From Panopea generosa (lineage: Eukaryota; Mollusca; Bivalvia; Adapedonta; Hiatellidae): a stretch of 64,000 nt of DNA. The stretch spans positions 92,331,829-92,395,828 of the forward strand of contig CM055897.1 of the NCBI GenBank assembly GCA_029582155.1, read 5' to 3'. The notes under the pieces are model-generated. The model made no database searches. It was not told where the DNA came from and saw only the letters and a program-made list of their open reading frames with translations. The stretch's first letter is position 1; every line of letters begins with the position of its first letter. This document shows, one piece after another, positions 1 to 64,000 of this stretch. The translations under genes were made by a program, and so were the position numbers.

Positions 1-804
1 AACGTAAATTTATATACATAATTTTCATGATTTCATGATGTCAATATTTGCAACGGATTAAATAAGTTTTAAGAAAAAAATGTATGTTAAAAAAATATCA
101 TTTAACTTTTTCTTTTGAAAGCACGGACCTCAACCAAGAAACCCCCGCGATAATCGATTTTATTTACAAGAAGTAAAACATATACTACAAATGGGGTTCC
201 GTTGCACCGACTTAAATGTATTCTATTTTTAGACTGAATAAAAATACAAGACGCACGTTTACAAACCAGTCTATCACACTCAACAAAAGTTCAAATCTTA
301 TAAACATTTACCGTTGAAGATACTCCTTTCTACAAGATTATTGGCTTAATCAAGCAACCGAACCAATAGAATCATATTATATTGTTGGTATATTTTGGCA
401 AAACCGGACTACTAAATTAATGAATTCAGACCATTTTATGTTAAACTTTATTTATTTGAATTTTACCATACTAAATTGCTTCGGCTAAAAGGAAGGGGAC
501 GTGCGATCTGATATTTAGGTAGCATCATTGGGTGAAATAGACAAATCTTATGCATTTACCAGTAGGTCAACATTTTGATTCGATAGACTAATATAGTGGG
601 GCACTTATTAAAAAAAACATGTTTTCATATTCTATATTTCCTCTTTATATCATCGTATAGAATATATAGATGCTCTGGAATTTATATTAATTTGTCCAAA
701 CTTTGGAAGAAAATTATTAAACAATACGTGGGGGTTACAACTGGCATATTAAAGCATATTTTACATTTACGTGCACTTTTCCCTCCAAATATAATACAAC
801 ATAC
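1..804. other. Intron 3 of TPC-B, partial; no gene seen
   Basis: Sequence to the left of the third TPC-B exon. I looked on the minus strand for the expected next exon (segment IS2) and found no acceptor followed by a plausible hydrophobic open frame, so the next exon is probably beyond the left edge. The stretch is AT-rich and has no obvious repeat. Confidence 0.5.
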
Positions 805-925
805 ATAATACTGTAACTCAAAGTTCTTCACGCCTGGTTCCTCGAATATAACCAAGGACAAATTGACCGAAATTGTTAAGTACAGAAGTCCAGTTAGTGG
901 CCACGACTTGTATATGTTGTAAGAT
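805..925 (-). CDS. TPC-B exon 3 (segment IS1)
   Basis: Acceptor CTTTTTCAG precedes the exon; the donor is TATTAT|gtatgt. The 121 bp supply the last base of an Arg codon and 40 further codons ending in phase 0. The hydrophobic stretch TGLLYLTISVNLSLVIF is the first transmembrane segment of domain I, followed by EEPGV. Its phase fits only if exon 2 ends at the downstream AAG|gtgagt donor, which settles that choice. Confidence 0.82.
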
Positions 926-3900
926 CTGAAAAAGAAGTATGCCATAGATTAATCAAAATTAATTTTATTTTTTTTAATTTTAAGTTGTGCCCCAGTGACA
1001 TTCACGTGGCTTTGATTGATGTGCTTACACACAAAAAAATCACAGCTGCGATTTGGTAAAATAGTTCGTCATTTTGTCACGTTATAACGACTGTCTACCA
1101 TGTCTGCGCGCTGCATTAAAACCATTATTCACTATTTTATCATTTATCTCACATAATATAAACAAAATTGTTTACATATTGATATAGGAAAACATTCGTC
1201 ATTTTCTATACTTTAAAGTTGATAAATTATAAAATTACCAACGATTCGTTACCATGGAAGCTAAACACATCTCATATTCTTCGTGCACCATTGAAAGTCA
1301 CATAATTTTAAATGTTACTGGATGGACAATGGCGACGGACGGACGGACGGACGGACGGACTGGTGGAGTGATAGATAAAGGACACATTACCATGATATAC
1401 ATCCTGTTGGTGTTTGGACAAAAGAGCTAAAAAAGCATGTATAAGTACTGTCAGCAATGTATTATATAGCATTGTAATGCACGTAACGCCAGACTATCTG
1501 AAAGCATATTAAGAGTTATTATGATACGGGGACATATGTACTTTGTAGGTATTTCCGGTGTACAGTGTCACTCTGTGTCATAGAATTGTATACAAATCCC
1601 ACTGTTGTGAAAAGCTTTAATTCAAACTGTCCTAAAATCATTAAAAACTTCCAGGTTGCAAGAACGCTATTTTATAAGTATTTTTTTACGTTACTCATAT
1701 TACATATACAATCTTTCATTTCAAATATAAGTGTTTTATTCCTTTGTAATGGTTTGTTTAACATTTTGTGTTATTCAACTCATATTAAATATAACATCGT
1801 TTGTTTTTTTAATGTTATAGTATACGTACATTTTGCTGTCTTCACGTATCTTCCAAAATAATGGTTGGATACTCCAGTCGAATATAAAATGTATCTTTTA
1901 TTTTGCAGTGTTATGTAACAGTCCGAGTACCCAATGTCGTATAACAGTGTTTTATGTTACAATTAATAAAGCTATTTATTAAAAATGATAAAATTCGTAT
2001 ATTCGATGTCACAGTTTAGAACGAATTAGTGCTTAACGAAATACCGACACAAACTGATTATATGACACCATCAAGAAAGGTGCTAGGCTCACTATCAATG
2101 AACCAATACAATAAATTAACAAACTTTTTGAAATAAAAACACACACAGCATTATCTCTTTTAAAACGTATTGTTATATGTCAATGGTTAAACAAGTTTTT
2201 ACAACTTAGACAAACACGCTCGAAGTTTTTGCTGGGTCGAACCAGTACTACACATATGTGTTTAAAGTGTCTTGCCAAGAGCACACCAACATTATCAATA
2301 CTTCCCCCTAAGTGATATATTGTGTATTATGAAACAAGAGAAAGGAGACGTTGTGAGAAACAAGAGGCACACGAGTGCTCGAGGAAGCACTATCCATTCG
2401 TAGTGTACTGGTATATTTTAAAATTTCGTTAATAAACCCGTTTGTGGGAACTTTCAGAATTGATGAAAATTACCCCCATCCAACTCTTACAGGGCAAAAA
2501 GTATTCGCATTTAAAAGGAAAAGTTTTTAGTACAAAAGTGTACCATACTATTTTCTATTATACAATTAGAGTTTCCTTACAACCCCCCGATATATCCCAG
2601 TCCCTTAATTTGTCCAGTGTTCAGTCGTAGCGATGATCTTGTCCAGATAATCCTATAGATATTAATTGATTTTAGTTCTTATAAATGAATATAAAAATGA
2701 ATTTTCTACGTTTCCCCCACATTATTCTAATGTAAAAGTTAACGATCCCTCGATTTGTAGATACTTCAACCCTTTGCTGACGCACGTGTAAAGATAATTC
2801 ACATCATATGCAATTTCACCCCTACTGATAATTAAGGGATATTCAATCCTCATTACTGAACCAAATCTATTTTTGTTCAATTACAAGGCAATACTTTAAA
2901 TCTCAAATTAAGAATTATGTTTGCACAAATGGCAAAGAGAAGTAGAGAATATTTCGTTTTTTACATAGTGTTTCTTGCAGGACCCCTACACATTTCAGTC
3001 TCTCGGTTTTAAATAAACTCCAAACCCCTACTTATATAGACAATTTGAATCAAATATAAACTAATCTGACTGATCAGTTGTTGAGAAGAGATTTCTAAAA
3101 ATGGTTGTCCTTTCGGGATCCCACCTGAACCCCAAACGAAAATCCAATTCTGCCTATTGAACCAAATCATATTAGCTTTGACTAGATGATTCTCTTGATC
3201 TCAAAATGAATACTAATTATGTTTTAAATCTTAGACTGAAAATTACTTTTGCACAAATGGTTGACTAAATGCGGCGGTTTTCCCAATTTATGAAAAATCT
3301 AAATTTTAACCCTTTTTTAGACCCTTCTGGCCCCTCAAATTCAATCCTATTAATCGAACCAATGACTGTGACAAAATGAAGCTTCAGATCTCAAACTGAA
3401 TAAAAGATTTGCCCAAATGAATGAGAAAATCGGAATTTCCCATAGTATCCCTACCTGAAAATCAAATTCACCGCTATATGCCATAGTCATTCGTGTAATA
3501 ATTCATATGAAATATGAACATAATTCGATAATTGTTTTCTGAAAAGACAAACGTGACCATGACTATATGCTTCAGGTTTTTAAGTGATTACTATGTTTTG
3601 CACAAAAGGGCGATAATAATTTTACCATTGTATTCCTATGCATAACTGTAAGTCACTTTGAATGACCCGTTGTTATTACAAAAAGAAACATACAGTTCCC
3701 TACTCATTGGGATAATATACACAAAATATGAATAAATTAGACTAATTTGTGAAAAAAAGATATCTGACAATGCAAATATTTAAACGTTTAAACCCTCTCT
3801 ATTCCCTTAAGAAAGCGGAACCCTAACTGAGCCATTAAGGAGAATTCATTTCCAACCCCAGGGACTAGTAAAACTTTATTTAATGATTTTATTTAATTAC

Positions 3901-6900
3901 ATCAGTGACCTATCCATGCTATTAAGTTACTGATTAAATATTTAAAAATGTTTTGGGATGTTCATGAGAAGAACTTTGTTTATGGTTTGGCAACAACAGC
4001 CATTTTGAATTTGTTGTGTATTGTCTATCATGCGTGTTAATATTGAGGTTAAACTGGCTGCATACATATGAACTTTCACTAGTGACTGGCACAATTTCTT
4101 TCATGAAGTATTTTGACCGTGCTCGGTTCGATACAAGACCTTAGCTCCGAGACTGATCTTAATTTAGCGCTTAAAACTAACCACTCGACAACGGAGGATC
4201 TATCCATCTTATTTATAGATTTAGTTGCTTTCGCATATGACGCTCGTCAACTAAAGGGTGTGTCTAGGGCAGATTGGCTGACTGGGTGGGGGTATCAAGC
4301 GAAACGTCTGTTTTACAACACTTTTTTGTTTTTATGGTAGATGGCATTGTGACTTGCTAAATAATTGTTGCAAGTGTCGCAACATTTCATAAACAATTAA
4401 TGAATCTATAATGTATTGTTGACTCACCTTACATATTTCGGTTCTGTTTTAATGTCAACTGTCCTACCCTCCATAGCATCACTAACAAGTGTCGCAGCAA
4501 GTCGAAGATCCTGATAAAACAAATGTTAACAAGTTAGTGTGACTTCAACAGAAACATCAGGCTTAGAGAACAACAATACCATAACAATATCATGTTACCA
4601 GGATTGCCTGATTTGGTCTCAGTTTAATTATATACATGGGGAATACCTCAGTAGCAAACAGGTATGCATGAAACCGGTCTTCCGCAAGAAACTGGGAACC
4701 GTCTCAAATGAAATGTTTGAACTAAACTGTTTAAACAAGTGACATGTGCAATGAGATAACTGTATTGAAAAGAGGTAAACACAGTTGATGATGTTAACAT
4801 GTGTAAGGATGCAAGTAACGTTTTAAATGTGAACTTAAGAAAATATGCAATGCATGCACGTGTAGGGATGAAAACAATGGTTATGATAATTTATATAAGA
4901 AGGCAAACAACGGTGATGTAAACAGGTGTAAGGACGCAAGAAACGTTTTTGATGTAAACTTGTGAAAAGATGCAATGTAAACAAGTGTAAGGATGCAAAC
5001 AATGGTTATGATAAAATGTATCAGAAGGCAAACAACGTTGATGTCAACATGTAAAAGGATGCAAACAATGGTTATGATAAAATGTATAAGAACGCAAACA
5101 ACGGTGATGTAAACATGTGTAAGGATGCAAGAAGCGTTTTTGATGTAAACTAGTGAAAAGATGCAATGTAAACAAGTGTAAGGATGCAAACAATGGTTAG
5201 AACTTTGGATATAGCATCTGTAAAACACACATAACTTTGGATAAACCATCTGTAAAACACACAGAACTCTGGATATAGCATCTGTACAACACACAGACAG
5301 AACTATGGATAAAACATCTGTAAAACATACATAACTTTGGATATACCATCTGTGCAACACACAGACAGAACTATGGATATATCATCGGTAAAACACACAA
5401 AACTCTGATATAACATATGTAAAATACACAGACAGAACTATTGATAAAACATCTGTAAAACACACATAACTTTGGATATACCATATGTACAACACACAGA
5501 GATAACTATGGATATATTATCGGTAAACAAACATAACTCTGATATAACATATGTAAAACACACAGACAGAACTCTGGATATAGCATCTGTAAAACACACA
5601 CAACTCTTGATATATCATCTGTAAACCACACAGACAGAACTATGGATATATCATCGGTAAAACACACATAACTCTGATATAACATATGTAAAATACACAG
5701 ACAGAGCTTTGGATATAACATCTGTAAAACACACATAACTTTGGATATACCATCTGTAAAACACGCAGACAAAACTATGGATATATCATCTGTAAAACAC
5801 ACATTACTCTGATATAACATATGTAAAATACACAGACAGAACTTTGGATATAGCATCTGTAAAACACACATAACTTTGGATATAGCATCTGTAATACAAA
5901 CAGAGGGAACTATGGGTGTATTCTGTAAGACACACAAAACACTTGATATAGCATCTGTAAAACACACACACAGAACTCTGGATGTAACATCTGTAAAATA
6001 TACAGAAATCTGGATATATCGTCTGCGAAACACAGACAAACTTTGGATATAACATCTGTAATACACACATAACTTTGAATATACCATCTGTAAAACACAC
6101 AGACATAGCTATGGATATACCATCGGTAAAACACACATAACTCTGATCTAACATATGTAAAATACACAGACAGAACTCTGGATATAGCATCTGTAAAACA
6201 GACATAACTTTGGATAAACCATCTGTAAAACACACAGACAGAACTATGGATATATCATCGGTAAAACACACATAACTCTGATATAACATATGTAAAATAC
6301 AAAGACAGAGTTTTGGATATAGCATCTGTAAAACACACATTACTTTGGATATACCATCTGTAAAACACACAGACAGAACTATGGATATATCATCGGTAAA
6401 CAAACATAACTCTGATATAACATATGTAAAATAAAAAGACAGAACTATGGATATATCATCGGTAAAACACACATAACTCTGATATAACATATGTAAAATA
6501 AAAAGACAGAATTATGGATATATCATCGGTAAAACACACATAACTCTGATATAACATATGTAAAATAAAAAGACAGAACTATGGATATATCATCGGTAAA
6601 ACACACATAACTCTGATATAACATATGTAAAATAAAAAGACAGAACTTTGGATATAGCATCTGTAAAACACACATTACTTTGGATATACCATCTGTAAAA
6701 CACACAGAACTTTGGATATAGCATCTGTACAACACACTGACAGAACTATGGATATAACATCTGTAAAACATACATAACTTTGGATATACCATCTGAACAA
6801 CACACAGACAGAACTATGGATATATCATCGGTAAAACACATACAACTCTGATATAACATATGTAAAATACACAGACAGAACTATGGATATAGCATCTATA

Positions 6901-9900
6901 AAACACACATAACTTTGGATATACCATCTGTACAACACACGAACAGAACTATGGATATACCATCGGTAAACAAACATAACTCTTGATATATCATCTGTAA
7001 AACACACAGACAGAACTATGGACAAATCATCTGTAAAACATACAGACAGAACTCTGGATATAGCATCTGAAAAAGACACAGCCAAAACTATGGATATATC
7101 ATCTGTAAAACATACAGACAGAACTCTGGATATAGCATCTGTTAAACACACAGACGACCCTATGGATATACCATCTGCAAGACACATATAACTCTGGATA
7201 AAACATCTGTAAAATACACAGACAGAACTCTGGATATATCATCTGTAAAACACACAGAACTCTAGATATAGCATCTGCAAAAGACACATACAGAACTATG
7301 GACATATCATCTGTAAAACACACAGAGGACCTATGGACATATCATCTGTAAAACACACAAAGGGAACTCTGGATATAACATCTGTAAAACACACAGACAG
7401 AACTCTGGATATATATCCTCTAGAACACACAGAACTCTGAATGTAGCAACTGTAAAACACACACACAAAACTATGATTATAGCATCTGTAAAACACAAAG
7501 AGGAACTATGGACATATCATCTGTAAAACACACAGACGGAACTATGGATATATCGTCTGTAAAAAACACAGACGACCCTATGGATATATCATCTGCAAGA
7601 CACATATAACTCTGGATATAACATCTGTAAAATACACAGACAGAACTGTGGATATATCATCTATAAGACACATATAACATTCGATATAACATATGTAAAA
7701 TACACAGACATAACTCTGGATATACCATCTGTAAGACACATATAACACTTGATATAGCATATGTAAAACACACAGGCAGAAATCTCGATATATCATCTAT
7801 AACACAAACATAACTCTGAATACAACATCTGTAAAATACACAGACAGAACTCTGGATATATAATCTGTAAAACACACAGACGGAACTATGGATGTTTCAT
7901 CTGTAAGACACACAAAACTCTGGATATATCATCTGTAAAACACACAGACAGAACTCTGGATATATCATCTGTAAAACAAACAGACGGAACTATGGATGTT
8001 TCATCTGTAAGACACAAAAAAAAACTCTTGATATATCATCTGTAAAACACACAGACAGAACTCTGGATGTTACATCTATAAAATATACAGAACTCTGGAT
8101 ATATCATCTGTGAAACACAGACAGAACTCTGGATAAAACAATTGTAGTACACACAAAACTTTGAATATACAATCTGTAAAACACACAGACAGAACTATAG
8201 ATATATCATCTGTAAAACACACATAACTCTGATATAACATAATTTATGTAAAATACACAGACAGAATTCAGGATATAGCATCTGTAATACACACATAACT
8301 TTGGATTTACCATCTGTTAAACACACAGACAGAACTCAGGATGTAGCATCTGTAAAACACACATAATTTCGGATATACCATCTGTACATCACCCAGACAG
8401 AACTCTGGATATAGCATCTGTAAAACACACATAAATTTGGATATACAATCTGTACATCACAAAGACAGAACTATGGATATAACATCTGTAAAACACACAG
8501 AACTCTGATAAAACATATGTAAAATACACAGACAGAACTCTGGATGTAGCATCTGTAAAACACACATAACTTTGGATATAGCATCTGTAAAACACACATA
8601 CAGAACTATGGATATATCATCGGTAAAACACCCATAACTTTGGATATACCATCAGTAAAATACACAGACAGAACTCTGGATATAGCATCTGTAAAACACA
8701 CATAACTTTTGATATACCATCTGTAAAACACACAGACAGAACTATGGATAAACCATCTGTAAAATACCAAGAACTCTGGATATAGCATCTGTAAACACAC
8801 ATAACTCTGATATAACATATGTAAAATACACAGACATAATTCTGGATATAGTAACTGTAAAATACACATAACTTTGGATATACCATCTGTACATCACACA
8901 GACAGAACTATGGATATAGCATCGGTTAAACACACAAAACTCTGATATAACATATGTAAAATACACAGACAAAACTCTGGATATAGCATCTGTAAAACAC
9001 ACATACCTTTGGATATACCATCTGTAAAACACAAAGACAGAACTATGGATATATCATCGGTAAATCACACATTACTCTAATAGTATATATGTAAAATACA
9101 CAGTCAGAACTCTGGATATAGCATCTGTAAAACAGACAATACTTTTGATAAACCATCTGTAAAACACACAGACAGAACTATGGATATATCATCGGTAAAA
9201 CACACATAACTCTGATATAACATATGTAAAATACAAAGACAGTGTTTTGGATATAGCATCTGTAAAACACAAATAACTTTGGATAAAGCATCTGTAAAAC
9301 ACACAGAACTTTGGATATAGCATCTGTACAACACACAGACAGAACTAAGGGTATAACATCTGTAAAACATACATAAATTTGTATATACCATCTGAACAAC
9401 ACACAGACAGAACTATGGATATATCATCGGTAAAACTCATACAACTCTGATATAACATATGTAAAATACACAGACAGAACTATGGATCTAGCATCTGTAA
9501 AACACACATAACTTTGGATATACCATCTGTAAAATACACAGGCAGAACTCTGGATATAGCATCTGTACAAAATTCATAACTCTGGAAATAGCATCTGTAA
9601 AACATTCATATTTCTGGATATATCATCTGTAAACACAGTCAAAACTCTGGATATAGCATCTGTAAACACAGACAGAACTCTTAATATAGCATATGTAAAA
9701 CACAGACAGAACTATGGATACATCATCGGAAAAACACTCATAACTTTGATATAACATATATAAAATACACAGACAGAACTCTGGATATAGCATCTGCTAA
9801 CACAGACAAAACTCTGGATATAGCATCTGTACAAAATTCATAACTCTGGAAATAGCATCTGTAAAACATTCATATTTCTGGATATATCATCTGTAAACAC

Positions 9901-12900
9901 AGTCAAAACTCTGGATATAGCATCTGTAAACACAGACAGAACTCTTAATATAGCATATGTAAAACACACAGAAAGAACTCTGGATAAAGCATCTGTAAAA
10001 CAGTCATAACTCTAGATACAGCATCTGTAAAACACTCAAAAACTCTTGATATAACATCTGTAAACACAGACATAATTCTTGATATAGTATATGTAAAACA
10101 CTCATAACTCTGGATATAGCATCTTTAAAGACAGACAGAACTATGGATATAGCAACTGTAAAACACTCATAACTCTAGATATAGCATCTGTAAACACAGA
10201 CAGAACTCTTGATATAGCATATGTAAAACACTCATAACTCTGGATATAGCATATGTAAAATACTCATAACTCTGGATATAGCATCTGTAAAACTCTCATA
10301 ACTCTGGATAAAGCATCTGTAAACACAAACAGAACTCTTGATATAGCATATGTAAAACACACAGACAGAACTCTGGATATAGCATCTGTAAAACACTCAT
10401 AACTCTGGATATAGCATCTGAAAAACACTCATAACTCTGGATATAGCATCTGTAAACACAGACAGAACACTTGATATAGCATCTGGAAACACAGACAGAA
10501 CTCTTGATATAACATATGTAAAACACACAGACAATCTCTGGATATAGCATCTGTGAAACACTCATATCTCAGGATATAGCATCTGAAAAACACTCAAAAC
10601 TCTGGATATAGCATCTGTAAAACACTCATAACTCTTGATATAGCATCTGTAAACACAGACAGAACTCTTGATATAGCATATGTAAAACACACAGACGGCT
10701 CTGAATATAGCATCTGTAAAACACTCATAACTCTGGATATAGCATCTGTAAACACAGACAAAACTCTGGATATAGCATCTGTAAACACAGACAGAACTCT
10801 TGATATACCATATGTAAAACGTTCATAACTCTGAATATAGCATATGTAAAACACTCATAGCTCTGGATATAGGATCTAAAAAAACACTCACAACTCTGGA
10901 TATAGCATATGTAAAACACTCATAACTCTGGATATAGCATCTGTAAACACAGACAAAACTCTGAATATAGCATCTGTAAGACACTCATAACTCTGGATAT
11001 AGCATATTTAAAACACTCATAACTCTGGATATAGCATCAGAAAAAAAAACATTCATAATTCTGAATATAGCATATGTAGAACACTCATAACTCTGGATAA
11101 AGCATCTGTAAACACAGACAAACTCTGAATATAGCATCTGTAAAACACTCATAACTCTGGATATAGCATATTTAAAACACTTATAACTCTAGATATAGCA
11201 TATGTTAAACACTCATAACTCTGGATATAGCATCTGTAAATACAGACAAAACTCTGGATATAGCATCTGTAAAACACTCATAACTCTGGATATAGCACCT
11301 GTAAACACAGGCAGAACTCTTCATATAACATATGTAAAACACACAGACAAAACTCTGGATATAGCATCTGTAAAACATTCATAACTCTGGATATAGCATC
11401 TGTAAAATACTCATAACTCAGGATATGGCATCTGTAAAACACTCATAACTCTGGATATAGCATCTGTAAACACAGACAAAACTCTGGATATAGCATCTGT
11501 AAACACAGACAGAACTCTTGATATACCATATGTAAAACGTTCATAACTCTGAATATAGCATATGTAAAACACTCATAGCTCTGGATATAGGATCTAAAAA
11601 AACACTCACAACTCTGGATATAGCATATGTAAAACACTCATAACTCTGGATATAGCATCTGTAAACACAGACAAAACTCTGAATATAGCATCTGTAAGAC
11701 ACTCATAACTCTGGATATAGCATATTTAAAACACTCATAACTCTGGATATAGCATCAGAAAAAAAAACATTCATAATTCTGAATATAGCATATGTAGAAC
11801 ACTCATAACTCTGGATAAAGCATCTGTAAACACAGACAAACTCTGAATATAGCATCTGTAAAACACTCATAACTCTGGATATAGCATATTTAAAACACTT
11901 ATAACTCTAGATATAGCATATGTTAAACACTCATAACTCTGGATATAGCATCTGTAAATACAGACAAAACTCTGGATATAGCATCTGTAAAACACTCATA
12001 ACTCTGGATATAGCACCTGTAAACACAGGCAGAACTCTTCATATAACATATGTAAAACACACAGACAAAACTCTGGATATAGCATCTGTAAAACATTCAT
12101 AACTCTGGATATAGCATCTGTAAAATACTCATAACTCAGGATATACCATCTGTAAAACACTCATAACTCTGGATATAGCAAATGTAAACACAGACAGAAC
12201 TCTTGATATAGCATATGTAAAACACACAGACAAAATTATGGATATAGCATCTGTTAAACATTCATAACTCTGGATATAGCATCTGTAAAACATTCATAAC
12301 TCTGGATATAGCATCTGTAAAATACTCATAACTCTGGATATACCATCTGTAAAACACTCATAACTCTGGATATAGCAAATGTAAACACAGACAGAACTCT
12401 TGATATAGCATATGTAAAACACACAGACAAAAGTATGGATATAGCATCTGTTAAACATTCATAACTCTGTATATAGCATCTGTAAAACATTCATAACTCT
12501 GGATATAGCATCTGTAAAATACTCATAACTCTGGATATACCATCTGTAAAACACTCATAACTCTGGATATAGCAAATGTAAACACAGACAGAACTCTTGA
12601 TATAGCATATGTAAAACACACAGACAAAATTATGGATATAGCATCTGTTAAACATTCATAACTCTGGATATAGCATCTGTAAAACACTCATAACTCAGGA
12701 TATAGCATCTGTAAACACAGACAAAACTCTGGATATAGCATCTGTAAACACAGACAGAACTCTTGATATACCATATGTAAAACACACAGACAGAACTCTG
12801 GATGTAGCATCTGTAAAGCATTCATAACTCTGGATATAGCATCTGTAAAACATTCATAACTCTGGATATAGCATCTGTAAACACAGACAGAACTCTTGAT

Positions 12901-14618
12901 ATACCATATGTAAAACACACAGACAGAACTCTGGATGTAGCATCTGTAAAGCATTCATAACTCTGGATACAGCATCTGTAAAACACTTATAAATCTGGAT
13001 ATAGCATCTATAAACACAGACAGAACTCTTGATATAACATCTGTAAAACACTCATAACTCTGAATATAGCATATGTAAAACACACAGAGAGAACTATGAA
13101 TATAACATCTGTAAAACACATAGACAGAACTATGGATATATCATCTGTTAACACAGACAGTACTCTTGATATAACATATATAAACACACACTGACAAAAC
13201 TCTGGATATAGCATCTGTAAAACATTCATAACTCTGGATATAGTATCTTTAAAACACACATATCTCTGGATAAAGCATATGTTAAACACTCATAACTCTA
13301 GATATAGCACCTGTAAACACAGACGGAACTCTTGATATAACATCTGTAAAACACTCATAACTCTGGATATAGCATCTGTAAAACATTCATAACTCTGGAT
13401 ATAGCATCTTTAAAACACACATAACTCTGGATAAAGCATATGTTAAACACACATAACTCTGGATATAGCATCTGTAAACACAGACAAAACTCTAGATATA
13501 GCATCTGTAAACACAGACAAAACTCTTGATATAGCATCTGTAAACACAGACAGAACTCTTGATATAACATCTGTAAAACACTCATAACTCTGGATATAGC
13601 ATCTGTAAAGCACACAGACAGAACTCTACATATAACATATATAAAACACACAGACACAACGCTGGATATAGCATCTGTAAAACATTCATAACTCTGGATA
13701 TAGTATCTTTAAAACACACATAACTCTGGATAAAGCATGTGTTAAACACTCATAACTCTGGATATAGCATCTGTAAACACAGACAGAACTCTTGATATAA
13801 CATCTGTAAAACACTCATAACTCTGGATATAGAATCTGTAAAACACACAGACAGAACTATGGATATAGCATCGGTAAACACAGACAGAACTCTACATATA
13901 ACATATATAAAACACACAGACACAACTCTGGATATAGCATCTGTAAAACATTCATAACTCTGGATATAGTATCTTTAAAACACACAACATTGGATTAAGC
14001 ATATGTAAAACACTCATAACTCTGGATATAGCATCTGTAAACACAGACACAACTCTTGATATAGCATATGTAAAACACACAGACAGAACTATGAATATAG
14101 CGTCTGAAAATTCACAGATAGATCTATGAATAATCTTCTTTAAAACACACAGACGGAACTACGACTATAGCATCTGAAAATACACATACAGAACTATGAA
14201 TATAACATCTGAAAAAAAAATACAGATATAACTATGAATAATCTTCTTTAAAACACACTGACGGAACTCTGTTTGTGTAAAATCTGAATGAAACACCAGT
14301 AGTCAACGGTACGTAAAACAACAACATTACCGCATCACTGATCATCTTCTCACTGCCGATTTCGATCTTCCTCCTCGAGGTGATAGGAATAAATGACGGG
14401 TCGATATGATCCACATATTTGTATTCGTCCTCCAATATTGTTGGTAATGTTCCAGATCCAGATGCTCCCTTACGCCGTAGTGTAACATTACCGGCATTCT
14501 CATTATCTACACCTTGTTTGTCCTCATCCACAATAGTAGTATCATCCTCTCCCCAATCTTCAATAACGACACTTGGAGCATTTAAATTGCCATTTTTATT
14601 AATATTTTTATCTGCCAT
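805..14618 (-). CDS. Two-pore cation channel, 5' exons 1-3 (TPC-B), partial
   Basis: This is the 5' portion of a two-pore channel gene; the family makes endolysosomal Na+/Ca2+ channels gated by PI(3,5)P2 and, through accessory proteins, NAADP. Coding exons are join complement(14331..14618, 4428..4510, 805..925). Exon phases agree: exon 1 is 288 bp (96 codons), exon 2 is 83 bp and ends two bases into a codon, exon 3 supplies the third base. The partial product is 164 residues. Residues 1-96 are a hydrophilic, acidic cytosolic N-terminus starting MADKNINKNG. Residues 97-123 (DLRLAATLVSDAMEG...) match the pre-S1 helix of TPCs. Exon 3 gives segment IS1 (SWPLTGLLYLTISVNLSL) ending in FEEPGV, typical of the S1 exit in this family. 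The ATG was chosen because it opens the exon frame and fits the family's soluble N-terminus. The rest lies beyond position 1. Assignment to TPC1, 2 or 3 is not possible from this part. Confidence 0.82.
1334..1360. repeat. (ACGG)n microsatellite
   Basis: About seven uninterrupted copies of GACG/ACGG in the intron of TPC-B. A length-variable marker, with no functional sign. Confidence 0.9.
2185..2290 (-). mobile_element. SINE family B relic (tail part only)
   Basis: Read on the minus strand this matches the body of the tRNA-derived SINE family seen at 47085-47300 and 25562-25735: the order is cttggcaagacac, tgtgttagtactggtt, a Cys/Arg-like cgagcgtg tract and tttgtctaagttgtaaaaacttgttt. The tRNA-like head is missing, as expected for a truncated copy. 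Confidence 0.6.
2820..3800. repeat. Degenerate tandem repeat, about 200-bp period
   Basis: Several loosely similar blocks recur: a piece like atctcaaactgaata, then tttgcacaaatgg, then a tract of pale-matching aatttcccatagt, then cccctacctgaa. At least four decayed copies can be followed by eye. It lies inside TPC-B intron 2. No coding sense is apparent. Confidence 0.5.
4428..4510 (-). CDS. TPC-B exon 2 (pre-S1 helix)
   Basis: Acceptor GTTTTATCAG; 83 bp encode DLRLAATLVSDAMEG followed by RTVDIKTEPKYV and two bases of an Arg codon. Two donors overlap: TAT|gtaagg and AAG|gtgagt five bases further on. The second is stronger and is the only one that keeps frame with exon 3. The run LAA-LV-DA-EGRT-D-K matches the conserved helix just before IS1 in two-pore channels. 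Confidence 0.82.
4790..5195. repeat. Minisatellite with complex period, beside the main array
   Basis: Recurring pieces are gtgtaaggatgcaa, caatggttatgataaaatgtat, aagaaggcaaacaacggtgatgtaaac and tgtgaaaagatgcaatgtaaac. They repeat with a period of roughly 30 bp and a higher-order period of over 100 bp. The block is distinct from the array that begins right next to it and has diverged more. Confidence 0.75.
10711..12145. repeat. Near-identical 718-bp direct duplication inside the array
   Basis: The segments 10711-11427 and 11429-12145 are virtually identical for more than 20 units, including private variants such as gatctaaaaaaacactcac, a tract of seven to eight A at agcatcag, and the cacctgtaaacacaggcag unit. 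They first differ where atggcatctg reads ataccatctg. This shows recent amplification of a block, with much less drift than neighbouring units show. Confidence 0.9.
12160..12690. repeat. 198-bp higher-order repeat, three copies
   Basis: The marker unit tatagcaaatgtaaacac occurs at about 12175, 12373 and 12571, each followed by the same order of six units including one with gttaaacattcat. Spacing is about 198 bp, six basic units. Confidence 0.8.
14331..14618 (-). CDS. TPC-B exon 1 (acidic N-terminus with start codon)
   Basis: 96 codons from ATG at 14618 to a GATGCG|gtaatg donor. The product is hydrophilic, with acidic runs (EDWGEDD, VDEDKQ), a basic RRKGASGSG patch and an ending SRRKIEIGSEKMISDA. 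The last residues join directly to DLRLAAT in exon 2. Composition fits a cytosolic TPC N-terminus; I see no signal peptide or clear dileucine motif. On the 5' side a possible acceptor, tattacag, about 22 bp before the ATG hints at an upstream untranslated exon. Confidence 0.8.
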
Positions 14619-14724
14619 CGCTGCATTACCATTATATCTGTAATATAAAACTTAATCACTGCTGTAGCAACGTTATGTTTTCACTGTTTACACTCAACAC
14701 AGTATTAAAGTTATCAAATCTGCA

Positions 14725-15610
14725 TTAAAGGGACACTATGACATTTTGATAAATTTTGATTAAAACTATTCATGAAATTATGCAAATATAATTAGAATAC
14801 CTCAGTAGGTGTGCAGACGACCTTTAAACTAATTTCTATTATGGAAAGGTGACAACTTTTGTATATGTTTGACAAAAAGATTTCACTTATTCGTGGTGGT
14901 GATATATATTACAAGAGTAAAAAACACATTATTTTAACAGTTTGGATCAAAATATTAGATATAATTGCAAAAAATAAAATATACATATTGAAATCTTTTA
15001 CTCATATTTCAAAACAAAAGTGGCATTACAAGTTGTATAAAAAATGTTAATTATCGCTTGTATATGAAATTCCAGTCTTATATTCCGACAACATTTAAGA
15101 ATATAATCAAAAGTTCTACCTAAGAAAAACATTCTGATTGTATACTGGTTCCAGTATCACCATATATAGTTTCAGACTGTAAAGCGAATCCAGCATTCCA
15201 TTGGGTCCGTGACATAGCAGTGACGTATGAGCACCTTCGTTGGTCAGTTGCTTCAGCGTAGGTTGAATGACATCACAGTTTGGTAAGTGTTAAAGGGCGA
15301 TGAATTGTGGGACAAATATTGAATTTCCTGCTTTTTTATTGGGGTTTAACAGGTCTGATTTGAGAGATATCAGTTACCATTTTAAAGAACCAGAAATTAA
15401 CTAGCTAGAATTTAGACAAGTTATTAATTATCTATATAAAACTTAAGAAAGTTCTGGTGATGTGGTACAGAAGCCATATAGTAACATTTGTACTTTGAGA
15501 ACTGATATCTGTATATACGAAGGCTATTTGTCGAGCGGTGTAACAATTATCGAATGCGTGAACATTAATTAGTCAAACTCAGTTTCATTCGATTCGGTGT
15601 GTCCCTTTAA
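14725..15610. mobile_element. TIR element with TTAAAGGGACAC ends
   Basis: The left end reads ttaaagggacacta and the right end tgtgtccctttaa, an inverted match of about 12 bp, 886 bp apart. There is no transposase open frame. It sits about 107 bp upstream of the TPC-B start codon, so it may overlap the promoter. A lone right end of the same type, gtgtgtccctttaaacc, is at about 39727. No target-site duplication was identified. Confidence 0.45.
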
Positions 15611-18190
15611 AAAAGCATCATATCTAGTACGCTGATGATAACAACAATATATCCACATATATACATCCTTCCGCCTTTAAACAGCGATGAAATGCTTATA
15701 ATTTACTTCTCCAATGATATATACATTACGCCCGCATTGCGATTTATAACTTTGAAACATCAACAGTAACCGGACGTTAATAATCGTTGTCGATCCAATT
15801 GAACAAAACTAAAACTTTATGCTTGTGGTTGTTTCCGCCCTTTAAAACCGGAAACAATTCAAACCCCATAGATAGACTATACAGTGATAAGCAGCATGAG
15901 TAAAGTGTATTGACGCTCTTTTAACAAGGATGAATATACGTAATAATGTTTTCTTTGTACGATCTGTTCCTGTTATAGACGTTTGATCAGATTGTGTTTG
16001 TACATTACTTTGGTCAATACCCGGAAAGATAACCGGACAGCCGTATACTTAGAATATTTAAACGTGTCGAAGCATATATGGATAAATGGATAATTATTCT
16101 ACATTTTGTTTCTGATTTGTACATCGTATATCATAAATATTCATACATGTATACTTAACAAGCTAAATAAATATAAGTTATGTGATCAATGCAAACTGAA
16201 TATCATTTTACTGTGAAAAAATATTTTTATCAAATATCGTATACACTTAACTACTTTTTTTTCCACACGCACGTTCACGGATATACCAAAATACATACAT
16301 GTTGCAATATGAGGATATTGCCCATATAATGATATTCATGTTTCTCCTATGTGATGTCTCTTCAGAAGTCACGATAGAGGTAGAAATAGAAATGTAGTTC
16401 TCATTTTCTTCCATTTTCACGACTTTTTGCTTTTTGTTGTATCCATTAAATTATCAAAAAATTACATAAGATGGTATGTTCTAAGATATGTATTTTTCAC
16501 GGTAGTTATATGATCATAATGTCTTGTACAAATTCTTGAACTGGCCATAATGAATAAATCATTATGGTTTATGACCCTAGAACTGTCATACATTACAATA
16601 TCTGACATTATGTGTACTCTAGTATTCGCTTCCTTAACTGGATCTTTATCAAACTTGCAACGGATCTCGGACAAGTACACTTAAATGACTCTATCTGATC
16701 CTATGTGCACTCTAACATTAGCAATTTTCACTGGATCTTAACAAAAATATACAGTAGTTGCGTAACCATATTATCTCAGACATGTTCCTAAAATGACTAA
16801 ATGGAGTAACGCATGTCTAAATTATAATCAATCCTTGTTTTACATATAAAAGAGAGAGCCTTATTTCATCTTGTGTACACTCCTACACCTACATTTGTCA
16901 ATGAATATTCGCCTAACTTATACAGTAATAAAAAACCTTAAGATCTCGGATATCTTTCAGTAAAACAGAGCTAATTCAGTAAAACAGTTAATTCAGTAAA
17001 GCAGAGCTAATTCAGAGCTAATTCAGTAAAACAGAGCTAATTTTATAATAAATGTCCGAATTATGAAATCATTCATAATTTGGTTTGTTCTCTTTGTCAC
17101 AGGCAAGCGATATATGGTAATTGTGGCCCTCTTGTTTTCTTAACATGTTCGCAGAAACAATATCGTTCTCTTCAGTTACATGGTAGAATGCAACACATTA
17201 CAATAATGTCAATTCTTAATGTGTTCTGTAAATGCTGATTAATATTATCTTATTTGGGTTATCATTTACTAACAAGTTGTTTTAGCCAGTTAACCATAAC
17301 TCGTGTTCCAACTTACAAATATACTGTGACAAATTGGAAAAGTTGAGTTGTCGTTGTGTATGATACACAGTAAAACAACCAATACTATAAGTATAACATT
17401 GAAAATGGATAATTCGTGACTGTATGTAAAACAAAAGTTCATTCATATTGACAATTGTACTTCTTGTTTACCCTGCCTCGATCTCCCCACATAAGGACCT
17501 AAGAATAATTTTGAGTAGAAATATCGCAATTCTGCAAGAAACTCAAAAGGTACGCACAGAAAAATATTGGACCAAGATTGGATCGAACTGTTTTTTTTTA
17601 TCAAAAGAACACTATGTTGTATTGAATGGTACTTGACGTAACGTTAAATAAGCTATTCATCACATCACTATGACTGTCAAAACGTTCTTGTATAGCTGTC
17701 CACTACAAGATGTGACTGTATAAGTGATTTCCCACGCGGGCGTCGTTTCTGGAGAAGTATTATGTTCAAAATAGTGCATTGAAACAAACAAAAAGCTCAA
17801 TTTTAAGACACTCGCACTATAACTGTAACATGCACGGTGTAAAACACCCGTCGGAAAGATTACACGTCTGTCGAGAAACGGAGGTTCGCACTAACGATCC
17901 CTGGATAACAAGAACAGCATGTCAAAAAACAGATCACAACTTTGTTGTGTGTTAGAAATATACATGTTCGTATACTAATGTCTATCAATATTCTCTAAGG
18001 CCGAATGTAGAGTGAAAACATATCGTGTGCCATTTGTAAAAGTAACTGCAATACACTAAATGTTGCTAGTTCTACAGGCCAGCGCAATACATTGTTTACC
18101 ATAATTAGTTTTCTTTATAAATGCCTTTAATTATTTGTGGTCTTCCAAACAAGACATGACCTCTCGTGTTAATGCACAACGTGCAGTACA
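15611..18190. other. Intergenic stretch with two small degenerate repeats
   Basis: No gene seen. Around 16590-16940 three decayed copies of a block with tgtgtactct, cactggatctt and atctcggaca recur at about 120-200 bp. A short minisatellite follows at 16957-17042. Confidence 0.5.
16957..17042. repeat. Short minisatellite (cagagctaattcagtaaaa)
   Basis: About five partial copies of a unit containing gctaattcagtaaaacaga, with internal deletions that shorten some units. Confidence 0.8.
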
Positions 18191-18192
18191 AT

Positions 18193-18450
18193 CAAAGGGT
18201 CTTCCGTGGCCGAGTGTTATGAGGTGGCATCTCAAGGTCACTTGTGTCTAACCGCTAAGGTCGTAGGTTCGGGTCACGCTCGCTCCAAAACGTTTATGTG
18301 AGAAAGTTTGCCAGTGCGTGCAGAAGGACGGTGATTCTACTCAGATCCTCAGGTCTTCCTTCACCAATCAAGATAGATATGCCATATATAACCTGAATTT
18401 TGTTGAAAATGGCGTTAAACCCCATTAACCCCCCCCCCCCCCCCCCCCCC
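18193..18450 (+). mobile_element. tRNA-derived SINE (Ser/Leu-like head) ending in poly(C)
   Basis: The head gtggccgagtgttatgaggt resembles an A box in a Ser/Leu-type tRNA and ggttcgggtc resembles a B box, separated by a long variable region. The body follows, then a conserved tail gaaaatggcgttaaacccc and a run of about 23 C. It is a pol III SINE, not a functional tRNA gene: the acceptor stem cannot close. Confidence 0.65.
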
Positions 18451-18858
18451 ACAACAAACACAACAAACAATGAATTCATCATTTAATTAAAATACTTAAC
18501 TATGTTACCCAGCATACAAGCATGTAGGCTGATAGCATAAACTTAAAAACCAGCAGCAAGTGTTTCAGAAACATTTTTTAGAAATTATTTACTTAATTTA
18601 ACAATTTCTGTTTTATCATTAAGCACCTACTTATTTTTAAATATATTGTAATTGTTATATGCATAAGTTTGATTAACTAGACGGTAATTTGTAATGCATC
18701 ACTAAACGACCTGAACATTAGACGACAAAACATATTATTAGAAAACAATAATAAATCATTATACTACTTTTTTGAATATTAATATACAACTGTAGTCGAG
18801 CAGCTCACAAACTGCATAATCATCTGAAGTATATTGATATATTCTGCAGTTAGATTCG

Positions 18859-18946
18859 TTTTCGTCTTTCGATATTTATATATTAAACTCTTTAATATTT
18901 GGGGTAGAGAAGGATATGGATTGAATATCGAAAGACGAAAGACAAA
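18859..18946. repeat. Inverted repeat (cgtctttcgatatt)
   Basis: Left arm tttcgtctttcgatatt and right arm aatatcgaaagacgaaag are separated by about 55 bp, giving a hairpin of about 16 bp. It may be the core of a small foldback element. Confidence 0.6.
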
Positions 18947-19978
18947 CATCAAACACACTTCAGTCTCCCAGTTATGATTAAATCCTTTTTATAATAGTTT
19001 ACATCTCGTTTTGAACGCGTGGTATAAAAACGTAGACTTAAAGGGTACCGCATGTCAGAATATAAATGGCCATTTATCGTTAAATAGAGATGTAACTAAC
19101 ACAAAAATCAACAAATTTTAATTGAACGAAATTTATCAAGTGAGAAAAACGATATTAAATATCATGATTTCAAGCGTTTCCTATATATCATGGTCGCCGC
19201 CATTTTAAAGCTCTTTAATGTTGGAGGTTTTCGGTGACGTCATAGCTGCACTTCCGTTCTAGTTCTCGCGAAAAATTTATTGTGTCGTTAGTGACTGCTC
19301 TCTTCTGATACTCTTTTGTATATACACTTATTCACGTAAACAATTGATAGATAGATATACAGTACATTAGTGAACATCGAAGGAAGACAATTAAACGCGA
19401 AAACTATTCTGAATTGAAGGACTTAACCATAAACATTGTTTTCTTCAGCGGAATAAGTGAGTGGAGTAATGCGATATGTTTTGTGGGCAGCGTTGTTTTT
19501 AGTTTTCCTAATATGTGATTTCACATTGCTTCAGTGTCAAGCTTCTGGTGACATCACGTGCAAAACGCCTTAATACTTTGGGGTAGGACTTAAGATTGCA
19601 GAATGAAGCGTACCAATGCCTTGGCGTACTACTACCCAAGCATACAATTTCTGATGATTTCAGTACGAAGATGATCATATGCGACATACATATAGACTTA
19701 GTGTATATTATCCAGTGGGAAGCTCTTTAAAATGTGCTAATAACATATAGCTCAGCTGATTTCTGAAATTTAATTTGTAATTTTATATTCTCTTCCAAAA
19801 TATTGCGAAATTGATATAGCAAACTTTCACAATCTTATAATTGCAGGCTGTTTAAACAGGTGTGATAATCCAATTACCAATTAAAACAAGAGGTAAATGC
19901 CAAAACATAAGGTGTGAAAACGACATGGTATCTAAAAGTTATTATTAAGATACAAATTAAGGCCAATTAATTGTGACA

Positions 19979-20265
19979 GGCCCGATTAGCTCAGTCAGTT
20001 ACGTGTCTAACTATCAATCCAGGTGTCTCGAGTTCGAATCCCCACCCGGCGACAGTCTCTGTGATGACTGACATACAACATTGTGTCTCAATATCATTTG
20101 TCTCTCACTGCTGATTCGAGTGGAAAAATTATCAGTTACTTGCGGTTGCTGGGTGTGCTCGAGTACTGGTTAACTTTTGCAGGAAACAGTGGTTAGGTTA
20201 ACTGAACATCTGTACAGTAAACCCTCGATGGCAAGAAAATGATGCTAAATATTTAGTCAACCATT
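19979..20265 (+). mobile_element. SINE family A, copy 1
   Basis: The tRNA-like head is ggcccgattagctcagtcag then gttcgaatcccca (A and B boxes). The body contains catacaacattgtgtctca, tcactgctgattcgagtgg and ggttaggttaactgaac, and the tail is cctcgatggcaagaaaatga. It is clearly homologous to the copies at 42182 and 44255. This copy has an insertion in the anticodon-to-B-box part (gtgtctcgag). Confidence 0.85.
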
Positions 20266-20591
20266 AATTGTTCATAAACTCATTTTATTAATTTTATAAT
20301 TAATAGGCAATTTAGTTTATTGATATATGGCTTTTTCACAGTCAACTAAGTCATTATTCTTGAATAGACATTTGAACTACCTCTACTTCGTAATGAAAAA
20401 AGATAAAGTAAAACCTTTATTTATTCATTAATACATGAAAAGTTTTTTTTACTGTTAAAATAGTGTTCTGGTATACAGTTTATGAAAAATATTCATAAAA
20501 TCATATAACATAATTTTTTTACTTGTAAGTTTGCATTGATATTGAAATCCTTATTAACTGAAAATGTTTAAATTAGTAATAAGGCATAATA

Positions 20592-20830
20592 CTATGTGAT
20601 ATAACATCCTGTCATAAAGCCTGGGGTCATTAAACCTGGGGTGATTACGCTTATTAGGGTACAATATGCACACTGTGGTAGGGTATTTCTCATTACCACA
20701 TGGTGTGAATTATGAAAGCTCAGCAGGGTGCCATTAGCTGGACAGTAACATACACTTTGTGCAATATGCCTGTAGACATTATATTCCATATGACACTCCC
20801 TATAAGGAGACACATTCATATATGTTCAGA
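20592..20830 (-). pseudogene. C-terminal part of the P2X7-ballast-like relic
   Basis: The minus-strand frame reads YRHIAQSVCY followed about 20 residues later by HVVMRNTLPQCAY. In the ballast-domain family the corresponding places are an AYRQ...W tract and a CVV..IR..FP tract. The match is weak and the frame is damaged, so this is suggested mainly because it lies downstream of the clearer cysteine motif in the same element and orientation. Confidence 0.35.
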
Positions 20831-20917
20831 GAACTGGTAGAATAGATAATCATCATATATCAAATTGGGAAGTAACACCATTTGAATAACCAAAAGACAG
20901 TGCCAGTTATGTAACCC

Positions 20918-20934
20918 CCCCCCCCCCACACCCC
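20918..20934. repeat. Poly(C) tract
   Basis: About 15 C in a row inside the TIR element, followed by acaccccccaac. A mononucleotide run prone to length error. Confidence 0.9.
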
Positions 20935-21439
20935 CCAACTCATTCATGCTTCATCTAAATTTACTAAAAAGGGTATGAAATCAAAATTTTATCAGCCATT
21001 TCTCAGTACGCCACAATGGCCGCACCAGCTAAACACGATAAGAAAAGAGATATAATAATATATCTTATTCTCTCTTAGACAGGTAAATATATGTAACAAA
21101 ACATTTCCCTTAAATTCCATTCCTGGTCTAATTAGTGTGTTTTTTTTTTGATAATGTATTGACTGAGTAGCAAACAGTATATACCCTGATAGTACAGCAT
21201 GAATGTGCAGGCTCGCCTGGATCTACATCAATACATCAATACTGACGGCAATAATTACTTTTTTTATCAAGCTAAGGGTTATTTTACTATTTTGAAAAAT
21301 TCAATCATCAATGTCAGGCTACATGATAAGATGTCAGAGTCGTGATTGATGGGTTTCGGGTTTGATCTCTGGTTCATGATCGGTGTGACTGTTTAACAGT
21401 TATCATCTTTTTGGGTGAAAACTTCATAAGACATTGCTG

Positions 21440-21690
21440 TGACATATCTGTATTATTTCTGTGATGCATTCTAAATCTTCTAAATTTCCAATAGTGTGGT
21501 CATTGCATCTGCAGCACGTATTTTCGTCAGACGAAAGCATCATACACAGTTTTCGCAGCTGCAAAAATCTTTCACATGTGAGAACAACTGTGCCGTCTCA
21601 CTATTTCTCTCGTCCTTTAATTAATTTAACTCTGCTTCTGAAATTTCTGGTTCAAAGTTGTAGGCCACAAGTCCTTCCCCGTTACTAAAA
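21440..21690 (-). pseudogene. P2X7-ballast-like cysteine motif, frameshifted
   Basis: The minus strand reads GLVAYNFEPEISEAEL, then after a stop FSHVKDFCSCENC, and after a frame change MMLSSDENTCCRCNDH and LEDLECITE. This order (FEPE..EEL, then CxCxxC, then a CC pair, then ECIT) matches the zinc-binding ballast domain of P2X7-like proteins, which is abundant as stand-alone ORFs in invertebrate and fish genomes. Two stops and one frameshift make it a relic. It occupies the right part of the 19035-21988 element. Confidence 0.55.
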
Positions 21691-22045
21691 TCCATTTTAT
21701 TATTCTTGCTAGTACTTTTGCCGGTGATTATAATTGCACGTTTCTATATCTGCTGTTGTGTATAAATCAATTATGTTTTAAACCGGAAGTGCAGTTATGA
21801 CGTCACGCAGGTATCCAATATGGCGACTTCCACCACAAAGTCGATGTGCGAAAATGACCGTTACAAAACGAGTTGATATATCTTTATGGACTCGAATTTA
21901 GGAATAATAATACTATTAATAGAAAGCTGAACTCATAGCTATTCACATTATCCTGTTTTATACACAGGGTTGCGTTCCCCTTTAAGTCTCAATGATTATT
22001 ACCTACAACTTATTTATTTTACTTCGATTATGCAATTAGATATAA

Positions 22046-22225
22046 CAACTTACACAAATCACGCTCGGAGTCTGGTTAGAACCAGTGCTAAACGTGTGCG
22101 GAAAGGTTTCTTGCTCAAGGACACCACACATAGTCGTTTGGGACGGGAGACGATCCTTCGATCCTGGGTTCGATGCCGGACCACTTGACCACACGCTCCA
22201 CACGCTCCACACAACAAACCTACAT
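22046..22225 (-). mobile_element. SINE family B, reverse copy
   Basis: On the minus strand: a degenerate tRNA-like head with gtggtcaagtggtccgg and gaacccaggatcgaagg, then tttgagcaag-type tcttgagcaagaaacc, tagcactggttctaacc, gagcgtgatttgtgtaagttg. Same order as the copies at 25562 and 47085. Confidence 0.7.
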
Positions 22226-22280
22226 TTGTCAATACCGCCTGTTTTAACGACGGTATGTTAGTGAAACCGTTTACGTTCAT

Positions 22281-23134
22281 GACCTTACGGTGTTACTAAG
22301 AGAGGTTATGATGTATAGGTAACGTTCCAACCAATGGCATCCCCATATGCACTTTCGTTATATAAACAAATAGTATCCGCATTAAAATTACACGAACTTT
22401 TCATTAATGTTTGTACGAAAACCTGATTTTTACGAAGACAAGTGAAACTGTGTATATGTTTAAGCTCTCGTGTAAGCCTATTGCTTTATTAGTTAGGCCT
22501 ACTTGATCCAAAGTACAGCACATGTCGTTACTTATTATGTATGTTTAAAACATGTGTTAAATAGAGAATATTACATGGGTTTTCATTTATTATTGAATTT
22601 ATTAAACAATTTAGCAAAATATGTTATGTGTGGAGAGGGTAGCGGCTCTGTCGGACGTTATATTAGTTTGCCAACGAATTTGGTTTAAACAATATATATT
22701 TGTTATCAACATAATACATATAGGATACACATATTCATTACACAGCGATACATAACAACAAAATTGAGAAGAAAGCTATTTCTAGTTTAATAAACACAAT
22801 TATAATGAGCACGATTGCAAGATTCCTTTTATCACATAACTCAGGTAATTGGAATAGTTACCATTCATTTACTAGATCACTCTTAATTAAATTATTTCAA
22901 AACACAAGGTTGTTCCATCCACTCATTGTCAAAAAGCTGTTTGTATGGATCAGACGATCATTCATATGAAGACAACATAAATCTCTTCGAAAGTGTTCAA
23001 ACTTTCATTCACGAATCCAGAAGATTCCAATTATTTTTTTTATTGTATTTTTTTTCTCCCCTAGCTCTGTAACATCTACCACACTATAACCGATCGCGTG
23101 AATATAAGTGACCAACCAGATAATACTTTATACA

Positions 23135-23182
<48 letters not shown>

Positions 23183-23500
23183 CGTGCGCGCGTGTATCTG
23201 TGTGTGTTTGCGTGAGTATGCAGGTATATTTTCTCATTAACTACACTTTATGTCATTAATATTTACTTGCCAGGAATGTAATATATCTTAATCATCGTTA
23301 AAAATTGCAAAATATAGTTGAAAGGGAATCGCCGAATCTAATGTTGAGAGAACTTGTGGCCAGACCCTTTTGCCTTAAATTGTATTTTACTTATATATGC
23401 ATGATACATATTGTAATATGTGTTTATATGGCAATAAAATATGTTTAAACTAACTAAATCACTCTTATAAAGAACGAGAAACAATCGAGGATATTAGTAT
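22281..23500. other. Intergenic stretch; GT microsatellite only
   Basis: Nothing gene-like beyond a (GT)n tract at 23134-23214. Small open frames lack coding signs. Confidence 0.5.
23134..23214. repeat. (GT)n microsatellite with GC interruptions
   Basis: A pure GT run of about 45 bp flanked by cgtgcgtgcgcgcg and a further short tgtgtgtg. Potential Z-DNA-forming alternating purine-pyrimidine sequence. Confidence 0.95.
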
Positions 23501-24009
23501 CTCCCATTTCTGCTCATAGAAGATACGGGTTTTCCCTATGGAGGAAAACTCTATCTTCCATATCACGTCATAACTTTCTCAGATGGCCTGGCGAAAATCT
23601 TTGACTAAATCTTTTTTTTTGGTAATATATTTCCTTATCAACAAATCGTGATCATATACATTTTCATTTTTACATCTACGAAAATATTTTTAAACTTGAT
23701 TTTGTCGTAGAAAACCGTAAAAAAGAGATGGACGTTACGTCAAAATAATGTCAACGTTTATATTTATGACATCTTGCTTACCTACAAGAAAAATGTCAGA
23801 ATAAAAAATATATGGAAGTGAATTATTTAAACAAACAAAGTGCAGAGAGATTAACAGATGTAATTTCTAGTACATACTTTGAGTATGTAGAGATCTACTT
23901 TAAAATGTCCATTTCTTCATATAGATCAATATGCGAAATTTTGCGCATTAAACACGCATTAAAAAGTAGGATATTGTTTGTGATGAAGGCCATTATCGAG
24001 GCCCTCCCA

Positions 24010-24033
24010 GGGGGGCGGGGGGGGGGGGGGGGT
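24010..24033. repeat. Poly(G) tract
   Basis: A run of G interrupted by one C, next to the left inverted arm. Potential quadruplex, and a place where assembly length is unreliable. Confidence 0.9.
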
Positions 24034-24711
24034 CCCTGTGTTCTCTGGAACTCTTAAAGTAATGCCTATTGTTCCCCAGATCTCCGAAAGTATTTGCCAA
24101 AGTTCCCCAAAAGTATTTTGTCCATGTTCCCCAGATCTCTAAAAGTATTTCCATTGTTCCCTAGATCTCCAAAAGTTTTAAACATAGTTCCCTGAAAGTA
24201 CCAAATAGTGTTTCCTTAAATAAAACGTCTACTATAATATTCTCTATCATTATTTACACATCATCATTATAAGCAAAATCCATGTATTGTCTTCTTTTCT
24301 TTGTTTAAAATATCTATGATCTATGGCTTGAACTTGTGTTTTTCAAGTTTCCTTAAAAATGTGCTTGTAAGCCCTGTGGCAGGGAGCGTTTGTGGTTCAA
24401 TCACGCTGGTTCAAGAACTTCAAGAGTTTGTGTTTATACAAATACTGTGCGAGTTTGGATAAGATTCTTTGAAAAATGTTGGGGATGCTATAGCTTCTAC
24501 AAGAAAACGGTTAACGGATGGACGACGGACAATTTACCACGACATAAGCCCTGCTGGCATTTGGCAAGTAGAACCAAAGAAGATATAGATTGAAGGACAG
24601 AAGAGACAAAAAAAATTGAACAGCTGAACAGTTAATTTACAAAAGGCAATAAATACATGTAAATAATTATAAATACAGATAAAAAATTGACTTTATTGTG
24701 CAAACACGATC

Positions 24712-24795
24712 TAATAAAAAGTAGTAGATGCCGGATGGGATTGAACAAGTCCTTACGATCCGAAATCGATAATATTAACCACTGCACTATTCTAC
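24712..24795 (-). mobile_element. tRNA-like SINE head, degenerate
   Basis: On the minus strand the region reads agaatagtgcagtggttaa, then cggatcgtaaggacttgttc, then caatcccatccggcatct, the order of A box, anticodon region and a decayed B box. The SINE body cannot be followed further. Confidence 0.45.
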
Positions 24796-25561
24796 CTTTA
24801 CTCATCAGTACTGTAAATATATCTTTGGTCGGAATTACCATCCAAAATTTATTTGGGTACAAATGATTATTGGATGAAGTTGTTCAGGGGCCCAGACTAA
24901 ATCTCCAAAGCTGTCAAAAGCTGTTTCAAGCAGTCGAAATGTCATTTAAAAGTAAATTATGATCAAGAATAAAAAGTATACATAAAATAAGTGACTTAAT
25001 TACAGATTCTGGCAGGCTTAACAGCAATATAATGTCCACGGCACTTTTAGTAGTTCTATAATAACTCTTCGAATCTTGGTCTGAATTTAACAATTTTGGT
25101 GCCAAAGTAAAGCTGATAAAAATGATGACCAATTCCAATTATCAGTTATTTAATATTTTTCTTCTGTATTTAAATTATTACGGATTGAAATCAAAATGTG
25201 TTGAACTTACACGAAAAAAAGAATTTTTAAACAAAAAACGGTAGTGTTGATTTAACAAATGCCATGTACGTTTAAACAAAACACAATAAAAATAGATATA
25301 TTAGGTAGAAATATGAAGTAGTTAGTTTTCCATCGGTGGCAAAAGTTTCATATTGATATTTATTGAAGTGGTTTTCTTTATTTCTTATTAAAAAATGGGC
25401 TAAAAAAAGAGAAAACGATCACACAAAAAAACTTTAAGCGTAAAATTCTTCATTTCTTTAAATTAAAAAAAATCAAAAAAATCAAGCCCTTTCTTTTGAT
25501 ACCATAATCACAAAAATATGTTGTTTGATTCTGGAGGATGTGTGTTTCCATGATTTAGAAA

Positions 25562-25740
25562 ACGCCACGTGATCTAGCGGTAAAGCTCCGAACCCGTGAT
25601 CGGAGGATCGTGGGTATTTCAATCCTTCGCATTGAGCAAGACACTTTTTCCACATGTGCTTAGTATTGGTTATAACAAGGAAGACTACGAGCGTGATTTG
25701 TCTAAGTCGTAAGAACTTGTTTCAAATAAATAAGCTCAAA
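25562..25740 (+). mobile_element. SINE family B, forward copy
   Basis: Head cacgtgatctagcggtaaag, gatcggaggatcgtgggt and tttcaatcc, then cattgagcaagacac, gtgcttagtattggtt, gaagactacgagcgtgattt and gtctaagtcgtaagaacttg. It ends in aataaataagc. Several box positions have decayed. Confidence 0.7.
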
Positions 25741-26029
25741 CTAAACTAGAAAAAGCCAAAATGTGCCACCTGAAATTTAGACAAGTGCCTCCAGTTGGCT
25801 ATCTCTGTTTATATGTCTCTGATAAAATTGATTAAATTAGGTACTTTTTTTCATTAAGGACAATATCCCTAGATCTCTAAAATTAGGCCTTTGATCCCTT
25901 GATCTCTGAAAGTAATGGCCAATGTTCCCTAGATCTCTGAAAATAAATGGCCATGTTCTCCAGATCTCCAAAACCCCCGGGAGGGCCTCATTATCGAAGA
26001 TCTATCATTTGACTGAGATGAATGGGAGA

Positions 26030-26215
26030 AAAAAATTCATCATTAGTTCATCCTTGTGGGATAGAAACATCTCACCCTCTCGGTCAAAATTACATGCAGA
26101 GAACTCGGCAGAGTCCCGTCCCTGCATGTAATTTTGACCCGTCGCGGAGATTTTTCTATCTCACACGGATACTCACGGTGGATTCTTATATTCTCCAATT
26201 TCTACCCATAGAAGA
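26030..26215. repeat. Foldback element with perfect 18-bp hairpin arms
   Basis: GGTCAAAATTACATGCAG at 26082-26099 is exactly inverted at 26122-26139, around a 22-bp loop. Outside these arms the inverted similarity continues imperfectly: gggatagaaacatctcacc on the left against gagatttttctatctcaca on the right. Confidence 0.75.
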
Positions 26216-26895
26216 TACGGGTACATTTCTGCACTGTAAATGATGTGAGAATTATAATTAGTATCATTGTCATATAACTACATCATTATTTACAAGACTT
26301 GTGATATTTAACATGAAATTTACCCTAAAATTCCCAGTCTCCAATATAGGCAGTTACACATCTAACTATAGAAACCCAAGCATAGCAAACGTGCTAGATC
26401 TTGTATTTAATATTGCTATGAACCGTGCGTACTTTCATTTAATTATGGAGGATTTTGAAAGATTCTTCATTCACTTTTAAGACCTCTTTAAACGAGGTTT
26501 GATAATAAAAATTGTTAAGTTTAAATCGAAGTAAACTATTCTACAAAAAAGACTTAAAGACATATGCTTTTGTATCTAGTTTATATACTTGTATATTCAC
26601 AATATACATGAAAGCATACATTTAATATACATATTAACGTATTAACATTGTATGCAGTAAATAACAAGGGTCAAGAAATAATCCATAATTTACAGCCTAT
26701 ATAATGTTTATGCATCTGCTCTCCTGTATTACGATTTAATGTCGTAGTATATTTAAAATACATCTCACTTCGGAGCAGGTAACACTGTCAACATTGAAAA
26801 AAAGAACAACGTGAATTTGAAAAGTTAATTAGTTCCAATGATTGATCACTTATTAACTACCGTAACGCATCATTATCTTGTCTGTAAGTCTTCCC

Positions 26896-26902
26896 TATAT
26901 AT
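26896..26902 (+). promoter_or_regulatory. Possible TATA box of the secreted-protein gene
   Basis: TATATAT lies about 82 bp upstream of the ATG at 26984, in a plausible place for a short 5' leader. AT-rich background lowers its weight. Confidence 0.3.
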
Positions 26903-26983
26903 CATAATGTAAATCACGTAACTGGTTACACACTGATACGGAGTTTAACGAAGGAATACACTTCTTTAGGATATATTTGGAAT

Positions 26984-27041
26984 ATGGCATTAATAACTGT
27001 AGTTTTTATTTGTACATTGATATTCCAGGCTCGTTTAGTAG
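26984..27041 (+). CDS. Secreted-protein exon 1 (signal peptide)
   Basis: Nineteen codons plus one base: MALITVVFICTLIFQARLV, then a GTAG|gtaagt donor. The hydrophobic core VVFICTLIF with small polar flanks fits a cleavable signal peptide. The start has aat before ATG, and no upstream in-frame ATG is nearby. Confidence 0.72.
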
Positions 27042-29730
27042 GTAAGTCGAAAATATGTTGTGTGTTACTAGTGTTAACTCAGACTATACTAACATCTGGA
27101 ATTTAATTTGTGGTTGTACATAGCCATTGGTGATGTTCCTGAGTAAGGTACTCTAACGCTAGGTCTACCCAGGAAAACTTCAACCCTGAATTCACAATCG
27201 ATGTAAAATAAATAAGTTAAAACTTAACTGTTAATGGCGGTAAAGAATTTTTCTACCTCCCTCTCCTCAATATATAAAACTAATATTAATTAAAATGACG
27301 TCAAACAATCCCAATCAATTTAAAATAAGTTTTATAGCACGTTACTTTATTGTTGTTTTCATTTTAGTTTATGGAGACCAACCAGTGCTAGGTGGGTTGA
27401 GAAGAGATTTTAATGCATATCATGCGATGCTATTACGTCACGATTCAACAGGACAAAGAAAACTTACAAAGAGATCGTAAGTGTCCTCTTTCATGAATAG
27501 TTATGGAAATGAATATTAGAATATAGCAGTTTCAATTAGAAGTTTAAAGACGATATATGTAGGTTTTCTTCCGCATTCATTTTATCCTCGTACAATTATT
27601 CGTACACATGTGAGAGCCAAGAACCACAGACAGTTTGAACACATGTGAGAGCTAAGAATCACAGACAGTGTGTACATATGTGAGAGCTAAGAATCACAGA
27701 CAGTGTGTACATATGTGAGAGCTAAGAACCACATACAGTGTGTACACATGTGCGAGCGAAAAACTACAGGCAGTGTGTACACATGTGAGAGCTAAGAACC
27801 ACAGACAGTGTGTACATATGTGAGAGCTAAGAACCACAGACAGTGTGTTCACATGTTAGAGCTAAAAACCACAGACAGTGTGTACATATGTAAGAGCAGA
27901 TTCTCAGACAGTGTGTACATATGTGAGAGGTAAGAATCACAGACAGTGTGTACATATGGGAGAGCTTATAACCACATACAGTGTGTACACATGTGCGAGC
28001 CAAAAACCACAGGCAGTATGTACACATGTGAGAGCTAAGAACCACAGACAGTGTGTACAAATGTTAGAGCTAAGAACCACAGACAGTGTGTACATATGTT
28101 AAATCTAAGAACCATATTCAGTGTCTACATATGTGAGAGCTAAGAACCACAGACAGTTTATACATATGTGAGAGCTAAGAACCACAGACAGTGAGTGCAT
28201 ATGTAAGAGCTAAGAAACACAGACAGTGTGTACACATGTGAGAGCTAAGAACCACAGACAGTGTGTACATATGTGAGAGCTAAGATTGACAGAAATGTTT
28301 ACATATGTGAGAGCTAAGAATCACATACAGTCTGTACATATGTGACAGTTAAGAACTACATACCATGTGTACATATGTGAAAGCTGAGAACCATAGACAG
28401 TGTGTACATATGTGAGCGCTAAGAATCACAGACGGTGTGTACATATGTGAGAGCTAAGAACCACAGACAGTGTGTACATATGTCAGAGCTAAGAACTACA
28501 GACAGTGTGTACATGTGTGATAACTAAGAATCGCAGACAGAGCGTACATATGTGAGAGCTAAGAACCACAGACAATGTGAACATATGTGATAGCTCTAAG
28601 AATCACAGAAAGTGTGTACACAAGTGAGAGCTAAGAACCACAGACAGTGTGTACATATGTGATAGCTAAGAACCACAGATAGTATGTACACATGTGAGAG
28701 CTAAGAACCACAGACGATGTGTATATATGTGATAGCTAAGATTCTCAGACAGTGTGTACATATATGAGATTTGAGAACCACACACAGTATGTACATATGT
28801 GAGAGCTAAGATCTAAATACAGTGTGTAGATATATGAGAGCTAAGAACCACAGACAGTGTGTACGTATGTGAGATCTTAAAACCACAGACAGTGTGTACA
28901 TATGTGAGAGCTAAGAACCACAGACAGTATGTAAACATGTAAGCCAAGAACTACAGATAGTGTGTACATATGTGAGAGCTAAGAACCACAGACAGTATGT
29001 AAACATGTAAGAGCCAAGAACCACAGACAGTGTGTACATATGTGAGAGCTAAGAACCACAGACAGTATGTAAACATGTAAGAGCCAAGAACCACAGACAG
29101 TGTGTACATATGTGAGAGCTAAGAACCACAGACAGTATGTAAACATGTAAGAGCCAAGAACCACAGACAGTGTGTACATATGTGAGAGCTAAGAACCACA
29201 GACAGTGAGTGCATATGTAAGAGCTAAGAAACACAGACAGTGTGTACACATATGAGAGCTAAGAACCATAGACAGTGTGTACATATGTGAGAGCTAAGAA
29301 CAATAGACAGTATGTACATATGTGAGAGCTAAGCATATGTGTGTTGACAATCGTGCATATAAATACACGTCAACAAGATGAAGTGTAACTGACACTGTTT
29401 CGGCTGATGTTTCTGTCTCAGCTTTTGACCCGGCTCATCGATATCGTCATGCTGTTGAATTGTCATTTGTAAATATTAATTTGAATAATGTTGTTATTAA
29501 AACTTGAAAACTATCAAAATCTTTGTTGTTATACAGAGATATAATAGAATATATATTTGCAACAAATATTTTTAGAATACGTCACATGTTTGAAAAACTG
29601 TTTAATTCTCAACTCCTTAAAAAATGAAACTCCATAAAACAATGAATAACCTCAATGGAGAAGAACTGTATAAGATTTTATTTTCCGTTCTAATTCTTAG
29701 TTCATTGATTTGTATGTATGTAAATTTGAA

Positions 29731-29785
<55 letters not shown>

Positions 29786-32700
29786 ATAGATAAATAGATA
29801 AATAGATAGATAGATAGATATATGAATCGGTTTAATAAAATTAGGGAAAATATGTTTCTTAATTATTTTAATAAAATAATAGAAAATAGTTTCAGATTAA
29901 TCGTAATGAATAGAATTTAAATGATTAAATACAATGTAGTAACTAAAAAGAGAAAATTGGTTGGAGTGGAATTGACAATGCTAATTGAGTGATAATGACC
30001 AATGATAAAACCAATACAGAAGTAGAATTAAGACGACTTATCGACATAACAAGCACATGATTGGACAATATTGGTGGCTATTCAGGTGGAATACTAAGTA
30101 ACGGGTCTACAAAGGAAAAGAAGCCGGGAGCTATTCGTTTATATAAGTTCTACTAAAGTAAACAGCATTATTGTATTTTAAGAGACAATAACTATATTGT
30201 ATTTTTAAGGGACAGCCAGCTATATTGTATATTAAGGGCCAATCAGCTATATTGTTCTTTAAGGGCCAATCAGCAATATTGTATTTTAAGGGCCAATCAG
30301 CAATATTTATTTTAAGGGACAATCAGTTATATTGTATTTTAAGGGACAATAAGCTATATTGTATTTTGAGAGACAATCAGCAATATTGTATTTTAAGGGA
30401 TACTTAGCAATATTGTATTTTAAGGGACAATCAGCTATATTGTATTGTAAGGGACAATCAGCAATAATTATTTTAAGGAACAATCAGCAATATTGTATTT
30501 TAAGGGACAATCAGCAATATTTACTTTAAGGGACAATCAGTTATATTGTATTTTAAAGTACAATCAGCTATATTGTTTTTTCAGGGACAATCATAAAGTG
30601 TAATTTAAGAGACAATCAGCAATATTATATTTTAAGGGACAATCAGCAATATTGTACTTTAAGGGACAATCAGCAATATTGTATTTTAAGGGACAATCAG
30701 CAATATTGTATTTTAAGGGACAATCAGCAATATTGTATTTTAAGGAACAGTCAGCAATATTGTACTTTAAGGGACAATCAGCAATATTGTATTTTAAGAG
30801 ACAATCAGCAATATTGTACTTTAAGGAACAATCAGCAATATTGTACTTGAAGGGACAATCAGCTTTATTGTATTTTAAGGAACAATCAGCAATATTGTAC
30901 TATAAGGGACAATCAGCAATATTGTATTTTAAGGGACAATCAGCAATATTGTATTTAAGGGACAATCAGCTTTATTGTATTTTAAGGAACAATCAGCAAT
31001 TATATTGTACTATAAGGGACAATCAGCAATATTGTATTTTAAGGGACAATCAGCAATATTGTATTTTAAGGAACAATCAGCAATATTGTATTTTAAGGGA
31101 AAATCATCAATATTTATTTTATGGGACAATCAGCTATATTGTATTTTAAGGGACAATCAGCAATATTTATTTTAAGGGACAATCAGCAATATTGTATTTT
31201 AAGGGACAATCAGCTATATTGTATTTTAAGGGACAATCAGCAATATTGTACTATAAGGGACAATCAGCAATATTGTATTTTAAGGGACAATCAGCAATAT
31301 TGTATTTTAAGGAACAATCAGCAATATTGTACTTTAAGGGACAATCATCAATATTAATTTTATGGGACAATCAGCTATATTGTATTTTAAGGGACAATCA
31401 GCAATATTTATTTTAAGGGACAATCAGCAATATTGTATTTTAAGAGAAAATCAGCAATATTAGCTATTTTGTATTTTAAGGGACAATCAGCATTATTTAT
31501 TTTAATAGACAATCAGCAACAATTTGTTTTAAGAGACAATCAGCAATATTGTATTTTAAGGAACAATCAGCAATATTGTATTTTAAGGGACAATCAGCTT
31601 TATTGTATTTTAAGGAACAATCAGCAATATTGTATTTTAAGGGACAATCAGCTTTATTGTATTTTAAGGAACAATCAGCAATATTGTACTATAAGGACAA
31701 TCAGCAATATTGTATTTTAAGGGACAATCAGCAATATTGTATTTTAAGGAACAATCAGCAATATTGTATTTTAAGGGACAATCATCAATATTTATTTTAT
31801 GGGACAATCAGCTATATTGTATTTTAAGGGACAATCAGCAATATTTATTTTAAGGGACAATCAGCTATATTGTATTTTAAGGGACACTCAGCTATATTGT
31901 ATTTTAAGGGACAATCAGCAATATTGTATTTTAAAAGAAAATCAGCAATATTAGCTATTTTGTATTTTAAGGGACAATCAGCATTATTTATTTTAATAGA
32001 CAATCAGCAACAATTTGTTTTAAGTGACAATCAGCTATATTGTATTTTACAATAGTGTGTTTTTTTTGTGAACAGTTATTGTTAATCAGAACATAACAGA
32101 TCTGATCTGGTGTGATAAATGATATTTTTAAAACAATTTCTTATTTGCGCTTAGTAGGTGGATGGAATTGCCCCCGAATGCTAGTTTACAAAAATCACAG
32201 TTGATTTCTATTCCTTTAAATACAATTGTAGATGTATGTATCACGTTGTGATGCACTATGGTACGATTAACACTTATAACTGATCATAGTTATGTTTGTG
32301 ATATGTTTTAACAAACATAAATAAATAAGTCCACTGAAGGACCATAATTGTACATGTTTTCAAATATTTAGTCTCTTATAATTCTAAAATGAATGGCATA
32401 ATATATTTTCTTTCGTGCGTATGTACATTGATTTTATTGATGTTTGTATATTATGATGAGACGGAAATAAATAATAAATAATAAATAAATAAATTTTAAG
32501 GAACAATCAGAAATATTGTATTTTAAGCGAAGTCAAATGCTACATGATTTTAATGAGTTGTTTTTTAGTGCAAATTTTCAATCAAACTAGTTTGTATCCC
32601 TTTAATGTGTAGAGCGCGTGATCTAGTGGTAGAGCACCAAACCCACGATTGGAGGGTGATTTGTCAACTTGTTTAAACTCTCCCTTTACTACTCGTTTCT

Positions 32701-33346
32701 ATATTTCAGTACTGGTTGCTGGCAGTGCAGCATTACATCCAAATCGTTGGTTTTAACGGTACCTGAGAAAGAACAGATGTTACTAGGCCCAAGTGAAACA
32801 TTAACAAAGGAAGAGATGTCACAACAGATTGGAAACGAAACTAAAAAACCTTTACTTTCATCGGAACCTGTAATAAATAAAACATCGAAACCAACATTTA
32901 AACACACTTCGAAACATTTTACCGATGAAAACCAAAGTACTAATTTGAAAAAAGAAAAGCCTTCCTTGAAAACGAATGTAAACAAACGATGGCTAACAAA
33001 AAAGAAACAGTCTACCAATAGAGCCACACCGCAGATTTTTGGAAAGAAATCCCGTTTAATTTCACGTCCAACATCAGAATTATATAAACCTCTGAAACCA
33101 ATTTGGAAACCTACTGTTGAAAGTTCAAGTCCTGGGCGCATGTGCAGTCCCTTAAGAAAAAAATCGAAAAAAAATCCGTCAAAGTCGGATTTCAAAACTG
33201 CATCCATAAAAAAGGCTGGGGGACATTTTAAGAAATCAAAAAGGTTTTTTATACCAACAATTAAATATGCGAATTGTGTCTTAAGGTTACGGTCCATTAA
33301 TAGCACGTCTTCCGTAGACCTCTGTAGAAAGTTTTTAGTCTTGTAA
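26984..33346 (+). CDS. Secreted lysine-rich basic protein, three exons, family unknown
   Basis: Exons join(26984..27041, 27368..27476, 32710..33346) give 267 residues and all phases agree. Exon 1 encodes a signal peptide (MALITVVFICTLIFQARLV). Exon 2 encodes a short basic segment (GDQPVLGGLRRDFNAYHAML) ending in KLTKRS. Exon 3 begins in TGCWQCSIT and encodes a long hydrophilic region rich in Lys, Ser and Thr, then RMCSPLRKKSKK, and ends ANCVLRLRSIN...DLCRKFLVL. The KR before STGC looks like a dibasic convertase site, so the protein could be a precursor with a short propeptide. After the signal there are five Cys, and four N-glycosylation sequons (NET, NKT, NQS, NST). I do not recognise the family; a matrix protein, an antimicrobial precursor or a cytokine-like factor are all possible. 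Its intron 2 (5.2 kb) is mostly two minisatellites. Confidence 0.7.
27368..27476 (+). CDS. Secreted-protein exon 2 (basic propeptide-like segment)
   Basis: The acceptor ttttcattttag has a strong pyrimidine tract; the donor is GATC|gtaagt. The exon enters in phase 1 and leaves in phase 2. It encodes V-YGDQPVLGGLRRDFNAYH, AMLLRHDSTGQRKLTKR and two bases of Ser. Dibasic RR and KR pairs lie near each end. Confidence 0.72.
27600..29335. repeat. 35-bp minisatellite (about 50 units)
   Basis: Unit gtgtgtacatatgtgagagc followed by taagaaccacagaca. Variants acatgtgagag and acatgtaagag alternate in places, and around 28980-29180 a 70-bp pair is repeated almost exactly three times, showing local homogenisation. 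Open frames with VRAKNHRQCVH-like repeats are by-products. Confidence 0.95.
29729..29823. repeat. (AAAT)n / (GATA)n compound microsatellite
   Basis: About 15 copies of aaat grading into agat/gata units at the right end. Confidence 0.95.
30134..32055. repeat. 27-bp minisatellite (about 70 units)
   Basis: Unit tattttaagggacaatcagc followed by aatattg; 27 bp is a multiple of three, so the plus strand stays open for long stretches with the peptide repeat YFKGQSAIL. Blocks such as the atcatcaatatttattttatggg unit recur at about 31106, 31347 and 31790, showing higher-order copying. A stray unit lies at about 32497-32527. Location in an intron and one-base indels argue against translation. Confidence 0.95.
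32608..32680 (+). mobile_element. SINE family B, internally deleted copy
   Basis: The head gcgcgtgatctagtggtaga then gcaccaaacccacgattgga joins gagggtgatttgtcaacttg directly, so the central body is missing. Its end lies about 30-40 bp upstream of the exon 3 acceptor of the secreted-protein gene. Confidence 0.65.
32710..33346 (+). CDS. Secreted-protein exon 3 (most of mature protein)
   Basis: Acceptor tctatatttcag; 637 bp to TAA at 33344. It encodes 211 residues after the split Ser codon: TGCWQCSITSKSLVLTVPEK, then Lys/Ser/Thr-rich low-complexity sequence with repeated KPT/KTS-like motifs, a CSPLRKKSKKNPSKSDFK patch, then a short hydrophobic FFIPTIKYANCVLRLRSI and DLCRKFLVL. The reverse-strand open frame over the same bases is a shadow. 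Confidence 0.72.
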
Positions 33347-34465
33347 ATCTTCAAAAAATCCTAACCAACATATCACAGATACTAACATTTCCAAATATGT
33401 TTGAAAGAAAGACAATTTAGGAAAGCTATATATTTCGAAGAAGCAATAATATCTATGTGCATGAACGCTGTAATTATTTATTACTTTGTCAAATTCGGAT
33501 GCTATTAAAATGCTATTAAAATATAACTGCGAAAATTATTCATATGAATCTGAAAATTTTGTTTTTACAATTTGTGCAAGTTTTACATGACAAATATTAC
33601 CATGCAAATAACTTTTTTTCCCTGTAATTATTTATTGTTTATGTGTTTTAGGACGCTGTGTGGTTTTAGTATTTTTACTAGGGAAGTTGTTCGTTACATT
33701 TCGTCCTTCACAGCAATCCAGGATCCGAAATTGTTTTATATTTATAACATTGTGTGGATCCATCTCCCAAAATAGTATAAACAACGCATATGACAGATCG
33801 AAGTTAGTTTGATAATTGCATTTCACGTAAACCACGACCGCGACTGACGTTATCTAATTATTTTCCTTGACATTTGCTCTACTTCAAATTATAGCGATTG
33901 TCAAAACACATCTAAAGTAAAAAAAACCAGCATTAATGTGTGTTTTAACAGAAATTAATATAGCCCAGGTGTAAATAATGAATGAATCCCGGACATGTAA
34001 TTACGCTACAAAAATATATTTTAAATAAATCAATTGGACTTATTATATGTTGTTAGTTTATTAATATGCTTTTCGAATGTCACTTATAATCAACTATTGA
34101 AGAATAGACATATTGACTTTATCGCTCCCACGGCAATGAAGCGTAGTTACCTGGCAACCGCTGTACGTTCTGTTGAGAACCGCTTTAACTTTAATGTATG
34201 TATTGTAGGTTAGCTACCACCATTGAGACAAGCTCTCTGATTGGCCGAAAAAGTGTAGGGATGTTAAGTGCATATATTTTTTATAGTAATTTTTTCTTGG
34301 AATATGATAATGTCAAACTAGCAAACGATCACAATAAAACATAAGTTTATTATGTTTGTGTCAATAGAAAATAAAATTATGTTTCTGTGACTGACTAAAT
34401 TCACTTTATTAAGAAAACTATATGGAAAGTAAAATCGGTGAATTTTTTTTTTCATGCTAAAATTG

Positions 34466-34488
34466 GGGGGGGGGGGGGGGGGGGGGGC
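34466..34488. repeat. Poly(G) tract
   Basis: About 23 consecutive G. Potential quadruplex, with uncertain true length. Confidence 0.95.
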
Positions 34489-34654
34489 AAAAATGGTAAA
34501 ACGTGATACTTTTGACCTCATTTTTGGGGTATTTTAATTTGATTCTTATGACAGTAAATTTATATGATGAAGGACTTATTGGTCAGCGAATAGCAGAAAT
34601 AGTGAACATTAAGCCAAACGTTATAAAGTAAGTCTACGGAAAACACAATGTTGG

Positions 34655-34758
34655 TAGCTGACCTAAAGCTGTAACAGGACGAGGAAAATATGCAGCCAGT
34701 CCGGGAATTAAACCCCGTACCGTTCGCAGAAAATAAATATTGCTTAAGCATACCGACT
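34655..34758 (-). mobile_element. tRNA-like SINE head
   Basis: On the minus strand ccagtcggtatgcttaagca is followed by acggtacggggtttaattcc and cggactggctgca, the layout of an A box and a B box (ggtttaattcc). No body matching families A or B follows. Confidence 0.5.
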
Positions 34759-35721
34759 GGACTAGTTTATCTCCTTAGAGGTTGAGAAAAATGACAATTT
34801 CATAGACTTCTTTATCGAAAACGTGTTGTTATCAAATAAATACAAACCTCAGTGAAACATAAACTACTATAACCTTCTACTGCCTAGTATTACTGGTTGA
34901 ATAAAGTAGAAAATGCAATTCAATTGGTGTAATGTGTTTTTCAGTGTTAGTAATAAACAGTCTTTCACTAAGTATTTGCATGTTTAATTTTGATTTAGCA
35001 AGAAGTATTGTTTCTCTTGGATGCATGGTAACATAGTTATTGTTTATATTTATCTTTTCTCGGCCGAATTCGTCTTTTTGTCGCCTTTAGAAGGACACAC
35101 GACAAAGTTAAATTGATTTTGTTCTATTTCCATCATCAAATGATTATTTAAAGATATGTTAATTTATGATTGTAATAATAGTATCAGTTTTCATAAAACT
35201 TGTTTTGAAAAAAAAAAAATCTTTGAATTTGTTTTCTGTCATGTCTATACAAGCTGATGAATATCGTTCGGTGAAAATCGTCAAAATTGTCGTATGTCCA
35301 TTTAAAGGGCGATATATTCTGCTTCAGTGGTGGCGTTACAATAACAACAAAAACACGGTGAAATAAACATATTGTTATAATGTTTACATTATCAATCAAA
35401 ATGTAGTGCTAGAAAGTTTACAAACCATTTGTCTTAGTATTGAGCATTGTTTTGATTAACGCATATATATTATAGGAAAAAATGTAATTACAGTAAGAAT
35501 TACTTGAAATAGCACTCATTACTGGTTACCACTGCTGTTATGATTGTTTCGTCATTCAATTAACAAATAGTTTTTGTAGGAACACTTTTTATGCAAATTA
35601 TGTAAACACACAACAAACGCTGTAACAAACGTCAAACGTTAAAATGTCAGATATGTTGCGAGATATAGACTGGGTGCATATCGGCGAGATACTAAAATAT
35701 TATGACCCATTCCCAGATGAA

Positions 35722-35812
35722 TGAATGAATGAATAGGGTTTTACGGCGTACCAACACATTATAGGTTATTCGACGCCAACAGGAAGGAAGATTCCAGGTT
35801 CACTATACATGT
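35722..35812 (-). mobile_element. SINE/TE tail fragment (gaatgaatgaat, gccgtaaaaccc)
   Basis: gaatgaatgaatgaataggg is followed by ttttacggcgtaccaacaca. The inverse, gtgttggtacgccgtaaaac, resembles the ggcgttaaaccc tail of the SINE at 18193 with a terminal simple repeat, so this is probably a related element in reverse. Confidence 0.4.
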
Positions 35813-36481
35813 ACAAAAACAACAAATTAACATACAGATTAAAAAAATACATCAACAAATGAATAATTCAGAATGAACCTAGAACCTAGAACCTTGATAC
35901 CTGCAGAATTGCAGAGTTCCAGCAAGTTCTATCGTATTACTCAATTTGTCGCTTCTACCGACGAGTATGAGCCACAGTGGTCCTATTCTTGCCATCACTC
36001 ATGGCTCCCTGGAACCACACAGGGGTTGATAGTTTAACAACAATAGTGAACGTGACAAAAAATGATAAAATGAACATGACACCCATTCGGAAGATTCCAA
36101 CCCCTATGCAGAGATCGACAGTGATTCTATTCCTAGCCGGAACCACACGGGCTCATTCCCAGATGAAAACAAACAGTCAACAAAAAACAACAACTGTCTT
36201 GATATCATTTATCTGTCTTATTTTACAATGAACTCAATTTTCAAAATGTTCAGTGTTCCTTCTTAGTTGCGAGAGGTGGCCAAATGGTCTGTGGCACCTG
36301 AAAAATAAACAGATAACAATGAAAAGTATTCAAGTATGTGTGTTGTGTGTGTGTGTGTTGTGTGTGTGTTTTTGATTTCAAAGACTATCAAAATTGTACA
36401 ATTAAATTTATCATGATGTGTCTAAAATGATAGAAAATATTTTGGTTAATTGCAATTTTGAGTCAGTAGGTAAGAGCACTT

Positions 36482-36768
36482 TGGGGCGTTGTTTTACTAT
36501 TTAACCTCAATAAGTGATATCACTTACTGACATCACCAATTAGAATAAGTGGTATATGAGTTGTATCATTTATTCGAATAAGTGATATCATCTATTCGAA
36601 ACGAATGAGTGATATCACCTATTTGAACAAGTGATATCACTTATTCGAATATGAATAAGTGATATCACATTGATTTAAATAGGTGATATCACTCATTTGA
36701 ATAAGTGATATCACCTATTCGAATGAATGATATCACTAATTGAAGTTAAATAGTAAAACGGCACCCCA
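36482..36768. mobile_element. MITE made of GATATC palindromes with long TIRs
   Basis: The ends are inverted copies of each other over about 40 bp: TGGGGCGTTGTTTTACTATT at the left against the inverse of the right end, tggggtgccgttttactatt. The body is eight repeats of agtgatatcact joined by attcgaata or similar. Almost the whole element can fold on itself. No coding capacity. Confidence 0.75.
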
Positions 36769-36880
36769 TATAGCACGACAATCAGTTTTTTTAAAGACAG
36801 ACTCAATGAGAAATAAATTTAGATAATTTTCTTTAACCAAAGAGTCACATAATTCACTTGAAACATTTGTATAATTTTAG

Positions 36881-38012
36881 ATGAAGACAATGGACGATTT
36901 GTAGTATATGATGGTGAATAAGTATCCAGATTTATTGGAGATCAAGAAAATGAGGGTACAAAAAAGAAAACCTGTAGTGACATGAACCAGTTTCAAACGT
37001 TTCTTTCATGTCAAAGTGAGAGCATGAATATTGAACAATTTCCACAACAGGAACTGGATATTTACTTTGGAAGATTTCTGTAAGGTGCCAGAAAAATCAA
37101 AGACAAGAGTGAATATGAGCCATCTTCTCTAGGAAGTTGCATGTCAAGTTTAGACAGACACTTGAAAAATTGTGGTTGCACTGTTAGAGTGCTCAATAAC
37201 CCTGATTTTCCTTACAGTAATACAGCATTGATAGCAAAGCAAAAGGAACTCTATGCTAAAGGGTATGGAAATAAACCCAAAGAATCCGATATATTGAACT
37301 GGCTTCAGACGAAGATGGGGATGAATATTTGGTTCACGTAAAAGAGCGGACCACTGAAACAAGAACCGGGACATCACAAATGGTAGGAAATTTAAACCAA
37401 AGGCATGGAATTGTGATATTCCTGAAAGATGTCCCGTAAAGGCATTCAAGCTGTATGCATCATAAAGGCCTCAACAAAATGTATCAACTAACAAAAACTA
37501 TGAAAGAACAGTACAGTGAGATTGACAACGACAGACGAATTACAAATCGCAGTGTCAGAAAACATCTAGTTCAGAAATGCTGCGATCTTAAACAGTTAAA
37601 CTAGCACCTACAGATATGGTTCAAATCAGTGGTCATAAAAATGTACAAAGCGTTAATAACTACAGCCGAATGAACAATGAAAAACAAAAAAATGGTATCT
37701 AAGGCGTTTGGTAAAACAAAATGTGCTGGGCCTTGAGTATCGCCTTATTCGGAACAAACTCTAGAAAAATCAACTCACCAAGTCAACTGTTCACCACATC
37801 CGTCTTCATTTGACCCAGCAGATCAAGCGATATCTTCCGTGGATTCGTATGCTTACGGTCAGCAAGTAATGCCAACATATTTTGGGACAACAACAATTAA
37901 TGGAGGCACTTTCATTTTTAATACTGGTAGAAGTATCAATGGTGGGGATGAAGAGCAACCATGAAAGAAATTTAAGCGCATATTGCCCATCATCTACTCT
38001 GACAGTGAATAG
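36881..38012 (+). pseudogene. Crypton-like / DUF3504 tyrosine-recombinase pseudogene
   Basis: The translation, with in-frame stops and frameshifts, shows the family landmarks in order: ELDIYFGRFL, then after a stop GARKIKDKSEYEPSSL, SSLDRHLKNCG, LIAKQKELYAKGYGNKP, later QISGHKNVQSVNNYSRMNNE and finally INGGTFIFNTG and IYSDSE before a stop. This is the DUF3504 (ZMYM/QRICH/KIAA1958-like) catalytic domain, related to Crypton tyrosine recombinases; HK and the NNY tyrosine belong to the active-site block. At least five stops exclude activity. AATAAA at 38189 fits an old 3' end. Confidence 0.75.
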
Positions 38013-38199
38013 TCCTGACTTTTGGTCAATAGTGAGCTGACATGATCATCTGACATAATAAATTAATTTGTAATTTTCTCAAATTTGCATGCATGCACTG
38101 TTCATCTGATATGTTGTTGAAACTGCTGGCAGCTACTGCTGTTTTTTCGTCGTTGTTGTTAATGTTAATCCTGTGAGTATCTCACAACAATAAAGAAGA

Positions 38200-39412
38200 T
38201 ATATGATAGTACCTCATAATGATGTATGACAGTGTCATTCTTTAACAACTTGGAATAGTTCCCAGTGTCTGTCAACGTATTTTTCCTGCCGTATTTTTCC
38301 AATTTCCAAGAAACTGTCTCGCACAGCTTTTCTTCGCCAATTTTGTTAATACCATCTTATCAGTCTTATCTGCATCACATATGCAGATTTGTTTTAAATG
38401 TGGATTTGAAAATAGACGAAATTATTTAAAATGGTTGACTAGACCTAATCACTGCCCTATCTAGGCGGAAGCGTACATTTCGTTATAAATACATAACTAT
38501 CAACCTGGTCTCTTCTCAAATGAGATTTTGGACTATTTGTATATTATACTCTTTTTGACACAATAGAATTGAAATAAAATAAGACCAATAGTATGTATAG
38601 TTCTTTGACGCATGGAGCGGAAGTTGCTGCGTATTGATTTACACGAGACTCCATATAAGGATATCGTAGTATTTTCACCACGCCCATAAATATTCATGAG
38701 GTGTTTCCGGACGGGATCAATGTAAAGTAAAACAAATACTAAACGACTAGAATGTAATAAACAGTTTATTCAGTCGTCTGAGTGAATGACGGTGAATTCA
38801 TTCACCCAGACGATTGAATAATCTCTATATCTGAAATATATAAAACCGTTTTGAGACCAGAGTGGTCATATAGTATAATATGGTTTTAGATTATCACACA
38901 GTCTGCAAGGGATCTGAATATTAAAGTTAAACGAGACACATCAGAGCAAATTGGTCTGTCTTACGTGAGAAGACAAGATACTAGAATTATGACCAAATAC
39001 GTTATACAATATAGACACATGAAAAAGAATCCAATTTCAATGAATGGTTTACAAAATTCATATATTCAAATACTTCGCAAAACAGAAAAAATTAAATAAT
39101 ATTTACAATCAATTTTACAACTGTTACTCGTAAACGGGTTTTTCTTTCAAACACATTCCATTTTTTATATACTTTGAAGTATGCATGAATTATTTCTGTA
39201 ACAAAGTTCCAACAAGACATGAAGTGACGACATGTTACCGTGAAATATAAGAACTATAACATGCGGAAAGAAATTAAACACGAGAAGAACTGCAAGTTTT
39301 GATGATGGAGGAAAAGCGATGTTGAGGACATTTGTTACATGTACACAGACTTGCCGATAACGATTTTACTTGTGACTGTACTTAGGAAGCCTCACTTCTT
39401 CTCCCCCCCCCC

Positions 39413-39459
<47 letters not shown>

Positions 39460-40120
39460 AAACTCTCCCTCTCTCTCTCTCTCTCTCATGCACGTGTTGG
39501 TTTGTGATGGATTTTTTAAAACCTATGATTGAATTTGAAGATTGACATTTTCTTTAAAGAAAGAGTATCTTTGAGATTGAGCTTAGTAACATCTACTTAA
39601 TCAGTTTCCATCCGTATGCACTTTCCCAAAACAGAAATGATATTAAGGGTCTTCAAATATCTGATTACATATTTGCATAATGTAATTTCGAGAATGAATG
39701 ATCAGTGCGCATTCATGATAATTGCCGTGTGTCCCTTTAAACCATTCATGGTAGCAAAAATTATATAATAAACAATAGGTAATAGCAACGATCACAAGTT
39801 AACAATTAACCATTTTTAAAATATAGTACAAAACAGAATACAAAAGATATGATTAATTTTAGCATCATCACATTTAAATTTGTCATACCTTACATTTAAT
39901 AACAAGACACGAATAAATACAATTTAGCAAACAATTGACAATGTTGTGATAAAATTTACAAGTAGAATCATTCACCCTCCCCCCACTTCCCCCCACAAAA
40001 AAACAAAAAAAACAAAAAAACCCAAAAAAAAACACGAAACAAACAAACAAACAAACCCCAAAACAACAAAGTATGATAACTATGATGATAAATAGAAAAA
40101 AATGTTTGCGCAACAAGCGA
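38200..40120. other. Intergenic stretch; simple repeats only
   Basis: No gene seen. A CT-rich microsatellite at 39401-39487 and an A-rich/C-rich tract at 39977-40070 are present, together with a lone TGTGTCCCTTTAAA element end at about 39728. Confidence 0.5.
39401..39487. repeat. (CT)n microsatellite with poly(C) start
   Basis: ctcccccccccc followed by two runs of CT separated by cccaaactctcc. Confidence 0.95.
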
Positions 40121-40124
40121 ATAC

Positions 40125-40130
40125 TTTATT
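40125..40130 (-). terminator. Polyadenylation signal of TPC-A (AATAAA)
   Basis: AATAAA on the minus strand, about 190 bp after the TPC-A stop codon. It is the first such hexamer downstream of the stop, so a short 3' UTR is likely. Confidence 0.5.
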
Positions 40131-40317
40131 TATCTATAGTCAGTTATAGTATCATAGACAATAAATATAAAATACTTGTTGGTCTCTGTGAATTTTACCA
40201 TCGACTACACATTGGCGTGGTTCAGGTCAAAAGCATGAACTCCATATCACCATTACACGGTATATGTTGTGTAACACATTGCTAACATTAAGTGTGATAA
40301 ATGTTATAATTATGTAA

Positions 40318-40415
40318 TTAATTAACTTCTGAACGCAGATCATCATTCTCGGTGTGACTGTTGTCGTCTTCCAACTCGAACAATTGTTGTAGAAGTAGTT
40401 CTGTTTTTGACCAAC
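40318..40415 (-). CDS. TPC-A terminal exon (C-terminal tail)
   Basis: Acceptor tttttctgtgcag; the exon completes a Gly codon and encodes WSKTELLLQQLFELEDDN, then SHTENDDLRSEVN and TAA. The amphipathic LLLQQLFELE stretch resembles the short conserved motif near the end of animal TPC tails. Confidence 0.78.
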
Positions 40416-43400
40416 CTGCACAGAAAAAAAAGAAACGAGTAGATATATTCGTTTAATTTTGAATTCGAGTTTAAGTGGAAACATCGTCCTTCCGCAAAAC
40501 TAATAACTAATAAACTTTCTCACTTAAAGGTTTTATACATTTCCCGAGATGTGATGTCCAAATACCAAGTCCACCCCAACAGTTTAAAATAGAACATGCA
40601 TAAATCAGATTTATAAATTTGCCAACCGGTTGACAAAACAACTGAACTAAGGATGCAATGAATGGGTCACATTGTGGCCAGTTATTATTCTGCAATATAT
40701 GTAAAGCACATATGTGTCATAAATCATGGTTATCATTATGCATTATTAGAATGACACACATGTGCCCTAACAGTTTCATACATTACATTGTCAGAAGCAA
40801 TACACACATGTGCCGTGATATCAATAACATATATTACAAATATTAAAAAAATACAGAAAAAAAAATGTGAAGGGTTCGATAAAATATTCCATTAAGGAAG
40901 AAGAACTATAAATTATAGTTCTTCCTCCCCAATATTACAGATTGAGGGGTGAATGCGAAAAAGGTCTAAGTGCATATAAATAAAGAAGATCTAGACATTT
41001 TTTGCTTTCGCCCATCTAGATGGAGAAGAAGAGATAACGGTTGCACCCTGCTAGGTGTAACCAATGAACTGAGAATTATTCAATGTATTGCATGTAAAGA
41101 AAATGATGGCAATTGAGTGAAAATGGTAACATAAAAAGAAATTTGATTAATTTAAAAAAAAATAACCGGAATTATAGTAATATTATGAGGAAAGCATATC
41201 AAACATTTTATTATAATTTTCTAAACAGCCTATATAGACAAGTATAATTCAATTGGCGAACAACTCATAAAATAGGGAGAGAAAAGTAACGAAATTGTCG
41301 AACTGAAAAATACCTGCTTCGAACTAACACATTTCTGTTTCTTATTTTAGCAAAGTATAAAATATAGTATTTTGATATTTATTACGAAGTTCGAAGTATC
41401 GGACTAGTTTATGTGTGCAATAAAACTTGAGAATGCCAAAATATTTGACATACTTAATTTATCGGTAACCACTCTCTCCTCCAGAAAGGTTGACGCTGGA
41501 ATTTGAGTACGGTTATATTAGTGAGAATAAAATGTGTCTTGTAAGAGGACTGAGCCGTGTATTTGTTATGTATTAAATTTGACAACTAGTTTGCATTCAC
41601 CTCTTTTCTTTATATGGAACCTGATACCATCATATCGTGAAAGGTTTGGCTTTGGTGTGGGTCCCTGTCTCATTGTCAATCTCCTGAACATATCTGTAGT
41701 GTGATGCATGCCTGTCGTGTTCGTCTGTTGACCTGACTGTTTCTGCTTCTGCTCCTCTATATCCCGGCCACTACAAGTAAATAGTTGATCAGTCACTGGC
41801 CGGCCACAATCATTGTTGTTTTCCTTACAGTTTTGATTATATTTTGAAAATTGATTGTTTTAAAAATTATACATGTATATATCTTTTAATACAAATTTAT
41901 GAATATTTATGAAAATATGTAATATCCTGCGGCAACAGAATCGTTCGTGTGATTCTGACCCGCTATTTGAAATTAGATAGATATAACTTAGCTACTATAA
42001 CAATTAAATAAAACATAATTGATAATTTACTCAATGTTGTCATTTCCGGTAATTTAGAATCATAAAATACAACTTAAGCCTGTGTTTACCCCTCTTGAAC
42101 AGATTATGCTATTTAAGGTAGTTCGCGGCGTTCCTGTCGGATATTTTTACATCTGGCGTAAATTATCAAAAATCTGTACACGGGCCCGATTAGTTAAGTC
42201 AGTTAATCGTCTGGCTATCAATCCAGAGGTCGTGAGTTCGAATCCCCGCCCGGCCAGTCTCCATGATGGTTGATATACGACATAGTGTCTCATTATCATT
42301 CGTCTCTCACCGCTGTTTCAAGTGGGAAAGTTATCAGTTATTGCGACGATGGGGTGTGCTCGAGTACTGGTTAACCTTTCAGGATCCCAGGAAACTGTGG
42401 TTAGGTTAACTGAACGTCTGTTAGCCCTCGATAGCAAAAAGATAACGCTAAATATTCAACAATCTGTACACATATACTATGAAGTATCAGCTTTTGTATT
42501 AGCTTTGTTTTTTTTTACTATAGTACCGCAGTTTCTCGTTAACAGCTCCCCCTGGTGGTACGTGATTTTTCTGACGATTTCACCGTTATTTTCTTTATCA
42601 AATGGTTAATATTAATTGAAAACTGTTTTTAATAACATATATAAATTACTTATCTTATTACTTGTGATAATATCATAACTTTAATACAGATAAAGAGCAA
42701 TTTATGTTACATTTACATCTAATCATTACGCCGGGGTTGATTAAAACGCGTGTTTAAAAACAGCACATTTTAAACATTCACGCTTGAATGCGCAAAAATG
42801 CTCTGGTACAAGTTCTTGAACGTTTATATTTATGTACGTGTTACTATACACAAATAATATACTTCGCCAGTGCATCTAGCAATACATATATGCAATAGTT
42901 TAAATCTTACTCACACAGTTCTACTCAATTTACATATGTTTTGTTCAATATGATGCTATGACTAAATGTCGGCGTTCACGAATAGGTCTTCAGCAAACTG
43001 TTTTGCTTTATTCCATCAATATAAATTTGGTTTAGTATTCAGTTTATAATAGATTTCGGTCTATACATGTAAACTACACACAATAGAATTTTGGAATTGT
43101 TCTGCTTTTCGATTCTACCGACGCTATTTTAACCGCTCTGCGATTCTGCAAACACAAATGACTCTATGTAATGTGGAGCACAGCAATATCAAATAGGTGT
43201 TATCAATAATTGTTCATACCGTTCATGAAACAACAAACTGATAAGAAAACTGCTTTAATATTTTATATCTACAATATATAGCAATCACAATTGACGGTTT
43301 ATTCCATTTATATACAGTTTTGATCTAATATTCAGTTTATAATAAATGTCGGCGTACAAAACCGTCTACACGCAATTGTCTGCGCTTCTATTTTTAACCG

Positions 43401-46400
43401 CTCTGCGATTCTGTAACAAGACTCATTCCTGTAAACGCTACCTCTGTGTTATTTAGATCACACTAATTTTAACTAGTTGTTGCTAATATATGCATCTATA
43501 TTTTCTAAAAACAACAAATGTATGGGATACTACCGTCATATGGGTTACGGACGCGTGGTAGCGCGCATTTGTAGTGTATATAGTTGTGATATTTTACAGT
43601 AGGTTTCTCAGTCTGTCTGCAGTATTTTATATAAAGAAAATTGTTTATTCTTGTGTTGTTGTCATTTTGTTGTTTTCTTTTATTTTTGTCCTCTGATGAA
43701 GGCGTAAAGCCGAAAGCTGGCTAAGGATATCTCGTTATAAGTTTTAGCACTGTAAAATGGTAATTCTCTCTACTGTATTCACTATTTCTACCATTTATGT
43801 ATCCCTCGTGGATCTGGTGCTCCTGAAAGGTGTTTTGTTAGACGTATGATTCTCCCTATATATATATATATATATGCTCGCTGTTAACGAGAAACTGGGT
43901 ACTTTATAAAAAGCAAAGCTAAAACGGAAGCTGAGACGTCATATATCAATTGTACAGCTTTTTGATAAAGCACGCCAGATGTCCGAAAGGAATGCGGCGA
44001 ACCTTAATTTGCATTATTGCACTCTCTGTTTTCAATGGTTAGTTTTAGCCGATCTTCATCGATCAATAAAATATATCTTATAAAAGTTGTTTGTTATTAT
44101 TTGTGATTTATATAAATTATGGACTTTATTCAGTATTGACAGAAAATAGAATATTGCTCAAGCCGGTGTGGGGGGAATGAGACGGGTTGTATAGTCCATT
44201 GCCCGTCACGAACAGACTCATTGGATCAATCTTTTGTTTTCCTTTTAGTACGCAGGGCCCGGTAAGCTCAGTCGGTTACGCGTCTGACCATCAATCCAGG
44301 GGTCGTGAGTTCGAATCCCCACCCGGCAACAGTCTCCGTGATGATTGATATATGACATTGTGTTTCATTATCATTCGTCTTTCACCGCTGATCCAAATGG
44401 AAAAGTTATCAATTACTTGCGTAGATGGGGTTTGCTTGAACACTTGTTAACCTTTCAGGATCCCAGGAAACAGTGCCTTGGTTAACTGATCATCTGTTAG
44501 CCCTCGATGGCATAAAAAATGACGTTAAATATTCAATAAACAAACAATCCTTTAAGCACGGACCAGATCCGTCTTGAATCCTAGAAATCACAAATAATAA
44601 CACAATTGATCAAAGCACCCAGCACGTTAGACTACTGTTACAAAAGCAATAATGTCTATTTAAAGCAAAGAACGCATCCAAAAACGAGAAGGTTTGATTT
44701 TGTCGAGTCTGTTCGTGAGGGGTTGGTGAAAAAGGCGAATTAAAAATAAATATAAAAATACGTTTCATCGTCGATTCCCAAATTAAGTTGTTTGATTGTA
44801 TGCTCGACTTTGGTATCAATGTTTCCCTTCTTTGAAAACGTATATTCGTGCATGAACATGTCTAATATGAACGCTGTTACAATGCTGAAACAAAAAACAT
44901 AATATACATGTTAAATATAAAACCAATATTAATAAACAACCAATATTATATTAATAATTAATAGAGATATTTAAGTAAAATATAGAACCAATATCAATAT
45001 AATTAAATGATTATCGCTGTCAATTACTGTACATGTACCAATATTAACTACTATATCTATAAAATATTAAACTCCTATCAACGGAAAAATATATAAACAT
45101 TCAATTAAACGTCAAAAAGTAATATAAATATATATAATAGCAATAAGAGAAAAACAACTGATATTCATATGAAGAATTAAAGAGTAGACAGAATTAACCT
45201 ATCTATAGCTAGTAGCAAATATATTAAAACTCACTTAAATTTACACGTTATTTAAATAAACTTTGAATTTGGATATCAACAACGGATGCATAACTGACTT
45301 TAAGATCGTTTTTACTATCTAATTACTGATCTGTGGTACTATATAAATAACGATACCCACAACTTCTATTTAATAGATAGTTCGTATATTCAAGTTAATT
45401 TCCACTTTTTTTCGGACACAAAACTATAATAATAAACGGGAAAAAACGTAAGTCTATACCAGGTAATAAATGCCTTATTCAAATGGAACACGAGTCTCAA
45501 TTTGAAACTATTTAAAAACTATACTGCCTGGTTGAACATTTATGAAACATATCATAGGTGATTCATAAATTATTACTCATGTGTGTTTGTCGTAAATAAG
45601 CTTTTTTTATTTGATCAATAGGGTAGTCGATACTTTAAGATTATTTTAAATTGTTTTAATTGCGTAACAACTTTTTTCTTGCCAGGCTTTTATTAATTTT
45701 TCATCTGAAACCCCCTTTGCAGCATTACACATAGTCTGTGATAGTGTGTTGTAATTGATAGATGTTATTTATAATGTACATGTATCTTATAACAGCAATA
45801 CCACTGTTGTTATTGTGGTATTCATATGTAAGTTTACATGACGTGGACGTCATACACGTACAGGTGCGTTAAGTTATTACAAATAACAAAACAAAAAGCC
45901 GGTTTTCAATACTTACTTCATGACGACGACTGCAACACATAAATGGAACATCATAAAGTAAATTCTGGCTGCCTTACTGGTCACGAGCACGAATCCTTCA
46001 CACATAATTAAAGTGAGTTAAGGAAAATTGATAAATCTGTGACTCAGTGATTATCGTGTTTATTTATCAAGAGACACCAAAGTGAACCGTAAATGATGAA
46101 GCAACAAGTGGTACGGTTTATAACGAGCGAAAAACTAATGTTTCCTTACCAACACTTTTTCTTATTAGTTTAATATGATTGAAAGCAGTGAAATTTCTTG
46201 TTAAAAGTTTCACTATTTTAAACAGCAAAATTTCTAAACAAATTCTATTGTGAAATCTCTATACTTTATCAAAACATAAAATAATATGAATTCCCGTTAC
46301 TGATACAAAGCCATTGCTATGGTAAATATTTTAGAACGTTAATCCCAAGTACGTTCCCGTTACATTCATACTATAATGTGGTATTCGGTAGGAATGAAAC

Positions 46401-49400
46401 GACACATGTCATAGTGTGTTATATACAGAATACGTAACTTTAAGTAAAAGCAGTAGCTTAGTTAATTTGGTTCCTTCATTACTTCCCTTAGGCCTATGAT
46501 CTAAATATAACTAACACAGTGCACGGATTTCACACTCATTATAATGACTTTTACATTGTTGAACTACGCCACATTAATTTTGTGTGTGTTAATAACCATA
46601 ACTGTGGGAAATACTGATTATACCTGCAGGTAATTATATGTTATAGTTTCCAATAAACCGTAACATATTTTTTTGTATAATTGAAATCATTGAAATTGTT
46701 TAATATAATAAGTAAATAAGATATTTGTAAATGTTATATTGAACTGCAATTGTACAAGCCACCATCACCGAACACGTCGTATATTGACTGTTTTATTATA
46801 TGTATCATGATAGTATTTATTGTTTCTGATGTTTGTTTCAGAATGCATGGTAGATATATATATATAGAATGATTGGCGATATATAAAACTATTGAAAAAT
46901 CTACACGTGTTCATGTATCTAAATACCCAATCAAATTGTCCTACCGAATCCAGCGCATCTAGGGTTAGGGGAGAAGGCGGTGACACGCACACATTGGTAC
47001 ATACCACGATTCAGACCTACATGTATACTTATAAACACTCATTGTCACTTTAATATCAATTACCAATTACATAATATGCGATATAAGAAAGCGCTTGGTC
47101 ATGTGGAAGAGCATCGGACCCATGATAGGAGGGTCGTTGGTTCGATCCTCCCCTACGGCTATGTGCGTGTGTGTGTGTGTGTAGGGGGGGGGGGGTCTTG
47201 AGCAAGATACTTTATCAAGATATGCTTAGTACTGGTTCTACCCAGGAAGACCTCGAGCATGATTTGTCTAAGTTGCAATAACTTGTTTTACAAACGAAGG
47301 AAAATAAATAAGTTTTAATCATATACCACCTTAAAACAACCGTGCCCCACTTTCACTAAAACGGCTCCAAAGTATTATATTTCGCTATCAATTAAAATTA
47401 AGATAGGAGTATGGTGAAAAACGTATTAATTGCATGTTTGTGTTTAAAATGAGTACAAAACAGAGCACAAACTCATCCACACACTTACATGTTTAACTGT
47501 TCTTTGTTTTTGACAGCATCTTATTCGTGTCGGCTTCATTGGGAGAACCTATACTAATGGAAATACAGCAAGATGCCGTATCAACGTCAACATTGAATGG
47601 GTATACTTGATGGAATCGTTAAAGTCTACGAGTAATATCTCGTCCTTCCTCTAAAACTGCAGCATGACATTATAATGAGATGGCTGATATTGATATTGAC
47701 TAGGTAAAATAAAATCGTGAAAAGCCACGTGTTGATATAAACCCTGTGCTACCCATTATTCGAGTTCAATTTACATGTACCAATTACATAAATACAAAAA
47801 TAATTCGTAGTATTTTATTCGACGAAGAAAATGTTACAACGTGCAGTAAGGTGCGTTTTAAGGTAAACAGAACTGTCGTTTGGGCATGCGCGTTAGCACA
47901 AATCTAGACTGAGTCTCTATATTTTAATCCAGAAAAACAGAACACGACTTAATGGCCATACCGCCCAGCCAGCCAAGATAGATTTATCTGAATAACGAGT
48001 TTCCAGTATTTCAAACATATCTGATGACGATTACTGTGTTTTATTCAGTTTAAAACTCATTTTTTACTTCAATTGAGAAACAAGTTCTCACAACTTGGAC
48101 AAATTACGCTCAAAGTCCTATATAGAACAAGCACTAAGCATATGAGGATAACGTTTCTTGCCCAAAGGCACCAAATAAAGCCGTGGCGAAGGATCGAACC
48201 CACCAACCCTACCCCATTTGGACCCGATGCTCTACCACTTGGGCCAAGCACTCCAAGTTTACATAAAGGATATCATGCCAGTTGTTCACTATAAGTAATG
48301 ATGCTAGCAGCACGAATGCATTGATGAGGTCATTAAAGTTTGTTTTACAATATCGGTTACTGGAAAACAGACTATTGTTCAAGGCGTTGTTGTTACAGTT
48401 CAACTGGTCAACCGTTGGCGTTGGATAATTGTAACCTAGAAACTGAAACTTGTCCGCAAAAATCTCCATTCCGACAATTGCAAATGCATAAAAGACAATC
48501 TGAAAATTAGTTTAACATAATTTAGAAAATAAAGATAACATGAAAATCAAAATTAAATAGTTATTAACGATCTTTTATTTTGAATCAATATTAAATCATA
48601 TTTTTTCAGTATGGTACTGCATTGGATACAGTGTTGACCGTCTACGCCAGATATCGCGGCGTCAATCCCTGTCCCGACCAGATGACTTCTCAAACACACC
48701 ACTCAGTATTGGTCAGGAGCGTAATTTGTGTTTGAGCTGATATACATAAGTATTAACTTACTTTCGAACACTTTCATTTTTTGCAATTATACTCAATAAT
48801 GTATTTGCCAAATAGTTAAGTAGATTAAATGAAATCAACTGAAGACTTGTTCAGATGTTATGACATACATCGATTCATTACTGTAGAGGAAGAACGAACA
48901 AACACTGGTAATAGTTTCCCAATAAAAATATATTTTTGCAATTTAATATCTCAAAATCTTTTGATTATTATTTATATAACTGAAAGTGAAAAAAAATACT
49001 CACAAATAGAATTCCACAATACGTGAAGATGGAGAAAGAGACATTTAAAACAGCATCGAAAATAATTCGAAATCTGAAAAAAACAACACATTATGTAATT
49101 AAATATTTATCAATCATATCATTCTTAGACAATTCAGCAAAATATGTTCAGTGACGTAATGGCACTTACCATGTAGAACAAACTAAGTAATCTTAAATCA
49201 TTAGAGACACTATGGGTTAAACGTAGAACTGTTGGTCATATTAATGGTGAAAACTGTGGTCAAGTTAACCTTTAACTCTGCGTGATGTTTTCAGCTTTAA
49301 ACATACGATTAAGACATCTTTCTTATTGTCTTTATTAATTCGATAAGCTTAAAGACATGTATCTTCCTTTTGTATCGTGCATATGTAAACATTTCATGAT

Positions 49401-52400
49401 AAAATGCCAACTCTTCATATAATCCAATGTAGTATTCACCTTTGTATATCGTGATAAAATTTTCTAGCCTGCGGTATAGAACTATTTGTAGTTTCACCAA
49501 GAGGTGAAACAAAGTCATATCTCCGTGCGGTCGAATATAGTTGCTGTGCTCACTTTAACATTATTATACAGTGCCATTGATTAAACAGTTTATCTCACCT
49601 GTCGAACTCCACCAGACATCTTAAAACTCGAAAAATACGAAATACATTCAATACGCTCATCGCTTCGGCATTAATTGTATCTAAAATAGAAATTGTATAT
49701 TATAAACCATACAGAATATAATGTACATAACAAACATAACTTATTGTACATACCGCACAAAACATAGTGTACATGCCGCACAAAACATAGTGTACATACC
49801 GCACACAACATAGTGTACATACCGAACATAGCATATGGCAGATACCATATCAAACATATTGCACATATAGTACAAAACATATTATACATACCGAACAAAA
49901 CATATTGTACACACAATACAAAACATACTGTATACACAATACAAAACATAGTACACATATCGCACCAAACATATTATACACACAATACAAAACACACATA
50001 CTGCACAAAACATATTGTACACACAGTACAAAACATATTGTACACACAATACGAAACATAGTACACAAACTGCATAAAACATATTGTACACACAATACAA
50101 AACATATTGTACATACAATACAAAACATAATACCCATACCGCAACAAAACATACTGTACATAAAAACAAAACATAGTACACATGCTGCACAATACATAGT
50201 GTACACACAATACAAAACATAGTACACATACCGCACAAAACACTTTGTACACACAATACAAAACATATTACACATATTGTACAAAACATCATGTACACAC
50301 AATACAAAACATATTACACATACTGCACAAAACATATTGTTCACACAATACAAAACATATTACACATATCGCACAAAACATATTGTATACACAATACAAA
50401 GCATATTACACATATCGCACAAAATATATTGTACACACAATACAAAACATCTTGTACACACAATACAAAACATAATGTACACATAATACAAAACATATTA
50501 CACATACCGCACAAAACATATTGCACACACAATAAAAAACATATTACACATGCCGTAGATAGCATATTGTTGTAGTAGAACACAGTTTATGGCTTTGGAA
50601 ATATAGTAGAACCATGTATATATTTTTAAGATTCATGGTGGAACAAGGGTATAGAGAATATAAAAGAGCAGGACACATGGTTAGGTAAATATAACAGAAC
50701 AAGTTGTATGTTTAAATATAGTAGAACAATGAACATGGTTTATTGAAAACTCACGTTATGTGGTTTATAAAAAAAAGAACATATAGGCATATGACAGGCT
50801 AACCACGTTCTATATAGGGATTGTAGTTAATATTGAAATTAACAATTGAACGCATATTGTACATTGTTTTACCGTATCTATAGTAACAACACATACCGGT
50901 AAAACCAACATTGTCTTGAAGCAGTAAAATAAAATAAAAAATACTATTATGATCGGCAGGGCCAGTATTGTAACAACCATACAGAGTATTAAGTAAACTT
51001 TATCCTTGATCACTTCAAATAGAACATAAAAAGCTAAAGGATTACCAACGCTGATGATACAATTATTAAGAATGGTGTGTATAGTTTATGATATAGAAAT
51101 GATATTTGAAAATAAAGTATGACACCTGCTGTGATGATTTCTGACTTTTTCATCTCAGTGAGCACCAGCATGACAAGCGATACAAGGGTAATAATCACGT
51201 CCGTGCTGTAAATGTAAACAACAATAGTTATGTGCAATACCACACAATAATGTCGCGAATCTGTATTACACTAGATATAATATAAACAGCAATAGTTATG
51301 TGCAATATCATACAATAATGTCGCGAGTCTGTATCACACTAGACATAATGTCATGAATCTTTATTACACAAGACATAATGTCATAAGTTTTTATTACACT
51401 GTACTTAATGTTCAAAAGGATACAAGGATACAACTGATCTGCAAGTAAGAACAACACTCGCTTGCCAATAATACGTTCTGAAGGCAGATAGAAGTTTGTG
51501 GTTCGCTGTTACCGTAATGTTACTCTTAAAATATGCAGATAACGTAGTCTGCCCGTATTGTAGTAAAACTCTCAGGGTTATAGTGAGTACATACCTATTG
51601 TATTGTTTGAATATGTACCCTCTATGTGCTGGTAACCTTATGTATTTGTAGATACAACGACTATTTCTACTAAACTATTGCTATATATAAATTAAGATTC
51701 ATGAAGTGAAGCTAACATGCGCAATATAAGCATACATACATAATGTGGAGGACGTATACTTCCTATAAAATTTAACTACCTCTAATCTGTTTTCTGTTCT
51801 GTGATTAACACCATGATACAATGGATGTCACAGTCAACAGTGAAAATCCCTGCAACTGTATCATTTTACATAGTTGACATTTTTAATCTTGGATGTTTTA
51901 TAAGTTCGTGTTTTATATCCAGCTTTTATATTCTAATGTAATACATTTTAAATATGTTACTTGATCTCAGTCGAAATGTTGCTGTTATTACAATGCCCGA
52001 ACATTATTTATATAAACTACAAAATGGCATAATTACCAGCCTTGTCTGTACACTTGTATTATATAAACTACAAAATGGCATAATAAACAGCCTTGTCTGT
52101 ACACTTTGTATTAGTTGGCATAATTAACAGCCTTGTCTGTACACTTTGTATTAGTTGGCATAATTAACAGCCTTGTCTGTACACTTTGTATTAGTTGGCA
52201 TAATTAACAGCTTTGTCTGTACATTTTGTATTAGTTGGCATAATTAACAGCCTTGTCTGTACACTTTGTATTAGTTGGCATAATTAACAGCCTTGTCTGT
52301 ACACTTTGTATTAGTTGGCATAATAAACAGCCTTGTCTGTACACTTTGTATTAGTTGGCATAATTAACAGCCTTGTCTGTACACTTTGTATTAGTTGGCA

Positions 52401-55400
52401 TAATTAACAGCCTTGTCTGTACACTTTGTATTAGTTGGCATAATAAACAGCCTTGTCTGTACACTTTGTATTAGTTTGCATAATTAACAGCATTGTCTGT
52501 ACACTTTGTATTAGTTGGCATAATTAACAGTCTTGTCTGTACACTCTGTATTAGTTGCTGACGTAGTGTTAGATACGAAATACTACACACTTTGGAAGTT
52601 AGTACACATGTATTAAGACATTATCAATAAATAGCATATATTCATTTAATGTATTATTATTTGGTAACTGCTTGACAGACACTAATGTTAAATTACAATT
52701 CATTTGTTAAATATATATATAAAGCAGCATTATTTCTGTACGCACATAACTTTTCCCTAAGGCTACTATAATTGAAAACATTTTGGTGCATACAAACTGC
52801 CAATGTTTCAGAGAAGAATCTATTCAAAATATGTAAAATGTAAAACTATACGATACCACCTTTCATTTTAACGCTGGCATTCACTCTATTACGCTATATG
52901 AGAATATTTAGTTAATAAACCTGCTCAGTCAATATGACCATAATATACATTTTGTGAAATTTGTTGGAAACAACAATTTTAGTTACTTACATGTGCTGAA
53001 ATTTGAGGAAGTAACGTTTGGTACCAAATGCGTACCATTTCAGAATAATTTCCAGAAAATACAAGGCGAAGAACAGCCAATCAGCGACCTCCACGTTGAG
53101 ACATATCATAATGACGTTGACGATCACGACGCCATCATACAACAGACTAAAGTAACTGTTGAAACGAAACAAACCTTTAACATTACTTTGAATAGAACAT
53201 TGTATGAGTAAGTATAGTAATACTTTATTATTTTAATGTTGTTGTTTTGCGTAGTTAGTAGGCTTGGCCAGTTAAAGAGGCTGGACTTATGACATCGTGT
53301 TAGTAAACGAGCATTTGTTTATTGTATCATACATTGGCGAATAAACAATTAGAACTTCATTTTAGTACGTCCTATAACTGAGAAATTAAAAGATCAACAT
53401 TTTATTTTTTTGCGTTCTTTCAGGTTATGTTTTCGTATGCCGTTTTAAAGAACAAAATGTGAGACTACATGTCGGGTTGCAGTTTATTATTTGGTCAATA
53501 TAAACTGAACTAGGAAAGATATTTTCTGTTATATAGCATTTTATAAATATTCAGTTGCATGGTTTATATATAAAAACTTCAAAACTATTGACGATATAAA
53601 TGACGTTTCTTTAAGTGTTCACAGACAACATAACACATATGCGTTCATATATTCATAGAAATTAAACATTTTATTTGGAAGTATATAGACATATTCCAAA
53701 ACTTACATAGTTTGGACAGCAGTGATGAGCTTCGTACTAAATTTGGACATATAGATGGCTGGACAGTAGATTTCCATGAAGGTTTTCCTCTCGGATACTT
53801 CCGACAAAGGCACGTTCAACAAGTCAGATACACTTAAAAACTGCTGGCGACCTATGTGAAACAAGAAGAATAAATACCGGGGTTGATAGCATTGTTATAT
53901 ATGATAGGCATAAAAATGATAACATTATTTTTAATTTACCATAATTACAGTGTATATCAAGACACAAGTTTGATGACACTCTCGACGGTGGGGCTAGAGT
54001 AGTTTGGGTGCATCATAAACCTGGTTTTGACGCCCAAATTATGTTTGCTATTGGCTTCCAAAGTAGCGACAATTTTAATAGTATGTGAATTCTTGCTCGG
54101 TTTTAATGTTTTACTGCAATAATGAAATCCATGTTCATTGTCTAGATGTTGAGGACCACAGTGAAGTGTATTAACGTTGTTACCATTATTGAATAGATCA
54201 TAATTATTATCATTTATTATTTTGTACATTCAGTCCGTGTATACACATATAAGGGATGTTTGATTATAAGACTACGGCATAGGACAACTGGAGACTTTAT
54301 ACATGAAAACATTATGTAACACAATTAACACTTATCCTTGTGCGATGATAATGATGATATTTTTTTTATCGTCGCCACCGGTTTCCCGCCTCCAGTAGAG
54401 TATTAATAATTTTAAATCTTTGGATGATAGTTCAGAGATACAGAATTTTGTAGTGTCCCTGGTTCTTTTACATGCCCGATGTGAGGCACTGATACGAAAA
54501 ACTGAGAAGTATTTTAGTAGGAGGAGCGGTGGATCGAACCTGCAACCCCTGGGTTATCAGTCCAAGGCTTTAACCACTGGACCACTAATCCGCTCTTATC
54601 ATTTTGTATTCAATACTCAGATATTTATAATTACATCAAACGTTGCCACCAAAAATACTCGATATAAGAGTGACTTCCCTTTGCTGTGGAATAGTTTTGT
54701 TTTTCACAACAGCAAACACAGGGCAAATGTAGCAACTTTGTATGTGTCAAATATTTGAGCTTGTCCTCAACACTGTAATTTAACATCAATGTAAACTGAC
54801 TTTTAGTGAGATTTTTTTTTATGGCGGGAACTCTGACACGTGCTAGACGAAACGTTTTAATTACAGCAAAATGCAAAGTTCGCAAATTTTGTTTTAATTA
54901 AAATAACTTTAATCAAGTATGTAAAATGATAGATGTATATGTCATATGATCCTTTTCATATGTTTCAAAATTATTTAAACCAAGTTATGCTAAACTGTTA
55001 GAACAATATGCGACATTTCTAATTTATTTACATGTCAATGTTCGTAAGCTACTACGACTATTCTTTTTAATTATATTTATATTTCAGCAATATTTTGAAT
55101 GCATGTAATCATCACCATACCTTTTTCTTAAAATGATGCAATGCCATGTTTTACCATGTTGCTACTTAGCTGAGATTGGGCGGATGCAAAGTGCAAAGTG
55201 TATTTATAATATTACACATTTATAGTCTCTTATACTTCTGATAGAATGACATGGTTTATGTGGTAATGTTATGTTAAACTGTAAATGTTATATGTTTATA
55301 CTATGATGAGACTTTAATAAAAGATATATACTCTATTCGATTTAAGTCGATAGAGTATTTGCTGGTCACGTCAAAAGTGGCGGATTCGACCAAATGGTCT

Positions 55401-55807
55401 CTCTAGAAAACACAACCCAGTACTGGCTACATCCGGTAGCAGGTTCGAGAACAAATCACATAAGCTTTGAGTTATTTTGCCATTGGGTCGAGCATGGGAT
55501 AGAACCTGCGAACTCAATCGCTAGCGGTCAATACACCATCAAAAATCCGCTTGAATTTACTTGTTTTGATACCTCAGATTAATTAAGATTTATTTTCAGT
55601 CTTACTGATGTGTCCGGATTTATCAGTGTCCAAAACCATCATTAGAAGGTCGATCTGGAATTTCGTTTTTTCAGGATGTGCCAGTTTAATCAAGCGTGAC
55701 CAGGTTTTGTACGTTACCATCTCCTTCCCGCCCATGTTGATTTTGATCTTCTCGAACGCTTGATGAAGAATCTTGGTCTTCATGCGAGCCGAGTGTTTAA
55801 TTTGGTT
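40318..55807 (-). CDS. Two-pore cation channel, 3' 11 exons (TPC-A), partial
   Basis: Exons join complement(55606..55807, 53707..53851, 52991..53155, 51126..51205, 49599..49680, 49004..49073, 48274..48499, 45917..46007, 44762..44884, 41601..41770, 40318..40415) give 1,452 bp, 483 residues plus stop, with every phase agreeing. In order: domain I-II linker with an EF-hand-like loop (DTDKSGHISRQQ), IIS1 and IIS2 (DGVVIVNVIMICLN; DWLFFALYFLEIILKWYAFG), IIS3 (DVIITLVSLVMLVLT), IIS4 (VFRIFRVLR), IIS5 through IVFYAFAIVGMEIF, pore helix and filter (YCKTNFNDL...LIVNNWH), IIS6 and the cytosolic tail. VNNW is the domain II filter typical of animal TPC1/2/3. Domain I is missing: it must lie beyond the right edge or in exons I could not find. 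Three evenly spaced Arg in IIS4 suggest a voltage-sensitive type. The product should be an endolysosomal Na+/Ca2+ channel. Confidence 0.85.
41601..41770 (-). CDS. TPC-A exon 10 of those seen (cytosolic tail)
   Basis: Acceptor actatttacttgtag, donor AAAAGAG|gtgaat. Encodes GRDIEEQKQKQSGQQTNTTG, a Gln/Thr-rich spacer, then RRLTMRQGPTPKPNLSRYDG and IRFHIKKR. Phase 2 in, phase 1 out, matching both neighbours. The spacer is not conserved; the support is phase, splice sites and position. Confidence 0.7.
42182..42469 (+). mobile_element. SINE family A, copy 2
   Basis: gggcccgattagttaagtca, gtgagttcgaatccccgccc, catagtgtctcattatcatt, tcgagtactggttaaccttt, ggttaggttaactgaacg, ctcgatagcaaaaagataac. 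In the intron before the 41770 exon, antisense to TPC-A. Confidence 0.87.
42955..43455. repeat. Degenerate tandem duplication (about 310 bp)
   Basis: The sequence attcagtttataata, tttcggtctataca, then aaccgctctgcgattctg occurs at about 43039-43150 and again at about 43340-43415, with tttattccat leading each copy. A weaker third copy starts before 42990. Confidence 0.65.
43856..43876. repeat. (TA)n microsatellite
   Basis: About ten TA dinucleotides in a TPC-A intron. Confidence 0.95.
44255..44550 (+). mobile_element. SINE family A, copy 3 (best head)
   Basis: gggcccggtaagctcagtcg, gttacgcgtctgaccatcaa and gtgagttcgaatccccaccc form good A and B boxes. The body matches copies 1 and 2, with tail ctcgatggcataaaaaatga, cgttaaatattcaataaaca. 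The three copies differ by roughly 10-20% by eye, so the family is not young. Confidence 0.88.
44762..44884 (-). CDS. TPC-A exon 9 of those seen (end of IIS6)
   Basis: Acceptor ttttttgtttcag. Completes Asn, then IVTAFILDMFMHEYTFSKKG, NIDTKVEHTIKQLNLGIDDE and two bases of Thr before an AAAC|gtattt donor. NIVTAFILD is the cytosolic end of IIS6 (compare N-V-AFILE-F in the family). Reading through the donor would reach a stop after eight codons, an alternative short end. Confidence 0.8.
45917..46007 (-). CDS. TPC-A exon 8 of those seen (IIS6), after the U12 intron
   Basis: 91 bp encoding (V)MCEGFVLVTSKAARIYFMMF, then HLCVAVVVMK with a GAA|gtaagt donor. The exon start at 46007 is chosen because it follows the U12 branch site TTCCTTAAC by about 10 nt, keeps frame with phase 1, and gives VNNWHVMCEGF, the expected spacing after the filter. 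The alternative AG 12 bp downstream also keeps frame but deletes four residues. Confidence 0.75.
47085..47300 (+). mobile_element. SINE family B, best copy
   Basis: gcgcttggtcatgtggaaga, gcatcggacccatgatagga, gggtcgttggttcgatcctc make a good tRNA-like head; then a GT and poly(G) insertion, cttgagcaagatactt, gcttagtactggttctaccc, aggaagacctcgagcatgat, ttgtctaagttgcaataact. In the U12 intron of TPC-A, antisense to the gene. Confidence 0.8.
48085..48252 (-). mobile_element. SINE family B, reverse copy beside a splice site
   Basis: On the minus strand gtgcttggcccaagtggtag, agcatcgggtccaaatgggg, ttggtgggttcgatccttcg, then tttgggcaagaaacg, gcttagtgcttgttctata and ttgtccaagttgtgagaact. Same orientation as TPC-A and starting about 20 nt inside the U12 intron. 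It lacks the simple-repeat insertion seen in the 47085 copy. Confidence 0.8.
48274..48499 (-). CDS. TPC-A exon 7 of those seen (IIS5 end, pore, filter)
   Basis: Acceptor ctaattttcag, phase 0 in, phase 1 out. Encodes IVFYAFAIVGMEIFADKFQF, a luminal turret with Asn-rich sequence and two sequons (NNS, and NCN is not one), Cys residues, then RYCKTNFNDLINAFVLLASL and LIVNNWH. NFND..N.FV.L...L.VNNW is the diagnostic pore helix and filter of domain II in animal TPCs. Confidence 0.88.
49004..49073 (-). CDS. TPC-A exon 6 of those seen (S4-S5 linker, IIS5)
   Basis: Acceptor tgtttttttcag, donor ATTT|gtgagt. Completes Arg, then FRIIFDAVLNVSFSIFTYCG ILF. It runs directly into IVFYAFAIVGMEIF, together forming IIS5. 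Confidence 0.82.
49599..49680 (-). CDS. TPC-A exon 5 of those seen (IIS4 voltage sensor)
   Basis: Acceptor tctattttag, donor GACAG|gtgaga. Encodes TINAEAMSVLNVFRIFRVLR CLVEFD. Three Arg at every third position (FRIFRVLR) form a voltage-sensor helix. TPC2 in mammals lacks a key Arg here and is voltage-insensitive, whereas TPC1 and TPC3 keep them. Confidence 0.84.
49690..50580. repeat. 23-bp minisatellite (about 38 units)
   Basis: Unit acaaaacatattgtacacacaat with an alternating variant ending in acacatatcgc; the pair gives a 46-bp higher-order unit. It begins only about 10-40 bp upstream of the IIS4 exon acceptor, in the intron between IIS3 and IIS4. Confidence 0.95.
51126..51205 (-). CDS. 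TPC-A exon 4 of those seen (IIS3)
   Basis: Acceptor gtttacatttacag, donor GCAG|gtgtca. Encodes TDVIITLVSLVMLVLTEMKK SEIITA. The Asp in S3 is the conserved acidic residue of voltage-sensor domains. Confidence 0.83.
51230..51400. repeat. Small degenerate duplication (cataatgtcgcgaatctgta)
   Basis: The phrase acaatagttatgtgcaatac followed by acaataatgtcgcgaatctg occurs twice (51220 and 51288), then decays into ataatgtcatgaatcttta and ataatgtcataagttttta. Confidence 0.75.
52023..52556. repeat. 40-bp minisatellite (about 13 units)
   Basis: Unit ttggcataattaacagcctt followed by gtctgtacactttgtattag. The first two units differ (ttatataaactacaaaatgg). Low divergence between units indicates recent expansion. 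In the intron between IIS2 and IIS3. Confidence 0.97.
52991..53155 (-). CDS. TPC-A exon 3 of those seen (IIS1-IIS2)
   Basis: Acceptor gtttcgtttcaacag, donor CACAT|gtaagt. Encodes YFSLLYDGVVIVNVIMICLN, a short loop VEVAD, WLFFALYFLEIILKWYAFGT and KRYFLKFQH. ALYFLEIILK is the typical S2 with the conserved Glu. Confidence 0.86.
53707..53851 (-). CDS. TPC-A exon 2 of those seen (linker to IIS1)
   Basis: Acceptor ttgtttcacatag, donor ACTAT|gtaagt. Encodes RQQFLSVSDLLNVPLSEVSE and RKTFMEIYCPAIYMSKFSTK LITAVQT, which completes the EF-hand-like helix begun in the previous exon and leads into domain II. Confidence 0.82.
54515..54600 (-). mobile_element. tRNA-like SINE head
   Basis: On the minus strand gagcggattagtggtccagt ggttaaagcc, then aggggttgcaggttcgatcc accgctcc: good A and B boxes and a closing gagcgg/ccgctc stem. 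It may be a tRNA pseudogene or the head of a further SINE family. In a TPC-A intron. Confidence 0.6.
55606..55807 (-). CDS. TPC-A first exon seen (I-II linker, EF-hand-like)
   Basis: Acceptor ctgtatattgcag, donor CATCA|gtaaga, phase 0 in and 1 out. Encodes NQIKHSARMKTKILHQAFEK, IKINMGGKEMVTYKTWSRLI, KLAHPEKTKFQIDLLMMVLD and TDKSGHI. With the next exon the loop DTDKSGHISRQQ has Asp at 1 and 3, Ser at 5, Gly at 6, Ile at 8, but Gln where Glu is needed at 12, so Ca2+ binding is doubtful. Confidence 0.83.
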
Positions 55808-56369
55808 CTGCAATATACAGGTTGACAAATATATATAATAATAAGGTATCAATTCGCAATATGCCACGCCACTCAGAAATAATACAGCTACTGTGTTTTG
55901 ACACTGTTTATAATAATGTATTATTTGTAATAAGAAAAAAACATGTCGTGTGTCAGCGTTTATTTAATAGGCACGAACATAACCTTTTAACCCTAAACGT
56001 GCAAACATGAGACAGAAATATACCATCATCAGGAATTCATCCAATGTATAGTATATCAATTTTAATTATTCAAAAGCAGATAACAATGACCCGTTGATAT
56101 AATTGTGAACGCCAGCTGTGAATGACGGTAATAACATATCGAGTTTATTTCAATTTCATTTTAACTTAACAAAACAAAATATAGAGACTTGTACAACTCT
56201 AGACAAATTCAGATTTAATAAGTCTTGTACTCGGCATTAATTATTATTACAGACAGACAATGGTAAGGTCTTACATACAACAAATATTTAATAATGTTTT
56301 AACAATGTCAATTAAACTACTTCGTGTTTTCGTAGAATTGCTTCGGAGAAGTAAAGAGAATCCTTAGTG

Positions 56370-59300
56370 GAAATCGGTAAGGAACATATTTTTATATACC
56401 AACATTCCTCACGCAGGTTAGTTACAGATTCTTAAATACCAACATCTCTCACGCACGTAAGCTACATATTCTTAAATACCAACATCCCCCACACAGGTAA
56501 GGTACAGATTCTTAGAAACCAACATTCCTCACGTAGGTAAAGTACAGATTCTTAAATACCAACATTTCTCACGCACGTAAGCTACATATTCTTAAATACC
56601 AACATCCCCCCACAGGTAAGGTACAGATTCTTAGATACCAACATTCCTCACGTAGGTAAGGTACATATTCTTAGATACCAACATTCCTCACGCAGGTAAA
56701 GTACAGATTCTTAAATACCAACATCTCTCACGCACGTAAGCTACATATTCTTAAATACCAACATCCCCCCACAGGTAAGGTACAGATTCTTAGATACCAA
56801 CATTCCTCACGTAGGTAAGGTACATATTCTTAGATACCAACATTCCTCACGCAGGTAAGGTACAGATTCGTCAATACCAACACCCCTCAGGCAGTTACAT
56901 ATTCTGAAATACCAACATTCCTCAGGCAGGTAAGGTACAGATTCTTAAATACCAACATCCCTCAGGCAGGTAAGGTACAGATTCTTAAATATCAACATCC
57001 CTCACGCAAGTAAGGTACAGATTCTTAAATACCAATAGGTAAGGTACATTTTCTTAAATACCAATATCCCTCACGAATGTAAGGTACATATTCTTTAATA
57101 CCAACATCCCTCACGAAGGTAAGGTACATATTCTTTAAAACCATGAGGTAAGGTACATATTCTTTAATACCAACATCCCTCACGCCGGTAAGGTACATAT
57201 TCTTAAATACCAACATCCCTCATGCAGGTAAGGTACATATTCTTAAATACCAACATCCCTCACGCATGTAAGGTACATATTCTTTAATACCAACATCCCT
57301 CACGCGGGTAAGGTACAGATTCTTAGATACCAATAGGAAAGGTACATATTCTTAAATACCAACATCCCTCACGCAGGTAAGGTACATATTCTTTAATACC
57401 AATATCCCTCACGCAGGTAAGGGACATATTCTTAAATACCAACATCCCTAACGCAGGAAAGGTACAGATTCTTAAATACCAACATCCCTCACGCAGGTAG
57501 GGTACAGATTCTTAAAAACCAACATTCCTCACGCATGTAAGGTACATATTATTTAATACCAACATCCCTCACGCAGGTAAGGTACAGATTCTTAAATACC
57601 AATAGGTAAGGTACATATTCTTAAATACCTACATCCCTCACGCAGGTAAGGTACATATTCTTTAATACCAACAATCCTCACGCAGGTAAGGTACATATTC
57701 TTTCAGACCAATAGGTAAGGTACATATTCTTAAATACCGACATCCCTCACGCAGTTAAGGGACAGATTCTAAAATACCTACTAGGTAAGGTACATATTTT
57801 TAAATACCTACATCCCTCACGCATGTAAGGTACATATTCTTTAATACCATCATCCCTCACGCAAGTAAGGTACATATTCTTTAATACCAATAGGTAAGGT
57901 ACTTATTCTTAAATACCAACATCCCTCACGCAGGTAAGGTACATATTCTTAAATACCAACATCCCTCACGAAGGTTAGGTACATATTCTTTATTACTCAA
58001 CATTCTTCAGGCAAGTAAGGGACAGATTCTTAAATACCGACATCCCTCACGCAGGTAAGGTACAGATTCTTTAATACCAACATCGCTCACGCAGGTAAGG
58101 TACAGATTCTTAAATACCAATAGGTAAGGTACATATTCTTAAATACCTACATCCTTCACGCAGGTAAGGTACATAATCTTTAATACCAACAATCCTCACG
58201 CAGGTAAGGTACATATTCTTTAAGACCAATAGGTAAGGTACATATTCTTAAATACCGACATCCCTCACGCAGTTAAGGGACAGATTCTAAAATACCTACT
58301 AGGTAAGGTACATATTTTTAAATACCAACATCCCTCACGCATGTAAGGTACATATTCTTTAATACCAACATCCCTCACGCAGGTAAGGTACATATTCTTT
58401 AATACCAATAGGTAAGGTACATATTCTTAAATACCAACATCCCTCACGCAGGTAAGGTACATATTCTTAAATACCAACATCCCTCACGAAGGTTAGGTAC
58501 ATATTCTTTAATACTCAACATTCCTCAGGCAGGTAAGGGACAGATTCTTAAATACCGACATCCCTCACGCAGGTAAGGTACATATTCTTTAATACCAATA
58601 GGTAAGGTACATATTCTTAAATACCAACATACCTCACGCAGGTAAGGTCCATATTCTTTAATACCAACATCCCTCACGCGGGTAAGGTACATATTCTTTA
58701 ATACTCAACATTCCTCAGGCAGGTGAGGGACATATTCTTAAATACCGACATCACGCAAGTAAAGTACATATTCTTTAATACCAACATCCCTCACGCAGGT
58801 AAGGTATATATTCTTGAATACCAACATCCCTCACGCAGGTAAGGTACATATTCTTTAATACCTACATACCTCACGCAGGTAAGGTACATATTCATTTATA
58901 CCAACATCCCTCACGCAGGTAAGGGACATACTCTTTAATACCAACATCCCTCACGCAGGTAAGGTACATATTCTTTGATACCAACATCCCTCACGCAGGT
59001 AAGGTACATATTCTTTAATACCTACATCCCTCACGCAGGTAAGGTACATATTCTTTTATACCAACATCCCTCACGCAGGTAAGGGACAGATTCTTAAATA
59101 CCAACATCCCTCACGCAGGTAAAGTACAGATTCTTAAATACCGACATCCCTCACGCAGGTAAGGTACAGATTCTTAAATACCCACATCCCTCACGCAGGT
59201 AAGGGACAGATTCTTAAATACCAACATTCCTCACGCATGTAAGGTACACATTCTTTAATACCAACATCCCTCACGCAGGTAAGGTACAGATTCTTAAAAA

Positions 59301-61085
59301 CCAATAGGTAAGCTACATATTCTTAAATACCAACATCCCTCACGCAGGTAAGGTACATATTCTTTAATACCAACATCCCTCACGCAGGTAAGGTACACAT
59401 TCTTTAATACTCAACATACCTCACGCAGGTAAGGGACATATTCTTAAATACCAACATCGCTCACGCAGGTAAGGTACATATTTTTATATACCGACATCAC
59501 TCACGCAGGTAAGGGACAGATTCTTAAATACCAACATCCCTCACGCAGGTAAGGTACATATTCTTAAATACCGACATCCCTCACGCAGGTAAGGTACATA
59601 TTTTTATATACCGACATCCCTCACGCAGGTAAGGTACATATTTTTATATACCTACATCCCTCATACAGGTAAGGTACATTTTCTTTAATACATACATCCC
59701 TCACGCAGGTAAGGTACAAACTCTTAAATACTAACATCCCTCACGCATGTAAGGTACATATTCTTTGATACCTACATCCCTCACGCAGCTAAGGTACATA
59801 TTCTTTAATACCATCATCCCTCACGCAGGTAAGGTACATATTCTTTAATACCAACACCCCCACGCAGGTAAGGTACATATTCTTTAATACTAACATCCCT
59901 CACGCAGGTAAGGTACATACTCTTTAATACCAACATCCCTCACGCAGGTAAGGTACATATTCTTTATTACCTACATCCCTCACGCAGGTAAGGTACATAT
60001 TCTTTAACACCAACACCACTCACGCAGGTAAGGTACATATTCTTTAATACTAACATCCCTCACGCAGATAAGTTACAGACTCTTAAATACCAACATCCCT
60101 CACGCAGGTAAGGTACATATTCTTTAATACCTACATCCCTCACGCAGGTAAGGTACATATTCTTTAATACCAACATCCCTCACGCAGGTAAGGTACATAT
60201 TCTTAAATACCAACATCCCTCACGCATGAAAGGTACATATTCTTTAATACCTACATCCCTCACGCAGATAAGGTACATATTCTTTAAAACCAACATCCCT
60301 CACGCATGTAAGGTACATATTCTTTAATACCAACATCCCTCACGCAGGTAAGGTACATATTCTTTAATACCTATATCCCTCACGCAGGTAAGGTACATAT
60401 TCTTTAATACCAACATTCCTCACGCAGGTAAGGTACAGACTCTTAAATACCAACATCCCTCACGCAGGTAAGGTACACATTGTTAAATACCAACATCCCT
60501 CACGAAGGTAAGGTACATATTGTTAAATACCGACATCCCTCACGCAGGTAAGGGACAGATTCTTATATACCAACAGTTCTCACGCAGGAAAGGTACATAT
60601 TCTTATATACCAACATTACTCACGCAGATAAGGTACATATTCTTATATACCAACAGTTCTCACGCAGGTAAGGTACATATTCTTATATACCAACAGTTCT
60701 CACGCAGGTAAGGTACATATTCTTAAATACCAATATTCCTCACGCAGGTAAGGTACATATTCTTAAATACCAACATTCCTCACGCAGGTATGGTACAGAT
60801 TCTTATATACCAACATTCCTCACGCAGGTAGGGTACATTTTCTTAAATACCAACATTCATTATGCAGGTAATGTACAGATTCATGTATACCAACAGTCCT
60901 CACGCAGGTAAGGTACAGATTCTTAAATACCAACATTCCTCACGCAGGTAATGTACATATTCTTATATACCAACATTCCTCACGCAGGTAAGGTACATAT
61001 TCTTAAATACCAACATTCCTCACGCAAGTAAGGTACATATTCTGATATACCAACATTCCTCACGCAGATAAGGTACAGATTTTTA
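56370..61085. repeat. 4.7-kb minisatellite of 40-bp units (about 117)
   Basis: Unit taataccaacatccctcacg followed by caggtaaggtacatattctt. Short units (ataggtaaggtacatattct, about 22 bp) occur between full ones in the left half. At 57580-57960 and 58100-58480 a block of about 520 bp is repeated. Each unit on the plus strand contains CAGGTAAGG, a strong 5' splice-site consensus, antisense to TPC-A. Confidence 0.97.
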
Positions 61086-61299
61086 AGAAGTGAGAACAGG
61101 AATCATCGACTTGAAACGGTCCAGTATCCAGTATAGAATTGGGGTACTTAAACCATAAGGGGTGCATCTAATCTCGCTCTGTCATTGGCCAGTCACATCA
61201 AAGGACAAGACAGTGTAACAAAAAGTACACCGGTCAGCTGTTCTCTTATGAAAGTTATAGAAACTTTAATATTAACATAGGTCAATATTTCTAAAGCCC

Positions 61300-62056
61300 C
61301 AGTCACACTGTCCGGCATTGGCGGCTAGGTATTACTACGTTTCCCACTCGTACGGATTGCCAAATATTTGTCCCGTTTGGGCGATATTAGGTTTTACTAA
61401 GTTTCTAGTAGATTTCCACTACGGTTTGTAAAAGGTTTACTACGTATCACCTCGTCTGCTAGTGACAGACTGGATAAGTACGTTTTACTAGGTGCCAGCC
61501 ATATTTCACTACGTTTTACTACGATTCAGTACGTTTTTACTAGGCATTTCTAGGTTGTGTCAGGAATAAATACAAGGTCGGCAAACAAGAAATAAACGTG
61601 GCCGCATTGACAGTGATCAACTGCTAGAACTTCTACAACTGCTACAAGTTCAGGATGTCCAGACGTCAGGGTGGTACCACAGGGGGTACGTCGTATGTAC
61701 TGATACGAAATGATATCAAGCAATATCTACCAAAACCAACTGAAACCTAATAAAACGTAGAAATAAAACGTAGCAAGACGAAGTACAAACGTAGCAAAGC
61801 GTAGACAGTACGTTTTATTACTTTTAAACTTCGTTTCAATACATTTTACAACGTTTTAATAGGTATATGCTACATAAGTATATAGAAACCCCACATTAAT
61901 TTTGAACATGTCCAAAACAAACATGACGGGAGCAATCATCATAACGTATATAACTGTATCTGATACGTTTTACTACGTCTTAATACGTATATTGCCGTTT
62001 TACTACGTTTTATAAGCGTAGAAATACCTAGCCCTCAATACCTGACAGTGTGACTG
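61300..62056. mobile_element. 757-bp foldback/TIR element rich in acgttttactacg
   Basis: Left end CAGTCACACTGTC and right end GACAGTGTGACTG are perfect inverted copies; further in, attggcggctaggtattact acg mirrors cgtagaaatacctagccctc aat. The body is filled with tactacgttt/acgtttta words in both orientations. No ORF. A non-autonomous DNA transposon is likely. Confidence 0.7.
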
Positions 62057-62089
62057 TAACATCATAGCACTAGAACTACATGTGTCCCT

Positions 62090-62225
62090 TAGAAACCAAG
62101 CGAAAACCGTAGAAGATCAAAGCACATTTCTTTAAAGAATGTGCATGATTTGGTCTATGATCGAACTAATTACTTCCTTAATGGAAGACTCGACCTCTTC
62201 CACTTTTCTACCGCTTTGGTTTTGT
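62090..62225. repeat. Imperfect hairpin (gcacattctttaaagaatgtgc core)
   Basis: aaccaagcgaaaaccgtag on the left mirrors ctaccgctttggtttt on the right; in between gcacatttctttaaagaatg tgc is nearly palindromic. Perhaps a small foldback element. Confidence 0.5.
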
Positions 62226-64000
62226 AAATAGAAAACTGGCGGTGCAATGCATTACCAACAGATCACTCACTGCAAAGATGGTTACACGAACAATATGCAA
62301 TGTGTGCTTTTATTTAGAATGTTTTTCGAATTTAATAAGATTTGGTCGTTTAAAGAATAAATCATTTTATAAAAAAAAAACTACTCATTACTAATTAAGA
62401 AAAAAATTTATAGAAAATGTCTACTAGTCTACTTCCTTTTTAATTTCATATAAGCACATGATGAATGTTCAATTTGTGGCTCCGGTTAAATTTAAAATAA
62501 AAATCAATTACACACCCACCTACTCGCATATAAACTATGTTCTGCTGCTGTTTAATTTTATAATTTCAGCAATGGACGTTCATCTTCACTTAGTTTGAAT
62601 AGAAAGTTCAGACACATGAAACAATTTCCCTCCGTCACGACTCCATTACTAGTGTGAACGTATACTCATTCATTGCTTGGAACCGGCAACGTGGGAATTG
62701 CGGCTCGTCAGGAGTACCATAAGGCATTGTAGATTGTGATTCCATTGCCATGTGGAGAGTTTTACAGCTTTTCACCAGTGCCAACAGCTTGTCACCAGTG
62801 CCATAAACAGTTTAATCAATACAGACATGTTTTAAATCTATCTTATGTTAGTATTAAGCAAGATCTCTTTTGTAAATTAAGTTCAGTCTGATCATGTGAT
62901 TGGCTGTTCCCAGAGTTCACTTGGTTATTTTAAATTGGTTTTAATTGCTTTTTCTACATGTAGCTGCAAATAGTCAGTTTAAATAGTTTATTAATATTGA
63001 TACATGTCTGTATTATAATTTCTCTGATAATTATTTGTAATATTATTATTCTCATAAATTCACTGAAGCCGTGACCTAGATTTACGGATAAGCCGAATTT
63101 GGCTTTTAATCCTTATATTTACATTATATTCTCCAACTATTTTAGATAAAACATTTCCGTTATTTTTGTAATTTTGATATTTAAAAAGCTAATTATACAC
63201 ATTAAACCGCAAAGCCAATGTCATGAATGTAACGGCGACGTTGTCAACATACTGAATAAGTGCACGCATTTGTAGGACAACTTACGGCAAACGTCACGTA
63301 AAACTAAGGGTAACGTAACGTCTCACCAGCAAAACAAAATCGCGCAACCAATGAAACGTAACTGAAACTGGTCCTTTTAGCTCCGCCCAGTTGCAAGTGT
63401 TTTTCATTGGGAAATGAAATGCAGTAATTCTATATAGTTCGTTTAGGCCGATTGCAGTGGGAATGTAAATATTTGCCATTAAAAGTAACCAAAGCTTATT
63501 TATTACAGTTTCTGTTATAAATGAACACAGGCTTGGATCTGCATATGAATTAATAATGTGAAATAAGAAACCAAGCAATTTAGGAAAGCGATGGTCAAAC
63601 TTATTATCATGCAGCCGCAGTCTCAATTGAATCAAATGGCTTTAATGTTTATATCGCGCAATGATATTACAGAAAGTGCACCGAGCCTAAGTACAGTTGA
63701 AAATAAAATAGGTTAAACTACTCCTAAAGCATTATTTTTAATTAGCTGTTATTGAAAGCGCATTGACTTTTAATATCTTCTACCAAGAAGTAAATAATAC
63801 TAAATATGACTGATAATACTCTGACTTTGAGAATAACATTGAATGAAACAGAGAACATATATATACTATACGTAACAGCTAACCCGCCACCTGACATTTT
63901 ATGTACCTGCAAGTTTATGTATTTTGTCAAATAGTACCAAAGAAATTTCCTTGAAACTTGGACTTGAATAAGAAAAAACACTGCTATATAAAATCCATAC

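Follow-up and report, generated by a model that had tools for sequence, protein, structure and literature searches.

The minus strand of the analysed window, a stretch of 64,000 nucleotides from Panopea generosa, carries a gene resembling those of two-pore channels. Homology modelling yielded nine channel-domain exons, none of which contains a stop. In the direction of transcription, these encode an EF-hand-like interdomain linker (55606..55807), more of the linker (53707..53851), the S1-S2 region (52991..53155), the S3 region (51126..51205), S4 with VFRIFRVLRCLVEFDR (49599..49680), the S4-S5 linker and the start of S5 (49004..49073, segment names assigned by judgement), S5 to pore filter II (IVFYAFAIVGMEIF...IVNNWH G, 48274..48499), the part from just past the filter to S6 (V MCEGFVLVTSKAARIYFMMFHLCVAVVVM N, 45917..46007, with a gtaagt donor at 45916), and the remainder of S6 with the start of the C-terminal tail (44740..44884, open to a stop at 44742-44740, 3′ limit provisional). 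The two exons flanking the filter were placed by alignment as well as by the model. Among solved structures, the best match is two-pore channel 3 (6v1q, which we take to be zebrafish TPC3; E 2.1e-66, residues 13-392 of 395), and Pfam recognises Ion_trans at 5e-29. The model and 6v1q have in common the interdomain linker, which aligns from residue 313 on (Pfam EF-hand below cut-off), a six-segment domain II, and a filter followed by WHV, whereas the model covers domain II and the linker, not domain I. At the filter itself, the aligned residues are VNNW in 6c96, 6nq0, and 5tua, and VNQW in 6v1q. It is possible that the channel locus is truncated or dead, despite its nine stop-free exons.

Several further candidates in the window were rejected. 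The exon-like matches found at 44386, 42311, and 20106 seem to belong to a dispersed repeat, and a 97-residue frame (41859..41566) considered as the last channel exon gave one match, to an unrelated entry (E 0.31). Two pieces of a putative second two-pore-channel gene, a candidate N-terminus (14637..14331) and a fragment (4510..4428, both minus strand), had no Pfam match up to E 0.1 and, when joined, no solved structure up to E 1, leaving that gene unconfirmed; these pieces would not include the homologous junction. One scan of viral_contigs for relatives returned two loci (L001 and L002), each with a 25-residue match; the match in L001 falls inside a 314-residue frame among phage-like-looking frames, and we attribute it to chance. 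Neither Rfam, at gathering thresholds, nor ARAGORN gave a hit in the window.

As placed, seven of the eight introns in the channel model are GT-AG. The eighth (48273..46008, minus strand, 2266 nt, phase 1), positioned by motifs, frame, and homology, is very probably an A-type U12-type intron with AT-AA termini in a TPC3-like gene, beginning one base past the VNNWH codons. A re-reading of the letters bore out the sequence and coordinates given for it in a preliminary description. The upstream exon (48499..48274) ends ...GTG AAC AAC TGG CAT G|, and the intron starts with ATATCCTTTATG at 48273; its 3′ end, TTTTCCTTAACTCACTTTAA, stops at 46008, and the next exon opens with TTATGTGTGAAGG.

The U12 5′ splice site consensus is [AG]TATCCTT and that of the branch site is TTCCTTRAC. 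Both motifs stand at the exon edges in exact form, as had been claimed: the 5′ splice site ATATCCTTT (48265..48273), of the A-type consensus, and the branch site TTCCTTAAC (46017..46025), with candidate branch adenosines at 46019 and 46018. Over the two strands together (128,000 bases), ATATCCTTT occurs once, [AG]TATCCTT six times, and TTCCTT[AG]AC three times, 46025..46017 being the only exact branch site on the minus strand and the only one within two mismatches in a scan of ~220 nt about the 3′ end. The expected number of chance arrangements with a donor at most 30 nt from the exon end and a branch site at most 40 nt from the next exon is 5.6e-7 (first-order Markov) to 1.3e-6 (observed rates), for zones of 30 nt and 40 nt that were picked after the motifs had been seen. 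The last intron base lies 10 nt from A46018 and 11 nt from A46019, so that the terminal AA (46008..46009) is 10-11 nt from the branch adenosines; PMC3584512 gives an optimum of 11-13 nt from U12 branch point to 3′ end, by a counting convention that may differ from ours. U12-type introns lack a separate polypyrimidine tract, and the earlier remark that none is present here is imprecise: 13 of the 18 final intron bases are pyrimidines, even though the branch site and the exon are just 9 nt apart.

We surveyed 17 AC, AG, AA, and AT ends whose exon starts span 46016-45957. With six of them the frame is kept and stays open, and of these the AA at 46009-46008 alone combines a gapless fit to the solved channels with U12 spacing. 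This agrees with the earlier observation that an AA end stays in frame and yields VNNWHVMCEGFVLVTS. The companion statement that the AC end at TCAC (46013) brings in a stop is right as well. Another AC, at 46018-46017, is in frame and would add TLI (WHVTLIMCEG); this AC is hardly usable together with the branch site at 46025..46017, because it coincides with the last two bases of that site and the branch A is only 1-2 nt away.

Junctions were then scored against three solved channels, using all 1738 in-frame, stop-free pairs of donors at 48300-48201 and exon starts at 46060-45961. The AT-AA join tops them all with a summed score of 553, the best scores of other classes being 530 for GT-AA, 518 for AT-AC, 497 for AT-AG, and 476 for GT-AG. 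A neighbouring GA-TA junction reaches 552, and the exact splice base is therefore not fixed by the protein alone. Across the AT-AA join, the residues WHVMCEGF correspond to WHVLTSGF in 6v1q (TPC3), WYIIMEGV in 6c96 (TPC1), WQVFLDAY in 6nq0 (TPC2), and WQVWMESY in 5tua (TPC1).

Were the intron instead to end at the AG 12 nt further on (45997-45996, AT-AG), the product would read VNNWHGFVLVTS. Such an end keeps the frame open, at the cost of four residues as previously described, and AT-AG U12 introns exist according to PMC8280824 and PMC4176328. The residues lost (VMCE) are next to the filter, where the aligned solved TPCs miss none; in nucleotides, the AT-AA splice would keep TTATGTGTGAAG between CATG and GATTC and the AT-AG end would drop it. 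With a score of 497 against 553, a distance of 22-23 nt from the branch adenosines, which is past the optimum, and AT-AG termed disfavoured in PMC3584512, we regard this end as very unlikely.

The U12 motifs would be coincidental if the join came about by ordinary GT-AG (U2) splicing or through a microexon within the intron's 2.3 kb. A GT (TAT|gtaaac, 48262) does lie 11 nt inside the intron, and the preliminary description was mistaken in finding no in-frame AG for it: the exon start at 45972 supplies one, with a net loss of eight residues and a score of 465 vs 553. Paired with an AA end, the same GT (48262/45996) is gapless and scores 530, and a microexon within 2.3 kb may be conceivable from the sequence. 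However, the nine in-frame GT-AG pairs in the scored zones reach 476 at best against 553, both U12 motifs would arise by chance at a rate of ~1e-6, and the 12 nt ahead of the AG, which encode VMCE, look coding, because the glutamate that closes this stretch has a counterpart in 6c96 and 5tua. We consider a U2 splice or microexon highly improbable.

A third alternative is a plain U12 AT-AC intron that reads TTTAC in most copies, the A at 46008 stemming from a faulty assembly or a minor allele. Changing one base, the A at 46008 to C, would indeed produce an AT-AC end with equal spacing. Against this, the window contains no N, no simple repeat is visible by eye at 46008, and a natural AT-AN end seems a priori more probable than a chance error or variant at exactly this position, because ~16% of A-type minor introns end otherwise than in AC (PMC8280824). 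We judge this explanation very unlikely.

Taken on its letters, the intron is much best read as U12-type AT-AA, and the claim of a minor-spliceosome intron is supported by the exact donor and branch site, the spacing, and the protein homology. Against it stand the preference of AT for AC as its partner and the reduced splicing efficiency often seen at non-canonical ends (PMC3584512). The motifs, frame, gapless protein, and spacing are found at the AT-AA join; from these we infer the splice itself and use of the minor spliceosome, with a drift of the end from AC to AA as a possible history. In the proposed mechanism, U11 would pair with ATATCCTTT and U12 with TTCCTTAAC, adenosine 46019 or 46018 would attack the first intron A, and in the second step CATG would be joined to TTATGTGTGAAGG at the AA 10-11 nt past the branch point. 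The AA end may serve because, in U12 splicing, the 3′ end is determined mostly by where the branch site lies, and any final base is accepted when the intron opens with A.

The intron also contains an inverted pair of SINE-like repeats. One arm (48049..48252, minus strand) begins 21 nt downstream of the first intron base and has tRNA-like boxes recognised by eye only; the second copy (47090..47318, plus strand) has the opposite orientation, and 169 pairs are predicted between the two arms. A-to-I editing of the terminal A in the pre-mRNA, by which the intron would be read as AT-AG at 46008, might draw on such a strong inverted repeat, and A-to-I changes of non-canonical splice ends have been published for GT-AA and AT-AG cases (PMC4176328). 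The repeat nevertheless stops ~1.1 kb short of the 3′ end. To our knowledge, moreover, U12 AT-AN splicing appears in publications without any need for editing, and we hold editing to be extremely unlikely here.

A reading that retains the intron ends 21 residues past the filter histidine (VNNWH DILYVNLECLAQVVEHRVQMG stop). As a long shot, a slow AT-AA intron could act as a built-in switch, its weak 3′ end and the ~200-base inverted-SINE duplex leading to frequent retention that sets channel dose. If so, the retained transcript would encode a channel that lacks the final pore segment, and minor-spliceosome activity would set the dose of working channel.

An intron of this sort is uncommon but of an already known kind, and the present one is a new example. 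It is not a new kind because AT-AN introns are a recognised subtype of minor introns (PMC8280824) and because, among the non-canonical termini of minor introns in animals and plants, AT-AA is reported to be the most frequent (PMC10639083). PMC8280824 also assigns AT-AA to the CENATAC-dependent A-type set and gives AT-AC as 84% of A-type minor introns and the preferred partner of AT. The term AT-AA was not found in PMC7367187, PMC4176328, PMC6717393, and PMC2831892. In the paper texts searched, two-pore channels or TPCN1 did not occur together with U12-type or minor introns, except in one paper on fish genome editing that mentions both TPCN1 and a minor intron; U12 introns in TPC genes may nevertheless be published in supplementary tables or minor-intron databases.

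The case is a clean one: given a perfect donor and branch site, the identity of the last intron base seems to matter little to the U12 machinery. Gene-prediction programs that accept only GT-AG or AT-AC introns would be expected to lose or garble this protein's pore. A minor intron right beside a pore filter can also be compared, for common ancestry, with those of Na+ and Ca2+ channels. In 1999, Wu and Krainer reportedly described U12 introns in the genes for the alpha subunits of voltage-gated Na+ and Ca2+ channels. A minor intron is said, in PMC6865273, to be present in all human Na+/Ca2+ alpha-subunit genes. What those introns and ours have in common is a related ion-channel superfamily (Pfam Ion_trans), a likeness of the host genes. 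With A-type AT-AN introns of the AT-AA subtype, the present intron shares an AT donor of U12 consensus, an exact branch site, and an AA end close by; it differs in that its splice is predicted from genomic sequence and in that its host is a two-pore channel gene.

The minus-strand sequence agrees exactly with the U12-type AT-AA intron put forward in the preliminary description. The upstream exon terminates in ...GTG AAC AAC TGG CAT G, the intron starts at 48273 with ATATCCTTTATG, and its 3′ stretch TTTTCCTTAACTCACTTTAA reaches 46008 and is followed by TTATGTGTGAAGG. Donor and branch site were identified with the U12 consensus motifs. There is a single copy of the exact donor ATATCCTTT in the window, both strands counted, while 128,000 bases (both strands) hold six occurrences of [AG]TATCCTT and three of TTCCTT[AG]AC, and the intron’s branch site is the sole exact one on the window’s minus strand. 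The probability that both motifs fall by chance at the edges of two homologous exons is ~1e-6 (5.6e-7 under a first-order Markov model, 1.3e-6 from observed rates), for zones of 30 and 40 nt whose sizes were picked after the motifs were seen. Describing the 3′ end as having no pyrimidine tract was loose, since pyrimidines make up 13 of the final 18 intron bases.

Nine exons on the minus strand, spanning 55807 to 44761, make up the host-gene model, which covers the interdomain linker and channel domain II and encodes 395 residues with no stops; the final exon stays open until a stop at 44742-44740, and the modelled 3′ end is provisional. Compared with solved structures, the model protein best matches two-pore channel 3 (6v1q, E 2.1e-66, residues 13-392), which outranks Cav channels and other two-pore channels among the best 60 of 70 matches. 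Pfam detects Ion_trans (5e-29), and EF-hand only below the cut-off. Because exon junctions were picked by eye, seven of the eight introns have GT-AG ends partly by construction; the telling point is that GT-AG placement is possible for those seven and not for 48273..46008.

Junction enumeration (donors 48300-48201, exon starts 46060-45961) yielded 1738 in-frame, stop-free pairs, and the protein from each was scored against stretches of 6v1q, 6c96, and 6nq0. The top-ranked pair was AT-AA 48273/46007 (score 553), and the best pairs with other ends were GT-AA (530), AT-AC (518), AT-AT (498), AT-AG (497), GT-AT (496), GT-AC (495), GT-AG (476), and GC-AG (475). An adjacent GA-TA junction scored 552 vs. 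553 for AT-AA; therefore protein homology sets the length and not the exact base, which is set by the putative splice motifs. The AT-AA junction peptide reads WHVMCEGF, compared to WHVLTSGF in 6v1q, WYIIMEGV in 6c96, WQVFLDAY in 6nq0, and WQVWMESY in 5tua, chains from zebrafish, mouse, human, and a plant, respectively.

When 17 candidate ends of type AC, AG, AA, or AT, with exon starts between 46016 and 45957, were joined to the U12 donor, six were in frame and open, and AA at 46009-46008 was the sole end that also gave the family length and lay 10-11 nt from the candidate branch adenosines (46019 and 46018); the optimal U12 distance is given as 11-13 nt (PMC3584512). The preliminary description, which noted that ending at the AC of TCAC brings in a stop, missed an in-frame AC at 46018-46017, which is the branch site’s own end. 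Its claim that the nearby GT (48262) suits no in-frame AG proved incorrect: an AG is present (exon start 45972), with a net loss of eight residues.

The AT-AA minor-intron reading of 48273..46008 is well supported at the sequence level, and removal by the minor spliceosome is the best-supported account. U11 would bind the donor, U12 would bind the branch site, and AA at a permitted distance would serve in the second step. When the intron starts with A, the U12 machinery is described as able to join any 3′ nucleotide, AC being preferred, and the 3′ end as relaxed by the branch point’s larger role in U12 splicing (PMC4176328); reduced efficiency is reported as frequent at non-canonical ends (PMC3584512).

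The intron also contains a SINE-like repeat in opposite orientations (48252..48049, minus strand; 47318..47090, plus strand), and further stretches like it include 25632-25723, 22004-22137, and 2159-2289. Folding gives 169 predicted pairs between the arms and a predicted duplex energy of -214.5 kcal/mol; when one arm was mononucleotide-shuffled 50 times, the energy averaged -83.3 (standard deviation 6.0). The predicted duplex starts 21 nt beyond the first intron base, and translation of a retained intron would reach an in-frame stop 21 residues past WH. A regulatory role for the pair is speculation.

Elsewhere in the window, long tandem arrays with periods of 23-68 nt occupy 5201..14081, 27602..29333, 30163..32049, 49711..50570, 52076..52557, and 56376..61086, the largest having ~266 copies of a 32-nt unit; long open frames overlapping several of them are probably spurious. 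Three minus-strand dispersed-repeat-like copies (44324..44386, 42255..42311, and 20047..20106) mimic an exon of ~20 residues. Coding-looking minus-strand stretches at 14637..14331 (MADKNINKNG...) and 4510..4428 (DLRLAATLVSDAMEGRT...) resemble a channel N-terminus by eye only; neither Pfam nor solved structures gave a match. A 97-residue minus-strand open frame (41566..41859) lies downstream of the channel domain and contains a PKPNLSRYDGIRFH stretch; its only solved match listed is a palmitoyltransferase stretch (E 0.31).

Main-text searches turned up no paper that describes a two-pore-channel gene with a U12 intron; databases or tables may list one. AT-AN minor introns, AT-AA included, are a named, CENATAC-dependent subtype with reportedly relatively high basal retention (PMC8280824). 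In a survey of >3000 eukaryotic genomes, AT-AA is reported to be the commonest non-canonical minor-intron terminus in animals and plants alike, and non-canonical ends to make up ~3.8% of orthologous minor introns in animals; the survey also notes that minor introns are relatively enriched in molluscs (PMC10639083). Among human voltage-gated Na+ and Ca2+ channels, every alpha-subunit gene reportedly contains minor introns (PMC6865273). The intron class, the AA end, and the kind of host gene are thus all already known.
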